DNA of 64,000 nucleotides from positions 1-64,000 of the forward strand of contig NZ_AQQR01000010.1 in NCBI RefSeq assembly GCF_002210095.1. Reading direction: 5' to 3'. The position numbers were made by a program, and so were the translations under genes. A model generated the notes under the pieces. The model saw nothing but the letters and a program-made list of their open reading frames with translations. It was not told the DNA's origin and made no database searches. Source of the stretch: Marinibacterium profundimaris (GTDB lineage Bacteria; Pseudomonadota; Alphaproteobacteria; Rhodobacterales; Rhodobacteraceae). Positions 1 through 64,000 of this stretch are shown here, one piece after another. Numbering within the stretch: position 1 is the stretch's first letter; every line of letters starts with the position of its first letter.

Positions 1-1132
1 CCTTCGTGCCCTGCTCGGTGCCTCCGCGCTGAGCCTTTCCGTCGCCAGCCTTGTGCAAGCCGATCCCGTTACCCTCACCGACATTGCCGGTCGCGAGGTC
101 ACGGTCGACGCACCAGTCGAGCGCGTGATCCTGGGCGAGGGCCGGCAGATTTTCTTCGCGGCGGTGCTGGATGGCGAAGATCCCTTCGCCCGCGTCGTCG
201 GCTGGCGCGACGATTTCCGCCAGGCATCGCCCGAGAGCTATGAGGCCTATGCCGAAGTTTTCCCCGAACTGACCGAGATCCCGACCTTCGGCGGCTTCAA
301 GGACGGCACCTTCGACATCGAGCAGGCCGTGTCGCTGGACCCGGACGTGATGATCCTGAACCTCGAGGCCAAGGCCGCCACCGACGAAGCCGGCTACGAG
401 GAGAAGCTGGCCAAGGTCGGCATCCCGATCGTCTACGTGGATTTCCGCGAAAAGCCCTTCGAGCATACATCCAAGTCGATGGAGATCATCGGTGAGCTGT
501 TCGGAGAGGAAGAGCGCGCGGCCGAGTTCAACACCTTCTACCAGGACCAGATCGCCCGCGTCACCGACGTGATCGAGGCGCAGGACGACCTGCGCCGCCC
601 GCTGACCTTCGTCGAACGCGCCGGCGGCTATTCCGAGGATTGCTGCATGTCCTTCGGCAACGGCAATTTCGGCACTTTCGTGGAACTCGCCGGCGGCGAG
701 AACATGGCCGCGCCCTTCATCCCCGGCACCTTCGGGACGGTGAATGCCGAGCAGGTCATCGCCTCGGATCCCGAGGTGATCGTGGTCACCGGCGGCAATT
801 GGGAAGCCTATGTGCCGGGCGGTGACTGGATCGGGGTGGGACCCGGCGCAGACGATGCCGTCAACCGCGAGAAACTGGCCGCGCTGATGGAGCGCCCGGG
901 TTTCACCGGCGTGCAGGCGGTCGAGGACGGCAATGTCCACGCGATCTGGCACCAGTTCTACAACAACCCCTACAGCTTCGTCGCGGTGCAGCAGCTGGCG
1001 GCCTGGCTGCACCCCGATCTGTTCCCCGACCTCGATCCAGAGGCGACGCTGATCGAACTGCACGAACGTTTCCTGCCGGTGGCGTACCGCCCCGGCTACT
1101 GGGTCTCGCTCGGCTCGGGTGAAACGCACTGA
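1..1132 (+). CDS. Iron-chelate-type ABC transporter substrate-binding protein (5' end missing)
   Basis: Periplasmic binding protein of the TroA/FecB fold, expected to hand an iron(III) chelate, heme or similar ligand to the permease encoded next. The frame is open from base 2. The first residues look like the hydrophobic core and cleavage region of a signal peptide (ending ASLVQA), so the true start lies left of the window; a GTG at 53 falls inside that signal and is not the start. The mature part opens with the family's TLTDIAGREVTV stretch and has the repeated lobe motifs SLDPDVMIL and ASDPEVIVV. A 44-bp gap holding a strong hairpin separates it from the FecCD-type permease, and an ATPase follows, so this is the first visible cistron of an importer operon. 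The ligand cannot be read from the sequence; cobalamin or heme remain possible. Confidence 0.85.
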   Translation, partial: LRALLGASALSLSVASLVQADPVTLTDIAGREVTVDAPVERVILGEGRQIFFAAVLDGEDPFARVVGWRDDFRQASPESYEAYAEVFPELTEIPTFGGFKDGTFDIEQAVSLDPDVMILNLEAKAATDEAGYEEKLAKVGIPIVYVDFREKPFEHTSKSMEIIGELFGEEERAAEFNTFYQDQIARVTDVIEAQDDLRRPLTFVERAGGYSEDCCMSFGNGNFGTFVELAGGENMAAPFIPGTFGTVNAEQVIASDPEVIVVTGGNWEAYVPGGDWIGVGPGADDAVNREKLAALMERPGFTGVQAVEDGNVHAIWHQFYNNPYSFVAVQQLAAWLHPDLFPDLDPEATLIELHERFLPVAYRPGYWVSLGSGETH

Positions 1133-1139
1133 AACCGGC

Positions 1140-1159
1140 GGGCGGCCCCCGGGCCGCCC
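1140..1159 (+). other. Intercistronic hairpin after binding-protein gene
   Basis: A 9-bp perfect GC stem (arms 1140-1148 and 1151-1159) with a 2-nt loop lies between the binding-protein stop and the permease start. No T-tract follows, so it is more likely a 3'-end mRNA stabiliser or partial attenuator than a full terminator. The same arrangement recurs at most other binding-protein genes in the window. Confidence 0.55.
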
Positions 1160-1176
1160 CTTGCACGAGGCACTCC

Positions 1177-2238
1177 ATGTCGACAGCCACGACCGATACG
1201 GTCCAGCACGCAGACAGATACCGGGGCCTGGTTGCCCGGCGCCTGGTCATCCTGGCCGGGCTTGCCGCGCTTCTGGTCCTGTCGGTTGCCGTCGATGTCT
1301 CGCTCGGGCCGGCGCGCTACGGGCTGGGGGATGTTCTGAGGACGATCTTCGCCCCCGGCGCGGCCGAGCTGCAGATGCGCGTGGTGGTCTGGGATATCCG
1401 GATGCCGATGGCGCTGCTGGCGGTGACCGTGGGCGCAAGCCTGTCGCTGGCGGGCGCGCAGATGCAGACGATCCTGGCCAACCCGCTGGCCAGCCCCTTC
1501 ACCCTGGGCCTGTCGGCCGCGGCCAGTTTCGGCGCGGCCATGGCGATGGTGCTGGGCGTTGCGCTGTTCCCGGCGGCGATCGGGCTGATGGTGCCGATCA
1601 ATGCCTTCGCCATGGCGATGGCTGCCTCGCTGCTGATCTTCGGCCTGTCGACCATGCGCGGTGTCACGGTCGAGACGATCATCCTGCTGGGCATCGCGCT
1701 GGTCTTTTCCTTCAACGCGGCGCTGGCGCTGCTGCAGTACTTCGCCTCGGAACAGGCGCTGTCGGCGGTGGTGTTCTGGACCATGGGCAGCCTGACCAAG
1801 GCGACCTGGGGCAAGGTCGCCATCACCGCCGCGATCCTGGCGGTGTGCACGCCGCTCTTCATGCGCCGGGCCTGGGCGCTGACGGCGATCCGCCTGGGCG
1901 AGACACGCGCCGCCGCCATGGGCGTGCCGGTGCGCCGCCTGCGGCTCGAGGCGCTGTTGCTGGTGTCGCTGCTGGCGGCGGTGCCGGTGTCCTTCGTGGG
2001 CACCATCGGCTTCATCGGCATCGTCGGGCCGCATATCGCTCGGCTGCTGCTGGGCGAGGACCAGCGGTTTTTCCTGCCCGGCGCGATGCTATCGGGGGCG
2101 GTGATCCTGTCGGCCACCTCGGTTCTGTCCAAGGCGATCCTGCCCGGTGCGGTCCTGCCCATCGGCATCATCACCGCGCTGGTCGGCGTGCCCTTCTTCG
2201 CCGCGCTGATCCTGACGAAAGGACGCAAGGGATGGTAA
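1177..2238 (+). CDS. FecCD-family ABC transporter permease
   Basis: Inner-membrane permease for iron-chelate or vitamin B12-type import; 353 residues, the usual length of the FecCD family. After a short polar N-terminus the protein is almost entirely hydrophobic helices. Family landmarks include GASLSLAGAQMQTILANPLASP in the second helix region and FVGTIGFIGIVGPHIAR near residue 275, the stretch that couples to the ATPase. A single permease gene suggests a homodimer. It starts at ATG 1177 after a weak purine-rich site and overlaps the following ATPase gene by 7 bp, so the two are translationally coupled. Confidence 0.9.
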   Translation: MSTATTDTVQHADRYRGLVARRLVILAGLAALLVLSVAVDVSLGPARYGLGDVLRTIFAPGAAELQMRVVVWDIRMPMALLAVTVGASLSLAGAQMQTILANPLASPFTLGLSAAASFGAAMAMVLGVALFPAAIGLMVPINAFAMAMAASLLIFGLSTMRGVTVETIILLGIALVFSFNAALALLQYFASEQALSAVVFWTMGSLTKATWGKVAITAAILAVCTPLFMRRAWALTAIRLGETRAAAMGVPVRRLRLEALLLVSLLAAVPVSFVGTIGFIGIVGPHIARLLLGEDQRFFLPGAMLSGAVILSATSVLSKAILPGAVLPIGIITALVGVPFFAALILTKGRKGW

Positions 2239-2993
2239 GCTTGTCACTGGACCGTATCGGCGCGCGCTACGGCCGCCGGCAGATCCTGGCCGAGGCCTCG
2301 GCCCCGCGGATCGAGGGCGGGGTGCTGACCGCGCTGGTGGGCGCCAATGCCGCCGGCAAATCCACCCTGTTCCGCCGCATCGCCGGCCAGCTGCGCGGAC
2401 CGGGCACCGTGCGGCTGATCGAGGCCGATCCCGACGATCTGCGTTACATGCCGCAAGACACGGCGATGAGCGCGGCGCTGACGGTCTACGAATCCATCAT
2501 TCTCGCCCTGAAACAGCAGGGCGGCGGCTGGCGGCTCTCGGCGCAGGAACTGGCGGCGGTCGACGACGTGCTGCACCGCTTCGGCGTCGCGCACCTGGCC
2601 GAACGGCAGCTGCCCGAGCTGTCCGGCGGGCAGCGGCAGGCGGTGTCCATTGCCCAGACGCTGGTGACACGGCCCAAGGTCGTGCTGATGGACGAGCCGA
2701 CTTCGGCGCTGGACCTCTACCGCCAGTACGAGGTGCTGGACGCACTGCACCGCTACGCCGCCGAAACCGAGGCGGTGGTGATCCTGGCACTGCACGATCT
2801 GAACCAGGTGATCCGGTCCTGCGCCATGACCATCGCCCTTGGCGGCGGCAGCATCCTGACCTCGGGTGCCACGCGGGACGTGCTGACGCCCGAACTGATC
2901 CGCGATCTCTACGGCGTCGAAAGCCGGGTGGAGATGTGTTCCAGGGGCGCGCCGATGATCATCGTCGACGGGCCCATGGCCAAGGCCTCCTGA
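2232..2993 (+). CDS. FecE-type ABC transporter ATP-binding protein
   Basis: Cytoplasmic ATPase that powers the adjacent FecCD-type permease. 253 residues from the ATG at 2232, which overlaps the permease end. It carries a Walker A GANAAGKST at residues 37-45 (alanine where the family usually has glycine in GPNGAGKS), the signature LSGGQRQ at 130-136, Walker B VVLMDEP at 150-156, and a switch histidine in LALHDLN. An in-frame upstream extension is only a shadow of the permease gene. It is the last gene of the operon; 411 bp without a gene follow before the sulfate-transport operon. Confidence 0.9.
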   Translation: MVSLSLDRIGARYGRRQILAEASAPRIEGGVLTALVGANAAGKSTLFRRIAGQLRGPGTVRLIEADPDDLRYMPQDTAMSAALTVYESIILALKQQGGGWRLSAQELAAVDDVLHRFGVAHLAERQLPELSGGQRQAVSIAQTLVTRPKVVLMDEPTSALDLYRQYEVLDALHRYAAETEAVVILALHDLNQVIRSCAMTIALGGGSILTSGATRDVLTPELIRDLYGVESRVEMCSRGAPMIIVDGPMAKAS

Positions 2994-3404
2994 ACGCACC
3001 GTCTGCCGCCTGGCCGGCCCGCCGTCTGCATCCACGCCATTCGGGCCGCATGACGTTGCGCCGGACGCCGGAGGCATGTCGCCTTCAAGGCCGCCCACGT
3101 AAGTCCGGCCGGGCACTCGATCCGTGAGCTGTTGCTGCGTGCACCGCGGCACCGCGCGTGGCGCTCCTGCGCACCGCTCAAATGGGACGTTACGGGCATC
3201 GGACATCTCTCTTCAGCCCCTGCGCGAGGGGGTGGCCCGTGCCGCCCGCACCGGCGTTTCTTCTGACCCCGCTGCCGGTAGACAATTCTACCTCAATTCT
3301 TCAAGCCCGCGGAAATTGGTTCTTTTCTGCTCCCGACCCGATTGAACTTCCCGGAAATTGGTACTTTTTCAGCGCCTGACCTTCACACGGACCAGGAGCC
3401 GACA
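2994..3404. other. Intergenic region before cysP
   Basis: 411 bp between the iron-transport ATPase and cysP. The first 300 bp hold no recognised gene or terminator with a T-tract. Two short frames (3124-3345 and 3158-3379) have no family resemblance and no good start site. The last 95 bp are more A/T-rich and carry an imperfect direct repeat, described separately. Confidence 0.6.
3311..3381 (+). promoter_or_regulatory. Tandem direct repeat upstream of cysP (putative operator)
   Basis: Two imperfect copies of a 28-29 bp unit, 3311-3338 and 3353-3381, both starting GGAAATTGGT and ending in a C-rich GACC. Their starts are 42 bp apart, close to four helical turns, so a protein bound at both would sit on the same DNA face. 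The second copy ends 23 bp before the cysP start codon. The regulator is unknown; a CysB-like or other sulfur-responsive protein is a guess from position only. Confidence 0.45.
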
Positions 3405-4442
3405 ATGACCTCTTCCACCTTCCCGAGCCTCCGGTCTTCGCGTTTCATCCCGCGCAGCCTCGGGGCCGCAGCCATCGCGCTGACCGGCTTCTTCAGCCCC
3501 GCGCACGCGCAAGATCGGGAGATCCTCAATGTCTCCTACGATATCGCCCGCGAACTCTATGCCGCCCTGAACCCGGTCTTCGCCGAGCAATGGAAGGCCG
3601 AGACCGGCGAGACCCTGACCATCCAGCAGAGCCACGCCGGTTCGTCGAAACAGGCCCGCGCCATCCTGCAGGGGCTCAAGGCCGACCTGGTGACCTTCAA
3701 CCAGGTGCTCGACGTGCAGATCCTGGCCGACCGCGGCTTTGTCGACGAAGACTGGCAGCAGGACCTGCCCAACAACGCCTCGCCTTATTACTCGCTGCCC
3801 GCCTTCCTGGTGCGCGGTGACAATCCGAAGGGGATCGAGGACTGGGACGACCTGGTGCGCGACGATGTCGAGATCATCTTTCCCAACCCGAAGACCAGCG
3901 GCAACGCACGCTACACCTACCTTGCCGCCTATGCCTATGCGCTGGACGCCTTCGAGGGCGATGACGAAGCCGCGCAGGACTTCGTCGGCAAGATCCTGGA
4001 AAACGTCGTGGTCTTCGACACCGGCGGGCGTGGCGCGACCACCAGTTTCGTGGAACGCGGGCTGGGCGACGTGCTGATCACCTTCGAGGCCGAGGTCGAG
4101 AACATCCGCGCCGCCGAGGACGAGGGCGCCTATGACCGCGTCGTGCCGTCGGTGTCGCTGCTGGCCGAATTCCCGGTCGCCATGGTCCGCAAGGTGGCCG
4201 AGGCGCAGGGCAACGTGGATGTATCGCAGGCCTACCTGGACTTCCTCTACAGCACCGAGGCGCAGGAGATCATCGCGTCGTTCAACAACCGCGTGCATGA
4301 CCCCGAGGTTGTCGAGGCCACGGCGGATCAATTCCCCGAAGTGCGCCTGATCACCGTCGAAGAGGTGTTCGGCAGCTGGGCCGAGGCGCAGGAGACGCAT
4401 TTCGGCGATGGCGGCACGCTGGATACGATCTTCCGCAACTGA
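3405..4442 (+). CDS. cysP: Sulfate/thiosulfate ABC transporter substrate-binding protein
   Basis: Periplasmic receptor for sulfate or thiosulfate, 345 residues, of the Sbp/CysP family. Start ATG 3405 is preceded by an AGGAG site, and an in-frame upstream extension from 3342 would add residues before a good signal peptide. The signal runs to about residue 35 (SPAHA, cleavage before Q36). The mature protein starts ILNVSYDIARELYAALNP and contains QQSHAGSSKQARAI and NPKTSGNARYTYLAA, both typical ligand-loop regions of the family. It is the first gene of cysP-T-W-A. A hairpin separates it from cysT, as expected when the receptor is needed in excess. Sulfate and thiosulfate preference cannot be separated by eye. 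Confidence 0.93.
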   Translation: MTSSTFPSLRSSRFIPRSLGAAAIALTGFFSPAHAQDREILNVSYDIARELYAALNPVFAEQWKAETGETLTIQQSHAGSSKQARAILQGLKADLVTFNQVLDVQILADRGFVDEDWQQDLPNNASPYYSLPAFLVRGDNPKGIEDWDDLVRDDVEIIFPNPKTSGNARYTYLAAYAYALDAFEGDDEAAQDFVGKILENVVVFDTGGRGATTSFVERGLGDVLITFEAEVENIRAAEDEGAYDRVVPSVSLLAEFPVAMVRKVAEAQGNVDVSQAYLDFLYSTEAQEIIASFNNRVHDPEVVEATADQFPEVRLITVEEVFGSWAEAQETHFGDGGTLDTIFRN

Positions 4443-4464
4443 TCCCTAGGGGATCCGCATGACA

Positions 4465-4490
4465 GGCCCCTGCGCCACGGCGCGGGGGCC
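4465..4490 (+). other. Intercistronic hairpin after cysP
   Basis: Inverted repeat with 12-nt arms (4465-4476 and 4479-4490, one G-U pair) and a very short loop, starting 22 bp after the cysP stop and 75 bp before cysT. No T-tract follows, so it probably protects the cysP mRNA end or gives partial attenuation. A small palindrome at 4442-4456 overlaps the stop region. Confidence 0.5.
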
Positions 4491-4565
4491 GCACGTTTCA
4501 GGGCCCGCCCCTCGGGGCCCGAAATCGACCGCCCGCCTGAAGACCCGACGACGCAAGGACCCCCG

Positions 4566-5408
4566 ATGCTCGCGATGAAACGCACCGCCCCGCACATCCT
4601 GCCGGGGTTCTCCCTGTCCCTCGGCATCACCCTCCTGTTCCTCTGCCTGATCGTTCTGCTGCCGATCAGCGGGTTGCTGTGGCAGCTCGGCCAGCTGGGG
4701 CCGGGCGATTTCATCCGGGTCATGGGGTCGGAACGGGTGCTGGCCGCGCTGCGGGTGACCTTTACCGCCGCCGCCGCCGCAACGCTGGTGAACGGCGTCT
4801 TCGGCCTGCTGCTGGCCTGGGTGCTGACGCGCTACCGTTTCCCGGGGCGCAACGTGCTGGACGCGCTGGTCGACCTGCCCTTTGCCCTGCCCACCGCCGT
4901 TGCCGGCATCGCGCTGGTCGCGCTTTATGATCGCTCGGGCTGGGTCGGCAGCCTGCTCGACAGCGTCGGCATCCAGGTGGCCTATACCTGGTGGGGCATC
5001 GTGATCGCGATGATCTTCACCTCCATCCCCTTTGCCGTCCGGGCCATCCAGCCCGCGATCGAAGAGCTTGACCCCGACGAGGAAGCCGCCGCCCTGACGC
5101 TGGGCGCCAATAGCTGGCAGCGGTTCCGCCACGTGATCCTGCGCCCGCTGATGCCGTCGATCCTGACCGGCGTGGGCCTGTCCTTCGTGCGCTCGCTGGG
5201 CGAATTCGGCGCGGTGATCTTCATCGCCGGCAACCTGCCCTACAAGACCGAGATCGCCTCGCTGCTGATCCTGATCCGGCTCGACGAGTTCGACTATCCC
5301 GCCGCCGCCGCCATCGCCGGTACGCTGCTGGGCGTCTCGCTGCTGCTGCTGGTGGCGATCAACGTGGCCCAGACGCGGCTGCAATCCTACCTGCGGACGG
5401 GGGGCTGA
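4566..5408 (+). CDS. cysT: Sulfate ABC transporter permease CysT (CysU)
   Basis: Inner-membrane permease subunit of the sulfate importer; 280 residues with about six helices, the normal size. The conserved cytoplasmic EAA loop reads EEAAALTLGANSWQRFRHV (around residues 177-195) and would dock on CysA. Downstream SLGEFGAVIFIAGNLPYKTE is the characteristic CysT/CysW segment. It begins with an ATG at 4566 and ends 3 bp before cysW. The third codon positions are almost all G or C (3 of the first 50 codons end in A or T), typical for the native genes of this window. Confidence 0.93.
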   Translation: MLAMKRTAPHILPGFSLSLGITLLFLCLIVLLPISGLLWQLGQLGPGDFIRVMGSERVLAALRVTFTAAAAATLVNGVFGLLLAWVLTRYRFPGRNVLDALVDLPFALPTAVAGIALVALYDRSGWVGSLLDSVGIQVAYTWWGIVIAMIFTSIPFAVRAIQPAIEELDPDEEAAALTLGANSWQRFRHVILRPLMPSILTGVGLSFVRSLGEFGAVIFIAGNLPYKTEIASLLILIRLDEFDYPAAAAIAGTLLGVSLLLLVAINVAQTRLQSYLRTGG

Positions 5409-5411
5409 GCC

Positions 5412-6215
5412 ATGGCACGCAAGCTGCTGATTCTGCTCGCAGCGCTGTTCCTGGGCATCGTCGTCGTGCTGCCCGTGATCGCGATCTTCCACCGCGCCTT
5501 CGCCGAGGGCTGGGGCACCTACGTCGCCTCGATCACCGACCCCGAGACCGTCTCGGCCATGCGGCTGACGGTGATCGCCACGCTTTTCGTGCTGCCGGTG
5601 AACCTGGTCTTCGGGGTTGCCGCCGCCTGGCTGATCGCGCGCTACCGCTTCTTCGGACGCCGCGCGCTGCTGGTGCTGATCGAACTGCCCTTCGCCGTCT
5701 CGCCCATCGTCGCGGGCCTGTGCTTCCTGCTGATCTACGGCGCCTACGGCCCGGTCGGCGCGGCTCTGGAGGGCTGGAACATCCAGCTGATGTTCAACCT
5801 GACGGGCATCGTGCTGGTGTCGCTCTTCGTGACCTGCCCCTTCGTGATGCGCGAGGTGCTGCCGGTGCTGATGGTCTCCGGCGAGGACGAGGAAAAGGCC
5901 GCGCTGACGCTGGGCGCCAGCGGCTGGAGCATCTTCCGGCACGTGGTGCTGCCCAACATCTCGTGGGGGCTGGCCTATGGCACGGTGCTGACCATGGCCC
6001 GCGCCATGGGTGAATTCGGCGCGGTTAGCGTGGTCTCCGGCGCGATCCGGGGCGAGACGATGACCCTGCCGCTGCAAATCGAGCTTCTCTACAACGATTA
6101 CAACGCCACCGGCGCCTTCGCCGCGGCCACGGTGCTGGCGGGGCTTGCCCTTGTCACCCTTGCGCTGCGCGGCGTACTGGACCGCTTCGGCCCGAAAAGG
6201 AGGGCGCATACATGA
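5412..6215 (+). CDS. cysW: Sulfate ABC transporter permease CysW
   Basis: Second permease subunit of the sulfate importer, 267 residues, about six helices. The EAA loop EKAALTLGASGWSIFRHVVLP and the MGEFGAVSVVSGAIRGETMT segment place it in the CysW branch. It starts 3 bp after cysT and shares the ATGA overlap with cysA at its end, so all three are co-translated. It forms a heterodimer with CysT in known systems. Confidence 0.93.
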   Translation: MARKLLILLAALFLGIVVVLPVIAIFHRAFAEGWGTYVASITDPETVSAMRLTVIATLFVLPVNLVFGVAAAWLIARYRFFGRRALLVLIELPFAVSPIVAGLCFLLIYGAYGPVGAALEGWNIQLMFNLTGIVLVSLFVTCPFVMREVLPVLMVSGEDEEKAALTLGASGWSIFRHVVLPNISWGLAYGTVLTMARAMGEFGAVSVVSGAIRGETMTLPLQIELLYNDYNATGAFAAATVLAGLALVTLALRGVLDRFGPKRRAHT

Positions 6216-6919
6216 GCTTCGAGGCACATGACATCCACAAGTCCTACGAGGGGACGGAGGTGCTCAAGGGCGTCTCGCTTTCTGTCGGCAAGGGCGAGTT
6301 CATTGCGCTGCTGGGCCCGTCGGGGTCGGGCAAGACCACGCTGCTGAACATCATCGCGGGGCTGGCGCATGCCGACCGGGGCCGCCTGGAGTTCGACGGA
6401 GAGGACATCACCCGGCTGCCCTCGGGCGCGCGGCATTTCGGCATGGTCTTTCAGAACTACGCGCTGTTCCGGCACCTGACGGTGGCGCAGAACGTGGGCT
6501 TCGGGCTGAAAGTGATGAAGAACGGCCCCGGCCGGGCCGAGATCGCGCGCCGGGTCGAGGAGCTGCTCGAGATGATCGAGCTGCCGGGGCTGGCCCATCG
6601 CTACCCGGCGCAGCTCTCTGGCGGGCAGCGCCAGCGGGTGGCCATGGCCCGCGCGCTCGCGATCCGTCCCCGGCTGCTGCTGATGGACGAACCCTTCAGC
6701 GCGCTGGATGCGCAGGTGCGGGTGTCGCTGCGCAGCTCGGTCCGCGACCTGCAGCGCAAGGCCGGGGTGGGGGCGATCATGGTCACCCATGACCAGTCCG
6801 AGGCGCGCGCGCTGGCCGACAGGATCGCCGTCATGGACCATGGCCGGATCGTGAAATTCGACACGCCCGAGGCCATCGGCGATCAGCCCCTTGGCGAACC
6901 GGCGGTCGCCGGAAGCTGA
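6212..6919 (+). CDS. cysA: Sulfate ABC transporter ATP-binding protein, short form
   Basis: ATPase of the sulfate importer. The nucleotide-binding domain is complete: Walker A GPSGSGKTT at residues 35-43, Q-loop MVFQNYALF, signature LSGGQRQ at 135-141, Walker B LLLMDEP at 155-161, and a switch histidine in VTHDQ. The protein stops at 235 residues, just after the ATPase core, whereas E. coli-type CysA is about 360 residues with a C-terminal TOBE-like regulatory domain. The bases after the stop show no continuation of that domain in another frame, so this looks like a genuinely short form. It overlaps cysW by 4 bp and ends the operon. Confidence 0.9.
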   Translation: MSFEAHDIHKSYEGTEVLKGVSLSVGKGEFIALLGPSGSGKTTLLNIIAGLAHADRGRLEFDGEDITRLPSGARHFGMVFQNYALFRHLTVAQNVGFGLKVMKNGPGRAEIARRVEELLEMIELPGLAHRYPAQLSGGQRQRVAMARALAIRPRLLLMDEPFSALDAQVRVSLRSSVRDLQRKAGVGAIMVTHDQSEARALADRIAVMDHGRIVKFDTPEAIGDQPLGEPAVAGS

Positions 6920-6962
6920 AGGCCCCGCGCCGGGCAACTGCCCGATCTGCATGTGAAAGCAT

Positions 6963-6987
6963 CGCCTTCGCCGCCCCCGGCGAGGCG
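6963..6987 (+). terminator. Possible terminator hairpin after cysA
   Basis: A GC-rich hairpin (CGCC, bulged T, TCGCC, paired with GGCGAGGCG around a C-rich loop) 44 bp after the cysA stop. There is no T-run after it, so intrinsic termination is uncertain; it may just mark the end of the cys transcript. Confidence 0.3.
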
Positions 6988-7062
6988 TCCGGGCCGGTCC
7001 CCGGGTCGCTTTCCGTCGCACGGCTTGAACGCGGGGCGTCCGACTGCTACGAATTCGTCGAA

Positions 7063-7146
7063 TCCGTTGGGGTGTCCCGTTTGGGACTGAGAGGCGCGAG
7101 CCAACCCATCGAACCTGATCCGGGCAATACCGGCGTAGGGAACGGA
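7063..7146 (+). ncRNA. TPP riboswitch (THI element)
   Basis: Thiamin-pyrophosphate aptamer in the leader of the thi operon. The conserved blocks occur in order: CTGAGA at 7087-7092, ACCTGAT at 7113-7119, then GGGCAATACCGGCGTAGGGA from 7122. The closing helix P1 is TCCGTT (7063-7068) paired with AACGGA (7141-7146). It ends 67 bp before thiD. Ligand binding should lower expression of the downstream synthesis, salvage and uptake genes. Confidence 0.95.
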
Positions 7147-7189
7147 GCACGAGCTGGCCGCGAACACTCTCGCACGTCATGTCTGCATC

Positions 7190-7208
7190 CTCCCCGCGCC
7201 CTGGGGGG
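7190..7208 (+). promoter_or_regulatory. Ribosome-site sequestering hairpin (riboswitch expression platform)
   Basis: A C-rich stretch at 7190-7195 can pair with the G-run at 7203-7208, which is the thiD ribosome binding site (ATG at 7214). The stem is six pairs including one U-G, with a 7-nt loop. There is no T-tract, so the platform probably acts on translation initiation, the usual mode for TPP switches in Gram-negative bacteria. Confidence 0.5.
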
Positions 7209-7213
7209 AAGAC

Positions 7214-8020
7214 ATGAGGCCACAGGCATCCGCATTGACGATCGCAGGCTCCGACAGCGGTGGAGGTGCGGGCATCCAGGCCGATCTGAAGACGTTCTCG
7301 GCGCTTGGCGTCTATGGCACGTCGGCAATCACCGCGATCACTGCGCAGAACACCCGGGGCGTCTTTGCCGTCGAGGCGATCTCGCCCGCCGTGGTCGGGG
7401 CGCAGATATCGGCCGTGCTGGACGACATTCCCCCGGATGCGGTCAAGATCGGGATGCTGGCGACGGCCGAGATCGTCGCCGCCGTGGCGTCTGCGCTTGC
7501 CGGCTATGGCGGGCCGGTGGTGCTGGACCCGGTGATGGTGGCCAAGTCAGGCGACGCGCTGCTGGCCGAAGAGGCCGAGGCCGCGCTGGTCGAGCTGCTG
7601 CTGCCCCGCGCCGACGTGCTGACCCCGAACCTGCCGGAGGCCGCGCGGCTGCTGGGCCGCCCCGACATGGCGCGCGACGCGGCGGAGACCGAGACGCAGG
7701 GCCAAGCGCTGCGCGCGCTTGGCGCCCGGGCCGTGCTGATGAAGGGCGGCCATGCCGAGGGGCCGGTCTGCACCGACCGGCTGGTCACCGCCACCGGCGT
7801 CGCCGCCTTCGACCAGCCTCGCCTTGCCACGCGCAACACCCATGGAACCGGCTGCAGCCTGTCCTCGGCCATTGCCGCCGAGCTGGCGAAGGGCGCCGGG
7901 GCCGAACCGGCGGTGCAGCGCGCGCAGGCGTGGCTGCACGGGGCCATCCGGGGCGCGGACGGGCTGGGGATCGGCGGCGGTCATGGCCCCGTCCACCATT
8001 TCCACGAGGTCTGGCAATGA
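7214..8020 (+). CDS. thiD: Hydroxymethylpyrimidine/phosphomethylpyrimidine kinase
   Basis: Phosphorylates HMP to HMP-P and HMP-PP, the pyrimidine half of thiamin. 268 residues, the family norm. The N-terminal [14 protein letters not shown] (residues 11-24) is the substrate-binding signature of ribokinase-fold ThiD, and NTHGTGCS with C214 is the anion-hole/catalytic region. Start ATG 7214 follows a strong G-rich ribosome site that lies in the riboswitch platform. It overlaps thiO by 4 bp. As thiC is not in this operon, HMP must come from a thiC elsewhere or from uptake through the ThiXYZ transporter encoded downstream. Confidence 0.95.
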
Positions 8021-8994
8021 CCCGCGCCACCGTCATCGGCGCCGGTGTCGCCGGGCTGTGCGTGGCCACCGAACTCGTGCGCCGGGGCCACGACGTCACC
8101 GTTTTCGACCCCGCACCGATGCCCGGGCCGCACCATTGTTCGTGGTGGGCCGGAGGCATGCTCGCCCCCTTCTGCGAGGGCGAGACCGCGGAGGAGCCGG
8201 TGGTGCGCCTGGGCCAGGTGTCCGCCGACTGGTGGGAGAGCCAGGGCGTGCCCGTCACGCGCCGGGGCACCATCGTCGTCACCCCGGGCCGCGACCGGCG
8301 GGAGCTTGACCGCTTCGCCCGGCGCACCCGGGGCCACAGCCTTCTGGATGCCGGGGCGCTGGCCGCGCTGGAACCCGACCTTGCGGGGCGCTTCGACCGC
8401 GCGCTGCATGTCGGCGAGGAAGCGCACCTGGATCCCCGTGCCGCGCTGCGTCACCTGCGGACACGGCTGGAGACGGACGGCGTGCGTTTCGTGGCCGAAC
8501 AGGGCCGGGCCGACGGGCTGACCTTCGACTGTCGCGGCCTGGCGGCGCGCGACGCCCTGCCCGCGCTGCGCGGGGTGAAGGGCGAGATGGCCGTGCTGCA
8601 TGCCCCCGACATCCGCCTGACGCGCCCGGTCCGGCTGCTGCATCCGCGCTTTCCGCTTTACGCCGTGCCGCGCGCCGACGGCCATGTCATGCTGGGCGCC
8701 ACCCAGATCGAAAGCGACGACCGCCGCCGCCGCGTGCGGTCGGTGCTTGAGCTGCTGTCGGCCGCCTATGCGCTGCATCCCGCCTTCGGCGAGGCCGAGC
8801 TGGTGGAGATCGGCGTCGATGCCCGCCCCGCCTTTCCCGACAACCTGCCGCGCCTGATCCGGCGCGGCGACACGATCCATGTCAATGGCCTGTTCCGTCA
8901 CGGTTTCCTGCTGGCCCCCGCGCTGGCGCGGATGGCGGCGGAGCTGGCCTTCGACGGATGCAAACCGGAGTTTTATCATGAAGATCACGGTTAA
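8017..8994 (+). CDS. thiO: Glycine oxidase ThiO
   Basis: FAD-dependent amine oxidase that makes dehydroglycine (iminoacetate) from glycine for thiazole synthesis; it marks the oxygen-dependent route, instead of the ThiH radical enzyme. 325 residues from ATG 8017, which overlaps the thiD stop. The Rossmann motif [19 protein letters not shown] starts at residue 5, followed by the acidic end VFD. Near the C-terminus [14 protein letters not shown] matches the conserved FAD-contact region of the family (GHFRNG-like). A longer upstream frame is only a shadow of thiD. Confidence 0.9.
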
Positions 8995-9172
8995 CGGCAC
9001 CGAGACCGAGGTGCAGGGCGACACGCTCGCCGCCGCCCTGGACGAGCTGGGCTACGGCGAGGCGAAGGTCGCCACCGCCGTCAACGAAGCCTTCGTGCCA
9101 GCCACGGCGCGCGACCGGGCGCTGTCGCCCGGCGACCGGGTCGAAATCGTCGCCCCCCGGCAGGGAGGCTGA
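8978..9172 (+). CDS. thiS: Sulfur carrier protein ThiS
   Basis: Small ubiquitin-fold sulfur carrier, 64 residues. It starts [11 protein letters not shown] and ends in the essential Gly-Gly (APRQGG), the tail that ThiF adenylates and converts to a thiocarboxylate. It begins at ATG 8978 inside the end of thiO (17-bp overlap) and ends 1 bp before thiG, its reaction partner. A longer frame from 8879 overlaps thiO heavily and has no family similarity upstream of the chosen start. Confidence 0.95.
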
Positions 9173-9173
9173 G

Positions 9174-9944
9174 ATGCGCGTCTACGAAACCGAAATCGCC
9201 TCGCGCCTGATGCTGGGCACGGCGCAATATCCCTCACCCGCGACGCTGGCCGAGGCCTTCCGCCGCTCTGGCGCGGGGATCGCCACCGTCTCTGTCCGGC
9301 GCGAGGCCGGGGGCGAGCGCGCCGGCGCTGCCTTCTGGGATCTCGTGCGCGAGCTGGGCGTGACCGTCCTGCCCAATACGGCCGGCTGCCATTCGGTGCG
9401 CGAGGCGGTGACCACGGCACAGATGGCGCGCGAGCTGTTCGATACCGCCTGGATCAAGCTGGAGGTGATCGGCCATGCCGACACGCTGCAGCCCGATCCC
9501 TTCGGCCTGGTCGAGGCCGCGCGGATCCTGACGGAGGACGGGTTCCAGGTGTTCCCCTACACGACCGAGGATGTCGTTCTGGCCGAAAGGCTGCTGCAGG
9601 CGGGCTGCGAGGTGCTGATGCCCTGGGGGGCGCCGATCGGCACCGGGCTTGGGCTGACCAATATCTACGGGCTGCGGACGCTGCGCGCGCAGTTCCCGGA
9701 TGTGCCGATGGTGGTCGATGCGGGGCTGGGCCTGCCCAGCCAGGCCACCATGGCGATGGAAATGGGCTTTGACGCCGTCCTGCTGAACACCGCCGTCGCG
9801 AAGGCCGGCGATCCGGCGGCGATGGCCGAGGGCTTTGCCCGCGCGGTGGAGGCCGGCCGGCTGGCCTTCGAGGCCGATCCGATGGAGCCCCGCGACATGG
9901 CCGCGCCCTCGACCCCGGTGATCGGCAAGGCGTTCCTGTCATGA
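9174..9944 (+). CDS. thiG: Thiazole synthase ThiG
   Basis: Builds the thiazole ring from DXP, dehydroglycine and ThiS thiocarboxylate. 256 residues, TIM-barrel family. K95 in [16 protein letters not shown] is the Schiff-base lysine that binds DXP. The phosphate-binding end of the barrel is seen in [14 protein letters not shown] and [13 protein letters not shown]. It starts 1 bp after thiS and overlaps thiE by 4 bp, in line with the physical ThiS-ThiG partnership. Confidence 0.96.
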
Positions 9945-10537
9945 AGCTCGATCGTTTCTACCCGATCTTCGACAGTGTCGACTGGCTGGAGCGGATGCTG
10001 CCACTTGGCGTGAAGCTGGTGCAGCTGCGCGTGAAGGACCGCCCCGAGGCCGAGCTGCGCGAGACCATCGCCGCGGCGCAGGCGCTCTGCTGCGTGCACG
10101 GGGCGGTGCTGGTGGTGAACGATCACTGGCGGATCGCCATCGACAAGGGCTGCGACTGGGTCCACCTGGGGCAGGAGGATCTGGACACCGCCGATGTGCC
10201 GGCGATCCGCCGGGCCGGGCTGAAACTGGGCATCAGCACCCATGACCATGCCGAACTGGATCGCGCGCTGTCACTTTCGCCGGATTACGTGGCGCTTGGG
10301 CCGGTCTACCCGACGATCCTGAAGAAGATGAAGTGGCATCAGCAGGGGCTGGAAAAGGTGACCGAGTGGAAGGGGCTGATCGGGGATCTGCCGCTGGTCG
10401 CCATCGGTGGGATGCGCGTGGACCGGGCGGAAGGCGCCTTTGCCGCGGGGGCCGACATCGTGTCGGTGGTCACCGACATCACCCTGAACGACGACCCCGA
10501 GGCGCGCCTGCGCGAGTGGATCGGGGCGACGCGATGA
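9941..10537 (+). CDS. thiE: Thiamin-phosphate synthase ThiE
   Basis: Joins HMP-PP and thiazole phosphate to thiamin phosphate. 198 residues, slightly shorter than E. coli ThiE. Recognisable stretches are [15 protein letters not shown] (substrate pyrophosphate and Mg region), [10 protein letters not shown], and [10 protein letters not shown]. The last is followed by ILKKMKW, where the common form is TKT. The phosphate-binding VAIGGM closes the barrel. It sits between thiG and thiF with 4-bp overlaps on both sides. Confidence 0.92.
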
Positions 10538-11517
10538 ACCGCTATGCCCGCCAGCTCGCTGTGCCGGAACTGGGGCCCGGGGGCCAGGCCCGTCTGCGGG
10601 ACGCCCATGTTCTGGTCGTGGGCGCCGGCGGGCTGGCCGCGCCGGTGCTGCCCTATCTTGGCGGGGCCGGGGTTGGCCGCATCCGGCTGGTCGATCCCGA
10701 CCGGGCCGAGATCACGAACCTGCATCGCCAGGTGCTGTTCCGCGAAGGTGACGTCGGCCGCGCCAAGGCGCTGGCCGGGGCCGAGGCGGTTACCGCACTC
10801 AACCCCGAATGCCGGGTGGAGCCCGTCGTCGCCGCGCTTGACCCGGGCAATGCAAAGGCGCTTTGCGACGGCGTCGATCTCGTGCTCGACTGCGCGGACA
10901 GCTTCGCGGTGAGCTACATCCTGTCCGATCACTGCCGTGCCACGGGGCAGCCGCTGGTCAGCGCCTCCGTCATCGGGCTTGATGGGTATTGCGGGGCCTT
11001 CTGCGGCGGCGCGCCCAGCCTGCGGGCGGTGTTTCCCGACCTGCCGCAGCGGCTGGGCTCCTGCGCCGAGGATGGCGTGCTGGGCCCCGTCGTGGGGATG
11101 GTCGGCGCGCTGCAGGCGCAGATGGCGATCGCGCTTCTGGCCGGGCTCGACCCGTCGCCGCTGGGCCAGCTTGTCACGCTGGACGCGCGCGGCTTCCGCT
11201 TCGGCGGTTTCCGCTTCGATGGCGCGCCCGAACCCGCGCACCAACCGCGCTTCCTTGCCCCCTCCGCGATCGCGCCCGGCGATTTCCTCGTCGACCTGCG
11301 CGCCGAGACCGAGGCGCCGCTTCTGCGCCCCTATGCCCATCGCCTGCCCGCCAGTGCCTTTGGCCCCGGCGGCCCGCGCCCCGAACCCGGGCAGCGCGCC
11401 GTGCTCTGCTGCCGCTCGGGCCAGCGCGCCTGGGCCGCGGCCGAACGGCTCGCCGCGGCCTGGGACGGAGACATCTTTCTTGTCGCCCTGGGCGACCCAA
11501 CCGGAGACCACGCATGA
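10534..11517 (+). CDS. thiF: ThiF-type adenylyltransferase fused to a rhodanese domain
   Basis: Activates the ThiS C-terminus with ATP. 327 residues in two parts. Residues 1-250 are the E1-like domain, with the start RYARQ, the nucleotide loop GAGGLAAPV at 30-38, the NLHRQVLF acceptor loop and SCAEDGVLGPVVG. From about residue 255 a rhodanese-like domain ends in the active-site loop CCRSGQR, with C293 as the likely persulfide carrier. The fusion would let one protein adenylate ThiS and receive sulfur for it. The usual zinc-binding pair of the MoeB/ThiF family (PCYRCLFP-like) is replaced by FCGGAPSLRAVFP, so structural zinc is probably lost. ATG 10534 overlaps thiE; the end overlaps thiY. Confidence 0.88.
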   Translation: MNRYARQLAVPELGPGGQARLRDAHVLVVGAGGLAAPVLPYLGGAGVGRIRLVDPDRAEITNLHRQVLFREGDVGRAKALAGAEAVTALNPECRVEPVVAALDPGNAKALCDGVDLVLDCADSFAVSYILSDHCRATGQPLVSASVIGLDGYCGAFCGGAPSLRAVFPDLPQRLGSCAEDGVLGPVVGMVGALQAQMAIALLAGLDPSPLGQLVTLDARGFRFGGFRFDGAPEPAHQPRFLAPSAIAPGDFLVDLRAETEAPLLRPYAHRLPASAFGPGGPRPEPGQRAVLCCRSGQRAWAAAERLAAAWDGDIFLVALGDPTGDHA

Positions 11518-12449
11518 AAGCCCCCCTGACCGCCCTTGCCCTTCTTCTCGCCGCGCCCGCCGCCGCGCAGGACGAAATGAGCGTTATGCTCGACTGGTTC
11601 GTGAACCCCGACCACGGGCCGATCATCCTGGCCGAGGAGCTGGGCTATTTCGAAGAGGCCGGGCTGGAGGTCGAGGTGATCGCCCCGGCCGATCCCGCCG
11701 ACCCGCCGAAGATGGCCGCCACCGGATCGGTCGACCTTGCGATTTCGTACCAGCCGCAGCTGCACCTACAGGTGGCCGAAGGCATGCCGCTGATGCGCGT
11801 CGGCACGCTGGTCGCCACGCCGCTGAACTGCCTGCTGGTGCTGGACGACGGCCCCGTGGCGCAGATCGGCGACCTGGAGGACCGCAAGGTCGGCTTCTCG
11901 GTCGCGGGCGTCGAAGAGGCGCTGCTGTCGGCCATGCTGGGCCAGGCCGGGCTGGGCACCGGGGATGTCGAGCTGGTCAACGTCAACTGGTCGCTGTCGC
12001 CCGCGCTGATGTCGGGGCAGGTGGACGCGGTGATCGGGGCCTTCCGCAATTTCGAACTGAACCAGATGGAGATCGAGGGCGTCGCCGGCCGCTGCTTCTA
12101 TCCCGAGGAACAGGGCGTGCCGACCTATGACGAGCTGATCTATGTCGCCAATCCCGAGACGATGGATGCCGGCATGATCCGCCGTTTCCTGGGCGCGACG
12201 GAGAAGGCGACGCAATACATCGTCAACCACCCGCAGGAAAGCTGGGAGCTGTTCGCCGCCACCTCGACCGAGCTGCAGGACGAGCTGAACGAGAAGGCCT
12301 GGGCCGACACGCTGCCCCGCTTTGCCCTGCGCCCCGAGGCGCTGGACGCGGGCCGCTACCAGCGGTTCGAGAGCTTCCTGCACGAGGCCGGGCTGATCGG
12401 CGACACCCGCCCGGTCACCGCGCTGGCCGTCGATCTGGGGGCGGAATGA
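11514..12449 (+). CDS. thiY: Thiamin pyrimidine precursor ABC transporter substrate-binding protein ThiY
   Basis: Periplasmic receptor of the NMT1/THI5-like family, expected to bind formylaminopyrimidine or another HMP precursor. 311 residues. The signal peptide is short (cleavage after PAAAQ or just before). The mature start MSVMLDWFVNPDHGPIILA is diagnostic for ThiY-like binding proteins (LDWFPNPDH in relatives). The gene overlaps thiF and tenA by 4 bp each. It is the only binding-protein gene in the window without a following hairpin, because its stop is fused to the next start. Riboswitch control and the neighbouring thiZ and thiX support the assignment. Confidence 0.9.
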   Translation: MKAPLTALALLLAAPAAAQDEMSVMLDWFVNPDHGPIILAEELGYFEEAGLEVEVIAPADPADPPKMAATGSVDLAISYQPQLHLQVAEGMPLMRVGTLVATPLNCLLVLDDGPVAQIGDLEDRKVGFSVAGVEEALLSAMLGQAGLGTGDVELVNVNWSLSPALMSGQVDAVIGAFRNFELNQMEIEGVAGRCFYPEEQGVPTYDELIYVANPETMDAGMIRRFLGATEKATQYIVNHPQESWELFAATSTELQDELNEKAWADTLPRFALRPEALDAGRYQRFESFLHEAGLIGDTRPVTALAVDLGAE

Positions 12450-13117
12450 GCTACGGAGAGACCTTTCCGCTCTGGCGCGGAGCGGCGGGTGAGGCCTGGC
12501 AGGCCTACACCCGCCATCCCTTCGTCGAGAGGCTGGCGGACGGCACGCTGCCGCGGGACGGGTTCCTGCGCTACCTGGTGCAGGATTACCTGTTCCTCGT
12601 GCATTTCTCCCGCGCCTGGGCGCTGGCGGTGACCAAGGCCGACACACTGGACGAGATGCGCGCCTGCGCGGCCACTGTGCAGGCCCTGCTGGACGAGGAG
12701 ATGCGCCTGCACGTGCAGACCTGCGCCGCCGAGGGCATCACCGAGGCCCGGCTTTTCGCCGCCACCGAGGCGCCGCAGAACATCGCCTATACGCGCTATG
12801 TGCTCGATGCCGGTCACCGGGGCGATTTCCTCGACCTGCTGGCGGCGCTGGCGCCCTGCGTTCTGGGCTATGGTGAGATCGGCGCGCGGCTGGCGGCCGA
12901 GGCGGGCAAGACCCCCTATGCCGACTGGATCGCGACCTATGGCGGGGCCGAGTATCAGCAGACCTGCCGCGATGTCGGCGCGCTGATCGACACCGCCGTC
13001 GCCCGCCGGCTTGGCCCGGCGCCCGAGGCCACGCCGCGCTGGCCCGCGCTGTGCGACGTCTTCGCGACGGCCACGCGGCTGGAGGTCGACTTCTGGGGCA
13101 TGGGCCTGCCCGAATGA
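12446..13117 (+). CDS. tenA: Aminopyrimidine aminohydrolase TenA
   Basis: Hydrolyses aminopyrimidines from degraded thiamin to HMP, or acts as thiaminase II; a cytoplasmic salvage enzyme. 223 residues, all-helical heme-oxygenase-like fold. The catalytic cysteine is C138 in LAPCVLGYGEIG, and the C-terminal glutamate is in LEVDFWGMGL (E213). It lies between the precursor-binding protein and the transporter ATPase, which fits salvage of imported formylaminopyrimidine. ATG 12446 overlaps thiY. Confidence 0.93.
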   Translation: MSYGETFPLWRGAAGEAWQAYTRHPFVERLADGTLPRDGFLRYLVQDYLFLVHFSRAWALAVTKADTLDEMRACAATVQALLDEEMRLHVQTCAAEGITEARLFAATEAPQNIAYTRYVLDAGHRGDFLDLLAALAPCVLGYGEIGARLAAEAGKTPYADWIATYGGAEYQQTCRDVGALIDTAVARRLGPAPEATPRWPALCDVFATATRLEVDFWGMGLPE

Positions 13118-13839
13118 CCCCGCCGCCCGCGCTGCACCTGTCCGGTCAGGCGAAGATCGGCGACACGCCGATCTTCGGACCGTTGGTGATGGAAGCTCCG
13201 GCCGGGCAATGGACCTGCCTGCTGGGCCCCTCCGGCGTGGGTAAATCGACGCTTCTGCGGCTTTTCGCGGGGCTTGGGGACGAGGTCACATTCGAAGGCA
13301 CGTTCGGTGCCGGGGACGGCGCGCCGCTGGAGGGGCGCGTGGCGCTGATGGCGCAGGGCGATCTGCTGATGCCCTGGCTCGACGTGACGGCGAATGTCAC
13401 CCTTGGCGCGCGCCTGCGCGGCGCGGAGGTGGCGCGCGACAGGGCGCTCGGAATCCTGGACTGGGTGGGCCTCTCGGACCACGCCGCGAAGCGGCCCGAT
13501 GAACTTTCCGGCGGTCAGCGCCAGCGGGTGGCGCTGGCCCGGACGCTGATGGAGGACCGGCCCGTCGTGCTGCTGGATGAGCCGTTCTCGGCCCTGGACG
13601 CGCGGTCGCGCGCCCGGATGCAGGACCTGTCCGCCGAGCTGCTTGCGGGACGCACCGTGCTGCATGTCACCCATGACGTGGCCGAGGCCGCGCGGCTGGG
13701 GCAGGTGGTCCTGGTGATGACCGGCGACGGCATGAGCATGGCCGAGCCGCCCTGTGCCCAGGTTCCCCGGACATATGATGCGCCCGGCACGCTGGCCTTC
13801 CAGGGCGCGCTGCTGCGGCAGCTGATGGAGGCGCAATGA
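13114..13839 (+). CDS. thiZ: Thiamin precursor ABC transporter ATP-binding protein ThiZ
   Basis: ATPase of the ThiXYZ importer, 241 residues. Walker A GPSGVGKST at 38-46, Q-loop LMAQGDLLMPW, signature LSGGQRQRVALARTL, Walker B VVLLDEPFSALDAR and switch VTHDVAEAA are all intact. It belongs to the nitrate/sulfonate/taurine-type ATPases. ATG 13114 overlaps tenA by 4 bp, and its end overlaps thiX by 4 bp. Function is assigned from the operon and riboswitch. Confidence 0.88.
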   Translation: MTPPPALHLSGQAKIGDTPIFGPLVMEAPAGQWTCLLGPSGVGKSTLLRLFAGLGDEVTFEGTFGAGDGAPLEGRVALMAQGDLLMPWLDVTANVTLGARLRGAEVARDRALGILDWVGLSDHAAKRPDELSGGQRQRVALARTLMEDRPVVLLDEPFSALDARSRARMQDLSAELLAGRTVLHVTHDVAEAARLGQVVLVMTGDGMSMAEPPCAQVPRTYDAPGTLAFQGALLRQLMEAQ

Positions 13840-14567
13840 CACGCGCCCTGCATGCCGCCGCGGCCACGTTGCTGGCCGTCCTGTCCTGGCAGGCGCTGGT
13901 CACGCTGGCCGATCTGCCGCGCTTCATCCTGCCGGGGCCCGGGCTGGTCGCGCAGGCGCTCTGGTCCAACCGGGCGCTGATCGCCGATCATGCGCTGATC
14001 ACCGCGATCGAGGTTCTGGTCGGCCTGGGCCTTGGGTCTGCCCTGGGCTTCGTGTCGGCGATCCTTCTGGCGGCCTCGCCGCTGGCCCTGTCGCTGCTGC
14101 GTCCGATGCTGGTGTTCAGCCAGGCGATCCCGGTCTTCGCGCTGGCGCCGATCCTGACGCTGTGGCTGGGCTACGGGCTGTGGTCCAAGGTCGCGATGGC
14201 GCTGCTTATCATTTATTTCCCCGTGACCTCGGCCTTCTTCGACGCGCTGATGCGCACCGCCCCCGGCTGGCTGGAACTCGCCCGGGTGATGAACGCCCCA
14301 CCGGCCCGGGTGATGTGGCATATCCGCGTGCCGGCGGCCCTGCCGGGCTTTGCCTCGGGCCTGCGGCTGGCCGTGGTCTATGCGCCGATCGGGGCGATCA
14401 TCGGCGAATGGGTGGGCGCGTCGCAGGGGCTGGGCTATCTGATGCTGCTGGCCAACGGTCGGGCGAAGATCGACCTGATGTTCGCCGCGCTGATCGTGCT
14501 GGGCATCCTGACGCTGACCCTGCATGCGGCCGTCGACGCCCTGTGCCGGCGGCTGTGGGGGGCCTGA
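13836..14567 (+). CDS. thiX: Thiamin precursor ABC transporter permease ThiX
   Basis: Inner-membrane permease of the SsuC/TauC type, 243 residues with about six helices. The EAA loop is ELARVMNAPPARVMWHIRVPAALP, followed by GAIIGEWVGASQGLGYLM, typical of this branch. It is the last of ten thi genes joined by 1-17 bp overlaps or gaps. Only 19 bp separate it from the convergent SDR gene, so no obvious terminator fits between them. Confidence 0.88.
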   Translation: MTRALHAAAATLLAVLSWQALVTLADLPRFILPGPGLVAQALWSNRALIADHALITAIEVLVGLGLGSALGFVSAILLAASPLALSLLRPMLVFSQAIPVFALAPILTLWLGYGLWSKVAMALLIIYFPVTSAFFDALMRTAPGWLELARVMNAPPARVMWHIRVPAALPGFASGLRLAVVYAPIGAIIGEWVGASQGLGYLMLLANGRAKIDLMFAALIVLGILTLTLHAAVDALCRRLWGA

Positions 14568-14586
14568 TCCGGCCCCACGCCGTCCG

Positions 14587-15363
14587 CTACGCCGCCATCC
14601 AGCCGCCGTCGACGAACAGGTTGTGCCCGGTCAGGTAGGTCGCCTCGTCACTGGCCAGGAACAGCGCGGCGCGGGCCACGTCGTCGGGTGTGCCAAGGCG
14701 CGGCCAGGGCGTGCGCTGCTCGGAATACTCGATCATGCGCGGCTCGACCGCGCGGCCGCCCTTGCCGGTCAGGATCTTGCCCGGCGCGACGGCGTTCGAC
14801 ACGATCTGGTGCGGTCCGTAATCGGACGCGATCTGGCGCGTCATATAGGCGATCCCGGCCTTGCTGACGCCATAGGCGAAATCCTCGGGCGCCGAGACAT
14901 GGCCGTGCTGCGAGGAGATATGGACCAGCCGCCCGCGCACCTCGTTCCGGATTTCCTGGCCCATCATCTGGCGCACGGCGGCGCGGGCGCAGAGGTAGGC
15001 GCCCTTCAGGCTCACGTCCATCACCCGGTCCCAGTCGGCCTCCTCGGTCTCGACCAGCGGCTTGCCGGCGCGCAGCACGGCGTTGTTCACCAGGATGTCC
15101 AGCCGTCCGTTATGGGCCACGGCGGCCTGCACCATCGCCTCGACCTCGTCCGCGCGCGCGACGTCGGTCTTCACGAAGACGGCCGAGCCACCTTCCTCTG
15201 CGACCACATCGCAAACCGGCGGGCCGCCCTCGACGACTTCTTCGGTGATGTCGGCGACGATGACATGGGCGCCCTCGGCGGCGTATTTGCGGACGATGGC
15301 GCGCCCGATCCCCGAGGACCCCCCGGTCACGATGGCGACGCGGTCTGTGAGGCGTTGGGTCAT
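14587..15363 (-). CDS. SDR-family oxidoreductase
   Basis: NAD(P)-dependent short-chain dehydrogenase, 258 residues. It has the cofactor motif TGGSSGIGRA at 13-22, NNAV (usually NNAG) at 93-96, and a full catalytic set S151, Y164 and K168 (YGVSK). The C-terminal YLTGHNLFVDGGW is the usual SDR ending. The start at 15363 overlaps the stop of the epimerase upstream; longer frames from 16257 are shadows of that gene. The substrate is unknown, but the operon (epimerase, amidohydrolase, TRAP carrier) points to catabolism of a small polar compound, perhaps a sugar-like alcohol. Confidence 0.88.
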   Translation of the reverse strand: MTQRLTDRVAIVTGGSSGIGRAIVRKYAAEGAHVIVADITEEVVEGGPPVCDVVAEEGGSAVFVKTDVARADEVEAMVQAAVAHNGRLDILVNNAVLRAGKPLVETEEADWDRVMDVSLKGAYLCARAAVRQMMGQEIRNEVRGRLVHISSQHGHVSAPEDFAYGVSKAGIAYMTRQIASDYGPHQIVSNAVAPGKILTGKGGRAVEPRMIEYSEQRTPWPRLGTPDDVARAALFLASDEATYLTGHNLFVDGGWMAA

Positions 15364-16316
15364 GGGCGGATCTCCTTCTGGGTGCGGATATGGCCGAGCC
15401 AGTCGGCGGCGGCCTCGGGCAGGGGTGTGTGTTCGGCAGGCACCAACGTGCGCAGCCGGTCGGTGGCGAGCATGGGGCGGTCGGTAGGATAGCCGTAGCG
15501 GATCGTGGGCGCGGTGGTGTCGATGCTCCAGCTGAAGTCGGGCAGGTGCGCGGACAGGGCGGCGCACCAGTCGGGAAGGTCGGTGCGGGTGCCCGAGCCG
15601 ATATGCACGGTTTCGGTGAGGGGCGCGTCCAGCATTGCCAGAGATGCGATGGCGGCGGCCGCGTCGCGGGAATAGCACCAGTCGGCCGGCACCGCGCGGG
15701 GCAGCACCACGGGGCGGCCCTCGAGCGCGGCCAGCAGGATCTGGTGATGCGGGCTGGTGACCTGGCGGCTGTCGGAGGCGTGTTCGTGGAGGCCGAAGAT
15801 CGGGCCGAGGCGGAGTATGGACAGCTCGATCCCGGCCGTTGGGGCGAGGCGCCGCAGGCTCATCTCGGCGGCGTATTTGCCGATCCCGTAAAGGCTTTGC
15901 GGCGCGGGGGTGGTGCGGTCCTCGTGGTAGAGCCCATCGGCTTCGGGCGCGGCATTTCCGTAGACGGCGATCGAGGAGAGCTGGAGCAGCCGCCTGATCC
16001 CGCAGGCCTTCGCGGTCTGCAGCAGGCGCACGGCGCCCAGCAGGTTGACGTCGAGCACCAGTGCGGGGTCGGCCTCTTCCCGCGCGGCGTCGGGGGTCAG
16101 CGCGGCGGCGTGGATCATGTGGGTCAGGCCGCGCCCTCTCAGCGCGGTTTCCAGGGACGCCTGGTCGCGGAGATCGGCGGTGACGTGCTCGAAGCCGGAC
16201 CAGTTCTTCTGCGGCGGGCGCAGGTCGAGGCCCAGCACGGGGATCCCGCGCGCGCAAAGCTCGGCGCAGATCGCGGTGCCGACGAACCCGGCGGCGCCCG
16301 TGACGAGGACCTTCAT
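15360..16316 (-). CDS. NAD-dependent epimerase/dehydratase family protein
   Basis: Extended SDR, 318 residues. The glycine motif GAAGFVG at residues 7-13 binds NAD, and the catalytic pair is Y143 and K147 (YGIGK) with SSIAVYG upstream. Such proteins act on nucleotide sugars or, as in uronate dehydrogenase and SDR-type sugar epimerases, on free sugar acids. ATG at 16316 overlaps the upstream amidohydrolase stop by 4 bp, and its own stop overlaps the SDR start. No glycosyltransferase neighbours are present, so a catabolic substrate is more likely than cell-wall synthesis. Confidence 0.85.
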   Translation of the reverse strand: MKVLVTGAAGFVGTAICAELCARGIPVLGLDLRPPQKNWSGFEHVTADLRDQASLETALRGRGLTHMIHAAALTPDAAREEADPALVLDVNLLGAVRLLQTAKACGIRRLLQLSSIAVYGNAAPEADGLYHEDRTTPAPQSLYGIGKYAAEMSLRRLAPTAGIELSILRLGPIFGLHEHASDSRQVTSPHHQILLAALEGRPVVLPRAVPADWCYSRDAAAAIASLAMLDAPLTETVHIGSGTRTDLPDWCAALSAHLPDFSWSIDTTAPTIRYGYPTDRPMLATDRLRTLVPAEHTPLPEAAADWLGHIRTQKEIRP

Positions 16317-17767
16317 CGGCCCTTTGCCTCGTGGATGTGGCGGCGGACGGCGTCGGCGATATCCTCGGCGCTGTCGGGGGCGTCCGGTCCGGCCAGCCGC
16401 GCGGCCGCGGCCATGGCGGCAGCCGTCGCGGTGGGCGGGGGTGGGTCGCCGGCCCGGTACCGGACGTCGCCGCCGACCATGGTCAGGATCGTGTCGGCGC
16501 CGGTGCAGCGGCTGATGACAAGGTCGAGCATGTCGCAATCGGGGTCGAGATAGGAGCCGCGCGCTCGGGCCGGATTTAGTGCCACAAGATCCGCGCGGTT
16601 GCCGGGGGCCAGCGTGCCGATGTCGGGTTGAAAGATCGCGCGCGCTCCGGCCTCAGTGCCCATGGCCAGCGTCAGCCGGCTGACGTTCGCGGGCGACCCG
16701 GTGCCCCGCGCCAGAAGCCCGCCAAGGCGCAACTCGGAGAGGTAATCCTCGGTATCGTCCAGCGCGCAATTGTCGGTGCCAAGCGCCACGGGCAGCCCGG
16801 CGGCCCGCCAGTCGGCCAGGGGCGGGGCGCCGTTGAAGAGGCGCATGTTGGCACCGGGGTTCGACACCACGGTAAGGCCGAGGCGCAGTGCGTCCGCCAG
16901 GTCGTCGGGTCGCGCCTGGGCAAAATGCGCCGCGCTGACGTGGGTCTCGAAGACGCCAAGGCGTTCGAGATGTGTCAGGACGGAGCCCTTGTAGAGCGTG
17001 TCCGCGACGGTCCGTTGCGCCGGGGATTCCAGCAAATGGAAATGGATGCCCGTCCCGGTCCGCGCCGTATGGGCGGCGATGGCCGTCCAGGCCGCATCGC
17101 TGACCCATTGCGGCCCCGCCGGGCCATGGGCAAGCGTGATCGTCGGGTGATCGGCGTAATCCTCCAGCAGCCTGTCCATCAGGTCGAGCGTCCGGTCCAG
17201 CGGCAGGTAGGCGGGGCGCGCCGAGGACAGCAGCCTCTGCGCCCGACCCGACAAGTCGTGGCGAAAGGCGTCTTCGTCGGCCGGCGGATAGACCAGCCCG
17301 CCCTGGTCCGCGAAACCCAGGCAGACCGTGGCGCGCAGCCCCGTCTCTTCATAGGCGCGGATCACACCGCGCAGCTCGGCCTCGTAATCGCCTGTGGCAT
17401 AGGAATAATTCGCGTGCAGCGTGGCGGTGACGCCGTTGCGCAGCATCTCCTGCGCGGCGAGGAGGGTCAGCAGGTAGGCATCCGGTGTCCCGCGCCCGCG
17501 CCGCCGCGCGATCCAGGGTTCCAGCTGATCGTCCGGGTACCCCAGCTGCAGCTGACTGAGGCCGCGTCCGTGCTGGTGGGCGTTCACGAAGCCCGGAAGC
17601 AGGATCGCATCGCCAAGCGGCCTGACCCGGGCCTGCGGATACCGTGCCCGCAGATCCTCTGGCCTGCCGACCGCCCGGATCCGCCCGTCGTCCACCGCCA
17701 CGGCCCCCGGGCGCAGCACGGGCTGCGCCGCGCCGGGGATCACGCAATCGGCCGTCAGAAGCTGCAT
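16313..17767 (-). CDS. Amidohydrolase (deaminase/chlorohydrolase type)
   Basis: Metal-dependent hydrolase of the cytosine deaminase/AtzB/SsnA group, 484 residues. The metal motif is NAHQHGRG (H64, H66); HFHLLES and the later GTDNCALDD supply further ligands, and LAPGNRADLVALN is the family's C-terminal strand. It would deaminate or dechlorinate a ring compound, but the substrate is not readable. Start 17767 lies just after the DctM gene (2-bp gap). Transcription runs dctP-Q-M, this gene, epimerase, SDR, so an imported compound may be processed by these three enzymes. Confidence 0.88.
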   Translation of the reverse strand: MQLLTADCVIPGAAQPVLRPGAVAVDDGRIRAVGRPEDLRARYPQARVRPLGDAILLPGFVNAHQHGRGLSQLQLGYPDDQLEPWIARRRGRGTPDAYLLTLLAAQEMLRNGVTATLHANYSYATGDYEAELRGVIRAYEETGLRATVCLGFADQGGLVYPPADEDAFRHDLSGRAQRLLSSARPAYLPLDRTLDLMDRLLEDYADHPTITLAHGPAGPQWVSDAAWTAIAAHTARTGTGIHFHLLESPAQRTVADTLYKGSVLTHLERLGVFETHVSAAHFAQARPDDLADALRLGLTVVSNPGANMRLFNGAPPLADWRAAGLPVALGTDNCALDDTEDYLSELRLGGLLARGTGSPANVSRLTLAMGTEAGARAIFQPDIGTLAPGNRADLVALNPARARGSYLDPDCDMLDLVISRCTGADTILTMVGGDVRYRAGDPPPPTATAAAMAAAARLAGPDAPDSAEDIADAVRRHIHEAKGR

Positions 17768-17769
17768 GG

Positions 17770-19071
17770 TCAGAACAGCAGGTTCGGCAACCAGGTCACC
17801 AGCCCCGGCCAGAAGATCAGCATCACGGTGAAGGCCAGCATCAACGCCACGAAGGGCAGCGAGCCCCAGATCACGTCCATGATCGACCCGGTCCCCCGGA
17901 CGCCCTGCACGATATAAAGATTCATCCCGATCGGCGGCGTGATCAGCCCCGTCTCCATCATCAGCACCAGGAAGATGCCGAACCACACCGGGTCGATGCC
18001 CAGGTGCAGGATCAGCGGGAAGACCACGGGCAGCGTGGCGATCATCATCGACAGCGTCTCCATGAAACAGCCGAGGATCAGGTAGAAGACGATCAGCAGG
18101 AACAGCACCTGTACCGGCCCGGCGCCCAGTTCGACCACGAAGCGGGTCAGGGTCTGGGGAATGCCCAGCATGCCGATCACGAAGTTCAGGAAATGCGCGC
18201 CGACCATGATCAGCAGGATCATCGCCGAAATGCGCACGGTCGAGATCATCGCCTCGTGCAGCAGGGGGAAGGTCATCCGGCCCTTGGCCAGCGCCACCAG
18301 CAGCGCGCAGGTCACACCGATGGCGGCGGATTCAGTGGGGGTTGCCCAGCCGCCATAGATCACGCCCATCACCACGGCGAAGATCAGCAGCGGCGGCAGG
18401 ATTTCCAGCAGCGATTTCAGCTTCTCGCGCAGCGGGCGGTCGGGCAGGCTGGGCCCGGCGACGCCGGGGTTCAGCACGGCGATCACCGCGATCAGCGCCA
18501 TGAAGGCGCCGGTCAGCGCGATGCCGGGCAGGATGCCGGCGGCAAAGAGCTGGCCGATGGAGGTATTGGTCATCGAGCCATAGATGATGATGTTGATCGA
18601 CGGCGGGATCAGGATGCCCAGCGTGGCGCCCGCGGCGATGGTGCCGGCGGTCAGGCGCTCGTCGTACTTGCGCTCGGACAGGATCGGGATGGCGACGTTG
18701 CCGATGGTGGCGGCGGTCGCGACCGAGGATCCCGAGACGGCGGCGAAGAAGGCCGAGGCGCCGATGTTGGAATGCAGGAGCCCGCCCGGCAGCTTGCGCA
18801 TCCAGTCCGACAGCGCGCGGTACAGCCCGTCGGCCACGCCGGAGCGCACCAGGATCTCGCCCAGGAAGACGAACAGCGGGATCGCGGTGAGGATGAAATC
18901 GTTCTGACCGCTCCAGATCTGGTTCCCGAAAGTCATCAGGATCGGCCAGCCCATCGTCGTCATGGCGCCGATGAAGGCGGTCAGGAACATCGCCACGGCC
19001 ACGGGCAGGCCGATCAGCATGAAGCCCAGCATCATCAGGAAGCCAAGCGTTGCCGTGCCGATACCGATCAT
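17770..19071 (-). CDS. TRAP transporter large permease (DctM type)
   Basis: Large membrane subunit of a tripartite ATP-independent periplasmic importer, 433 residues with about 12 helices. Landmarks are VSGSSVATAATIGNVAIP and GATLGILIPPSINIIIYG, the conserved sodium/substrate-site loops, and the C-terminal ETGLITPPIGMNLY. It overlaps the small permease gene by 4 bp. It probably works with the binding protein encoded from 20784. Confidence 0.93.
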   Translation of the reverse strand: MIGIGTATLGFLMMLGFMLIGLPVAVAMFLTAFIGAMTTMGWPILMTFGNQIWSGQNDFILTAIPLFVFLGEILVRSGVADGLYRALSDWMRKLPGGLLHSNIGASAFFAAVSGSSVATAATIGNVAIPILSERKYDERLTAGTIAAGATLGILIPPSINIIIYGSMTNTSIGQLFAAGILPGIALTGAFMALIAVIAVLNPGVAGPSLPDRPLREKLKSLLEILPPLLIFAVVMGVIYGGWATPTESAAIGVTCALLVALAKGRMTFPLLHEAMISTVRISAMILLIMVGAHFLNFVIGMLGIPQTLTRFVVELGAGPVQVLFLLIVFYLILGCFMETLSMMIATLPVVFPLILHLGIDPVWFGIFLVLMMETGLITPPIGMNLYIVQGVRGTGSIMDVIWGSLPFVALMLAFTVMLIFWPGLVTWLPNLLF

Positions 19072-19658
19072 TGCGCACCTCGTGCCGTCACGCCGGCCTG
19101 TTCTTCGTGGATGAGATCATCAAGCGATTTGGGCCCGTAGAAGCGGTTCAGCCGGTCGCGGTCGCGCAGGAACAGCATCGCGGCATGCAGGAACAGCGCG
19201 GTCGACACGATGGCAAAAACCGCCAGCCCGAAGACCCAGACGCTTTGCGGCATCCACAGCGGTGTCATCAGGGGCGTGCCGGACAGGGATTTGAATTCAA
19301 TGCTTTCCATCAGCGCGGCCCAGCCCCGCCAGGCCATGAAAAGCGCCATCAGCATGGTGCCCAGCGTCGCCAGCAGGTTCAGGACCGAGCCCACCGCGGG
19401 ATTGATCCGCTCGGTCAGGATTTCCACCCGCGTATGGGCCCGTTCGATCGCGGCCAGAGAGAAGCCGAAGGCGCCGGTGATGGCCAGGGTGTAGCCTCCC
19501 AGCTCGTCGCTGCCCTGAAGCGAGACATTGGCGAAGCGCCGCAGCAGCACCTCGGCGGTGATCGTCAGCGTCAGCAGCAGCAGGGCGTATCCGGCCACCA
19601 GCGCGAGGAACCGCGCGACGGGCGTCAGCGCCCCGGCGACCCTGTTTTCTTCGGACAT
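19068..19658 (-). CDS. TRAP transporter small permease (DctQ type)
   Basis: Small membrane subunit with four predicted helices, 196 residues. The SDELGGYTLAITGAFGFSLA segment resembles the helix-2 region of DctQ proteins, with an RAHTRVEIL stretch following. It lies between the binding protein and DctM genes, in the common P-Q-M order. An 82-bp gap with a hairpin separates it from dctP, and its stop overlaps the dctM start. Confidence 0.88.
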   Translation of the reverse strand: MSEENRVAGALTPVARFLALVAGYALLLLTLTITAEVLLRRFANVSLQGSDELGGYTLAITGAFGFSLAAIERAHTRVEILTERINPAVGSVLNLLATLGTMLMALFMAWRGWAALMESIEFKSLSGTPLMTPLWMPQSVWVFGLAVFAIVSTALFLHAAMLFLRDRDRLNRFYGPKSLDDLIHEEQAGVTARGAQ

Positions 19659-19691
19659 TCGGCCTCTCCCGGTCCCGGGTGAATGGGGAAA

Positions 19692-19716
19692 CGGGGGCGC
19701 CGGATCGGCGCCCCCG
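19692..19716 (-). terminator. Attenuator-type hairpin between dctP and dctQ
   Basis: Perfect 10-bp GC stem (19692-19701 with 19707-19716) and a 5-nt loop in the gap after the binding-protein gene, read on the minus strand. Three T's and then C's follow, so termination would be partial. It would raise the binding protein over the membrane subunits. Confidence 0.55.
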
Positions 19717-19740
19717 CACAGTTCTTGCCCTTGGCGGGGC

Positions 19741-20784
19741 TCAGTTGATGGTCAGGCCGGCGGCTGCGCCCGCGGTCTCGTTCCAGGTCTCCGAGCAGGA
19801 GGGATCGACATTGTTGCAGGTCTCTTTCCAGATCGGCAGCACGACGGTCTCGGCGATTTCCTTGATCTTCGCGCGGTCGTCATCGGTGATCTCGACCAGC
19901 TCCATGTCGAACTTGGTGTGATCGCTGCAGCTGTCGGCGCCGGTGTTGCAGGCGACCGCGTCACCGTTGGCCGAGACGGCAAGCTCCCACAATTGATCTT
20001 CGAGCGACTTGAATTCCTCTTCCAGCGCGGCTTGTTCTTCGGCCGAGAAGGAATTCCAGGTGTCGAGGTTGATGAAATGCCCCTGGACCGAGCCGGAGAC
20101 CGACAGCGGCAGCTGGTGGGTCGTCACTTCGGGCCAGTTGCCGGTGTTGCCGGAGGTCGGCGAGGTCACGCCGCAGGTCACCACGCCGCGCTGCAGGGCG
20201 GGGTAAACCTCGGAGAACTGCAGGGTGACGGGCGTGGCGCCCAGCGATTCCAGCATGGCCGACATCGACGGCGTGAAGCTGCGGACCTTCATGCCGTCCA
20301 AGTCGGCCAGCGTCTCGATCGGTTCGTTGCAATAGAAGACCTGCGGGCCGAAGGGCCAGAGGGTCAGCGCCTTGGCGTTGAACTTCTCCTGCAGGCGGGT
20401 GTCGAAGGCGTCGCGATAGGCGTCGACCACGGTGTGCAGGCTGTCCATGTCGGTGGCCACGCCGATCAGGTCGATGCCTTCGAAGAACGGGTCATCGCGC
20501 GAGGCCATGCCGATCTGCACCGACATCACGTCGAAGGCGCCGCTGCGCAGCAGGCGCAGCGCGTCGGGGGCCTTCACGCCGACCACGTCCATCGGGTTGT
20601 AGTTCATTTCCAGCTCGACGCCGGCGTTCTCGCCCAGGCTGTCGAAGAAGGCCTGCTCGATCGCGACCTGCTTGGTGTTCTGCGAGAAGTTGCCCGCGAC
20701 GCGAAGCGACTCCTGGGCGGAGGCCAGCGCCGGGACGCTGACCAGGGCGGCCGCGGCCAGGGCAGCTGTGAGAGTGTTGCGCAT
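19741..20784 (-). CDS. TRAP transporter substrate-binding protein (DctP type)
   Basis: Periplasmic receptor of the TRAP system, 347 residues. Start at 20784 gives a signal peptide MRNTLTAALAAAALVSVP with cleavage near ALASAQ; an upstream in-frame extension would bury it. MKVRSFTPSMSAMLESLGA contains the conserved arginine that binds the ligand carboxylate, and FSEVYPALQRGVV is the family's conserved motif. The C-terminal third has closely spaced cysteines (CNTGADSC and CNNVDPSC), unusual for this family and suggestive of disulfides. The ligand is probably an organic acid. Its promoter region faces the isomerase gene at 21089. Confidence 0.9.
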   Translation of the reverse strand: MRNTLTAALAAAALVSVPALASAQESLRVAGNFSQNTKQVAIEQAFFDSLGENAGVELEMNYNPMDVVGVKAPDALRLLRSGAFDVMSVQIGMASRDDPFFEGIDLIGVATDMDSLHTVVDAYRDAFDTRLQEKFNAKALTLWPFGPQVFYCNEPIETLADLDGMKVRSFTPSMSAMLESLGATPVTLQFSEVYPALQRGVVTCGVTSPTSGNTGNWPEVTTHQLPLSVSGSVQGHFINLDTWNSFSAEEQAALEEEFKSLEDQLWELAVSANGDAVACNTGADSCSDHTKFDMELVEITDDDRAKIKEIAETVVLPIWKETCNNVDPSCSETWNETAGAAAGLTIN

Positions 20785-21088
20785 TTTCGGTTCCCTGAGA
20801 TTGCATTCATTTTTGGACTGACCCGAGCGTTTCAGGAAGCAGGCGCGGCGATCAACGCAAATTCCCACATGCCGGCCAGCTTTTTGCATTTCTTCCGAGA
20901 ACGGCGCATTTTTGGGCGAAAACTGCCGGATAATGCCGGTGATATGCCCGTTTCATGGATTTTTGCGGGTTTCGCGCATTGACGAGATTGCGCAGGCGTG
21001 GCGCAACTTGTCAGGACAACAGTACACGTGGAGCTGCAGAAAATGAATGCAATCCTCCCGCCGCCCTTGCAGTGAATGGAATTTCTGA
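20785..21088. promoter_or_regulatory. Divergent promoter region with a long-range inverted repeat
   Basis: 304 bp between dctP (leftward) and the isomerase gene (rightward). A 14-bp sequence at 20800-20813 (ATTGCATTCATTTT) recurs exactly as its reverse complement at 21040-21053, one copy near each gene start. A shorter TGAATGCA overlaps the isomerase start codon. The symmetry suggests one regulator controlling both directions, and the GntR protein encoded at 21864 is the nearest candidate. Confidence 0.5.
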
Positions 21089-21829
21089 ATGCAGACAAGC
21101 GATTCTTCCGGCCCGACCATCATCGGCATGCTGACCCCTTCGTCCAACACGGTGGTCGAACCCTACACGGCGGCGCTGGCCTGGCCGCTGTTTCCGCAGG
21201 TCTCGGTCCATTTCGGCCGCCTGCGGGTGACGCGAATCGCGCTGGACGAGGGATCGAACGACCAGTTCGGGATCGACCCCTTCCTTGCCTCGGCGGATCT
21301 GCTGGCCGATGCCAAGGTCAATGTCATCGCGTGGAACGGCACTTCGGCCAGCTGGCTGGGCTTTGACAGCGACGACAGGCTTTGCGCCGCGCTGGCCGAA
21401 CGCACCGGCGCGCGGGCGACCTCGGCGATCCGAAGCCTCAACGCGCTGATCGGGGCCTTCGGCGTGAAAAAGCTGGGGCTGGTCACGCCTTACACCCCGG
21501 ACGTGCAGCAGCAGATCATTGAAAACTATGCCGCGATCGGGGTCGAGACGGTCGCAGAACGGCACAGCAACCGCTCCGACAACTTCTCGTTCTCCGAGGT
21601 GTCCGAGGACGAGATCGAGCGCATGTGCCGCGAGGTGGCCGAGGCGAAGCCGGATGCGATCGCCATCGTCTGTACCAACATGCGCGGCCCGCTGGTGGCG
21701 GCCCGGCTGGAGCGCGAGTTGGGGATCCCTGTGCTTGATTCCGTGGCGTTCACCCTGTGGGGCTGCCTGAAGGAGGCCGGCATCGACATGACGCCGCTGT
21801 CCGAATTCGGCATGATGTTCGGCAAGTGA
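21089..21829 (+). CDS. Maleate isomerase/arylmalonate decarboxylase family protein
   Basis: Asp/Glu-racemase-superfamily enzyme, 246 residues. The N-terminus IGMLTPSSNTVVEP is typical of the maleate cis-trans isomerase and AMDase group. Only the C-terminal catalytic cysteine is kept (C195 in IVCTNMRG). The N-terminal position is occupied by NGTSAS (T85, S86), with Y135 in LVTPYTP, which is the arrangement known from arylmalonate decarboxylase rather than the two-cysteine maleate isomerase. It could therefore decarboxylate or isomerise a malonate- or maleate-like acid imported by the divergent TRAP system. It is followed by the GntR gene after 34 bp. Confidence 0.8.
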   Translation: MQTSDSSGPTIIGMLTPSSNTVVEPYTAALAWPLFPQVSVHFGRLRVTRIALDEGSNDQFGIDPFLASADLLADAKVNVIAWNGTSASWLGFDSDDRLCAALAERTGARATSAIRSLNALIGAFGVKKLGLVTPYTPDVQQQIIENYAAIGVETVAERHSNRSDNFSFSEVSEDEIERMCREVAEAKPDAIAIVCTNMRGPLVAARLERELGIPVLDSVAFTLWGCLKEAGIDMTPLSEFGMMFGK

Positions 21830-21863
21830 ACCGGCTGCGGCGCGACAGTCACGGGGAGAGGAC

Positions 21864-22565
21864 ATGGCCGAGACGGATGTGAGGGACGAGCCGCCCGACG
21901 CGGAGAAGGAAGGCCGGGCGGGCGAGGCGTCGCTGCACGAGACGCTCGTCAGCCGTCTGCGCCAGCTGATGATCGAGGGCACGCTGGAAAGCGGCCGGCG
22001 AATCCCCGAGGCGGATCTCTGCCGCCGGTTCGGCGTCTCGCGCACCCCGCTGCGCGAGGCGTTGAAGGTGCTGGCCGCGCAGGGCTTCGTGGAACTCCGG
22101 CCCAATCGCGGCGCCATCGTCGCCCCGGTCTACCCCGACCAGATCGGCCCGATTTTCGAGCTGAAGGGCGCGCTGGAACGGCTGATCGGCCTGACCGCCG
22201 CCGCCCGGGTCACGCAGGACGACCTGGACCATATCAACGCCCTGCACCTGGAACTGGGCGCCGCACTCGACCGGGGTGACATGGATGACTACACGCGGCT
22301 GAACTATGCCTTCCACAAGGGCCTCGCGCAGGTCTCGGGCAATGCGCTTCTGTGCGAAACCTACGACGGGCTGCAACAGCGGATCTGGCGGTACCGGTTC
22401 GTGGTGAACGAGGATTTCTCGCGCGTGGCCGACAGTTTCGCCGAGCATGACCAGATCATGATCGCCCTGCGCGCCCGCACCCCGCTGGACCTGGCCGCGC
22501 GGCTGGAGGCGCATAACCTCAAGACCTGCGAGGCGATGCTGCTGGCGACCCGGCAGATGCCCTGA
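21864..22565 (+). CDS. GntR-family transcriptional regulator (FadR subfamily)
   Basis: One-component regulator, 233 residues. The winged helix lies at about residues 20-90, with the recognition region ADLCRRFGVSRTPLREALKVLAAQGFVELRPNRGA. The C-terminal all-helical FCD domain probably binds a carboxylic acid through metal-coordinating histidines; AEHDQIMIALRAR is a typical FCD helix. The start ATG 21864 has a GGGGAGAG site. It is downstream of the isomerase gene and close to the divergent TRAP promoter, so it probably controls this block. Confidence 0.9.
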   Translation: MAETDVRDEPPDAEKEGRAGEASLHETLVSRLRQLMIEGTLESGRRIPEADLCRRFGVSRTPLREALKVLAAQGFVELRPNRGAIVAPVYPDQIGPIFELKGALERLIGLTAAARVTQDDLDHINALHLELGAALDRGDMDDYTRLNYAFHKGLAQVSGNALLCETYDGLQQRIWRYRFVVNEDFSRVADSFAEHDQIMIALRARTPLDLAARLEAHNLKTCEAMLLATRQMP

Positions 22566-22576
22566 CAGGCGGGACC

Positions 22577-23446
22577 CTACCGGATCGTCGGATCCAGCTT
22601 GTCGCGCAGCCAGTCCCCGGCGAGCGAGATCGACAGCGTCGTGAGCATGATCACCATGGCGGGGGCCAGCATGATCCAGGGCGCGGTGGTGAGGTATTCG
22701 CGCCCGAAGCCCACCATGTTGCCCAGGCTCGATTCCGGCGGCTGCACGCCAAGGCCCAGGAAGGACAGGCCGGATTCCATCAGGATGATCTCGGGGAAGG
22801 TCAGCGTCATCGACACGATGAGGGTCGAGGCGACGTTGGGCAGGATGTGATGCAGGTAGACCCGGCGCGGCGTAGCGCCCAGCTGCACCACCGCCTCGGC
22901 ATAGCCCTGCGCCCCGGCCGAGATCGCAAGGCCGCGCGCGATGCGGGCATAGCGTTCCCAGCCGTAAAAGCCCATCAGCACCACCAGCAGCCACATGGAC
23001 GAGCCGAAGAAGGCCAGCACGGCCAGCGACATGATGAGGAAGGGCAGGGCGGCCTGGAAGTCGGCCAGCATAACCACGAAATGCTCGACCACACCGCGGA
23101 ACTGCGCCGCCAGGAAGCCCAGCGACGTGCCGAAGACCGCCGACAGCAGCGTGGCGCCGAAGGCGATGATAAGCGACACGCGGATCGACTGGATCAGCCG
23201 CGACAGCACATCCCGGCCCAGCTCGTCCGTGCCCAGCCAGTGGCCCGGCGTGCCCGGCGGCGACAGGCGCGCCATCAGGTCCATCTGCGTCACGTCATAG
23301 GGCCGGATCCAGTCGGCAAAGATCGCGCAGAGCAGCATCAGCGCCAGCCAGCCAAGGCTGAACGCCACGGCGCCGGGCACACCGGTCATCCGCCGCAGCA
23401 GGGTCCTGCGCGGGGCGCCGGTGGGGGAAGCGGGGGCAAGCGTCAT
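22577..23446 (-). CDS. Peptide/oligosaccharide-type ABC transporter permease (DppC-like)
   Basis: Second permease of a DppBC-type importer, 289 residues, with about six helices after a short cytoplasmic start. GTDELGRDVLSRLIQ is the signature region of the DppC/OppC branch, and the EAA loop AEAVVQLGATPRRVYLHHILPN follows. LSFLGLGVQPPESSLGNM is also diagnostic. It is the last gene of the operon transcribed from 28125 (binding protein, OppD, OppF, DppB, DppC) and converges on the GntR gene with an 11-bp gap. Confidence 0.92.
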   Translation of the reverse strand: MTLAPASPTGAPRRTLLRRMTGVPGAVAFSLGWLALMLLCAIFADWIRPYDVTQMDLMARLSPPGTPGHWLGTDELGRDVLSRLIQSIRVSLIIAFGATLLSAVFGTSLGFLAAQFRGVVEHFVVMLADFQAALPFLIMSLAVLAFFGSSMWLLVVLMGFYGWERYARIARGLAISAGAQGYAEAVVQLGATPRRVYLHHILPNVASTLIVSMTLTFPEIILMESGLSFLGLGVQPPESSLGNMVGFGREYLTTAPWIMLAPAMVIMLTTLSISLAGDWLRDKLDPTIR

Positions 23447-23458
23447 CTGTGGGTCCTC

Positions 23459-24385
23459 TCAATGCGCGGGCTGGGCGCGCAGGCGCGGGTCGAGCCAGCC
23501 GTAAAGCAGGTCGACCACAAGGTTCGACACCACCATCACGGCAGCGATCAGCAGCAGGATGCATTGCACGACGGCCAGATCTCGGTTGGCCACCGACACG
23601 ATCAGCAGCCGCCCGATCCCGGGCCAGGAGAAGATCGTCTCGACCACCACGGCGCCGGAGATCACCGAGCCGACCATGAAGCCCACGATGGTCACGATCG
23701 GCACGGCGGCATTGGGCAGCGCATGGCCGCGCACCACGTCGTGCCAGCGCACACCCTTGGCCGAGGCGGTGCGGATATAGGGCTGGCCCATAACCTCGAT
23801 CATGGCCGAGCGCGAGAACCGCGCGAGGATACCGATCCCGCCGATGGACATGGTGATCGCGGGCAGCAGCGCATGCTGCCATGTTCCGATCCCGCCCGAC
23901 GGCAGGGCATGCAGCGTCACGGCGAAGATCAGCACCAGCACCAGCCCCATCACGAAGGACGGTATGGTGAAGCCCAGAATGGCCAGGAAGATCACGCCCC
24001 GGTCGATGGCACTGTCGCGGTGCAGCGCGGCATAGATCCCCGCCGGGATCCCGATGCAAAGCTTCAGCAGCAGCGCCGGGATCGTCAGCTGCAGGGTCGC
24101 GGGCACCCGTTCCAGCACCAGCTCGATCGCGGGCGAGCGATCCCGCATCGACAGACCGAAATCGCCCGACAGGATCTCGCGAAAATAGCTGATGTACTGC
24201 TGCCAGAGCGGCGCATCCAGCCCCCATTCCGCGCGGAAGGCATCGACGACGTTCTGCGGTACATCGGGGCCCATCAGCACCTGCGCCGGATCGCCCGACA
24301 TGCGCAGGACGACGAAGGCAAAGGTCATCACGGCCAGCACCGTCACGACGGCGCGGAACAGACGGACCAGGACAAAGGCGATCAT
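23459..24385 (-). CDS. Peptide/oligosaccharide-type ABC transporter permease (DppB-like)
   Basis: First permease of the importer, 308 residues. The N-terminal MIAFVLVRLFRAVVTVLAVMT helix and the DPAQVLMGPDVPQ periplasmic loop are typical of DppB. YIRTASAKGVRWHDVVRGHALPNA is the EAA loop, and SGAVVVETIFSWPGIGRLLI the conserved segment before the last helices. It is 12 bp from the DppC-like gene and 10 bp after OppF. Confidence 0.92.
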   Translation of the reverse strand: MIAFVLVRLFRAVVTVLAVMTFAFVVLRMSGDPAQVLMGPDVPQNVVDAFRAEWGLDAPLWQQYISYFREILSGDFGLSMRDRSPAIELVLERVPATLQLTIPALLLKLCIGIPAGIYAALHRDSAIDRGVIFLAILGFTIPSFVMGLVLVLIFAVTLHALPSGGIGTWQHALLPAITMSIGGIGILARFSRSAMIEVMGQPYIRTASAKGVRWHDVVRGHALPNAAVPIVTIVGFMVGSVISGAVVVETIFSWPGIGRLLIVSVANRDLAVVQCILLLIAAVMVVSNLVVDLLYGWLDPRLRAQPAH

Positions 24386-24395
24386 GGCGGCCTCC

Positions 24396-25379
24396 TCAGG
24401 CGGCGCGCGACGCGGGCGCGCCGGTCACGTGGTGGCAGGCGGCGGTCTGCCGGGGCGCGACCGTTTGCAGCTGCGGCAGCTCTGCGCGGCAGATCCCGGT
24501 GGCAAAGGCACAGCGGGGATGAAAGGCGCAGCCCGAGGGGCGCTTGCCCGGGTTCGGCGGCTCGCCCTGCAGGATCACGCGGCTGTCCAGCGCCCGGCCC
24601 GGCTCCGGCACCGACGACACCAGCGCCTGCGTGTAGGGATGCCGGGGATGGGCAAAGAGCTCTTCGGCCGGGCCTTCCTCGACGATGCGGCCCAGGTACA
24701 TCACCGCGACCCGGTCACACAGATTGCGCACGACCTTCAGGTCGTGGCTGATGAAGACCATGCTCAGCTGGCCGCCCTGCTGCAGGTCGCGCAAAAGGTT
24801 CACCACCTGCGCCTGGATCGACACGTCAAGGGCCGAGACGGGTTCGTCGCAAACCAGCAGGTCGGGGCCGGTGGCCAACGCGCGGGCGATCACCACCCGC
24901 TGCCGCTGACCGCCCGAGAGTTCATGCGGATAGCGCCCGGCCTGATCGGGGCGCAGCCCCACGGCCTGCATCAGCTCCTCGACCCGGGCGGCGCGGCTGG
25001 CGGGGGTGCCGATGGCGTGGATGTCCAACGGCTCGCGGATCTGGACCGAGATCGGCAGACGCCGGTCCAGCGCGGACAGCGGATCCTGATAGACCATCTG
25101 GATCCGCGCGCGCAGCGCCCGCCAGTCGGCCGTGCCGCGCGGGGGCATGGGCGTTCCGGCCAGCCGAACCTCACCGCCCTGTGCCGGATCGACACCCAGA
25201 AGCATCCGGCCCAGAGTGGATTTGCCGGAGCCGCTTTCGCCGACGATGCCCAGCGTCTCGCCCGGGTGAACCTTAAGGCTGACGCCATCGACGGCGCGGA
25301 TCGGCACGGGGCGGGCCAGAAGGCCCTGACGGCTTTCGTAGATGCGGACAAGGTCGCGGGCGTCGAGAACGGCGGTCAT
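24396..25379 (-). CDS. ABC transporter ATP-binding protein (OppF/DppF-like)
   Basis: Second ATPase of the importer, 327 residues. GESGSGKST is Walker A, LSGGQRQRVVIARALA the signature, LLVCDEPVSALDVS Walker B. The C-terminal oligopeptide-ABC domain shows CAFHPRCAFATGICRAELP, a cysteine pattern that in some relatives binds an iron-sulfur cluster. Its ATG at 25379 overlaps the stop of the OppD gene by 4 bp. Confidence 0.93.
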   Translation of the reverse strand: MTAVLDARDLVRIYESRQGLLARPVPIRAVDGVSLKVHPGETLGIVGESGSGKSTLGRMLLGVDPAQGGEVRLAGTPMPPRGTADWRALRARIQMVYQDPLSALDRRLPISVQIREPLDIHAIGTPASRAARVEELMQAVGLRPDQAGRYPHELSGGQRQRVVIARALATGPDLLVCDEPVSALDVSIQAQVVNLLRDLQQGGQLSMVFISHDLKVVRNLCDRVAVMYLGRIVEEGPAEELFAHPRHPYTQALVSSVPEPGRALDSRVILQGEPPNPGKRPSGCAFHPRCAFATGICRAELPQLQTVAPRQTAACHHVTGAPASRAA

Positions 25380-26380
25380 GAATGCACTCCTTCGCGCCGG
25401 GCCGGGGCGGTGTCCTGCGTGGCCGGTGCGGCGGGCAGGGGATAGGCGCAGGCGAGGGCGCGTCCGTCCTGCTGCCTGTGCAGATCCGGCCGCTCGCTGT
25501 GGCAGAAGTCGCGTGCATGGGCGCAGCGCGGGGCAAAGGCGCAGCCCCTGGGCAGGTTGCGCGGATCGGGGACCGTGCCCCGGATCGGCACCAGCGGCAC
25601 GCGCGGCCCATCCAGCCGGGGCAGCGCGTCGAACAGACCCCGCGTATAGGGATGGCGCGGGCGGTCGAACAGCAGCCCGACCTCGCCCTGTTCGACGATA
25701 CGCCCGGCATACATCACGCAGACCCGTTCACAGACCTGCGCCACCGCGCCCAGGTCGTGGCTGATGAAGACGGTGGCCATGTTCATCTCGGCCCGCAGCC
25801 GCGCCAGCAGGTCGAGGATCTGCGCCTGGATCGTGGCGTCCAGCGCCGTGGTGGGCTCGTCCGCGATCAGCAGATCGGGTTCGCCCGCCAGCGCCATGGC
25901 GATCATCAGCCGCTGGCACTGACCGCCTGAGAATTCGTGGGGATAAAGCGCAAAGCGCCCCTTCGGATCGGGAATGCCCACCAGGTCCATCAGCCGCAGC
26001 GCCTCGGCCTTGGCCGGCGCGCCGGTCAGGCCGCGGTGCAGCTTCAGCGCCTCGCAAAGCTGGCGGCCGACCTTCAGAACCGGGTTCAGCGCGCTGGACG
26101 GATCCTGGAAGATCATCGCGATCCGCCCGCCGCGCACCTGTTCCAGCTGCGCGCGCGGCGCGCCGGACAGATCCGTCTCGCCCAGCCGGACCCGGCCCGA
26201 GACGGTGGCCTTCGAGGGCAGAAGCCCCAGCGCGGCCAGCCATGTCACCGACTTGCCGCAGCCGCTTTCGCCGACAAGGCCCAGGGCCTCGCCCGGGCGC
26301 ACGTCCAGGTCGATGCCATGCAGCACCGGCACGCCGTCGAAGGCGACCCTGAGATCCCGGATCTCGACAAGGTTGGTCAT
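25376..26380 (-). CDS. ABC transporter ATP-binding protein (OppD/DppD-like)
   Basis: First ATPase of the importer, 334 residues from the start at 26380, chosen because [14 protein letters not shown] matches family N-termini; a frame reaching 27484 is a shadow of the binding-protein gene. GESGCGKSV is Walker [17 protein letters not shown] the signature, [15 protein letters not shown] Walker B. The C-terminal domain has [19 protein letters not shown]. It follows a hairpin terminator/attenuator placed after the binding-protein gene. Confidence 0.92.
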
Positions 26381-26439
26381 GCGCTCTCCTTTGCGGTGGA
26401 CGGGGTGCGGTCGGGTTGGGGAATGTGGAACCGGAAAAA

Positions 26440-26466
26440 CCCCGGCGGGCGCGGTGCCCGCCGGGG
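26440..26466 (-). terminator. Attenuator hairpin with T-tract after binding-protein gene
   Basis: Perfect 11-bp GC stem (26440-26450 with 26456-26466), 5-nt loop, and five T's on the minus strand immediately after. It is a good intrinsic-terminator shape between the binding-protein gene and oppD, so only part of the transcripts should reach the ATPase and permease genes. Confidence 0.7.
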
Positions 26467-26484
26467 GTGTCGGGGCGTGCCCGG

Positions 26485-28125
26485 TCAGCCGTCGAGGCGC
26501 CAGTTCTCGGCGCGGAAGTCCATGGCGAAGGCCGGCGCCGCCTTCCAGTTCAGGTCCGACCGCATGCCGGTGAAGACCGCGTTCTGGTGCAGCAGCTGAT
26601 AAGCCGGATCCTCGCGTTCGCAGATCTCCAGCATCCGGGCGAAGGCCTTCTTGCGCTTGGCGTGATCGGTCGAGGTCTCCATCACCAGTGCCAGCTCGTT
26701 GACCTCGGCATTGGTCCATTCGTGGTTCTGCTGCGGCGAGGAGTTCGGGCCGAACTGCGTCACCATCGGCGTGATCGGGTCGTTGATCGTGTTCGAGGCC
26801 GACCAGTCGCGGATCCCGCCCGGCGTGCTGAAGTCCATGATCTGGCCCCAGTTCTCCTTCATCTCGATCTCGACGTTCAGGCCGACCTGCTTCCACATCT
26901 CGACCAGGATCTGCCCGGTGGGCACCTGGTTGGTGTAGTAGTTGTTCAGCAGGCGATAGGGGATCGCATCGCCCTTGTAGCCGGCCTGTTTCAGCAGGTC
27001 CTGCGCCAGCTGCGGGTTGTATTCCGGAACGGTCCAGTTCTCGATGAACATGTCCGACCCGCGCCAGCTTTCGAACTGCAGGCCGGCGGGGACAACCGTC
27101 ATCCCGCCCCAAAGCGCCTGCACGATGGCGTCGCGGTCGATCGCATGGGTCATGGCACGGCGCACAAGCGGGTCGGCCAGGATCTCGTTGCGGGTGTTGA
27201 AGGTCGAGATGCGGTGGTTCCAGATGGTGGAATTCTGAACCTCGAACCCGTCGGTGTTCATCACCGTGCCGATCTGATCCGGCGGCAGGTCGCAGGCGAA
27301 ATCGTATTCGCCCGACAGCAACCCGTTCACGCGGCTGGCCACCTCGGGGACCTCGACGAAGGTGATGCGCTCCAGCGGCGGGCGGCCGCCCCAGTAATCG
27401 TCGAAGGCATGCAGCGTCAGCGACACGTCGGGGCGGTACTCCTCGACGTAATAGGGGCCGGTGGTGACGGGCTTGGAGGCCCATTCGTCATAGCTGGCGG
27501 CCTCGTCCCAGGCGCGGCGGTTCAGGATCTGGCTGCCGCCGGAATAGAGCCGGCCTTCCATCGTGACATCCGGCGTCGCGTTGTGGAAGCGCACGGTATA
27601 CTTGTCGACGACCTCGACGCCGGCCAGCGACGGCCATTTGCGGCGGCCGATGCCGGGCAGCGCGGCGGGAATGTCCTTGGCGGTCTCGGGCTTGTAATCC
27701 ACGGCAAAGATCGTCTCGCCGCCGGCCGGCTCGGTATCGCCGAACAGCCGCTCGCGCGAGAACGAGAAGGCCACGTCCTCGGCCGTCAGCTCGTCGCCGT
27801 TGTGGAACTTCACGCCTTCGCGCAGCTTCAGCTCAAGCGTCTTGTCGTCGATGCGTCGCCATTCGGTGGCCAGGCCGGGCACCGGGCCCTGGTCGCCCAT
27901 CCAGTCGCGCAGGATCAGGCCTTCCCACAGGTTGGGATAGAAGACGCGCTCGCCCACGTTGGATTGTTCGTTCCAGACGTCGAGCGTGTTGTTGTTGGTG
28001 ATCTTCTGCACCGCGATGGTGATCGAGGGCCGGGCGCCCTGGGCGCGGAGGTAGCCGGGCAGCATCAGCCCCGTGGCGGTGGCGCCCATCAGGCCGAGCG
28101 CGTGGCGTCTGTTCAGTCGGATCAT
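26485..28125 (-). CDS. ABC transporter substrate-binding protein, family 5 (peptide/oligosaccharide type)
   Basis: Large periplasmic receptor, 546 residues. The N-terminus has a twin-arginine-like signal (NRRHALGLMG, then a hydrophobic stretch and LRAQG), so export may be through Tat. LKLREGVKFHNGDELTAEDVAFSF is the SBP family-5 signature. First gene of the five-gene importer operon. Family-5 receptors take peptides, but also nickel, opines and oligosaccharides. A LacI-like operator in the promoter and a divergent TIM-barrel sugar isomerase make a saccharide ligand plausible; this is inference. Confidence 0.92.
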   Translation of the reverse strand: MIRLNRRHALGLMGATATGLMLPGYLRAQGARPSITIAVQKITNNNTLDVWNEQSNVGERVFYPNLWEGLILRDWMGDQGPVPGLATEWRRIDDKTLELKLREGVKFHNGDELTAEDVAFSFSRERLFGDTEPAGGETIFAVDYKPETAKDIPAALPGIGRRKWPSLAGVEVVDKYTVRFHNATPDVTMEGRLYSGGSQILNRRAWDEAASYDEWASKPVTTGPYYVEEYRPDVSLTLHAFDDYWGGRPPLERITFVEVPEVASRVNGLLSGEYDFACDLPPDQIGTVMNTDGFEVQNSTIWNHRISTFNTRNEILADPLVRRAMTHAIDRDAIVQALWGGMTVVPAGLQFESWRGSDMFIENWTVPEYNPQLAQDLLKQAGYKGDAIPYRLLNNYYTNQVPTGQILVEMWKQVGLNVEIEMKENWGQIMDFSTPGGIRDWSASNTINDPITPMVTQFGPNSSPQQNHEWTNAEVNELALVMETSTDHAKRKKAFARMLEICEREDPAYQLLHQNAVFTGMRSDLNWKAAPAFAMDFRAENWRLDG

Positions 28126-28255
28126 CTCAATGTCTCCCGGTCACCCGCCGGTGGACCGTGATCGTCCGGGCGGATCGGTTGCAGGGCAGCGCCCGAGGAA
28201 GGACCCCCGGCGCGGCCCTTCAACGCCCCTGGCATGAAGATGGGGCGACGGTTTC

Positions 28256-28268
28256 TTGAACGTTTCAA
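28256..28268. promoter_or_regulatory. LacI-like operator between binding-protein and isomerase genes
   Basis: Inverted repeat TTGAA-CGT-TTCAA in the 288-bp divergent region, 131 bp from the binding-protein start and about 146 bp from the isomerase start. The shape resembles operators of LacI-family regulators. A related TTGAAACTGCAA lies at about 28306. No LacI gene is in the window. Confidence 0.35.
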
Positions 28269-28413
28269 CAAGACTGCGGCCGGGTTTTGTGACAGTTTGT
28301 AAAATCTTGAAACTGCAATCATTCTGTCATGATGCGCCCGTAACCGGGGCCGGTCGGCCCCCGCCGCGGCATGTCCGGGCGGTGGGCTTCTCTTCCCTGT
28401 GACGGAGCCTTCG

Positions 28414-29232
28414 ATGACCTCTCTTCCCGTTCTCGGCGCGGCGATGCCGCTCGACACTGTCGAAACCCTGCGCGACTGGCTGATCGCCGATCAGCGCGAC
28501 CTGGAGATCCAGGATTTCATCCACGCCGACGTTCTGAACGGCGACTGGCAGCCGCGGGTCGACCGCGCGCGCAAGCTGCTGGACGGCTATACCGGCCGGC
28601 TTGGCATTCACGGGCCGTTCTGGGGCCTGAACATCGCCAATCCCGATCCGGACCTGCGCGCGCTGGTGACAAGGCGGATGGACCAGGGCCTGGCGGTCTG
28701 CGAGGCGCTCGGTGCCACCCAGATGGTCATCCACAGCCCCTACACGACCTGGATGTACAACAATCTCGACAACATCGACGGCCAGCGCCAGAATGTCATC
28801 GACCTGACGCACGAGACGCTGGATCCGGTCATCGCCCGGGCCGAGGCGGCCGGTGTGACCATGGTCATCGAGAATATCGAGGACAAGGATCCCGACGCCC
28901 GGCGCGAACTGGCGCTCAGCTTCGACAGCGCGGCCGTGCAGGTGTCGATCGACACCGGGCATGCGCATTACGCCCATGGCTCCACCGGGGCGCCGCCGGT
29001 CGATTACTTCGTGAAATCGGCGGGCGAGACGCTGCATCACATCCACCTGCAGGATGCCGACGGCTATGCCGACCGGCACTGGGCCATCGGCAAGGGCACG
29101 GTGAACTGGCCGGCGGTCTTCGCGGCGCTGGCGCCCCTCGGCGACCGTCCGCGCCTGATCATGGAACTGCGCGACAAGTCCGGCATCCTGCCCTCGGCGG
29201 CCTGGCTCGAAAGCCTCGGCCTGGCGCGCTGA
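28414..29232 (+). CDS. TIM-barrel sugar phosphate isomerase/epimerase family protein
   Basis: AP-endonuclease-2-like TIM-barrel protein, 272 residues. The metal-binding residues expected of this family are visible in MVIENIED (glutamate), VSIDTGHAHYAHG (aspartate and histidines), HHIHLQDADG (histidine) and the terminal IMELRD. Start ATG 28414 has a GGAG site 6 bases away; a GTG at 28399 would add five residues and is less likely. Reactions in the family include ketose epimerisation and inosose or xylose isomerisation. Divergent from a family-5 importer, which suggests it handles the imported compound. Confidence 0.82.
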   Translation: MTSLPVLGAAMPLDTVETLRDWLIADQRDLEIQDFIHADVLNGDWQPRVDRARKLLDGYTGRLGIHGPFWGLNIANPDPDLRALVTRRMDQGLAVCEALGATQMVIHSPYTTWMYNNLDNIDGQRQNVIDLTHETLDPVIARAEAAGVTMVIENIEDKDPDARRELALSFDSAAVQVSIDTGHAHYAHGSTGAPPVDYFVKSAGETLHHIHLQDADGYADRHWAIGKGTVNWPAVFAALAPLGDRPRLIMELRDKSGILPSAAWLESLGLAR

Positions 29233-29239
29233 CGCCGAA

Positions 29240-29260
29240 GGGGGCGGCCCGTCCGCCCCC
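29240..29260. terminator. Convergent-gene hairpin
   Basis: An 8-bp GC stem (29240-29247 with 29253-29260) and a 5-nt loop in the gap between the isomerase and the convergent exporter gene. It is symmetrical and could end both transcripts, though neither side has a T-run. Confidence 0.4.
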
Positions 29261-29295
29261 GACCGCCGCCCGGTCAGCGTGTGCGATGCCCGGGA

Positions 29296-31017
29296 TCAGG
29301 CCCCTGCCTCTGACGGCTCGTCGCGAGAGATCCCGGCCTGGGCGGGCAGCGCGCCTTCGATCAGGTGCCGCCCCCGGTCGACGATCCGCCCGGCGTCCAG
29401 CATCAGCACCTCGTCGGCATCCTCCAGCGTCGAGAGCCGGTGTGCGATCACCAGCGTCGTGCGCCCCACCGACAGCCTCGCCAGCGCGGCCTGGATCTCG
29501 CGCTCGGTCTCGCGGTCCAGCGCCGAGGTCGCCTCGTCCAGCAGCAGGATCGGCGGATCCTTCAGGAACACCCGCGCGATCGCGACCCGCTGCTTCTGTC
29601 CGCCCGACAGCAGCACGCCGCGCTCGCCCACCACCGTGTCCAGCCCTTCGGGCAGGCTTTCGACCAGCGAGGTCAGCTGCGCCAGTTCCACCGCCTTCAG
29701 GATCTCGTCCTCGGTCGCGTCCAGCTTGCCATAGGCCACGTTCTCGCGCAGCGTGCCGCCGAACAGGAACACGTCCTGCGACACCAGCCCGATCTGACGG
29801 CGCAGGGAACCAAGCGTCATCTTCGACAGCGGCATGCCGTCGATCCGCACCTCGCCCGAGGTCGGTTCGTAGAAGCGTGGCACCAGGGCCATCACCGTCG
29901 ACTTGCCCGCGCCCGACTGGCCGATCAGCGCGACGGTCTTGCCCGCGGGCACCGTCAGCGAGATGTCGTGCAGCACCGGGCGGTGCTCGTCATAGGCAAA
30001 ACTCACGTGATCCAGCACGATCTCGCCCTTCAGCGCCGGCGCCTCGATGGCGTCCGGCGCATCGGCGATATCCGCCTCGATCGACATCAGGCCCAGGTAG
30101 CGGCGGAAGCCGGCGATGCCGCGCGGATAGGTCTCGACCACCGCCGCGATCTTCTCCAGCGGGCGGAAGAACACGCCGACCAGCAGCAGGAAGCCCACGA
30201 AACCGCCCGTCGTCAGCGTCCCCTGCATCACGAAGATCGCCCCGGCCACCATCACCGCCACCTGCACGAAACGCATGCCCATGTAGTGGATCGCGCTTGA
30301 GCTGGCCATGATCCGGTAGGCCTGCAGCTTGGTGTGGCGGTAGCCATGGTTGTCGGCGGCAAAGAGCTTTTCCTCGTGCCCCTCGTTGGCGAAGGCCTGG
30401 ACCACGCGGATGCCGCCGATCGCCTCTTCGAGCCGCACGTTGAAATTGCCGACGCGACCATAGATGTCCTGCCAGGCCCGCGTCATCCGTCCGCCGTAGA
30501 AGGCCACCAGCCAGACCATCAGCGGCAGCACGATGGCGGTGATGATCGCCAGCGGCAGATGCATCCAGGCCATCAGGGCAAAGGCCCCCACGAAGGTCAT
30601 GATCGCGATGAAGAGATCCTCGGGGCCGTGGTGGGCGACCTCGCCGATCTCTTCCAGGTCGCGGGTCACCTGCGCCACCAGCTTGCCGGTCGCCGCGCGG
30701 TCGTACCAGCGCCAGCTCAGCCGGGTCAGGTGGGCAAAGGCCCGGCGGCGCATCTCGGTCTCGATGTTGATGCCCAGCATGTGGCCCCAGTAGATCACCA
30801 CCGCCATCAGCCCGGTGTTGCAGACATAGATCGCGACCAGCCCGACGGCGGCCAGAACGGTCAGCCGCAGATCGCCCAGCGGCAGCAGGTGGTCGACGAA
30901 GGCGGTGATCGCCAGCGGAAAGGCAAGCTCCAGCAGGCCCGAGACGACGGCACAGCCGAAGTCCAGCCAGAAGAGCCCCATGTGCGGGCGGTAGTAGGAA
31001 AAGAACTGGCGGAGCAT
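29296..31017 (-). CDS. ABC transporter (MsbA-like exporter), fused permease and ATPase
   Basis: Half-size exporter, 573 residues; it would function as a homodimer. Residues 1-300 hold six transmembrane helices (from LFWLDFGCAVVSGLLELAF), and about 330-560 an ATPase domain with Walker A GQSGAGKST, signature LLSGGQKQRVAIARVFL, Walker B ILLLDEATSALD and H-loop VIAHRLST. This type exports lipids, peptides or drugs. It appears monocistronic, with its own promoter-like sequence at 31096-31125. No neighbour suggests the substrate. Confidence 0.93.
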   Translation of the reverse strand: MLRQFFSYYRPHMGLFWLDFGCAVVSGLLELAFPLAITAFVDHLLPLGDLRLTVLAAVGLVAIYVCNTGLMAVVIYWGHMLGINIETEMRRRAFAHLTRLSWRWYDRAATGKLVAQVTRDLEEIGEVAHHGPEDLFIAIMTFVGAFALMAWMHLPLAIITAIVLPLMVWLVAFYGGRMTRAWQDIYGRVGNFNVRLEEAIGGIRVVQAFANEGHEEKLFAADNHGYRHTKLQAYRIMASSSAIHYMGMRFVQVAVMVAGAIFVMQGTLTTGGFVGFLLLVGVFFRPLEKIAAVVETYPRGIAGFRRYLGLMSIEADIADAPDAIEAPALKGEIVLDHVSFAYDEHRPVLHDISLTVPAGKTVALIGQSGAGKSTVMALVPRFYEPTSGEVRIDGMPLSKMTLGSLRRQIGLVSQDVFLFGGTLRENVAYGKLDATEDEILKAVELAQLTSLVESLPEGLDTVVGERGVLLSGGQKQRVAIARVFLKDPPILLLDEATSALDRETEREIQAALARLSVGRTTLVIAHRLSTLEDADEVLMLDAGRIVDRGRHLIEGALPAQAGISRDEPSEAGA

Positions 31018-31095
31018 CGCAGGGGTCGCTTGTCAGAGGGGCAGGCCGGCGGAGGACCCGCCGCGGCCGGGCGGAGGGCCCGCCGGGTCAGGCCT

Positions 31096-31125
31096 TCCGT
31101 AGCTTTTCCAGAGTGATTTTGTCAA
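31096..31125 (-). promoter_or_regulatory. Possible sigma70-type promoter for the exporter gene
   Basis: On the minus strand a perfect TTGACA (31120-31125) is followed after 18 bp by TACGGA (31096-31101), about 80 bp before the exporter start. The -10 element is weak. Confidence 0.35.
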
Positions 31126-31159
31126 TTAAGGCGCCGGCGGAACGGCGCGGGCCGAAGGC

Positions 31160-32608
31160 TCAGGTGTCCTCAAGCAGCAGGTCGAGGTAGACGCCGTTGC
31201 TCCAGCCGAACCCATCCTGCAGGTCGTATTCGCCGCCGCCACTGCGCGCGGTCGGGTCGAGCACGTTGTACTTCTCCACGAACTTGCCGGACTGGCGGAA
31301 GACCGTCTCGCAGGTCTCCAGCCAGCGCCGCCTCAGCGTGTCGGCCAGCCGGTCGTGACCATAGCGGCGCAGGCCCTGGATCGCGATCCATTGCAGCGGC
31401 GCCCAGCCGTTGGGGCTGTCCCATTGCTGGCCGCTGGCGATGTCGGTGGTCAGCAGGCCCCCCGGCGCCAGAAGGTGGTCTTCGACATGGGCGGCGGCGC
31501 GCGCGGCCTGATCCGGCGTCGCCGCGCCGGCCCAGAGCGGGAACAGCCCGGCGGCCGAGGTGACGGGGATCGGCGTGCCATCCTCGATCGAGAGGTCGAA
31601 GAAATAGCCCCGGTCGTCGTCGAAGAACCGTGCCGCGATCGCCGCGCGCCGGGTCTCGGCAGCAGCGTGGTAGGCGCGGGACCGGTCCGGCCCGGGAGAC
31701 GCGGTGGCCTCGGCCAGGATCTCTTCCATGCGCAGCAGCAGGCAGTTCAGATCGACGGGCCAGATCCGCGTGGTGCGGATCGTGCCCAGGTCCATCGGAT
31801 CCGCCAGCCAGCGCGACGAGAAATCCCAGCCGCTTTCGCAGGCCGCGCGCAGATCGCGGAAGAACCCCGGATGGGCGCTGGCGTGATCGGCCCAGGCGAT
31901 GTCTGTCCCGTACATCTCGATCCGCGGCCCCGTGCCCTCGTCCCAGTACCGGCCAAGGCCCCGGTGGTTGCGCGGGGTTTCCATGAAAAAGCGGTACTCT
32001 GCCTCCATCGCTGGCAGATAGGCGGCCAGGGCGCCGGGCAGATCCCCGGTGGCACGGCCGTAATCGGCGACCATGGCGGCGAAGAAGGGCGGTTGCGAGC
32101 GGGTCAGGAAGTACGACCGGAACCCGTTGGGAATGAAGCCGAAACTGGCGATGGCATGGGCGAAATTGTCCAGCATGTCGCGCACCAGATCGGTGCGGCC
32201 CACGCGCAGCAGGCCCAGCTGGGTGAAATAGCTGTCCCAGTAATAGGCCTCCTGAAACCGGCCGCCGGCGATCACATAGGGCTTCGGCAGCGGAATCCGC
32301 GTGGACCGTTCGGCGGGATCGTCCGGCGCCCGTGTCAGATGCGCCCAGACGGCGTCCAGGTGGGTGGCGGCATCATGGGCGGGATCGGTGCTGTATCCCT
32401 CGCCCGGGGCCTGCACGGGCCGGAACCATGCGGCGTGGAAGGCGCGCAGATCCACCTCGCCTTCGGATTGCGCGGCGGCATAGGCGGCGCGGATCTCCTC
32501 GGCCGGGGCGCGCAGAATGGAATCGGAAATCGCCTTTTCGTCGGGCCAGAGGCCGGAGCCGTGAAGATCGGTGAAGAGGTCGCGCAGGCTTTGGTCGAGA
32601 TGTTCCAT
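31160..32608 (-). CDS. treF: Trehalase (glycoside hydrolase family 37), cytoplasmic form
   Basis: Splits alpha,alpha-trehalose into two glucoses. 482 residues from the ATG at 32608, without a signal peptide, so cytoplasmic like E. coli TreF. Both GH37 signatures are present: AGGRFQEAYYWDSYF at 114-128 and GQQWDSPNGWAPLQ further on. The catalytic acid is D262 in SGWDFSSRW, and the base E460 in GGGEYDLQDGFGW. In-frame starts up to 32734 exist but lack family similarity. It stands alone, and no trehalose transporter is adjacent; the family-5 importer upstream is a remote possibility. Confidence 0.93.
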   Translation of the reverse strand: MEHLDQSLRDLFTDLHGSGLWPDEKAISDSILRAPAEEIRAAYAAAQSEGEVDLRAFHAAWFRPVQAPGEGYSTDPAHDAATHLDAVWAHLTRAPDDPAERSTRIPLPKPYVIAGGRFQEAYYWDSYFTQLGLLRVGRTDLVRDMLDNFAHAIASFGFIPNGFRSYFLTRSQPPFFAAMVADYGRATGDLPGALAAYLPAMEAEYRFFMETPRNHRGLGRYWDEGTGPRIEMYGTDIAWADHASAHPGFFRDLRAACESGWDFSSRWLADPMDLGTIRTTRIWPVDLNCLLLRMEEILAEATASPGPDRSRAYHAAAETRRAAIAARFFDDDRGYFFDLSIEDGTPIPVTSAAGLFPLWAGAATPDQAARAAAHVEDHLLAPGGLLTTDIASGQQWDSPNGWAPLQWIAIQGLRRYGHDRLADTLRRRWLETCETVFRQSGKFVEKYNVLDPTARSGGGEYDLQDGFGWSNGVYLDLLLEDT

Positions 32609-32982
32609 GGGTTCGGGGTCGTGCCGTTGGTCGAAATTTTCGGCGCCACTGTGGCCCATGACGGCAGGAGGTGACAGGGCCGCGGCAGGACCTTGCCACG
32701 TCAGAACGGGACGCCGGTGCTTGTGCTGAAGCACCGGGCAGGTCCCGCGGAGAGCGCCGTGCCAGCGCGCCTACAAACAACATAAGACTAATTACCAGAT
32801 ATCGGGCTGTCGTTCGAAGGTCCCTGCCTTTTGTCCCCGCCATGAGCAATGCATTTTCCGCAAGGCAGGTCGCGGTGACGCGCGGGTGAACTGGACATTT
32901 GCGCGGTCCGTCTCCATGGTCTGCGCGACCGGCCGGCCGCCAGGTTTCGCGCGTGGCCGGCCCAATAGACGGGAGGATTCAG
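32609..32982. other. Divergent intergenic region, trehalase and TAXI-TRAP genes
   Basis: 374 bp without a gene. A hairpin with a 9-bp stem (32714-32722 with 32729-32737) lies in the trehalase leader. An A/T-richer patch at about 32770-32805 (ACATAAGACTAATTACC) is the likeliest promoter zone. No known riboswitch was recognised. Confidence 0.5.
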
Positions 32983-33936
32983 ATGTATTTCCGCAAGACG
33001 CTCATCGCCGGGTCGCTGGTGCTCGGCGCCGCCGCCACCGGTCTCGCGGCCGAGACGCGGGTGACCTACAAGTCCGCCAAGACCGGCTCGTCCTACTACC
33101 AGATGGGCGTGGAACTGGCCGAGGCGATGAAAGCCGGCACCGATGGCGAGATCTCGGTCACGGTCGAGGAAAGCCAGGGGTCGGTGCAGAACGTAATGGA
33201 GGTCCGCGCCCGCGGCGCCGACTATGTCTTCACCACGCCGCCGGCGCTGGTGGGCCTGGCCCAGCAGGGCAAGGCGATGTTCGAGGGCAAATCCAGCCCG
33301 CAGTTCGAAGAGATCCGCGCGCTCTTCCCGATCCCATCGCTGACCATGCATTTCGTGATGTCCGCCGACAGCGAGGCGACCTCGCTCGAGGACCTCGCGG
33401 GCAAGACCATCCTGCTGGGCAAGGGCTCCTTCGGCGCCAACGAAGGCGCCAAGTACCTCGAACTGTTCGGCCTGTCCGATGACGTGACCATCGCCGATGC
33501 CGAACTGTCCAACGCGGTGAACGCGCTGAAGAACGGACGGATCGACGGCTTTGTCACCGCCGGGTCCTTCCCGGCACCGAACGTGATCGAAGCGGCGGCC
33601 TCGACCCCGGTGACCGTGTTGTCGCTGACCGACGACCAGATCGCCGAGACCAAGCGCACGCGGCTCGTGATCCCCGCCGGCACCTATGCCGGACAAGAGA
33701 CCGATATCGTGACCACCTCCCTGCCCGTCGCGGCCTTCACCACGACGCAGATGGACGACGACACGGCCTACGAGCTGACAAAGACCTACTGGGAACAGAA
33801 AGAGGAACTGGCGGATGTCTCGCGCTGGTGGAACGGCGTGACGCCCGAGCTGCTGGAGAACGTGACCACCGCCTTCCACCCCGGCGCGCTGCGCTATTAC
33901 GAAGAAGCCGGCATCGCGGTGCCCGCAACCAACTGA
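32983..33936 (+). CDS. TAXI-family TRAP transporter substrate-binding protein
   Basis: Periplasmic receptor of a TRAP-TAXI importer, 317 residues. Start ATG 32983 has a GGGAGG site; the signal peptide ends at about residue 23 (TGLAA). The mature protein starts VTYKSAKTGSSYYQMG, the usual GxxxG(S)xYY region of TAXI proteins, and KTILLGKGSFGANEGAKYL is the second conserved block. It is followed by a hairpin and the fused permease. Known TAXI ligands include glutamate and dicarboxylates; this one is undetermined. Confidence 0.9.
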   Translation: MYFRKTLIAGSLVLGAAATGLAAETRVTYKSAKTGSSYYQMGVELAEAMKAGTDGEISVTVEESQGSVQNVMEVRARGADYVFTTPPALVGLAQQGKAMFEGKSSPQFEEIRALFPIPSLTMHFVMSADSEATSLEDLAGKTILLGKGSFGANEGAKYLELFGLSDDVTIADAELSNAVNALKNGRIDGFVTAGSFPAPNVIEAAASTPVTVLSLTDDQIAETKRTRLVIPAGTYAGQETDIVTTSLPVAAFTTTQMDDDTAYELTKTYWEQKEELADVSRWWNGVTPELLENVTTAFHPGALRYYEEAGIAVPATN

Positions 33937-33949
33937 GGACCGACAGGGT

Positions 33950-33967
33950 GCGGCGCCCCGGTGCCGC
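33950..33967 (+). other. Intercistronic hairpin after TAXI binding-protein gene
   Basis: An 8-bp stem (33950-33957 with 33960-33967, one G-U pair) and a 2-nt loop between the binding-protein and permease genes; no T-tract. Same layout as for the other receptors in the window. Confidence 0.4.
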
Positions 33968-33985
33968 CCCGGACATTTCCCGATC

Positions 33986-35770
33986 ATGACCACGGAGCCC
34001 CGCAGCCGCGCCATTCGCAGCGCATGGATCACCCTTGCCCTGGCCCTCGTGGCCTTTCACCTTGCCCTGGTGTTTTCCGGGCTCGTGCGCAACCTGGTCA
34101 GCCGCCCGCTGCACATGGCCTTCATCCTGCCCTTCGCGCTGGTCTACCGGGCAGAGCCGGGATGGCAGCGGCGCACTGGCATCGGGCTGGCGCTGCTGGG
34201 CTGTGCCGCGGCGCTCTGGGTCGCGTGGAACAGTGACGCGCTGGCCGACCAGTACGGGTTTCTCGAGGGCAATTTCCAGCTGGTGATCGCCTGCATCCTG
34301 CTGGGTGTCGTGCTTGAGACCGCGCGGCGGATGATCGGCTGGCCCCTGCCGCTGGTGGCGCTGGCCGCCCTGCTCTACGGGCTGTTCGGGCAGCATATCC
34401 CCGGCGAATTCGGCCATTCCGGCACGCCGCTGCAAAGCTTCCTCGGCACGCTGACCATCGCCGAGGGCGGGATCTGGGGCTCGCTGACGGGCGTGTCGGT
34501 CAACGTGGTGTCGATCTTCGTGATCTTCGGCGCGGTGCTGAACGCGGGCGAGGCGGGCCAGGGCTTCATGAACCTGGCCTCGGCGGCGGCCGGCCGGCTC
34601 AAGGGCGGCGCGGCCAAGGTGTCGGTGCTGTCGTCCGCGCTCTTCGGGTCGATCTCGGGCTCGGCCTCGGCCAACGTGGCCTCCACCGGGGCGATCACCC
34701 TGCCGGCGATGACCCGGCTGGGCTATCCCAAGCGCCTGGCCGCGGCGGTCGAGGCGGTGGCCTCCTCGGGCGGTCAGATCATGCCGCCGCTGATGGGCGC
34801 CGGCGCCTTCGTCATGGTCGAGCTGACCGGGGTCCCCTACACCTCGATCATTGCCGCCGCGATCCTGCCGGCGGTTCTGTACTTCCTGGCCACCTGGGTC
34901 GGCATCAACGCCTATGCGACGCGCTTCAACCTGCGCGCGGTGGACGCGTCGGACCGCCCCGGTGCGCGCGACGTGATCATCACCTCGCTGTTCTTCCTGA
35001 TCCCCTTCGCCGTACTGATCTACGCCATGTTCTGGATCGGCTTCACCCCGGAATACGCCGCGGCGCTGGCGATCATCGCCGCCACCGCCCTGCTCTTCTT
35101 CAACGCCGAGCTGACCTTCGACCCGCCCCGCATCGCCGGCCGGCTGACCTCGGCCGTGCTGAACGCCGCCGGCCAGGTGGCGATGATCGGCTCGATCATC
35201 CTGTGCGCCTCCATCGTGATCGGCGTGCTGTCGATCACCGGCCTCGGCGTCAAGATCACCTCGCTGATCCTCGAAGGCTCCGGCGGGCTGCTCTGGCCCT
35301 CGCTGTTCCTGACGGCGCTGGCCTGCCTGGTGCTGGGCATGGAGGTCCCGACCACGGCGGCCTACGTGATCTGCGTCTCGGTGGCGGGCCCCGCGCTGAT
35401 CCAGCTGGGGCTGGAGCCGCTGCAGGCGCATCTTTTCGTCTTCTGGTTCGCGCTGCTCTCGACGATCACCCCGCCGGTCTGCGGCGCGGTGTTCATCGCC
35501 GCCGGCATGATCGGGGAGAACTGGCTGAAGGTCGCGATCACCGCCATGGCCCTGGGTGTGGGCCTTTACATCATCCCGCTGGGCATGGTGGCCAATCCCG
35601 CGCTTCTGGCGCTGGCCGACACCCCTGCCCGCGCGATCCTTGCCGCGCTCCGGATCGGCCTGGGGCTGGGGCTCGTTTCCTACGGGTTGATCGCGGCGCG
35701 CGGGATTCTGTCGCGCGGAGGCGCCTGCCTGGGCGGACTGGCGATCATTTTCGGTCATCTCTGGATTTAG
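33986..35770 (+). CDS. TRAP transporter fused permease (4TM-12TM)
   Basis: Single membrane protein of 594 residues combining the small and large TRAP subunits, as usual for TAXI systems. The N-terminal part (about residues 1-130) has four helices. The DctM-like part has SGSASANVASTGAITLPAM, SSGGQIMPPLMGAGAFVM and STITPPVCGAVFIAAGM, the conserved transport-site loops. It starts at ATG 33986 after the binding protein and is followed after 79 bp by a hydratase gene. Confidence 0.93.
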   Translation: MTTEPRSRAIRSAWITLALALVAFHLALVFSGLVRNLVSRPLHMAFILPFALVYRAEPGWQRRTGIGLALLGCAAALWVAWNSDALADQYGFLEGNFQLVIACILLGVVLETARRMIGWPLPLVALAALLYGLFGQHIPGEFGHSGTPLQSFLGTLTIAEGGIWGSLTGVSVNVVSIFVIFGAVLNAGEAGQGFMNLASAAAGRLKGGAAKVSVLSSALFGSISGSASANVASTGAITLPAMTRLGYPKRLAAAVEAVASSGGQIMPPLMGAGAFVMVELTGVPYTSIIAAAILPAVLYFLATWVGINAYATRFNLRAVDASDRPGARDVIITSLFFLIPFAVLIYAMFWIGFTPEYAAALAIIAATALLFFNAELTFDPPRIAGRLTSAVLNAAGQVAMIGSIILCASIVIGVLSITGLGVKITSLILEGSGGLLWPSLFLTALACLVLGMEVPTTAAYVICVSVAGPALIQLGLEPLQAHLFVFWFALLSTITPPVCGAVFIAAGMIGENWLKVAITAMALGVGLYIIPLGMVANPALLALADTPARAILAALRIGLGLGLVSYGLIAARGILSRGGACLGGLAIIFGHLWI

Positions 35771-35849
35771 GCCCCGCACCCTCTGGCCCCGGGCCCCGCG
35801 CCGCACTACCCCTGTTGCCACCCCCGCACCCCCGCAGACGAGAGACACC

Positions 35850-36563
35850 ATGACACCGCAGGACCACTTCGCCGACGCCCTGATCCGGGCCCATGACAGC
35901 GGCAGCCGCGCCGATGCGGGCGCCCTGCCCTCGCCCTCCTACGCCGAGGTTCTGGCGATCCAGTCGAAGGTGCAGGCACATCTTGGCCCGGTCGGCGGCT
36001 TCAAGGTCGGCGCGCGGCCCGACGGCCCGCCCACCCTGGCCCCGATCAGCGCCGCGCGGGTCTTTCCCTCGGGCGCCGAGATCGCCGTGCGCGACCGGAT
36101 GGGGATCGAGCTTGAGATCGGCTTTGAACTGCTGGCCGATCCCGATCCCGCCCTGCCGGTCACCGAATTCCTCCGGCCGCGCGTGGTGCTGGAACTGGTC
36201 GACACCCGCCTCACCGGCGTCGAAGACGATCCGATGAAGAAATTCGCCGACAGGCTGATCAACGACGGCCTGGTCCTCGGCCCCGATCTGCCCGACTGGG
36301 ACGGGACCGATTTCGGGCCCCTCGACGCCCGGCTCACCTGTGGCGACGTGACGGTGATCGACGGTGAAACCAGCGTTCCCGGCGGCTCGGCGCTGGCCAA
36401 TGTCGAACTGCTGCGCACCCATCTCGGGGCCCATTGCGGCGGGCTGCGCAAGGGCCAGGTTATCATCACCGGCTCGATCTCGGGCCTGCAATATTACCCG
36501 GCCGGAACCGCGGTCTCCGGCCGGATCGAGGGGATCGGAGAGGTCTCCTGCCAGCTGGTGTGA
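35850..36563 (+). CDS. 2-keto-4-pentenoate hydratase/oxaloacetate decarboxylase-type protein (MhpD family)
   Basis: 237 residues, fumarylacetoacetase-related fold. The acidic metal motif is seen in GIELEIGFEL, with VVLELVDTRL and VPGGSALANVELLR further on, all typical of MhpD/HpaH hydratases. Such enzymes add water to 2-hydroxypentadienoates in aromatic meta-cleavage pathways, or decarboxylate 2-oxo acids. No ring-cleavage gene is nearby. Its place behind a TAXI-TRAP importer suggests it handles the imported acid. It converges on an ATPase gene with a 4-bp gap. Confidence 0.82.
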   Translation: MTPQDHFADALIRAHDSGSRADAGALPSPSYAEVLAIQSKVQAHLGPVGGFKVGARPDGPPTLAPISAARVFPSGAEIAVRDRMGIELEIGFELLADPDPALPVTEFLRPRVVLELVDTRLTGVEDDPMKKFADRLINDGLVLGPDLPDWDGTDFGPLDARLTCGDVTVIDGETSVPGGSALANVELLRTHLGAHCGGLRKGQVIITGSISGLQYYPAGTAVSGRIEGIGEVSCQLV

Positions 36564-36567
36564 CGGA

Positions 36568-37548
36568 TCACTCCGCCACAACAGGCTCCCCGGCCCGGAT
36601 ACAGGCGACCCGCCGGCGCGGCGCCGGCATCAGCATCGGCGGCAGCCCCGCCGTGCATTCCGGCAGAGCCTTGGGGCAGCGCGGCGCAAAGGAACAGCCA
36701 TCGGGCTTGCTCTCAAGCGCCGGCGGCGCGCCCGGAATCGCGTTCAGCCGCTGGCCCTGTTCCACGTCATGCAGGTTCGCCGCCAAAAGGCCTTGCGTAT
36801 AAGGATGCCGCCCCTCGCGGATGATCTCGCGCGTGGTGCCCTCCTCGAAGATCTGACCGGCATACATCACCGCCACCCGCTCGGAAATTTCCACGGCAAC
36901 GCCGATATCATGGGTGACAAAGATCACCCCCATCCCGAATTCCTTCTGCAGCTCGCGCAGCAGCAGCAGGATCTGGATCTGCACCGTGGCATCCAGCGCC
37001 GTGGTCGGCTCGTCCGCCAGCAGCAGCCTCGGCCGGCAGGCCAGCGCCAGCGCGATCATCACCCTCTGCCGCATCCCGCCCGACAATTCGTGCGGGTAAT
37101 TGTGCAGCCGCCGGTTGGCCGAGGGGATCCGCACGCGGTCCAGCATGTCCAGAGCGACCGACATCGCCTCGTCCCGGCTGACGCCCTTGTGGCGCCGCAC
37201 CGATTCCGCGATCTGGTGGCCGACGGTGAACACCGGGTCCAGCGCCAGCGCCGGCTCCTGGAACACCATCGAGACCTCACCGCCCCGGTATTTCGCCAGC
37301 GCCTTGCCGCGCAGCGACAGCACGTCCACGCCGTTCACGTGGATCGACCCGTCGATCTCGCTCCGCTTCGGCGGCAACAGCCCCAGGAGCGTCTTCAACG
37401 TCACCGACTTGCCCGAGCCGCTCTCGCCCAGCAGAGCCAGAGTCTCGCCCTGCTCCATCGACAGCGACACGTCATTGATCGCATGGACTGTCCGCTTGCC
37501 CTTGAAGCGCACCGACAGGTTGCGGATATCGACCAGCTTCCCGGTCAT
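36568..37548 (-). CDS. ABC transporter ATP-binding protein (OppD/DppD-like)
   Basis: ATPase of the second family-5 importer, 326 residues. Walker A GESGSGKSV, signature LSGGMRQRVMIALALA, Walker [15 protein letters not shown], and the C-terminal CSFAPRCPKALPECTAGLP cysteine segment are present. The start overlaps the OppF-like gene by 4 bp. It is the last gene of the operon, whose order (receptor, DppB, DppC, OppF-like, OppD-like) differs from the first importer. Confidence 0.93.
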   Translation of the reverse strand: MTGKLVDIRNLSVRFKGKRTVHAINDVSLSMEQGETLALLGESGSGKSVTLKTLLGLLPPKRSEIDGSIHVNGVDVLSLRGKALAKYRGGEVSMVFQEPALALDPVFTVGHQIAESVRRHKGVSRDEAMSVALDMLDRVRIPSANRRLHNYPHELSGGMRQRVMIALALACRPRLLLADEPTTALDATVQIQILLLLRELQKEFGMGVIFVTHDIGVAVEISERVAVMYAGQIFEEGTTREIIREGRHPYTQGLLAANLHDVEQGQRLNAIPGAPPALESKPDGCSFAPRCPKALPECTAGLPPMLMPAPRRRVACIRAGEPVVAE

Positions 37549-38600
37549 GACGGCACCCCCTGCCCGGCCTTCGGATGGCCAGAGTCCGCATCATGCAGGT
37601 GGCAGGCCACCATGTGTTTCGCGTTCACCGACAGCCCGGCCAGCTTCGGCGTCTTCGTCTTGCAGACATCCGCCTTGAACCGGCAGCGCGTGTGGAACCG
37701 GCAGCCCGAGGGCGGGTTGATCGGGTTCGGCGGATCGCCCGACAGCGGCGGCTCCTTCGTGCGGTTGTCCGGGTCCATCGACGGCATCGCCGAGAACAGC
37801 GAGCGCGTGTAGGGATGCGCCTGCTCGGCCCAGATCGAGGCTACCGGCGCGACCTCGACCACCTCGCCCAGGTACATCACCAGGATCCGGTCCGAGATAT
37901 AGCGCACCACGTTCAGGTCATGGCTGATGAAGATATAGGTCAGGCCGAATTCGGCCCGCAGATCGTTGAGCAGGTTCAGCACCTGCGCCTCGACCGATTT
38001 GTCCAGAGCCGAGACCGCCTCGTCCAGCACCACCAGCCTTGGCGACATGGCCAGCGCGCGGGCGATGTTGACCCGCTGCCGCTGCCCGCCCGACAATTCA
38101 TGCGGATAGCGGTGGGCAAAGCGCGCCGGGTCCAGCCCCACGCGGTCCATCAGCTTGCGCGCGCGGTCCTCGGGCTTGTCCAGCCCCTGCACCCGGGCAC
38201 CGAAGGCGACGCTTGCCTCGATCGTCATGCGCGGGTTCAGCGTGGCATAGCTGTCCTGGAACACCATCTGCACGCCCCGGCGCAGGTCCTTCAGCGACAG
38301 TTTCTCGCCCAGGGCCAGCCCGTCGAAGATGATGTCGCCCTGGTCGCGTTCGGTCAGCCCGATCAGCAGCTTGGCGGTGGTGGACTTGCCGCATCCCGAC
38401 TCGCCTACGATCCCCAGCGTCTCGCCTTTGGCCACGTCGAAGGACACGCCATCGACGGCCTGCACCTGCGCCTGCACCCGGCCCAGCGGGCCGCCGCGCA
38501 CGGGGAAATACTTCTTCAGGTTCTGCACCTTGATCAGCGGCTGCGCGGGGCCCCCGGTATCGGGGGTTGGGTCGTACCCGACGTCTTCAGTCGCGGACAT
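37545..38600 (-). CDS. ABC transporter ATP-binding protein (OppF/DppF-like)
   Basis: Second ATPase of this importer, 351 residues. GESGCGKST is Walker A, LSGGQRQRVNIARALA the signature, LVVLDEAVSALDKS Walker B (DEA rather than the more usual DEP). The C-terminal CRFHTRCRFKADVCKTKTP has the cysteine pattern of the family. Its start at 38600 overlaps the DppC-like gene by 14 bp. Confidence 0.93.
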   Translation of the reverse strand: MSATEDVGYDPTPDTGGPAQPLIKVQNLKKYFPVRGGPLGRVQAQVQAVDGVSFDVAKGETLGIVGESGCGKSTTAKLLIGLTERDQGDIIFDGLALGEKLSLKDLRRGVQMVFQDSYATLNPRMTIEASVAFGARVQGLDKPEDRARKLMDRVGLDPARFAHRYPHELSGGQRQRVNIARALAMSPRLVVLDEAVSALDKSVEAQVLNLLNDLRAEFGLTYIFISHDLNVVRYISDRILVMYLGEVVEVAPVASIWAEQAHPYTRSLFSAMPSMDPDNRTKEPPLSGDPPNPINPPSGCRFHTRCRFKADVCKTKTPKLAGLSVNAKHMVACHLHDADSGHPKAGQGVPS

Positions 38601-39483
38601 TCATTGCACTCCTCAGGCCGTCGCTCAGCAGGTTCAGGCACAGCGAGGTGACGAAGATCATCATCCCCGGCAAAGCCGAGAGCCACGGGTTGATATAGAT
38701 GGCGGAGCGGAGCGTGTTCAGCATCAGCCCCCATTCCGGTTCAGGCGGCCGCACGCCGATGCCGAGGAACGACAGGCCGGCCGCCAGGATCATGCAGACA
38801 CTCGTGAGCGAGGTCGCGTAGACGAAGATCGGCGACAGCACGTTGCCGATCACGTGCATCCGGATCACCGTCCAGTTGTTCGCCCCCGTCGCCCGCGCCG
38901 CGTCGATGTAATCAAGCGAGCGCACGCCGGAGGTCACTGCCTCGGCCACCCGCGTGATCGGCGGGATGAACACGATGGTCAGCGACACGAGGCTGTTGAA
39001 GATCCCGGCGCCAAGCGCGCCCGAGATCGCGATCGCCAGCAGCACGGAAGGGAAAGCGAAGAACACGTCGATCGTGCGCATGATGATCGTGTTGGTCAGC
39101 CCGCCGACATAGCCGGCCAGCACCCCAAGGAAGGAGCCGATGAAGAAGGCGAAGACCACCGGCATCAGCCCGATGAACAATGTCAGCCGCCCGCCATAGA
39201 TCAGCCGAGCCAGCATGTCGCGGCCCTGCTCGTCGGTGCCCAGCGGATAGCCCTCGGTCCCGATCGGCTTCAGCCGCGCGATCATCGAGCCCTTGTACGG
39301 ATCCGCCAGCCCCAGCCACGGCGCAAAGACCGCCGACAGGATCAGCAGCATCAGCACGCCGAAACAAGCCATGGTCAGCTTGTCCTGCAGCAGCCGTTCG
39401 CCCACCCCGGCCCAGTAGCCCTGCGGTTTCTCCATGGGCGCCGGTTCGCGCCCGTCCATCATCTCGGGTTCGGCAAGGGCCAT
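38587..39483 (-). CDS. Peptide/oligosaccharide-type ABC transporter permease (DppC-like)
   Basis: 298 residues, six helices after a cytoplasmic N-terminus of about 30 residues. GTDEQGRDMLARLIYGGRLT is the DppC/OppC signature region, YIDAARATGANNWTVIRMHV the EAA loop, and LSFLGIGVRPPEPEWGLML the conserved C-terminal segment. It starts 3 bp after the DppB-like gene. Confidence 0.92.
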   Translation of the reverse strand: MALAEPEMMDGREPAPMEKPQGYWAGVGERLLQDKLTMACFGVLMLLILSAVFAPWLGLADPYKGSMIARLKPIGTEGYPLGTDEQGRDMLARLIYGGRLTLFIGLMPVVFAFFIGSFLGVLAGYVGGLTNTIIMRTIDVFFAFPSVLLAIAISGALGAGIFNSLVSLTIVFIPPITRVAEAVTSGVRSLDYIDAARATGANNWTVIRMHVIGNVLSPIFVYATSLTSVCMILAAGLSFLGIGVRPPEPEWGLMLNTLRSAIYINPWLSALPGMMIFVTSLCLNLLSDGLRSAMNVRD

Positions 39484-39486
39484 GGC

Positions 39487-40440
39487 TCAGGTCCTCTGGA
39501 TGCGCGGGTCGATCGCGGCCTGGGCCACGTCGACGATCAGGTTCATCGCCACGAACAGCAGCGCCAGCACGAGGATCGTGCCCTGCAGCAAGGGCAGGTC
39601 GCGCTGGAAGATGGCGTTCGACAGGAGAAATCCGGAGCCGGGCCAGTTGAACACCGTCTCGATCAGGATCGACCCGCCCAGAAGATAGCCCAGCTGCAGA
39701 CCCATGACCGACAGCGCGGTCGCGGCGGCATTGCGCGCCACGTGCCAAAGCACGTCCATCCGGGTCATCCCCTTGGCATAAAGCGCCTGCACGAAATCCT
39801 GCGTCAGGATATCCCCGGCCAGCGCCCGCACCGTCCGCGCCACGATCCCGATCGGCACCACCGACAGCGTCACGGCCGGCAGGATCAGGTGGCGCATGTG
39901 CTCCCAGTTCCAGACCCAGGCCTGCGACCCGCCGGGCCCCGCCCCCATCGACGGCAGCCAGCCCAGGTTGACGGAAAAGATGATGACCAGGACGATCCCC
40001 AGCCAGTAATTCGGCAGCGACACGCCGGTGATCGAGGCCGCCGTGACGGCGCGGTCGATCCAGGTGTCGCGGAAATAGCCCGCCAGGAAGCCCAGGAAGA
40101 CCCCGATCGGGAAGGCGATGACCGCCGCGCTCGCCGCCAGCAGCAGCGAGTTGTTGACCGCGCCGAAAACCTCCGCAGCCACGGGCCGCCCGGTGGCGAT
40201 GGATTTGCCCATGTCGCCCTGCGCCAGGTTGCCGATCCAGATCGCGTATTGCACCGCCAGCGGCTTGTCCAAACCATAGGCGGCGCGCATCGCGGCCTGT
40301 TCCTCGGCGGTGGCGTCGATCGGCATGATCGCCGTCAGCGGATCGCCCGGGGCGATCTGCACCAGCATGAAACAGATGACCGAGACACCGAAGGCCACCG
40401 GCAGAACCAGGATCAATCGACGGATAAGATAGCTGAGCAC
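39487..40440 (-). CDS. Peptide/oligosaccharide-type ABC transporter permease (DppB-like)
   Basis: 317 residues, with GTG as the start codon at 40440 giving MLSYLIRRLILVLPVAFGV, a typical DppB N-terminus. QIAPGDPLTAIMPIDATAEE is the periplasmic loop, YAKGMTRMDVLWHVARNAAAT the EAA loop, and GSILIETVFNWPGSGFLLSNA the conserved late segment. A terminator-like hairpin lies between the receptor gene and this start. Confidence 0.92.
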   Translation of the reverse strand: MLSYLIRRLILVLPVAFGVSVICFMLVQIAPGDPLTAIMPIDATAEEQAAMRAAYGLDKPLAVQYAIWIGNLAQGDMGKSIATGRPVAAEVFGAVNNSLLLAASAAVIAFPIGVFLGFLAGYFRDTWIDRAVTAASITGVSLPNYWLGIVLVIIFSVNLGWLPSMGAGPGGSQAWVWNWEHMRHLILPAVTLSVVPIGIVARTVRALAGDILTQDFVQALYAKGMTRMDVLWHVARNAAATALSVMGLQLGYLLGGSILIETVFNWPGSGFLLSNAIFQRDLPLLQGTILVLALLFVAMNLIVDVAQAAIDPRIQRT

Positions 40441-40466
40441 GGGACGTCGCCTCGAAAATTGAAAAA

Positions 40467-40496
40467 GGCCCCGCCACCCCGAAGGGCCGCGGGGCC
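40467..40496 (-). terminator. Attenuator hairpin with T-tract after binding-protein gene
   Basis: Arms GGCCCCGC (40467-40474) and GCGGGGCC (40489-40496) enclose a 14-nt loop and are followed on the minus strand by five T's. Placed between the receptor and DppB-like genes, so it should reduce read-through into the membrane and ATPase genes. Confidence 0.65.
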
Positions 40497-40505
40497 ATGT
40501 CGCGA

Positions 40506-42107
40506 TTACTCTTCGATCGTGATGCCGGAGAAGTTCTGGTACCAGTTCTGCGCCTGCACGAAGCCCTTCACCGAAGGCTTCATCGCCCGCGGGGCCACGT
40601 CATGGGTGACGAACAGGAACAGCGCGTCGTTGACGTATTTCTCATGCGTCTTCTGCAGCACCTTGGTCTGCTCTTCCGGATCGAAGGTCGTCTTGATCTT
40701 CGCGAAAAGCTCCTGCATCTCGTCGTCGCAATAATGGCCCCAGTTGGTGCCGTTCGGCGCGATCAGCCCGCAATCCAGGTGACGGATCAGGCCGGTGAAC
40801 GGATCCTGGATGAAGTAGGTGAAGTTGATCGACTGCGCCCCATCGACCGAGGCATCGGCCGCACCGGCACGCCACAGGTTGATCATCTGGTTCCACTCGA
40901 CAACCATGAACTCCACGTCGATCCAGATCTCGGCCAGGCTTTGCTGGACATATTCGTTCATCGGCAGCGGCAGCATCTGGCCCGACCCCGACGGCGAGAT
41001 CAGCGCCTTCACTTCAAGGCGGTTGTCCGGGCCATAGCCGGCCTCTTCCATCAGGGCCTTCGCGGCTTCGAGGTCGTATTTCACCTCGAATTCCGGATCA
41101 CCGAACCAGTTCGACGACGGCGGCAGGAAGCCTTCGGCCGGGACCATCAGGCCGCCCAGCAGCGGCGCCATGCCTTCGCGGTCGATCGCCAGGTTGGCGG
41201 CCTTGCGCACGCGGATGTCGTTCCAGGGCGACCCTTCCAGCCGCGACAGGTGCCACGTCCAGTTGTGCGGATAGGCGTTCGACGAGATGACGAAGCCGTT
41301 GCCTTCCATCGCCGGGATCGTGTCGGGCGCCGGCGCCTCGATCCAGTCGACCTGCCCCGACAGCAGCGCGGCGGACCGCGCGTTCGGCTCGGGCAGCGGG
41401 ATCAGGACCATCTTGTCCAGCTTCGGGATCCGGGTTTCATCCCAGTAGTCTTCAAACGGCACCAGCTCGGCGCGTTCGCGCGGCACGAAGGTCTCAAGCT
41501 TCCAGGGTCCGGTGCCCGAAGGCGTCATCGCGACCTTTTCCCAATCCTTCTCCAGCGCTTCCCAGTTGGCGCGCGACGACATCAGCACCCAGGTCATCTG
41601 GTAAGGCAGCGTGGCGTCGGGCTCCTTGGTGGTGATTTCCACCGTCAGCGGGTCGATGACCTTGTAGCTGGCCACCGCCGGAATGCGCGACTTGCCCTGC
41701 GCCGACTGGCGCGGGTCGTATTGTTCCGAACTCTCAACCAGCAGCTTGTCGAGGTTCCAGACCACGTCCTCGGCGGTGAAGTCCGACCCGTCGTGGAACT
41801 TGACGCCCTCGCGCAGCTTGAAGGTCCATGTCAGACCGTCGTCGGCCACCGACCACTCGGTCGCCAGACCGGGGATCAGCGTCGACGCCTTATCGGCGCT
41901 GGTCAGGTCCCATTCGATCAGCGAGTCATAGACCGTGTAGCCCATGAACCGCATCCCCTCGCCACCCTGGTCCGTCTGGCCAGTGGTCAGCGGGATGTCG
42001 GCGGCGGTCATGCCGATGCGCAACGTGCCCTGAGCCTGCGCGAGTGAGCCGCAGGCCATGGCGAACGCGGTCGCAAAGATCGCGACGCCCTTTCCCAGAT
42101 TAGACAT
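40506..42107 (-). CDS. ABC transporter substrate-binding protein, family 5 (peptide type)
   Basis: Periplasmic receptor, 533 residues. Signal peptide MSNLGKGVAIFATAFAMA with cleavage near SLAQAQ. LRIGMTAADIPLTTGQTDQGGEG and TFKLREGVKFHDGSDFTAEDVVW are family-5 landmarks. First gene of the second importer. The ligand is unknown; the racemase-like gene upstream in the same direction hints at an amino-acid or peptide-like compound, but that link is weak. Confidence 0.92.
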   Translation of the reverse strand: MSNLGKGVAIFATAFAMACGSLAQAQGTLRIGMTAADIPLTTGQTDQGGEGMRFMGYTVYDSLIEWDLTSADKASTLIPGLATEWSVADDGLTWTFKLREGVKFHDGSDFTAEDVVWNLDKLLVESSEQYDPRQSAQGKSRIPAVASYKVIDPLTVEITTKEPDATLPYQMTWVLMSSRANWEALEKDWEKVAMTPSGTGPWKLETFVPRERAELVPFEDYWDETRIPKLDKMVLIPLPEPNARSAALLSGQVDWIEAPAPDTIPAMEGNGFVISSNAYPHNWTWHLSRLEGSPWNDIRVRKAANLAIDREGMAPLLGGLMVPAEGFLPPSSNWFGDPEFEVKYDLEAAKALMEEAGYGPDNRLEVKALISPSGSGQMLPLPMNEYVQQSLAEIWIDVEFMVVEWNQMINLWRAGAADASVDGAQSINFTYFIQDPFTGLIRHLDCGLIAPNGTNWGHYCDDEMQELFAKIKTTFDPEEQTKVLQKTHEKYVNDALFLFVTHDVAPRAMKPSVKGFVQAQNWYQNFSGITIEE

Positions 42108-42289
42108 TCAAGTCTCCCAGTTGTCCCGTTTTTTGTTGTCACGCGAACATCCGGCAGGCCGGGCCATGCCCGGACCGATGCGAACCGATCGCGTCCACCG
42201 GGGGAGTGTCACAATGCCCTCAATTCAGAGACCAGATAATTAGTGGCGTCTGGCCCGCTTCCGGCCGGAGCAGGGGGTGGACGCCCAAT

Positions 42290-42331
42290 TTTTGCCCAAA
42301 TACTTAGCATTTGCAAAGATTTAGGGCAAAA
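42290..42331. promoter_or_regulatory. Inverted repeat upstream of the second importer
   Basis: TTTTGCCC (42290-42297) and GGGCAAAA (42324-42331) are perfect inverted copies 26 bp apart, with a palindromic TTTGCAAA at 42310-42317 between them. They lie in an unusually A/T-rich patch just after the racemase-like gene and about 180 bp before the importer start. An operator is possible; the large spacer argues against a terminator. Confidence 0.35.
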
Positions 42332-42334
42332 GTG

Positions 42335-42985
42335 TCACGGATGACGGTCCGGATCGGCGCCTGCCAGGGCCTGGGCGATCTCTTGCGCCGCCGCAGGGAT
42401 CGGCGCGATCAGCGGAACGGGCGCCCGCCCCGCCAGCCGGTCGGCCGCGCGGCCCAGCGGCCCGCCCCCGATGATCGCCACCTCGGCCCCGGCCTGCGCG
42501 GCCCGGCCGGCGGCCTGCAGAAGCGCTGCGTCCAGCCGGTCGGGATCGGCCATCAGCGCCAGCGCATCGCCCTCGGCAAAGTGGCAGCCGATGTAGCGCC
42601 CAGCCCCCGCATGCGCCCGCATCAGCCGGTCGATGGGCTGTTCGAGGCCCGGCGTCGTCGTCACCACCGCAAAGCGCCGCCCGCCTGCGCCGGCGGCCCG
42701 CGCGGCGGCCGCGCCAATACCGATCACGGGGCAGGCCAGCCGCGCCGCCAGCGCGGCCCGGCCCGGATCGCCGAAGGCCGCGACCATGATCGCGTCGGCA
42801 GGCCCCGGCTCCGCCGCGCCCACCAGCCGCGCGGCCTCTTCCAGCGCCGCTCCGGTCACCAGCATCCCCGGCCCTTCGGGCGCGGTCCAGCCTTCGACCC
42901 CGTCCAGGATCCGCCCGGCGATGGCGACCATGTCGCGGGTGGTACCGGCGTTGGAATTTGGGTTCATCAGGATGATCCTCGGCAT
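42335..42985 (-). CDS. Asp/Glu (hydantoin) racemase-family protein lacking both catalytic cysteines
   Basis: 216 residues from the start at 42985 (MPRIILMNPNSNAGTT, the exact family N-terminus; a longer frame to 43081 adds an unrelated Ala/Gly/Arg-rich head). The first catalytic position, usually ACFGDPG, reads AAFGDPG at 69-75. The second, usually LGCAGM, reads IGGGPLG at 172-178. The protein has only two cysteines, in LACPV and IGCHF, both elsewhere. Two-base racemisation is therefore unlikely; it may be a lyase-like or binding relative. It is transcribed towards the second importer. Confidence 0.8.
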   Translation of the reverse strand: MPRIILMNPNSNAGTTRDMVAIAGRILDGVEGWTAPEGPGMLVTGAALEEAARLVGAAEPGPADAIMVAAFGDPGRAALAARLACPVIGIGAAAARAAGAGGRRFAVVTTTPGLEQPIDRLMRAHAGAGRYIGCHFAEGDALALMADPDRLDAALLQAAGRAAQAGAEVAIIGGGPLGRAADRLAGRAPVPLIAPIPAAAQEIAQALAGADPDRHP

Positions 42986-43140
42986 CGTCTCCGCCCTTCT
43001 TGCGCCTGCGCTGTCGCCGGCACCCTTCGCCATGGCCGCTGGCGCGGTCAAGCCGCCCGGGGCCCGCCCGCGCCGGCCCAAAGCGTTACCAGAAGGTTAA
43101 TACGCCGCCGCAACCCCTTGATATCATTAAGGTGGCCAAG

Positions 43141-43160
43141 TGTCCCACGCGTGGGACACC
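43141..43160. promoter_or_regulatory. Perfect 20-bp palindrome upstream of the racemase-family gene
   Basis: Ten bases (GTGTCCCACG) followed directly by their reverse complement, 156 bp before the start at 42985 and 18 bp after the stop of the outer-membrane protein gene. No T-run follows on either strand, so it is more likely a dimer-binding operator than a terminator. The surrounding bases up to about 43085 are A/T-richer, as expected of a promoter. Confidence 0.5.
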
Positions 43161-43177
43161 CGCCGCGCCTTCCTGGC

Positions 43178-43978
43178 CTATTTCGGGAACAGGAAGGTCA
43201 CGATCGCCCGGACGCCCAGCCCGCTCGGCCCCCCGTCGGGGGTGTCGATCCACTGCCGCAGGCCCAGCCCGAAGCTTACCGGTTGCGACCCGAAGGTCAC
43301 CACCTTCGAGGCGACCAGGTTGATCGGGACCGAGGCCTCGTCGGCGACCCAATCATAGGTCGTCTCGGAATTGATCGTGAAGGTCCAGGCGGTGGGAGTC
43401 GTGTAGGACAGGAAGGGCTGCACATAAGAGGCGTTGATCGCGGCATCCCCCGGCTCGGGATCGATACCCCAGAGATGGTTGGCAAGCACCCCGTAGGTCC
43501 AGCCGTTCTGCTGGCGCAGCGCCACGCCGGTCGGACCGACGGCCCATTGATCGGCGGTAAAGCCCTCCTCTCCGACGGGCAGGTTGAAGGCCGGCCCCAC
43601 GCCCCAGATCCAGCCGCCCGGGCCGGGATCCTTGGGCGAGAAGAACAGGCTTTGCAGAACATCCCCCAGCCCGTCCCGCGACAGGTCCGGGCCGGTCACG
43701 TCGGTCTGCCAGTTGTAGGGCAGGATCGTCCGCGAGATCAGGTTCCAGTCCTCCCCGATCGAGATCGGAATGACGGGCTGCAGCAACAGCTTCGACTGCT
43801 GCCCCTCGCCGTCAGCGCCCATGCCCCGGTCGAAATTGTACTGCAGCGGCACGCTGATCAGCGAGGCCACCGGGTTCGACAGCTGCTTGGCCAGGTCGGC
43901 CGAGCCCGACGATTGCGCCACAGCCGGCGTGCCCGCCAGCAAAAGCGTGACCACCGCCGCGCACTTCGGGTTCATCAT
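43178..43978 (-). CDS. Outer-membrane transporter-like protein (phenol MetA-pathway/neuromedin-U-type family)
   Basis: 266 residues from the ATG at 43978 (MMNPKCAAVV), preceded by AGGGGA. Signal peptide to about residue 21 (PAVA). The mature part begins SADLAKQLSNPVASLISVPLQYN and contains DWNLISRTILPYNWQ and GGWIWGVGPAFNLP, a conserved beta-barrel pattern found in many proteobacterial proteins annotated only as transporter. The last residue region LGVRAIVTFLFPK fits a terminal beta-strand. It would sit in the outer membrane; the substrate is unknown. It is divergent from the FGE gene, so it might serve the sulfatase locus. Confidence 0.78.
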   Translation of the reverse strand: MMNPKCAAVVTLLLAGTPAVAQSSGSADLAKQLSNPVASLISVPLQYNFDRGMGADGEGQQSKLLLQPVIPISIGEDWNLISRTILPYNWQTDVTGPDLSRDGLGDVLQSLFFSPKDPGPGGWIWGVGPAFNLPVGEEGFTADQWAVGPTGVALRQQNGWTYGVLANHLWGIDPEPGDAAINASYVQPFLSYTTPTAWTFTINSETTYDWVADEASVPINLVASKVVTFGSQPVSFGLGLRQWIDTPDGGPSGLGVRAIVTFLFPK

Positions 43979-44355
43979 CCTTGCGTCCCCTGTCATTCCC
44001 TTGCCACCCCGCGCAGGTCCGGCACCGCGACCGGAGAGGGCTGCATCGGCATGTTCCTTCCCGGCAAGGTGCGCCCCAATCGCCTGCGATGCAATGGAAA
44101 AGACCGGCGTCGCATGGTCGGGCGCCGGGCTGTCCATGAAGGGCCGTGGACACGTTTCGCCCGGTGACCGGTTTCCGCCTCACGGCGCGGCGTTATGCCA
44201 TGCGTGCCGCCGCATCGGCGCGCGACAGCAACGACAGACACGGCCCCGGACGCCATCGCAACGGACCCCCAACCGACAGGCGACGGCGCAGACAATCCGC
44301 TTGCAGCCCGGGGCCTGTTATCCCAATAGGTGACAGAGAAGAGGAACTGCGATCC
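43979..44355. other. Divergent intergenic region, outer-membrane protein and FGE genes
   Basis: 377 bp. An open frame runs through it in phase with FGE (from 44146), but the residues are arginine-rich and unlike any FGE N-terminus. No clear operator or riboswitch was seen. The last 60 bp, with TGTTATCCCAATAGGTGAC, are the most promoter-like. Confidence 0.45.
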
Positions 44356-45330
44356 ATGTCGCAAGAAGCAAAATCATGTTGCGCGGGCGACTCCCGCGGC
44401 CTTTTTGAGCTTTCGGACAAGGCCTATCTCGACGCAGCCCGTGACGTGCCGCCCGCAGGGGCCGAGGTGCGGGACAGGCTGCGCAACCGGCTGGTTGCAC
44501 TCGACGGGGGCTTTTTCGACATGGGAACGCGCAAATCGCGCTTCCCCGACGACCTCGATTCACCCCGCCGCAAGATACGGGTGTCACCGTTCCGAATCTC
44601 GCCGTTTTCCGTCAGCAACGCCGACTACGCCGCCTTTGCCAAGGCGACCGGCTACCGGACCGTTGCAGAGCGGGAAGGGTGGAGCTACGTCTTTCACCTC
44701 TTCCTCGACGACCTCTCGGCCTATCCCGATTATGCCGGGCCGGCGCCCTGGTGGCGGCGCGTCGACGGGGCCTGCTGGCATGCGCCCGAAGGGCCGGGCA
44801 GCGACACCGGCGACCGTCCCGATCATCCGGCCACCCATATCGCCTGGTACGATGCCCATGCCTATTGCCGTTGGGCCGGATTGCGCTTGCCGACGGATGC
44901 CGAATGGGAATTCGCCGCGCGCGGCGGTCTGGCCCACAAGAAATTCCCCTGGGGCAACCAGATGGCGCCAAACGGCAGGTTCGCCATGAACACCTGGCAG
45001 GGGACATTCCCGGATGTGAACACCGCCGAGGACGGATGGATCGGAACGGCCCCCGTCGACGCGTTCGAGCCGAACGGCTTCGGCCTCTACCAGATGACGG
45101 GCAATGTCTGGGAATGGGTGCAGGATTTCTATGGCCCGCGCCCCCCAAAGGGCCGTCTGCCCGAAATCGACCCCAGGGGACCGGACAGCGGAGATGCCCG
45201 GATTCAGCGCGGCGGATCCTACCTGTGCCACGTCAGCTATTGCGACCGGTACCACGTGCATTCCCGCACCCGGAACGACCCGACGAGTTCCGCCGGCCAC
45301 AGCGGGTTCCGGGTGGCAGCCGACATCTGA
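44356..45330 (+). CDS. Formylglycine-generating enzyme (SUMF1/FGE family)
   Basis: Converts the active-site cysteine of sulfatases (CxPxR) to formylglycine, using oxygen and copper. 324 residues from ATG 44356, which has an AGAGGAA site. VALDGGFFDMGT is the usual FGE opening. LRLPTDAEWEFAARGG, TGNVWEWVQDFYGP and the C-terminal GGSYLCHVSYCDRYHV follow in order. C291 and C296 in the last block match the two active-site cysteines of characterised FGEs (C336 and C341 in the human enzyme), so this is a true FGE, not a mere relative. No signal peptide, so it acts in the cytoplasm. Three FGly-type sulfatases are encoded within 14 kb. 15 of its first 50 codons end in A or T. Confidence 0.93.
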   Translation: MSQEAKSCCAGDSRGLFELSDKAYLDAARDVPPAGAEVRDRLRNRLVALDGGFFDMGTRKSRFPDDLDSPRRKIRVSPFRISPFSVSNADYAAFAKATGYRTVAEREGWSYVFHLFLDDLSAYPDYAGPAPWWRRVDGACWHAPEGPGSDTGDRPDHPATHIAWYDAHAYCRWAGLRLPTDAEWEFAARGGLAHKKFPWGNQMAPNGRFAMNTWQGTFPDVNTAEDGWIGTAPVDAFEPNGFGLYQMTGNVWEWVQDFYGPRPPKGRLPEIDPRGPDSGDARIQRGGSYLCHVSYCDRYHVHSRTRNDPTSSAGHSGFRVAADI

Positions 45331-45336
45331 AACCGC

Positions 45337-46248
45337 TTACGGGCGAAGCCCGTCGGTCAGTTTCTCCAATGTACGCATCATCTGTCGCATGGGCGCGAAA
45401 TCCTCGGACCTGGCGTGATAGGTCACGCCGGTCGGAATGCTCCATGCGAACTGATCAAGATCGACCTCGCGCAAGCCCAGTTCGGGATTGAGATCGGCCA
45501 GAGGTGTCGGCATGCAGACAAGAAACTGATGTTCGGCCACCATCTTGAACGCGATCTGCAGGGAATGTGACTCCAGCGCCAGCCGTGGCTCTGGCAGACC
45601 CTTCGACTTGAAATAGTCCCGGATCCGGATGTTCGCCTGCTGGCCGCTGAACAGGCAGAGCCACGGATAGGTCAGGGTGTCTTCGGGGCCATAGCCGTCA
45701 CGCGAAAAGATGGGATGATGTCTGGCCGCGAAAACGGCGTTGCGCTGTTCGTACAGGACCGTGGTCCGGAAATCGTCGCCGATCTCGTCCTCGGGATGTG
45801 GCGTACCTCCGGCATAGGCACGCAGGTCGCCTTTCTTGAGCAGGGGCAGCAGTTCGCCGCCGACACCCGTTGTCACCTGGACGCGCAGGTTCGGAAAACG
45901 CCGACGCAGAACGGCAAGCATGTCCGGGTAATAGAGAGAGCAGTAAACCGGCCCGCCCCCGATCCGCATCACCCCGTCCAGCCCCTTGGCCTGTGCGCCG
46001 ATTTCGACAAGGGCCGCGTTCCACGAGGCCTCTATCTCTCTGGCGCGGGCATGGAGCACCTCTCCCGCCTCGGTCATCCGCACCCCCCGCGGAAGCCGAA
46101 GCAGCAGTTCGGTGCCAAGCATCTCTTCAAGCTGACGGATGGATTTCGTCAGGGCCGGCTGACTGATGTTCAACATTCGCGCACCGCCGTGAATGGACGA
46201 GGCCTCGACCACGCCGAGGAAATGTTGAAGCCGCCAGATATCACGCAT
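45337..46248 (-). CDS. LysR-family transcriptional regulator
   Basis: 303 residues from the ATG at 46248 (MRDIWRLQHFLGVVEASS), with a GGAGGG site 6 bases before; an earlier ATG at 46272 lacks a site. The helix-turn-helix is GGARMLNISQPALTKSIRQLEEMLGTELL at about residues 24-52, then a type-2 periplasmic-binding-like effector domain from about 90. It is convergent with FGE (6-bp gap) and divergent from the first sulfatase gene, the classic LysR position, so it probably controls the sulfatase operon. Confidence 0.92.
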   Translation of the reverse strand: MRDIWRLQHFLGVVEASSIHGGARMLNISQPALTKSIRQLEEMLGTELLLRLPRGVRMTEAGEVLHARAREIEASWNAALVEIGAQAKGLDGVMRIGGGPVYCSLYYPDMLAVLRRRFPNLRVQVTTGVGGELLPLLKKGDLRAYAGGTPHPEDEIGDDFRTTVLYEQRNAVFAARHHPIFSRDGYGPEDTLTYPWLCLFSGQQANIRIRDYFKSKGLPEPRLALESHSLQIAFKMVAEHQFLVCMPTPLADLNPELGLREVDLDQFAWSIPTGVTYHARSEDFAPMRQMMRTLEKLTDGLRP

Positions 46249-46275
46249 CGCTGTCCCTCCCCAGCCAAGCAATAA

Positions 46276-46291
46276 CTCCGAGGCATCGGAG
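46276..46291. promoter_or_regulatory. LysR-type operator candidate between lysR and sulfatase genes
   Basis: Perfect inverted repeat CTCCGA-GGCA-TCGGAG flanked by A/T-rich bases (AATAA and CAATTT), 28 bp before the LysR start and 121 bp before the sulfatase start. Dyad length and place fit the recognition site of an autoregulating LysR protein. Confidence 0.5.
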
Positions 46292-46411
46292 CAATTTCCA
46301 TGTGTATTAGTCTTTCCGGGACAGGTCGGTCAATCTCCCGGCACCCGCGGGCCCGGGGTGGCCACCGCGATCCAGACTGAATCCCTGTCCTGTGACTGCC
46401 GGAGGAGCCAC

Positions 46412-47929
46412 ATGCGTACGGTCTTCGTACTCTTCGATTCTCTCAATCGCCACGCGTTGTCGTGTTACGGTGGAGAGATCGATACACCGAACTTCGACCG
46501 GCTTGCCGCCCGCACCGTACAGTTCGACCGTCACTACACCGGCAGCTTGCCGTGCATGCCGGCGCGGCGCGATCTGCAAACCGGCCGGCTTTGCTTTCCG
46601 CATCGCAGTTGGGGGCCGCTGGAACCCTTTGACAATTCGTTTGCCGGCATCCTGTCGCAGAAGGGCGTGCACACGCACCTGGTGACGGACCATTTCCACT
46701 ATTTCGAGGATGGCGGTGCCGGCTATCATACCCGCTACGATACATGGGAATTCGTCCGCGGCCAGGAATACGACCAGTGGAAGGCCAGTGTGGCCCCGCC
46801 GCTGGACGCGTATCGCGCAAGATATGCCGCGGCCAGCTATGATCCCGACAGGAAACCGCGCCGTGTGCAGCACCTCGTGAACCGGGACCACATGCAGGCC
46901 GAACAGGACCAGCCGACGCCGCGCTGCATGGCCGCGGCCCTGGAGTTCCTGGACGAGAACCGGGCAGCCGATGACTGGCTCTTGCAGCTTGAGATGTTCG
47001 ATCCGCACGAGCCGTTCCACGCTCCCGACCGGTTCCGCCGGGACGGTGACAGCGATTACACAGGCGGTGTTCTGGACTGGCCCGATTACCAGCGCGTGAC
47101 CGAAACGCCCGAGGAAGTGGCGGAGATCCGTGCCAACTATGCCGCGCTTGTCCGCATGTGCGACGCGTACCTCGGTCATTTGCTGGACTATTTCGATGCC
47201 CATGACCTTTGGGCCGACACGGCGCTTATCCTTACGACCGACCACGGTTTCCTGCTGTCCGAACATGAATGGTGGGGCAAGTGCCGCATGCCGTACTACG
47301 AAGAGGTCGTGCACATTCCGCTGTTCGTGCATCACCCCGATCATGCCGAGCAGGCCGGCACGCGCTGCAGTGCCCTGACGCAGACCGGGGACATCATGCC
47401 CACCCTGCTGGACCTCCACGGATGCCCGATCCCGGACGAGGTGACCGCACACTCCTTGATGGCGGCATTGCGGGGCGAAGCCGGGGACCGCGTAGCCGCA
47501 ACCGGGATATTCGGCGGGCCCATCGGTGTCACGGATGGTCGCTACATGATGTTCCACTATCCGCCGGACGTGCTGGGCGACGGTCTTTTCGAATATACGC
47601 TGAACCCGCAGCACATGCGCGCGCCCTTTGCCAGCGCAGAGATGCAGACAGCGGTCATGGCGCCACCCTTCGCCTTCACCAAGGGGATGCCGGTCATGAA
47701 GATCGCGGCCCTGCCCGAGGCGATGCGTGTGCCCAATCATGACGGCCAGACCTTCGAGGACCAGGGATTTGCGCTTTACGATCTTGAGGCAGACCCCGGC
47801 CAAAAGGCCCCGATCCGCGATGCCGGGGTCGAAACTCGGCTTTACACCGGTTTGATGGACATCCTGCGGGCCACCGATGCACCGGCGGAAAGCTACGGTT
47901 GGTACGGCCTTGCCGACAGGACGGTCTGA
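46412..47929 (+). CDS. Sulfatase A (FGly type, no signal peptide)
   Basis: Alkaline-phosphatase-fold sulfatase, 505 residues from ATG 46412 with a GGAGGAG site. The modification motif is GSLPCMPARR with C48; proline and arginine are in the positions required for FGE. Early metal ligands lie in LFDSLN (D9), and the later pair in TTDHGFLLSEHEWWGK. There is no signal peptide, so it should act in the cytoplasm on an imported sulfate ester. It is closely related to the sulfatase encoded at 56422-57945: runs such as HRSWGPLEPFDNS and HLVTDHFHYFEDGGA are shared. First gene of an operon with sulfatase B, TauE and TIGR02186. Substrate unknown. Confidence 0.9.
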   Translation: MRTVFVLFDSLNRHALSCYGGEIDTPNFDRLAARTVQFDRHYTGSLPCMPARRDLQTGRLCFPHRSWGPLEPFDNSFAGILSQKGVHTHLVTDHFHYFEDGGAGYHTRYDTWEFVRGQEYDQWKASVAPPLDAYRARYAAASYDPDRKPRRVQHLVNRDHMQAEQDQPTPRCMAAALEFLDENRAADDWLLQLEMFDPHEPFHAPDRFRRDGDSDYTGGVLDWPDYQRVTETPEEVAEIRANYAALVRMCDAYLGHLLDYFDAHDLWADTALILTTDHGFLLSEHEWWGKCRMPYYEEVVHIPLFVHHPDHAEQAGTRCSALTQTGDIMPTLLDLHGCPIPDEVTAHSLMAALRGEAGDRVAATGIFGGPIGVTDGRYMMFHYPPDVLGDGLFEYTLNPQHMRAPFASAEMQTAVMAPPFAFTKGMPVMKIAALPEAMRVPNHDGQTFEDQGFALYDLEADPGQKAPIRDAGVETRLYTGLMDILRATDAPAESYGWYGLADRTV

Positions 47930-47943
47930 ATAGGAGACGTGCC

Positions 47944-49482
47944 ATGGCGCACCCGAACATCATCTTCATCATGTGCGACGACCACGCGGCCAACGCGATT
48001 TCGGCCTATGGATCGGTCCTGAACCAGACACCGAACATCGACCGGCTGGCGTCCGAGGGCGCGCGACTGGATCATTGTTACGTCACGAACTCGATCTGCA
48101 CACCGTCCCGCGCGTCGATCCTGACAGGCACCTACAACCACGTGAACCTTGTGACGACGCTGGACACACATCTGGACAACCGGTTGCCCAACGTCGCCAA
48201 GCACCTGCGCATGTCGGGCTATCAGACCGCCATCTTCGGAAAATGGCATCTTGGCGAAGGCAAGGCGCATGAACCGTCGGGGTTCGACGACTGGGCCGTG
48301 GTTCCCGGCCAGGGCGAGTATTTCGACCCGATGATGATCTTTCCGGACGGCGAACGCCGCGTGCCGGGCTATGCCACGGACATCATCACCGAACAATGCG
48401 CAGACTGGATCACCTCGCGGGACAAGGACCGGCCGTTCTTCCTGATGTGTCATCACAAGGCCCCGCATCGGCCCTTCGTGCCGCATCCCCGCCACGCGGA
48501 CCTCTATCCTGACCACCTCCCCGTCCCCGAGACCTATGACGACGACTATGCAAACCGTGCCCAGGCCGCCGCGGCGGCAAAGATGCGGATCCGTCTGGAC
48601 ATGACCTACGAGGACCTCGGGCTGGTCCTGCCGGAAGGCGGGTCCGAAATCGGTGAGCTCGAGAAACCGGGATCGGAACAGCGCAAGGTGCCCGACAATC
48701 CCGAGGGCCTGGTCCTGATCGACCGCGCAACCGGCGAAAAGTACACGTTCAAGGACAAGCGCGCGCTGGACCTGTTCAAGTACCAGAGATACGTCAAACG
48801 GTATCTGCGCACCGTTGCGGCGGTAGATGAAGGTGTTGGCCGGCTGCTGGATACCCTGGATGCCGAGGGGATCGCCGAGAACACCATCGTGATCTACACC
48901 TCGGACCAGGGGTTCTTTCTGGGGGAACACGGCTGGTTCGACAAACGGTTCATGTACGAAGAAAGCCTGCAGATGCCCTTCCTCGTGCGGTACCCGGCCG
49001 AAATCGCCCCCGGAACGGTCGTGAACGAGATCGCGACCAACGTGGATTTCGCGCCGACGTTCCTGGACTATGCCGGTGCCACGACCCCCAGCTACATGCA
49101 GGGCGCCAGCCTGCGGCCGGTGCTGTCAGGCGAGGCGCCGGATGATTGGCAGGATGTGGCCTATCACCGCTACTGGATGCACAAGGACGACATCCACAAC
49201 GCCTTTGCCCATTACGGCGTGCGGTCCGACCGGTACAAGCTGATCTACTGGTACAACGAAGCGCTCGATCAGATCGGGGCCAATGAGGGCGAGGAGCCGC
49301 CCGAATGGGAGCTGTTCGATTGCCACGAAGATCCTCACGAACTTCGCAATCTGGCGGCTGATCCGGATCATGGCGAGGTCTTCATGACGATGCTTGCGCT
49401 GCTGGATCGCAAGATGGCCGAGATCGGCGACGACCCCAGGCACGACAGTGCTCAGATCAGGCGCCAGCGCGCGCCGCGTTAG
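47944..49482 (+). CDS. Sulfatase B (FGly type, no signal peptide)
   Basis: 512 residues from ATG 47944 with an AGGAG site, 14 bp after sulfatase A. It is of the classic S1 kind: N-terminal NIIFIMCDDHAANAIS with the metal-binding aspartates D12 and D13, modification motif SICTPSRAS with C52, GKWHLGE for the sulfate-binding lysine and histidine, and TSDQGFFLGEHGWFDKR. It differs from sulfatases A and C in both motif and layout and resembles glycosaminoglycan or glucosamine-type sulfatases, but no substrate can be claimed. The lack of a signal peptide again points to the cytoplasm. Confidence 0.92.
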   Translation: MAHPNIIFIMCDDHAANAISAYGSVLNQTPNIDRLASEGARLDHCYVTNSICTPSRASILTGTYNHVNLVTTLDTHLDNRLPNVAKHLRMSGYQTAIFGKWHLGEGKAHEPSGFDDWAVVPGQGEYFDPMMIFPDGERRVPGYATDIITEQCADWITSRDKDRPFFLMCHHKAPHRPFVPHPRHADLYPDHLPVPETYDDDYANRAQAAAAAKMRIRLDMTYEDLGLVLPEGGSEIGELEKPGSEQRKVPDNPEGLVLIDRATGEKYTFKDKRALDLFKYQRYVKRYLRTVAAVDEGVGRLLDTLDAEGIAENTIVIYTSDQGFFLGEHGWFDKRFMYEESLQMPFLVRYPAEIAPGTVVNEIATNVDFAPTFLDYAGATTPSYMQGASLRPVLSGEAPDDWQDVAYHRYWMHKDDIHNAFAHYGVRSDRYKLIYWYNEALDQIGANEGEEPPEWELFDCHEDPHELRNLAADPDHGEVFMTMLALLDRKMAEIGDDPRHDSAQIRRQRAPR

Positions 49483-49489
49483 GCGGGAC

Positions 49490-50428
49490 ATGCCAATCTA
49501 TCTGCCCATAGCCGAACTCACCGTAAACCTGTTTCACCTGTTGGGGCTGGGTGTTGTGGTGGGGACGATCTCGGGGCTGTTCGGGGTCGGCGGGGGGTTC
49601 CTGCTCACGCCGTTCCTGATGATCTACGGTGTGCCTTCCCCGGTCGCCGTGGCCTCGGTGACAGCGCAGGTTGTCGCCTCTTCGACCTCGGGGACGCTGG
49701 CGCACCTGGCCCGCAACACGATTGACCTGAAGCTGGGTGCCCTGCTTGTCGCCGGGGGAAGCCTGGGCGCGGTGCTGGGCGTGATCATCTTCGATGTCCT
49801 GAAAAGCCTCGGGCAGCTCGACGTGCTTCTGGCGATCGGCTACCTGACGCTTCTGGGGTCGATCGGGACACTCATGCTGGTCGAAAGCACCGGCCTGAGC
49901 TTTCGCCGCAAGCAGGCCGGCCAGACCGCCCAACCGCGGCCGCGACGGCGGTTTCCCCCGTGGATCCGCGCCCTGCCCTTTCCGGTCACGTTCCGGCGCT
50001 CCGGTCTGGTGGTTTCCGCCATCCCGGTCGTCGCGGTCGGATTGATCATCGGTGTCATCGGGGCCATCCTGGGGATCGGAGGCGGCTTCATCCTTGTGCC
50101 GGCGCTTGTCTACCTGCTGCGCGTTCCGGGCAAATTCGTCGTGGGCACATCGTTGTTGCATCTGACGGCCGTCATGGCGGTGACCTGTACGCTTCATGCC
50201 CTGCGCAACCAGTCGGTCGATCTGATCCTTGCCTTCTGCCTGATGATCGGCGGCGTGTTCGGGGCCCAGGTCGGCGCGGCCATGGGCAGGAACCTCGACG
50301 CACGGCAGCTGCGCCTTCTGTTGGCCGTGATCGTGCTCGTCGTCGCGGCGCGCTTTGCCTACGGGCTGATCGTGCTGCCCGACACCCTGTTCCAAAGCAA
50401 TCGTATCGATGCGGGGATGATCCCATGA
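49490..50428 (+). CDS. TauE/SafE-family permease (sulfite/sulfur-anion exporter)
   Basis: Membrane permease of 312 residues with about eight helices in two repeats. The glycine-rich start of each repeat is seen in GTISGLFGVGGGFLLTPFL and GVIGAILGIGGGFILVPALV. Characterised relatives export sulfite or sulfoacetate. ATG 49490 lies 7 bp after sulfatase B, and the end overlaps the next gene by 4 bp, so it is part of the sulfatase operon. Its likely job is to remove the sulfur oxyanion produced by desulfation; import of another anion cannot be excluded. Confidence 0.88.
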   Translation: MPIYLPIAELTVNLFHLLGLGVVVGTISGLFGVGGGFLLTPFLMIYGVPSPVAVASVTAQVVASSTSGTLAHLARNTIDLKLGALLVAGGSLGAVLGVIIFDVLKSLGQLDVLLAIGYLTLLGSIGTLMLVESTGLSFRRKQAGQTAQPRPRRRFPPWIRALPFPVTFRRSGLVVSAIPVVAVGLIIGVIGAILGIGGGFILVPALVYLLRVPGKFVVGTSLLHLTAVMAVTCTLHALRNQSVDLILAFCLMIGGVFGAQVGAAMGRNLDARQLRLLLAVIVLVVAARFAYGLIVLPDTLFQSNRIDAGMIP

Positions 50429-51195
50429 CCCGGTGGGCCGCCGTTCTGGCAAAGGCGCTGCTGCTGGTCGCGGCGATGACGGCTGCGCCGCATTCTCGGG
50501 GACATGCCGAGACCCTGAGCCTTGCAATCTCGGACCCTGTGATCCGCCTCAATCCGAACTATGCCGGGGCACCGATCGCCCTGTTCGGCCGTTTCGACGA
50601 GACATCGCCGGATGCCACATACGATGTTTCGGTCACCGTGGTCGGTCCGGCGCGGGCCAGGGTCGTGAACCAGGTTGGCCGGAATGCCGTGGGCATGGTG
50701 GTGACGACCCGGCGTGTCTATTATGATCGCCTGCCGACACTTGCCCACCTGATAACCAACCGCCCCCTGGACCGCTTTGCCGACGATCAGACGGCACGGC
50801 GGCTTTCGTTGCGGCCCGTCGACCTGATCGAGGACGCGCGCCTGGGGACGGACCCGGACGGCGAGGCTTTCGATCGCGCATTGCTGCGGGATCTGGTTCA
50901 GCGCAATGAATACGGAGTGGACGGACATGGCGCGACATTCATCTCGCCCGGGTTCTTTTCCGCCAGATTGCAGCTGCCCTCGTCGATCCTGTCCGGCCCC
51001 TACCTGGCCCGGGTTGTCCTGTTCCGCGACGGCGAGGTTGTCGACACTGCGGAACAGGCCTTTGTCGTCCAGGTTGCAGGGCTTGGCAGCCGACTGACCC
51101 AAATGGCGCGACGTGCGCCGCAACATTATGCGGCGCTTGTTGTCTTCGTGGCACTCGCCACGGGGTGGCTGGGGGGCGTGATCTTCAGACGCTAG
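50425..51195 (+). CDS. TIGR02186-family membrane protein (Alph_Pro_TM)
   Basis: 256 residues. An N-terminal signal or anchor (MTRWAAVLAKALLLVAAMTA) is followed by a periplasmic domain starting LSLAISDPVIRLNPNYAGAPIALFG, and one C-terminal helix AALVVFVALATGWLGGVIF. It matches the alphaproteobacterial TIGR02186/PF09608 family as I remember it, a family of unknown function that often lies beside a TauE/SafE permease. Overlap by 4 bp with the permease suggests an accessory or regulatory subunit. Its stop codon overlaps that of the convergent DUF4432 gene in a shared CTAG. Confidence 0.82.
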   Translation: MTRWAAVLAKALLLVAAMTAAPHSRGHAETLSLAISDPVIRLNPNYAGAPIALFGRFDETSPDATYDVSVTVVGPARARVVNQVGRNAVGMVVTTRRVYYDRLPTLAHLITNRPLDRFADDQTARRLSLRPVDLIEDARLGTDPDGEAFDRALLRDLVQRNEYGVDGHGATFISPGFFSARLQLPSSILSGPYLARVVLFRDGEVVDTAEQAFVVQVAGLGSRLTQMARRAPQHYAALVVFVALATGWLGGVIFRR

Positions 51196-52139
51196 GCGAA
51201 GGTCGGATCGAACGTTATCCGCACGCCGAACCTCAGCGTCTCGCCGACCTCGGATGGCGGGAGAGCACCCTGGGCCTGCAGGCTGGCCCGGCTTTGCCGT
51301 TCGTGGGTCGCGGGTTCCAGGCAGATCAATCCGACGCCCGCTGCGTGATTGCGCAGGACCTGGAAAATCGGAAGGCCCCCGCCGTCATACCCAAGTTCGA
51401 GAGATGGGCCCAACGTTGAAACAAGCCGGGCCTGGCACTGCCCCGGTCCGCTGGGCCTGGTGGTGATGCCGTCCGCATCAAGGGCAGTGCCGGTGATGTC
51501 CTGACCGGACAGGGACAGGCGGGTTCCGTCCACCGCGAAGGGGAAGCCGAGATTGACGTGATACATCGCCATCACCGGCACGCTACCCGATGCGACGCTG
51601 ACCCGGTCCGAGACACGGATTTCGCGCCCGCCCAGCGGGATGTCGATGCAACGGCGCAGTTTCAGCGCGCCCCGGCCAAGATCGAACTGCGCGCATTCCG
51701 CCTCGATCCGATACAGGCAGGTATCCCCGTCCCAGATGGCACGGGCGGACATGACGGTTGCCGGCATCGACAGCATGTTGCCATGTTGCGGATAGGCCTG
51801 CCCGTCAACTGTTTCCGGCGCGCGGATATGGTCGAAGCCGCAGGTCTGCATCAGCCCATAGAGCGCCGTGTTTCCGACGGCACGGGTCCGGTCGATGGCG
51901 CTCATCGGGCCGGTCCAGTGAAACGGAACATCACCGCACCAGACGGCGCCCAGATCGCAAAGCCGGTCGGGCAGGACATCGACCCTAAGGCCCGCGCCCG
52001 CCTCGATCCGCAGGATACGACTGCCCCGGGCCGGCCCGTCGGTCACTTCGAGATGTTCGATCCCGAACAGACGGTCGGGATCCGGGATCAGCCTTTCAAG
52101 TTCAGCGCGGGTCCAGTCCCGTCCGAAGAGCCGGGTCAT
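51192..52139 (-). CDS. DUF4432 aldose-1-epimerase-like protein
   Basis: 315 residues, galactose-mutarotase-like beta fold. GSRILRIEAGAGLRVDVLPDR and GLMQTCGFDHIRAPE, with histidines in YPQHGNM and MYHVNLGFPF, match DUF4432 proteins, which usually stand beside sugar uptake and breakdown genes. Start 52139 overlaps the transporter ATPase stop by 4 bp; a frame up to 52331 is a shadow. It is the last gene of the importer operon and is the best sign that the transported compound is a sugar or sugar conjugate. The enzymatic reaction is unproven. Confidence 0.82.
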   Translation of the reverse strand: MTRLFGRDWTRAELERLIPDPDRLFGIEHLEVTDGPARGSRILRIEAGAGLRVDVLPDRLCDLGAVWCGDVPFHWTGPMSAIDRTRAVGNTALYGLMQTCGFDHIRAPETVDGQAYPQHGNMLSMPATVMSARAIWDGDTCLYRIEAECAQFDLGRGALKLRRCIDIPLGGREIRVSDRVSVASGSVPVMAMYHVNLGFPFAVDGTRLSLSGQDITGTALDADGITTRPSGPGQCQARLVSTLGPSLELGYDGGGLPIFQVLRNHAAGVGLICLEPATHERQSRASLQAQGALPPSEVGETLRFGVRITFDPTFA

Positions 52140-53263
52140 GCGCCGGATTTTACGACAAGGTTGTCCCCGCTGGTGGCATCGAACATGTGCCAGCTGTCTT
52201 CGACCACGCGCAGTTGCACCGGGCTGCCGGGTTTCGGCAAATCGCTGGCGCCGGAGGCATCGGTTGCAACACGCACGCCGATCTCGCGCCCATCGACGTG
52301 GCCAAAGACAAAGGCCTCGTGTCCCAGCCATTCCAGCCCCGCCACCGGCAGCGACATGGTGTCGGCCCCGGCCTCTGCCGCAAGGTCGAAATGCTCGGGG
52401 CGGACGCCTATTTCGACTTTGCGGCCGGTACCGACGACCTCCCGCAATGCAGCCAGGCGCCCGGCCGACGCGGGCAGGAACAGGCTTGCCGTTCCGTTCA
52501 GCACGAACCCGCCTTCACCAACCGAAACGGTACCTTCGAAAAAGTTCATCTCGGGAGAGCCAAGGAAGCCCGCAGTAAACCGGTTCTGCGGCTGCAGGTA
52601 GAGCTCTTGCGGGGTGCCGATCTGCATGATTTCGCCGAAGTTCAGCAGGGCGATCCGGTCGGCCATGGTCATGGCTTCAACTTGGTCATGGGTCACGAAA
52701 ATCGACGTCGCGCCAAGCCTGTCATGCAAATGCCGGATCTGGTGGCGCGTTGCGGTCCGCAGCTTGGCATCCAGGTTCGACAGCGGTTCGTCAAAGAGAA
52801 ACAGCTTGGGCTTGCGCACGATGCAACGCCCCATGGCGACCCGCTGCCGCTGACCGCCGGAGAGCGCCGCGGGTTTACGATCCTCGAGCCCTTTCAGGTC
52901 GAGCATCTCGACGGCTTCGGCCACGCGCTCTTCGATCAGCTTGGGATCCTCTTTGCGCATCCGCAGGGCAAAGCTCATGTTGTCGCGCACCGTCATATGC
53001 GGGTAGAGCGCGTAGCTCTGAAAGACCATGCCCATGTCCCGGTCCGACGGGTCGACATCGGTCATGTCCTCGCCATCGACCCGGACGGTGCCGCGCGTGA
53101 TGCCTTCCAGACCGGCGATCATGCGCAGCAGCGTCGACTTTCCGGACCCGGAGGGACCCACGAGGCAGACGAACTCTCCCGACCGGATATCGAGGTCGAT
53201 TTCGGGGATGACGACGGCATCGCCATAGGCCTTGCGGACTTTTTCAAGTGTAAGTTGTGCCAT
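52136..53263 (-). CDS. Sugar ABC transporter ATP-binding protein (UgpC/MalK type)
   Basis: ATPase of a CUT1-type sugar importer, 375 residues. Walker A GPSGSGKST, Q-loop MVFQSYALYPHMTV, signature LSGGQRQRVAMGRCI, Walker B LFLFDEPLSNLDAKLR and H-loop VTHDQVEAMTMADRI are all present, followed by a C-terminal TOBE-type domain from about residue 240. The long form with TOBE is normal for MalK/UgpC. It is 11 bp from the permease gene and overlaps the DUF4432 gene by 4 bp. Confidence 0.94.
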   Translation of the reverse strand: MAQLTLEKVRKAYGDAVVIPEIDLDIRSGEFVCLVGPSGSGKSTLLRMIAGLEGITRGTVRVDGEDMTDVDPSDRDMGMVFQSYALYPHMTVRDNMSFALRMRKEDPKLIEERVAEAVEMLDLKGLEDRKPAALSGGQRQRVAMGRCIVRKPKLFLFDEPLSNLDAKLRTATRHQIRHLHDRLGATSIFVTHDQVEAMTMADRIALLNFGEIMQIGTPQELYLQPQNRFTAGFLGSPEMNFFEGTVSVGEGGFVLNGTASLFLPASAGRLAALREVVGTGRKVEIGVRPEHFDLAAEAGADTMSLPVAGLEWLGHEAFVFGHVDGREIGVRVATDASGASDLPKPGSPVQLRVVEDSWHMFDATSGDNLVVKSGA

Positions 53264-53274
53264 TATCGCGGTCC

Positions 53275-54108
53275 TTACTTGACGGCGCCGGCCATGAGGC
53301 CGCGCACGACGTATCGTTGTCCTAACAGGATGAGAATAAGCGCGGGGATCATCGACATGACCGAGGCCGCCGCCATCTCGCCATAGCGGATCTGGTGTTC
53401 CTGCGCGAAGGTGGCGATGGCCACGGGCGCTGTCATCGTGTCCTGATCGCTGAGGTTCAGCGAAATCGCGAAGTCAGACCAGGATTGGATGAAGGCCAGC
53501 GCACCCGCCGCCGCCATGCCGCCAAAGGACAAGGGAACGACGATGCGCCGGAACACCTGCCCATAGCTGCACCCGTCCATGCGCGCTGCCTGGATCAGTT
53601 CGCGGGGAATGTTCAGCAGGAAGCCCACCATCAGGAACATGGTCTGCGGCAGGGCGTGCAGGACATGGGTCAGGATCAGCGCGGTATAGGTCCCGTGCAG
53701 CCCCATGTTCGAGAACATCACGTACCACGACCCCACGAAGGTCAGCGTGGGCAGCATGTGGAACACGAGCGCCCAGCCGAGCAGCAGGGCGGTTGCCCAT
53801 TTCGGCGGTTCAAGCCGGATGATCGTGAATGCCGCCAGCGTCGCAATGACCAGCACGATGACGGTCGATACGACACCGATCATGGCGCTGTTCCAGAGGT
53901 TCATCAGGAAATCCGACTGACGCGAGAACAGCAATGTCTCATAGTTTGTCAGGATCGGCGTGGAGAACGTGTTGCCCATCAGGATGTCGATCTGGCGCTT
54001 GAACGAGTTCGACAGGATCCAGAACATCGGCCCGATGATGATGAGCGCGTAGCCCCAGGCCACCAGGTGGCCACCAAGCAGGTTCTTGCGGGTTGTGCGG
54101 CTGATCAT
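53275..54108 (-). CDS. Sugar ABC transporter permease (MalG type)
   Basis: 277 residues, six helices, starting MISRTTRKNLLGGHLVAWGY at 54108, where the start overlaps the preceding permease stop. IQAARMDGCSYGQVFRRIVVP is the EAA loop. The periplasmic SRQSDFLMNLWNSAMIG stretch is typical of the MalG/UgpE group. It pairs with the MalF-type permease in a heterodimer. Confidence 0.92.
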   Translation of the reverse strand: MISRTTRKNLLGGHLVAWGYALIIIGPMFWILSNSFKRQIDILMGNTFSTPILTNYETLLFSRQSDFLMNLWNSAMIGVVSTVIVLVIATLAAFTIIRLEPPKWATALLLGWALVFHMLPTLTFVGSWYVMFSNMGLHGTYTALILTHVLHALPQTMFLMVGFLLNIPRELIQAARMDGCSYGQVFRRIVVPLSFGGMAAAGALAFIQSWSDFAISLNLSDQDTMTAPVAIATFAQEHQIRYGEMAAASVMSMIPALILILLGQRYVVRGLMAGAVK

Positions 54109-55019
54109 GACGTCGCCTCCTGCGACTTGCTGCGGCGCTTGCGGATCCACAGGTTGACCACGACGATAAGGACAGCCACCGCAACCAGCGTAAGCAGGGA
54201 CATGGCCGACCCCACGCCAAGGCGATCCTGGGCAAAGAAGGTCCGGTAGATCGAGAAGTTGATGACTTCCGTCGACGTGCCGGGGCCCCCGCCGGTCAGC
54301 AGGTAGACCTCGTCGAAGACCTTGAAACTCAGCACGAGCCGCAGGCCCAGCGTGATGAGGATCGTCGGCACCATCAGCGGAATGGTGACGTAGCGCAGTT
54401 CCTGCCAGGGCGAGCGGACATCGAACTTCGCGGCCTCGAACACCTCCTGATCAAGGCTTTCCAGGCCGGTCAGCATCAGAAGGAACACGAAGGGGGTCCA
54501 GTGCCAGATATCCACCAGGATGACGGACGCCAGCGCAATATCGGGGTTGCCGAGAAAATCGATGGGCCCGATCCCGACATAACCCAGCAGCGTATTGACG
54601 GCCCCGAAATCCCGTCCCAGCAGCAGCCGCCACATGGCGCCGATGACGATCGGCGGCATGACGATGGGCAGCAGGAACACCGCCGTCAGCACGGCCCGTG
54701 TCACACCGGAAGCCCGCCGCGCGGCCAGCGCCATGGAAAAGCCAAAGATCATCTGGGCGGTGACGGCGCAGATCGCGAAGATGATCGTGTTGCGCACGCC
54801 CGCCCAGTAGACGGTTTCGTGCCGGAAAAGCTGATCGAAATTGGCGAACCCGATGAACTCGGAATGTGCACGGCCGTCAATCCATTCGACGTCCGAAAGG
54901 CTGAGCCCGACGAGGTTGAACACCGGGTAGATCGACAGAGCAACCAGTAGCAGCGAGGCGGGCAGAAGCGACCCGATACGCCACAGGGCATTGCGCCTGC
55001 GGGTGGAATTGGTGGCCAT
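54105..55019 (-). CDS. Sugar ABC transporter permease (MalF type)
   Basis: 304 residues from the start at 55019 (MATNSTRRRNALWRIGS). Six helices; FEAAKFDVRSPWQELRYVTIP is the EAA loop, and LLTGGGPGTSTEVINFSIYR is the diagnostic segment of MalF/UgpA permeases. An upstream in-frame extension lacks similarity. A 69-bp gap with a 13-bp-stem hairpin separates it from the receptor gene. Confidence 0.93.
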   Translation of the reverse strand: MATNSTRRRNALWRIGSLLPASLLLVALSIYPVFNLVGLSLSDVEWIDGRAHSEFIGFANFDQLFRHETVYWAGVRNTIIFAICAVTAQMIFGFSMALAARRASGVTRAVLTAVFLLPIVMPPIVIGAMWRLLLGRDFGAVNTLLGYVGIGPIDFLGNPDIALASVILVDIWHWTPFVFLLMLTGLESLDQEVFEAAKFDVRSPWQELRYVTIPLMVPTILITLGLRLVLSFKVFDEVYLLTGGGPGTSTEVINFSIYRTFFAQDRLGVGSAMSLLTLVAVAVLIVVVNLWIRKRRSKSQEATS

Positions 55020-55044
55020 GATGGAAAATCCTGGTCTAGGCGAA

Positions 55045-55074
55045 GGCAGGTGCGGCGACGGCGCCGCGCCTGCC
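55045..55074 (-). other. Intercistronic hairpin after sugar-binding-protein gene
   Basis: Long stem of 13 bp (55045-55057 with 55062-55074, one G-U pair) and a 4-nt loop. No T-tract follows, so mRNA stabilisation of the receptor cistron is the likeliest role. Confidence 0.55.
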
Positions 55075-55088
55075 ATGGGTTTAACGGA

Positions 55089-56390
55089 TCAAAGCTTGCT
55101 GGGCTCTGCCAGCGTGTAGCCCGCTTCGGTCAGGATGCGATGCATCTCGTCCGCCGATTTGTTCAGCGCCTCGGTCGGTGTCAACTCGCCGATCACGGCT
55201 TGGTTGAGAAACAGCGAGATCGCATCGCTGATCTGGCTGCCCTGGGGCAGGGGCATGTTCATCCGGCTGACGGATGCGTTCTCGGAGAAGGCCGGCAGGA
55301 AGGCGAAAGAGGGGTTGTCACCCGCCGAGTCGCTGAGGTCCTTGCGCACCGGGATGCCGCCGGACTGGACGTAGAAAAGCTGCTGCTTCTTGGACAGGAA
55401 CCAGTTCAGGAAATCCAGCGCCGCGTCCTGTTTTTCACCCGTGACGTTCTTGGGGATTGCCGCGACCCAATGCCCCGCGGCAGAGGCGTGTTCCTCCCCT
55501 TCGGCAGCAGGGATCAGCGCCGTGCCCACCTTGCCCGCAACAATCGAGCTGTTCGGATCGTTCAGCACGGGATAGGCCGCGACAACGGCGATCGCATGGG
55601 CGGCACGCCCGGTCGACATCAACTGGATCAGTTCCGCCTGCGCGATGGCGCCCGGGTTGGGCGGTCCGGCCTCGTTGCCCAGGGCGATGTAGGTCTCAAG
55701 CGCCTTGAGCCCTTCGGGCGACGCGATGGTCACGCTGTAATCACCACCCGACGGATCGGCGAAGAACGATCCCCCGTGGCTGAACAGGTAGGAGGTGAAG
55801 TTGTAAAGGATCGAGTCGCGCGATGCCCTCGGAATGAAGCCGTAGGTATTGTCATCGGCCAGCGCCTTGGCATTGGCCATCAGATCGTCCCAGGTTTCGG
55901 GCGGCGTCAGACCGGCCTCGTCATAAAGATCCGTGCGGTAATAGAGAACCTGAACGTTGCCGTTGATCGGCACGCCCAGCAGGTCGCCGTCCGCCGAAAA
56001 ACCGTTGGTGTCGAAATTCCAGCCGGTCGAGCCGCCGAAGGTCAGGACGTTTTCGTCGAGGGCGAATTCGGCATCGATTTCGGTCAGCGGCTTGAGGAAA
56101 CCGCCGGCATAGAATTCCGCCATGCCCGCCGCATTCAGCGCGACGATATCATAGCGCCCATCGTCGCCACGGACCGAGTTGCGGGTCTTCTCGAGCATCC
56201 CGCCGAATGGCGTCACGTCCAGCTCGATCGTGTTGTCGGTCTGGTCCTCGTATTCCTCGACCATGGCGACGAAGCCGTTCAGCCAGGGCGACTGGTTGAT
56301 CAAAATCCTGATTTCTTCTGCCGAAGCCGGGCCCGCGACAAGCATGGCGCTTGCGACGCTGCCGAGCAGGAATGTCTTGGTCTGTTTCAT
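55089..56390 (-). CDS. Sugar ABC transporter substrate-binding protein (SBP family 1)
   Basis: Periplasmic receptor, 433 residues. Signal peptide MKQTKTFLLGSVASAMLVAG with cleavage near GPASAEE. EIRILINQSPWLNGFVAMVEEYE starts the mature part; LGVPINGNVQVLYYRTDLYDEAGL and GRAAHAIAVVAAYPVLNDP are typical of CUT1 receptors. It is the second gene of a unit that starts with sulfatase C (31-bp gap), so it probably binds a sulfated sugar or glycoside. The binding residues for sulfate cannot be picked out by eye. Confidence 0.92.
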   Translation of the reverse strand: MKQTKTFLLGSVASAMLVAGPASAEEIRILINQSPWLNGFVAMVEEYEDQTDNTIELDVTPFGGMLEKTRNSVRGDDGRYDIVALNAAGMAEFYAGGFLKPLTEIDAEFALDENVLTFGGSTGWNFDTNGFSADGDLLGVPINGNVQVLYYRTDLYDEAGLTPPETWDDLMANAKALADDNTYGFIPRASRDSILYNFTSYLFSHGGSFFADPSGGDYSVTIASPEGLKALETYIALGNEAGPPNPGAIAQAELIQLMSTGRAAHAIAVVAAYPVLNDPNSSIVAGKVGTALIPAAEGEEHASAAGHWVAAIPKNVTGEKQDAALDFLNWFLSKKQQLFYVQSGGIPVRKDLSDSAGDNPSFAFLPAFSENASVSRMNMPLPQGSQISDAISLFLNQAVIGELTPTEALNKSADEMHRILTEAGYTLAEPSKL

Positions 56391-56421
56391 GGTTTCCTCC
56401 CTTGGATGAATTTAGCCCATG

Positions 56422-57945
56422 TCAGGCTGGCTGGCGGGTCAGGTCGAACCGCTCAAAAAGCTCGGACGGCGCGTCATGCGCCTCCAGGGACTTTACGATG
56501 CCCTCGATCAGCCTGGCGCGCGCCGTGCTGTCGTGGATCGGGTGCATTTGCTCCGGATCGGTTTTCAGGTCGAACAGCGCGGTATCAAAGGCCGACATCT
56601 GGTCCCGCGCGTTCCCGGGCGGACGCTTGAACTGCCCCATTTCCGCGGGCACCCGCAAGAGCGGCACCGATTTGGTGAAATCGAACGCTTCGGCCAGGGT
56701 CGCCCTGCCGAGCTCATCAGTACCGAACGGCTGTTTCAGATGCGACGGCATCAGCGTGTATTCGAAAAGCCCCTCTTCCTCCAGACTTGCCGGATAGAGG
56801 TACAGAGCATGGTTCCCGTCGCTGGCGCCAATTGGCCCTCCGAACTGGCCGAATACGGCCACCCTGTCCGGTTGCGCGTCACCCTCACGCAGGAGAGATC
56901 GGCCGCGCACTTCCCCGGGCACGGCAACCCCGTGCAGGTCAAGGATCGTCGGCATCAGGTCATGCGTCTGCGTGATGTCCCGGCAGCGCTGCCCGGCAAG
57001 ATCGGTGCGGCCCGGCACATGCATCATCAGCGGAATGTGCGAGATCTCTTCGAAGTAGGGCGGCGTGTTCTTGCCCCACCATTCGTGCTCTCCCAACAGG
57101 AAGCCGTGATCCGTGGTCACGATCACCGCCGTGTCGTCCCACATGTCATGCGCGTCCAGGTAGTCCATCAAGCGCCCGAAATGTGCATCGCACATTGCGA
57201 CCAGGGCATGATAGTTACGGCGGATTTCGGAGATTTCCTCTTTCGAGTATTCCGCCGGTCCATAGCGGGGCCAGTCGAGAACGGGGCCTTCGTAACCGGT
57301 GGCTTCCAGCGCGGCCTTGTAGTGTTCCGGCACGAAGAAGGGTTCGTGCGGGTCGAAACATTCGAGCTGCAGAAACCAGTCGTCCGCCGTCCGGTTCTCG
57401 TCGAGAAACTCCAGCGCGCCGCTGACACAGCGGGGGCCCGGATGGTCAGCTTCTTCGCGGATGTGGTCACGGTTGATCTGGTGCTGCAGGCGATTGCGTT
57501 CGCCCGCGCGGTTGTAGTTCTTGTCGGAATAGGATTGCTGATACCGCTCGAGGTCCGGATCGACCTTGGCTTTCCAGGTGTCGTATTCCTGGCCGCGAAC
57601 AAGGTCCCAGGTCGTGTATCTGGTATGGTAATTCGCCCCGCCGTCCTCGAAGTAGTGGAAGTGATCGGTGACAAGGTGCGAATAGACGCCGGCGGACCCC
57701 AGCAGGGCGGGCAACGAATTGTCGAAGGGTTCCAGCGGCCCCCACGAGCGATGCATGAAATTCATGCGCCCGGTGTGCAGATCCCGGCGGGCAGGCATGC
57801 AGGGCAGCGATCCGGCATGATGGTTGTCGAAGCTCAGGGCCCGTTCGGCAAATCGGTCAAAGTTGGGAGTCGCCACCGCCTTGCCGCCATACGACCCGAG
57901 CGCCGAGCGGTTCAGTGTATCCCAAAAGACCAGTATCGTACGCAA
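56422..57945 (-). CDS. Sulfatase C (FGly type, no signal peptide), paralogue of sulfatase A
   Basis: 507 residues, same design as sulfatase A: MRTILVFWDTLNRSALGSYGG at the start with D9, modification motif GSLPCMPARRDLHTGR with C49, and TTDHGFLLGEHEWWGKN. It shares long identical runs with A (for instance RSWGPLEPFDNS and DHFHYFEDGGA), so the pair arose by duplication or by separate capture of relatives. No signal peptide. It heads the importer operon in transcription order (sulfatase C, receptor, two permeases, ATPase, DUF4432), which ties desulfation directly to uptake. Confidence 0.91.
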   Translation of the reverse strand: MRTILVFWDTLNRSALGSYGGKAVATPNFDRFAERALSFDNHHAGSLPCMPARRDLHTGRMNFMHRSWGPLEPFDNSLPALLGSAGVYSHLVTDHFHYFEDGGANYHTRYTTWDLVRGQEYDTWKAKVDPDLERYQQSYSDKNYNRAGERNRLQHQINRDHIREEADHPGPRCVSGALEFLDENRTADDWFLQLECFDPHEPFFVPEHYKAALEATGYEGPVLDWPRYGPAEYSKEEISEIRRNYHALVAMCDAHFGRLMDYLDAHDMWDDTAVIVTTDHGFLLGEHEWWGKNTPPYFEEISHIPLMMHVPGRTDLAGQRCRDITQTHDLMPTILDLHGVAVPGEVRGRSLLREGDAQPDRVAVFGQFGGPIGASDGNHALYLYPASLEEEGLFEYTLMPSHLKQPFGTDELGRATLAEAFDFTKSVPLLRVPAEMGQFKRPPGNARDQMSAFDTALFDLKTDPEQMHPIHDSTARARLIEGIVKSLEAHDAPSELFERFDLTRQPA

Positions 57946-58093
57946 AACCGTCCTCCCGCAGCCTGTAACTCGGGAGACACTATGCGACGCACCTGCCGGT
58001 GAATAATCGCAATACGGATCGTACCGATAACTCTTGTCTATCGAGTTCGGCGCGGCACGCTGATATCACGAGGTGAATCCCTCATGCGATTTG

Positions 58094-59522
<1,429 letters not shown>

Positions 59523-59822
59523 GAGCAGGCCGCCCGGCCCCGCACGTACGGGCCGCGTCCTTGGGCAGCGCTGGCGCAGGACATGGTCCAGGCCGCATTG
59601 CGCAGGCTCTTTAAGCTGCAAAGGTTTCAGCAGCCGAGCGGGAGCGCCCGGTGGCCCGCCACCAAGCTTGCCAACCTCTGTCCGGGTGCATTAGATCAAC
59701 CAGGGCGGGTGTTGACGGAGGCGGGACGTGACTCCAACCAACAGGCAGGCACATCGGTCTTCCGGATCACGGCTGGCGGGGCGCGTCGCGCTGAACCCCC
59801 GGAAAGGGGCGCGCGGATCCGG
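59523..59822. other. Intergenic region before the sensor kinase gene
   Basis: 300 bp. An open frame continues upstream of the kinase to 59583, but those residues are polar and unlike the membrane start of the protein. I recognise no regulatory RNA. GTTGACGGAGG at about 59711 is the only promoter-like patch. Confidence 0.45.
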
Positions 59823-61283
59823 ATGAACGGCATGCTGGACCTCAGGACGATCTTCGCGCTTGGCGTGACCACGGCGGCTCTAGAAGGCGTGACATGGCTG
59901 CTGTTCTGGATCGCCTGGCGCCGTCTGGACGCGCTGAAATACTTTGCCGCCGGCTTTAGCACCATGTCCATCGCCCTGGTCCTGATGACCCTGCGGGGCT
60001 CAGAGGTCCCAGCGTGGTGGATCGTGATCGACAACCTGCTGATCAAGCTGGGCCTGGTGCTGATCGCGATTGGCCTGTCGCGGTTCCTGGAACAGCCGCC
60101 GCGCACGAAACTGATGTTCGGCATGGTGGCGGCGCTGCTGCTGGCCTGGATCGCCTCGGTTCAGCTGGCGCCCTCGAACGTCTCGGTCCGGTTCCTGCTC
60201 TCGGCGATGTTCACGCTGGGGATGATGTCGCTGATGAGCCTGTCGCTCGCCCGCGACCGGAGCATGCCGCGCATGCTGCGCTGGGTGATGATCGCGGTGC
60301 TGGTCTATTACATGGTGATCAGCGTCGTCGCGACGATCCTCGAATTCCGCGCCCCGCCCGACCCCGGGGGGCTGGCGCTGCTGGGCGATCGCCATGCCTG
60401 GTACCTGCTGCAGGGCAACATCGTCCTGACCGGCATGTTCGCCAGCCTGATCCTGATGGTCAGCTGGCGGCTCTCGGCCGATCTGCGCGCCAACAACGCC
60501 GCCCTGCTGGACGAGATCGAACAGCGGCGGCGGCTGGAACGCGAACTGAGCGCCAGCCTCGACACCGAACGTCAGCTGCGCGAGGAACAGGCGGATTTCA
60601 CCCGCCTCGTCAGCCACGAATTCCGCACACCGCTGGCCACGATCCGCAACGCGACCGAGATGATCGGGCTGGCCGGGCGCGGCATCGATCCCGACGCCCG
60701 CGACAGGCTGACAGGCATCAGCCAGTCGCTCGACCGTCTGTCGGCGCTGATCGACCGGTTCCTGTCCGGCAGCGACGAGGGCGGCTTTCATCCCGAGCCG
60801 TTGCCGCCCGACGATCTGCTGGCCGACGTGATGCTGCATTTCGACATGGTCGGCGGCGGAGATCGCCTGCGCGTCTGCCCCGCCGAAGTCGGGACCGAGC
60901 TGCGCGCGGATGCCGACATGCTTCTGACCGCGATCATCAACCTGATCGACAATGCCCTGAAATACGCGCCCCCCGACAGTCCGGTCGAGCTGGCCATCCT
61001 GGCCGACCGCGACACCGCGATCATCCGCGTGTCGGACCGGGGCATCGGCATTCCCGACGCGGATCGCACGCGGATCGGCCGGCGCTTCGTGCGGGCCTCG
61101 AACACCACACCGGGCACCGGAACCGGCATGGGGCTTTACGCGGCCCGGCGGCTGGTGTCCTATCACGGCGGCGAGGTCGTGCTGGCGCCCAGGCCCGGCG
61201 GCGGCACCATCGCCGAAATCCGTCTGCCCTCAACCAATGCCAGCCCGGAACCGCGGGAACAGAAGGAACCGGAATGGCACTGA
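59823..61283 (+). CDS. Sensor histidine kinase with seven-helix membrane domain
   Basis: 486 residues from ATG 59823 (MNGMLDLRTIFALGV). The first 225 residues form about seven hydrophobic helices with very short loops, so the signal is probably sensed in or at the membrane. A short coiled coil (LLDEIEQRRRLERELS) leads into the HisKA domain, with the phosphorylated H265 in LVSHEFRTPLATI. The ATPase part has the N box NLIDNALKYAP, G1 VSDRGIGIPD and G2 GTGTGMGLYAARR. It overlaps the response-regulator gene by 10 bp. Signal and targets are unknown. Confidence 0.92.
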   Translation: MNGMLDLRTIFALGVTTAALEGVTWLLFWIAWRRLDALKYFAAGFSTMSIALVLMTLRGSEVPAWWIVIDNLLIKLGLVLIAIGLSRFLEQPPRTKLMFGMVAALLLAWIASVQLAPSNVSVRFLLSAMFTLGMMSLMSLSLARDRSMPRMLRWVMIAVLVYYMVISVVATILEFRAPPDPGGLALLGDRHAWYLLQGNIVLTGMFASLILMVSWRLSADLRANNAALLDEIEQRRRLERELSASLDTERQLREEQADFTRLVSHEFRTPLATIRNATEMIGLAGRGIDPDARDRLTGISQSLDRLSALIDRFLSGSDEGGFHPEPLPPDDLLADVMLHFDMVGGGDRLRVCPAEVGTELRADADMLLTAIINLIDNALKYAPPDSPVELAILADRDTAIIRVSDRGIGIPDADRTRIGRRFVRASNTTPGTGTGMGLYAARRLVSYHGGEVVLAPRPGGGTIAEIRLPSTNASPEPREQKEPEWH

Positions 61284-61978
61284 ACCGTGTCCTTGTCGTC
61301 GAGGACGAAGATCGCCTGCGCATGGATATCGTCGACTACCTGCGACTGGCCGGCCTGACTGCCGACGGCGTCGGCACCGCCGCCGCCCTGCGCGCCGAGA
61401 TGGAGGGCGACACACCGCCCCGCGCCATCGTGCTGGATGTGGGCCTGCCCGACGGCAGCGGCTTTGATCTTGCCACCGAAATCCGCGCCCGCCATTCCTG
61501 CGGCATCGTCATGCTCACCGGGCTGGTGGAAAGCGAGCACCGGATCCGTGGCTTTGACAGCGGCGCGGATGTCTACCTGGTCAAGGACACCCCGCTGCGC
61601 GAAATCGAGGCCTGTGTCCGCGCCTTGCTGCGTCGCACCGGCGACACCGCAACCACGGCCGCGCCGGAGAACGGACAGGGCTGGATCCTGGACAGCCAGG
61701 AATGGGTGCTCTTTGATCCGGACCGCAACGCGCTGCGGCTGACGGCCACGGAATTCAGCTTTCTCAACGCGCTCTGCGGCTCGACCGAACCGGTTGCCCG
61801 GCGCGAGGATCTGGTGGTGCGGTTGGCCCGGCCCCGGGTCCAGTTCGACAATCGCCATCTGGACGCCGTGGTCAGCCGGTTGCGCCGCAAGATCGGCGGC
61901 GGCACCGGGCGAGAGGCGCCGATCCGCTCGGTCTACGGCGTCGGCTACACCTTTACCGAACCGGTCCGTATCCGCTGA
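61274..61978 (+). CDS. OmpR/PhoB-type response regulator
   Basis: 234 residues from ATG 61274. Receiver domain at 1-120 with the acid pocket E10/D11, the phosphorylation site D55 in AIVLDVGLPDGSG, T82 and K104 (YLVKDTP). The C-terminal winged helix, about 140-232, reads LRLTATEFSFLNALC and ends SVYGVGYTFTEP, as in OmpR-type regulators. Partner of the kinase just upstream. It converges on the autotransporter gene, whose stop is 30 bp away. Confidence 0.92.
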   Translation: MALNRVLVVEDEDRLRMDIVDYLRLAGLTADGVGTAAALRAEMEGDTPPRAIVLDVGLPDGSGFDLATEIRARHSCGIVMLTGLVESEHRIRGFDSGADVYLVKDTPLREIEACVRALLRRTGDTATTAAPENGQGWILDSQEWVLFDPDRNALRLTATEFSFLNALCGSTEPVARREDLVVRLARPRVQFDNRHLDAVVSRLRRKIGGGTGREAPIRSVYGVGYTFTEPVRIR

Positions 61979-62008
61979 CCCCCGGCCCGGTCGGCCCGCG
62001 TCGCCGCC

Positions 62009-64000
62009 TCAGAAGCGCATCGTCAGGTTCAGGCTGCCGGCATGGCTGTCGAAACCGCTGCCAAAGGCCCCGTCGTAGCGCAGATCGAGGGCCAGATTGC
62101 CCTGCCCGCCGATCCGCATGCCGGCCGAGATCCTGCCCACCGTCTCAGGCACGGCCACCCCGCCCAGGAAGGGATCCGCCCCGGATCCGGCCCCGACGAA
62201 CGCCGCGCTGGCCTGGAACGTGTCCACCGTCGACAGGCTCACGCCCGCCCGGCCATAGACCCGCAGCTGCCGGCCCCCGGACAGGGCAAAGCTCTGCCCC
62301 GCCTCGATTGCGGGTGTGACCACCAGGGCGGTCTCGTCGGCATCCGACACCTGAAGCGACAGCGCCCCGGCGCCCGTCTCGGTCCAGCCGTCCGACTGCA
62401 CGTGGATCACGTCCAGCGCCAGCGACGGCGTCACCCAGGCCGCGCCGAAATCGCGCCGATAGCTGGCCTGCAGCCGCCCGGCGATGCTGTTGACGTCATG
62501 GCTGGCCTCGGCCCGGTCCGCGCCCGCGGTCAGCCCCGGCATGCGGGTGGTGTCATAGCTGCCATGGCCATAGACCGCCGCCGCCGAGAAGGTCATCGCG
62601 CCCAGGCTGCCGCTGGCCGACAGGCCCGCGAAGACCGTGCTGCCATCGCTGCTGTTGCCCGGGGTCTCGCCGTCATAGCTGCTGGTTTCATACCCGGCCA
62701 TCGCGCCGAAGCGCCAGCCGTTGTCTGCGACGAAATCCCCGGCCAGCCCAAAGGTATAGGCCTGCCCGTCGTATCCCGCCCCGTCCGAGCCGCCGGTCTG
62801 GTCGATCCAGCGCCCCGCGCCGATCAGCTGCAGGCAACGGTCGCCTCCGGTCCAGGCGCCGGCCGCATCGGCACAGCCCAGCAGCGTCGTCAGCCGGTCC
62901 TGCGCCAGCTGAAAGCTGGCTGCCTCGCCCGCCAGCGCCGCTCCGGGCGACAGCCCATCCAGCGCCGCGCCATAGCTGCCTCCGGCGGCCGCGCTGTCCA
63001 GCGCGCCCATTGCCGCCGCCAGCCCGGTATCACCCTGTTCGAACAGGGTGCCCATGTAGGTCGCCACGTTCAGCTGCTGCGCATCCAGCCCGTGCGACGG
63101 ATCGGCAAAGGTCTGGCCCGTCAGGGTCAGGCTGTAGCCGTCCGCCGTCGGAGCGTGATCATAGGTGAAGAGCTGCGACGACACGCTGTCGAACCGACCC
63201 GTCACGCCGCTGCCCGCCGTCAGGAACGACAGGCTGCGCCCGTTCACCGCCGCCAGCGGCTGAACGGTGAGCTGCCCGGCCAGATCCGCTTTGCCGTCGA
63301 TCTCCAGCACATCCGATTGCCCCAGCTCGAAATCCGCGGCCAGCACGGTTTCGCCCGATGCGCCTTGGGTGAAATCGCCTGTCACCTTCAGCCGGTCCAT
63401 CCCGCTGCCCTGCCCCACGATCATGCGGCCGTTGTTGGTCACATGCGCGTCGTAGATCTTCGCCCCGTCCAGCACGCCGCCTTTCATGTTGCCCAGCCGG
63501 ATGATCGGTGCCGCCGCAACGCGGTCTCCGGTGATCTCGTCCTGCCGCAGGATGTCGCCGGAGATCCGGCCGGCATTCGTCACCCGCATCCCGGCCGTTC
63601 CGCGATAGGCCACCGCCGGGCCGGGCGCGACAGGCGCCGCGGCAGCCGCGGCCGCGGCCGATCCGCTCGGCGCAATGCCCGAGGTGCCACCGGTGATGCT
63701 GCCGCTCGAATTCACGTTCAGCACGTTGTTCCCGTTGCCCTGCGCCACCATCACGCCGGTCGCCCCGGACACCACTCCGTTGATCTCGATGTCGATCTTG
63801 CCCTTGGTGCCGGGGGCGTCGCTCTGGGCGAAGATGCCAACCGAATCCGACCCGTAGGCGCGGAGACCTCCGCCCTGGATCACCGTCACATCGGCCGATG
63901 CGGCCGAGCCGTATCTGTTCGAGCCCATGACAACGCCCTCGGCATCGCCCGCAATCCCGCCACCGCCGGCGATGGATTGCGCGATGACGCCAAAGGCGAA
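62009..64000 (-). CDS. Autotransporter domain-containing protein (N-terminus beyond window)
   Basis: The frame is open to the right edge, so the signal peptide and start are missing; at least 664 residues are visible. The passenger part has glycine-rich adhesin-like repeats (FGVIAQSIAGGGGIAGDAEG, then NVNSSGSITGGTSG), a poly-alanine stretch of eight, and a beta-helix-like QSDVLEIDGKADLAGQLTV. The last 270 residues are a membrane beta-barrel with many aromatic strands, ending LDLRYDGAFGSGFDSHAGSLNLTMRF with terminal phenylalanine for barrel assembly. It is a type Va surface protein, perhaps an adhesin. GC-rich low-complexity code makes repeat counts uncertain. Confidence 0.9.
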   Translation of the reverse strand, partial: FAFGVIAQSIAGGGGIAGDAEGVVMGSNRYGSAASADVTVIQGGGLRAYGSDSVGIFAQSDAPGTKGKIDIEINGVVSGATGVMVAQGNGNNVLNVNSSGSITGGTSGIAPSGSAAAAAAAAPVAPGPAVAYRGTAGMRVTNAGRISGDILRQDEITGDRVAAAPIIRLGNMKGGVLDGAKIYDAHVTNNGRMIVGQGSGMDRLKVTGDFTQGASGETVLAADFELGQSDVLEIDGKADLAGQLTVQPLAAVNGRSLSFLTAGSGVTGRFDSVSSQLFTYDHAPTADGYSLTLTGQTFADPSHGLDAQQLNVATYMGTLFEQGDTGLAAAMGALDSAAAGGSYGAALDGLSPGAALAGEAASFQLAQDRLTTLLGCADAAGAWTGGDRCLQLIGAGRWIDQTGGSDGAGYDGQAYTFGLAGDFVADNGWRFGAMAGYETSSYDGETPGNSSDGSTVFAGLSASGSLGAMTFSAAAVYGHGSYDTTRMPGLTAGADRAEASHDVNSIAGRLQASYRRDFGAAWVTPSLALDVIHVQSDGWTETGAGALSLQVSDADETALVVTPAIEAGQSFALSGGRQLRVYGRAGVSLSTVDTFQASAAFVGAGSGADPFLGGVAVPETVGRISAGMRIGGQGNLALDLRYDGAFGSGFDSHAGSLNLTMRF

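Follow-up and report, generated by a model that had tools for sequence, protein, structure and literature searches.

A probable import-then-desulfate locus for a sulfated sugar in Marinibacterium profundimaris, with sulfatases from a clade found beside several kinds of importer

What is the purpose of a locus in which three sulfatase genes lie beside a sugar ABC importer? The window that we analyzed, the first 64,000 nucleotides of Marinibacterium profundimaris contig NZ_AQQR01000010.1, contains such a block at positions 44,356–57,945. Coordinates together with Pfam and NCBIfam searches placed every named gene where the initial annotation had put it, although the block comprises 12 genes rather than the 11 counted in that annotation's proposed check. 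The expected Pfam family exceeded its cut-off in all 10 block proteins scanned, and the two permeases were identified from homologous plasmid genes that carry a sugar ABC permease annotation. The block is probably a catabolic cassette that imports a sulfated sugar and then desulfates it. A periplasmic binding protein would capture the sugar as a mono- or short oligosaccharide, and a CUT1 ABC transporter would carry it inside with the sulfate still attached. FGE would turn the CxPxR cysteine of the sulfatases into formylglycine, and cytoplasmic SulC, SulA, and SulB would then take off sulfate at different positions. We infer that the DUF4432 protein interconverts the anomers of the freed sugar and that the LysR regulator is the substrate sensor, while the TauE permease with its TIGR02186 partner may export surplus sulfate (or sulfite). 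Anion export is the weakest part of this scheme.

The case for cytoplasmic desulfation begins with the N-termini of SulA (505 aa, CMPAR; 46,412–47,929, plus strand; PF00884, E = 7.6e-33) and SulC (507 aa, CMPAR; 56,422–57,945, minus strand; PF00884, E = 1.1e-31), the latter encoded by the first gene of the importer operon. Both proteins begin only eight residues ahead of the first metal ligand and therefore have no room for a signal peptide, as is expected of a predicted cytoplasmic sulfatase. We compared 79 related loci, several of them truncated at contig ends. Two peptide patterns had identified 588 confirmed relatives, and the loci represent the best 80 of 588, so they are not a random sample. 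In all 79 of these relatives, an ATG, GTG, or TTG start codon occupies the position aligned to Met1, eight residues ahead of D9, and an in-frame start at least 15 codons upstream is absent in 61 of the 79 (best 80 of 588). In the alignment and in a SulC model, the polypeptide begins directly with the fold's first strand. SulC residues D9, C49, R53, H97, H200, D279, H280, and K292 are invariant in 13 sequences and, when mapped by motif rather than by structure-based residue alignment, match in kind the choline sulfatase set Asp14/fGly54/His104/His201/Asp296/His297/Lys309 given in the accessible part of PMC5870055. With the CxPxR signature and PF00884 scores over the cut-off, SulA, SulB, and SulC all qualify as formylglycine (S1) sulfatases, and CxPxR is found in 79 of 79 relatives (best 80 of 588), one of the two search patterns itself selecting for it. 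Assignment of SulA and SulC as choline sulfatases was rejected, as they score 94.7 and 99.8 bits, respectively, against the TIGR03417 cut-off of 433.45.

A quite improbable alternative is that SulA and SulC are formylglycine phosphonate- or phosphodiester-hydrolases and that the importer takes up a phosphodiester, in parallel with Ugp, which takes up glycerophosphodiesters. The UgpC-like ATPase would fit such a substrate, as would the metal motif, which is D9-T10 in SulC and D-S, not D-D, in 79 of 79 relatives (best 80 of 588). Phosphonate monoester hydrolases (PMHs) are also among the best profile matches and are the top five fold matches of the SulC model (residues 2–507, pLDDT 89.7), so the predicted fold cannot separate a sulfatase from a PMH; in SulfAtlas, as far as the available text of PMC5066984 goes, PMHs carry the same signature and are placed in S1_0. 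Neither SulA (130.1 bits) nor SulC (139.2 bits) reaches the cut-off of 900 for the PMH/PehA family NF045661. Choline sulfatase, a true sulfatase, shares 9 of 11 active-site residues with RlPMH in the portion of PMC5870055 that describes them, and the active site is thus compatible with sulfatase activity. Phosphodiester uptake is further disfavored by the presence of SulB, a close S1_11 relative, and of sulfatases from other families in 14 of the 79 loci (best 80 of 588).

The importer, encoded on the minus strand, has the parts of a CUT1 system. These are a family-1 periplasmic sugar-type binding protein (55,089–56,390; PF01547, E = 3.2e-32), a MalF-like permease (54,105–55,076, with an alternative start possible at 55,019) and a MalG-like permease (53,275–54,108), recognized by homology to annotated sugar and carbohydrate ABC permeases and 81% and 88% identical, respectively, to those of a Psychromarinibacter locus (L061), and a UgpC/MalK-type ATPase with OB and TOBE domains (52,136–53,263; NF008653, 434.5 bits against a cut-off of 432). 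The ATPase gene overlaps by four bases the gene for the DUF4432 protein (51,192–52,139, minus strand; PF14486, E = 7.6e-38), which is aldose-1-epimerase-like and matches PDB 3ty1, a hypothetical aldose 1-epimerase, at E = 2.8e-6. The binding-protein model (pLDDT 90.5) is nearest in fold to maltose/trehalose-type binding proteins, with SmoF at rank 8, and these fold neighbors mostly bind unsulfated sugars. A sulfatase gene adjoins the relative of the binding protein in 26 of 26 plasmid cases (E ≤ 1e-80), about ten of which are Sinorhizobium near-copies and one of which, from Deinococcus, adjoins a sulfatase that belongs to a different family. Among 336 other, unselected genomes of the class, three yielded six binding-protein matches; five had a sulfatase on the fetched stretch, three of them with a neighboring SulA/C-type gene, and the sixth (L184) had no sulfatase on its 12-kb stretch. 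The proposal of import followed by cytoplasmic desulfation, made in the initial annotation, draws support from these linkages, from the recurrence of the gene set, and from the short N-termini of SulA and SulC.

Genes for LysR, a sulfatase, a CUT1 importer, and DUF4432 recur together on alphaproteobacterial plasmids, and the Psychromarinibacter locus has 10 of the 12 block genes, rearranged and without TauE and TIGR02186. These observations rule out a gene set private to this genome, and conservation, chosen in advance as the test that could refute the proposal, was found. In 59 of the 79 loci (best 80 of 588), the sulfatase has an importer gene on its own strand no more than 2.5 kb away, versus 842 of 3956 random intervals; none was detected within that distance in the other 20. 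The LysR gene (45,337–46,248, minus strand; PF00126/PF03466) is divergent from sulA, and a divergent LysR gene less than 400 bp from the sulfatase occurs in 32 of the 79 loci (best 80 of 588). No shared LysR box was found between the regions upstream of SulA and SulC. Third-position GC is 0.77–0.85 in the eight block genes that passed the filter, versus 0.85–0.89 in the two flanking genes on either side, which is compatible with acquisition of the block but is not proof of it.

It is also conceivable, though unlikely, that the block serves sulfur scavenging, the organosulfate being imported as a source of sulfate for assimilation and the sugar being incidental. Sulfur-starvation genes are often under LysR regulators, and the 12-gene block contains no sugar-degrading enzymes. 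However, having a gene of an exporter family within the operon would waste sulfur. Elsewhere the cassette adjoins sugar-acid genes, with a lactonase in Paracoccus and with genes for MR_MLE, DHDPS, and an aldehyde dehydrogenase in Marinovum (the three enzymes scanned reached no NCBIfam cut-off), and GH3 glycosidase genes occur next to more distant relatives. No common sugar substrate emerges from the Marinovum and Paracoccus neighbors.

Within the proposed import-then-desulfate cassette, SulB (512 aa, CTPSR; 47,944–49,482, plus strand; PF00884, E = 6.1e-53) is encoded 14 bases after SulA. Its best PDB match is 5g2v (E = 1.2e-122), followed by 7p24 (E = 4.9e-107) and 7lha (E = 1.8e-103), which marks it at the sequence level as a close relative of characterized S1_11 GlcNAc-6-sulfatases. 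The N-terminus would be MAHPNIIF if translation starts at 47,944; an alternative TTG lies upstream at 47,899. FGE (324 aa; 44,356–45,330, plus strand; PF03781, E = 1.5e-73, 248.1 bits against a cut-off of 23.3) has no evident signal peptide, and its translation includes CHVSYC, which we take to be the CxxxxC active-site cysteine pair. Its gene is convergent with that of LysR, with a gap of six bases, and adjoins a LysR gene in the Psychromarinibacter locus as well. The annotation had tied this FGE to the three block sulfatases. It is indeed the sole PF03781 match in the genome and lies in the block, but 13 PF00884 matches were counted in this genome, one of them interrupted by a stop, so FGE need not be dedicated to SulA, SulB, and SulC, and the idea that it must be is ruled out. 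FGE is present in 5 of the 79 related loci (best 80 of 588), some of these loci being truncated.

The case for TauE and TIGR02186 as parts of the system is weaker. The permease (49,490–50,428, plus strand; PF01925, E = 5.5e-43, 147.8 bits) belongs to the TauE/SafE family of sulfur-anion exporters, and an exporting role is predicted. Its gene overlaps by four bases that of the TIGR02186/Alph_Pro_TM protein (50,425–51,195, plus strand; PF09608, E = 3.2e-46), a diverged member since it scores 127.8 bits against the NCBIfam cut-off of 255.25. The same genome has a second TauE at G000:C34, 50% identical to the block protein, with a TIGR02186-type copy that scores 267.9 bits versus 158.4 for the block copy; by this comparison, the block pair is a second, diverged copy. 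There is close to an even chance, falling just short of it, that the pair is a chance neighbor or serves some sulfur anion other than the sulfate released here. Both genes are present as annotated, but their membership in the system is doubtful: of the 79 related loci (best 80 of 588), one has TauE (the three-sequence profile may miss distant TauE proteins) and none has TIGR02186, and in Palleronia a related pair is not next to a sulfatase. On the other side, TauE follows SulB on its strand after a gap of seven bases, the pair is a diverged extra copy, and a pneumococcal sulfatase operon also holds a TauE gene, according to the accessible part of PMC3302838.

SulA and SulC belong to an apparently uncharacterized clade whose members are accompanied by importers of the CUT1, tripartite tricarboxylate (TTT), TRAP, and Opp types. 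The kind of importer tracks the tree, but with repeated changes. In two quick trees with SH-aLRT as the only support, the set with SulA had 11 rows in the first (TTT 8, no importer 3; SH-aLRT 99) and 14 in the second (TTT 9, none 5; SH-aLRT 98), which omitted two long-branch rows (L174 and L041) and gained seven others; the set with SulC in the first tree had 10 rows, all CUT1 (SH-aLRT 98). SulC thus groups with a CUT1 lineage and SulA with a TTT lineage. Importer labels of the 79 loci came from BLAST to a self-assembled reference set of 89 proteins, with "none" meaning none detected, and those of 26 added rows were assigned by hand from annotation or maps. Some labels are weak: of the four TRAP labels, three (L107, L120, and L123) derive from a DctM match of about 24% identity, and the sole Opp label (L117) derives from a 23% match; Opp genes were confirmed at L037 and L038, and L035 was counted as "none" though TRAP genes adjoin its sulfatase. 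We tentatively suggest, at somewhat less than even odds, that the clade is a general cytoplasmic desulfating head that evolution has combined with four or more importer classes (CUT1 ABC, TTT, TRAP, and Opp), each with its own class of organosulfate, sulfated acids entering via TTT. It may constitute a widespread, often plasmid-borne proteobacterial route by which small organosulfates bypass periplasmic sulfatases, two lineages of which would here have merged under one importer.

The initial annotation considered the layout a possible new pathway. The concept is not new, since cases in pneumococcus, in Streptobacillus, and for choline sulfate precede it. As far as the accessible parts of PMC3302838 and PMC3283741 describe it, the Streptococcus pneumoniae SPH1922-1929 operon has an importer, a sulfatase, a sulfatase-modifying enzyme, and a TauE exporter, and the same import-desulfate scheme was proposed for it in 2012; it differs in its PTS importer and ROK-type regulator, and no sulfatase activity was detected with 4-methylumbelliferyl sulfate. 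The Smon0120-0127 glycosaminoglycan cluster of Streptobacillus moniliformis likewise has a binding protein and ABC transporter that import whole sulfated disaccharides; import was shown, whereas PSORT-B predicted the sulfatase to be cytoplasmic and the authors inferred that desulfation takes place inside the cell (available portions of PMC5430744 and PMC5717064). That cluster differs in belonging to a member of the Fusobacterium group and in working with a lyase and UGL on glycosaminoglycans, and the same portions of those papers do not mention LysR, DUF4432, or TauE.

Two further systems bear comparison. The choline-O-sulfate cassette (choline ABC transporter, choline sulfatase, and BetA), also found in this genome at G000:C45, similarly couples uptake to a CxPxR sulfatase, which is cytoplasmic, but the sulfatase family and transporter class are different. 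SmoF, the sulfoquinovose binding protein (PDB 7ofy, 7yzs), is also CUT1-type and serves a sulfur-bearing sugar, yet its ligand is a sulfonate (C-S) rather than a sulfate ester, and the pathway has no sulfatase that we know of. A literature search on intracellular or cytoplasmic sulfatases, with most subscription papers outside its reach, found no paper. What is new here is the apparently uncharacterized SulA/SulC clade, which is found with importers of several unrelated types.

Sulfated sugars are a large share of marine algal carbon, and to our knowledge most described degraders desulfate them outside the cytoplasm. The recurring import-first cassette points to concrete genes, those of the binding proteins, and the ligands of these proteins would show the range of available small organosulfates. 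Perhaps there is also a rule to be learned from the clade, by which the substrate class of a sulfatase may be predicted from its importer.

The gene content between positions 44356 and 57945 is as the initial annotation described. Of the twelve genes counted, those for the formylglycine-generating enzyme (FGE), the sulfatases SulA and SulB, TauE and TIGR02186 lie on one strand, and those for a LysR regulator, DUF4432, the ATPase, two permeases and the binding protein of a CUT1 sugar importer, and the sulfatase SulC lie on the other. The genes are tightly packed, with several overlaps. Third-position GC is 0.77-0.85 in the eight block genes that passed the coding filter, versus 0.85-0.89 in the two genes to either side of the block, a difference that would be compatible with acquisition. 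The contig that carries the block is 148 kb long. In the genome as a whole (6.15 Mb), the FGE of the block is the only PF03781 match, alongside 13 matches to the sulfatase family PF00884, one of them with an internal stop. In the left flank (36568-43081), translations suggest Opp-type transporter genes beside a possible Asp/Glu racemase-family gene.

SulB is a near relative of the S1_11 GlcNAc-6-sulfatases (PDB 5g2v, E 1.2e-122). SulA and SulC, which are 54-55% identical, reached no cut-off of the NCBIfam models, the nearest PDB sequence to SulA scored E 1.5e-24, and their clade is apparently uncharacterized. A GTDB contig scan confirmed at least 588 relatives, the best 80 of which gave 79 loci. 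SulA and SulC begin with MRT, eight residues ahead of the first metal ligand, D9; all 79 relatives have a start codon (ATG, GTG or TTG) at the position aligned to this first residue, and 61 of these have no upstream in-frame start 15 or more codons away before a stop. Position 10, where classical sulfatases carry a second Asp of the metal motif, is Ser in 79/79 of these best relatives and Thr in SulC. The catalytic residues expected in SulC (C49, R53, H97, H200, D279, H280 and K292) are invariant across an alignment of 13 sequences. A passage on choline sulfatase describes a comparable metal site (Asp14, Asp296 and His297; PMC5870055), and thus the metal motif alone is no argument against sulfatase activity. 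With the AlphaFold model of SulC (residues 2-507, mean pLDDT 89.7), Foldseek ranked phosphonate monoester hydrolases first (best 2w8s, TM 0.62) and sulfatases next.

An intact SulA/C-type relative (at least 35% identity, full length) occurs in 8 of 291 other genomes of the order, and three further genomes have broken, split or partial copies; the gene is therefore patchy in the order. The gene set itself recurs. Psychromarinibacter sediminicola (L061) has ten of the twelve genes, as shown by tblastn searches from the proteins of the window: SulB (79%), SulA (76%), SulC (75%), the binding protein (79%), permeases (81% and 88%), ATPase (75%), DUF4432 (61%), LysR (73%) and FGE (69%); TauE and TIGR02186 gave no tblastn match there. 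The final 101 residues of its SulA match at 71% in a different frame, and this two-frame match (L061:3749-5240) may reflect either a frameshift or a sequencing error. Gene order differs from that of the window, and LysR and FGE are likewise convergent, with 6 bases between them. Plasmids of Roseibium (two), Chelativorans, Nitratireductor and Neorhizobium carry the LysR-sulfatase-binding protein-permeases-ATPase-DUF4432 core, with FGE close by in Chelativorans and Neorhizobium; DUF4432 is absent from the other CUT1-type plasmid cassettes within the stretch viewed. Among the 79 best loci, DUF4432 was detected in 10 (8 of the 19 labelled CUT1) and FGE in 5, and 4 have a SulB homologue at more than 60%. 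The cassette is real and recurrent, and partly plasmid-borne.

A reciprocal search from the binding protein rather than the sulfatase returned 26 plasmid records (E<=1e-80), and each of the 26 has a sulfatase gene no more than a few kb away, as judged from annotated regions, coordinates common to both searches or tblastn (L190). Sinorhizobium accounts for about ten of them, which are near-copies, and in a Deinococcus record the sulfatase falls outside the SulA/C clade and FGE lies further along. In the class sample, three of 336 other genomes held six matches (E<=1e-60): three adjoin a SulA/C-type sulfatase, two share the retrieved region with a different sulfatase, and the sixth sits in a 12-kb region, bounded by a contig end, that contains no sulfatase.

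Two of these plasmid settings have further neighbors. On S. meliloti pSmeSM11a, typed conjugative (L053:2946-6575 and 12001-16827), the LysR-sulfatase-CUT1 cassette has cysD, cysN and a sulfotransferase gene a few kb away, with an IS21 element in between, so that predicted genes for sulfation and desulfation are close together on one plasmid. On Marinovum algicola pMaD4 (L168:21771-26104), genes for an MR_MLE dehydratase, a DHDPS-family protein and an aldehyde dehydrogenase directly follow the sulfatase-importer cassette, a trio that would resemble a non-phosphorylative sugar-acid route.

The importer beside the sulfatase is not constant. Among the 79 loci from the best 80 of at least 588 relatives, 59 have a same-strand importer gene within 2.5 kb of the sulfatase (tripartite tricarboxylate transporter, TTT, 35; CUT1, 19; TRAP, 4; Opp, 1), and none was detected within that distance in 20; as a control, 842 of 3956 random outer-flank intervals (21%) contained an importer. 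A TctA permease was among the nearest matches in 18 TTT loci and not in 17, some of which are cut by contig ends. The TRAP and Opp classes have few solid cases, namely L116 (DctP/Q/M ahead of the sulfatase), L035 (DctM/DctP), L037 and L038, and their remaining labels are weak. The sulfatases at L037:5319-14096 and L038:6978-16377, of SulA/C type but more distant, stand beside GH3 glycosidase and Opp-like transporter genes, which suggests import of sulfated oligosaccharides. At L040:8167-12819, a stop-broken SulA/C-type gene lies beside what appear by eye, from translations, to be TctABC genes.

Importer labels cluster on the sulfatase tree: six labels required 25 changes on 105 rows (a mean of 59.5 for shuffled labels, with none of 200 shuffles as low) and 25 versus 61.6 on 110 rows. 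Pooling TTT with TctC-only and dropping rows that carry no label still leaves at least 10 required changes, of which 6 remain when CUT1 and TTT rows alone are compared. The 10-row set of SulC has CUT1 throughout (SH-aLRT 98), and the 11-row set of SulA has 8 TTT rows and 3 without an importer (SH-aLRT 99). The genome has a third paralogue (L032:8264-14029, 53% to SulC), which heads a LysR-sulfatase-TctC-TctB-TctA operon. In Pseudorhizobium tarimense (L063), TctCBA and a gene nearer SulA (59%) than SulC (54%) immediately precede a CUT1-DUF4432-FGE cassette whose first gene is a SulC-lineage sulfatase; a SulB homologue also lies upstream. From these arrangements we infer that the window may be a merger of two lineages, in which SulB-TauE-TIGR02186 would fill the slot held elsewhere by Tct genes.

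The initial annotation had read the block as one system for import of a sulfated sugar, cytoplasmic desulfation and anion export. Recurrence of the cassette and the tie between binding protein and sulfatases favor the first two steps, and we consider it likely that the block serves to import a sulfated sugar and to desulfate it in the cytoplasm. The export partner fares less well. Three-sequence profiles run on the 79 best loci detected no TIGR02186, and TauE in a single locus, L098, as a frame of 141 codons that follows TctA. The single plasmid TauE match (E<=1e-40), in Palleronia, adjoins TIGR02186, with no annotated sulfatase in the 25 kb viewed. The pair in the block is a second copy (TauE 50% and TIGR02186 29% identical to the other, L163:6715-8459). 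Given these results, it is position and family that make it plausible that released sulfate leaves by this route, and we place the anion-export step at near even odds.

Such a route had been proposed as possibly new, but import-then-desulfate is an idea already in print. A pneumococcal operon with a PTS importer, where the window has CUT1, together with a sulfatase, its modifying enzyme and TauE, as in the window, has been put forward as a system that imports sulfated sugars, removes the sulfur anion and exports it (passages of PMC3302838); for the same island, a passage of PMC3283741 reports no sulfatase activity on one test substrate. Streptobacillus, like the window, pairs an ABC importer with sulfatase: its importer of sulfated chondroitin disaccharides is characterized and its sulfatase predicted to be cytoplasmic (passages of PMC5430744; binding-protein structures, PMC5717064). 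Choline sulfate is a third case of uptake then hydrolysis, and the genome has such a cassette (L159:5021-12425; TIGR03417, 890 bits; TIGR03414, 449 bits; betA, 816 bits), encoding a predicted choline-binding protein, choline sulfatase and BetA; this sulfatase has CAPGR and so would need the FGE of the block. Among titles and abstract openings, and passages of PMC5066984, PMC9063841 and PMC13383068, no title concerned SulA/C-type operons. The cassette probably works like the known import-then-desulfate systems, and what sets it apart from them is an apparently uncharacterized sulfatase clade, the LysR/DUF4432 set and the swapping of importers.
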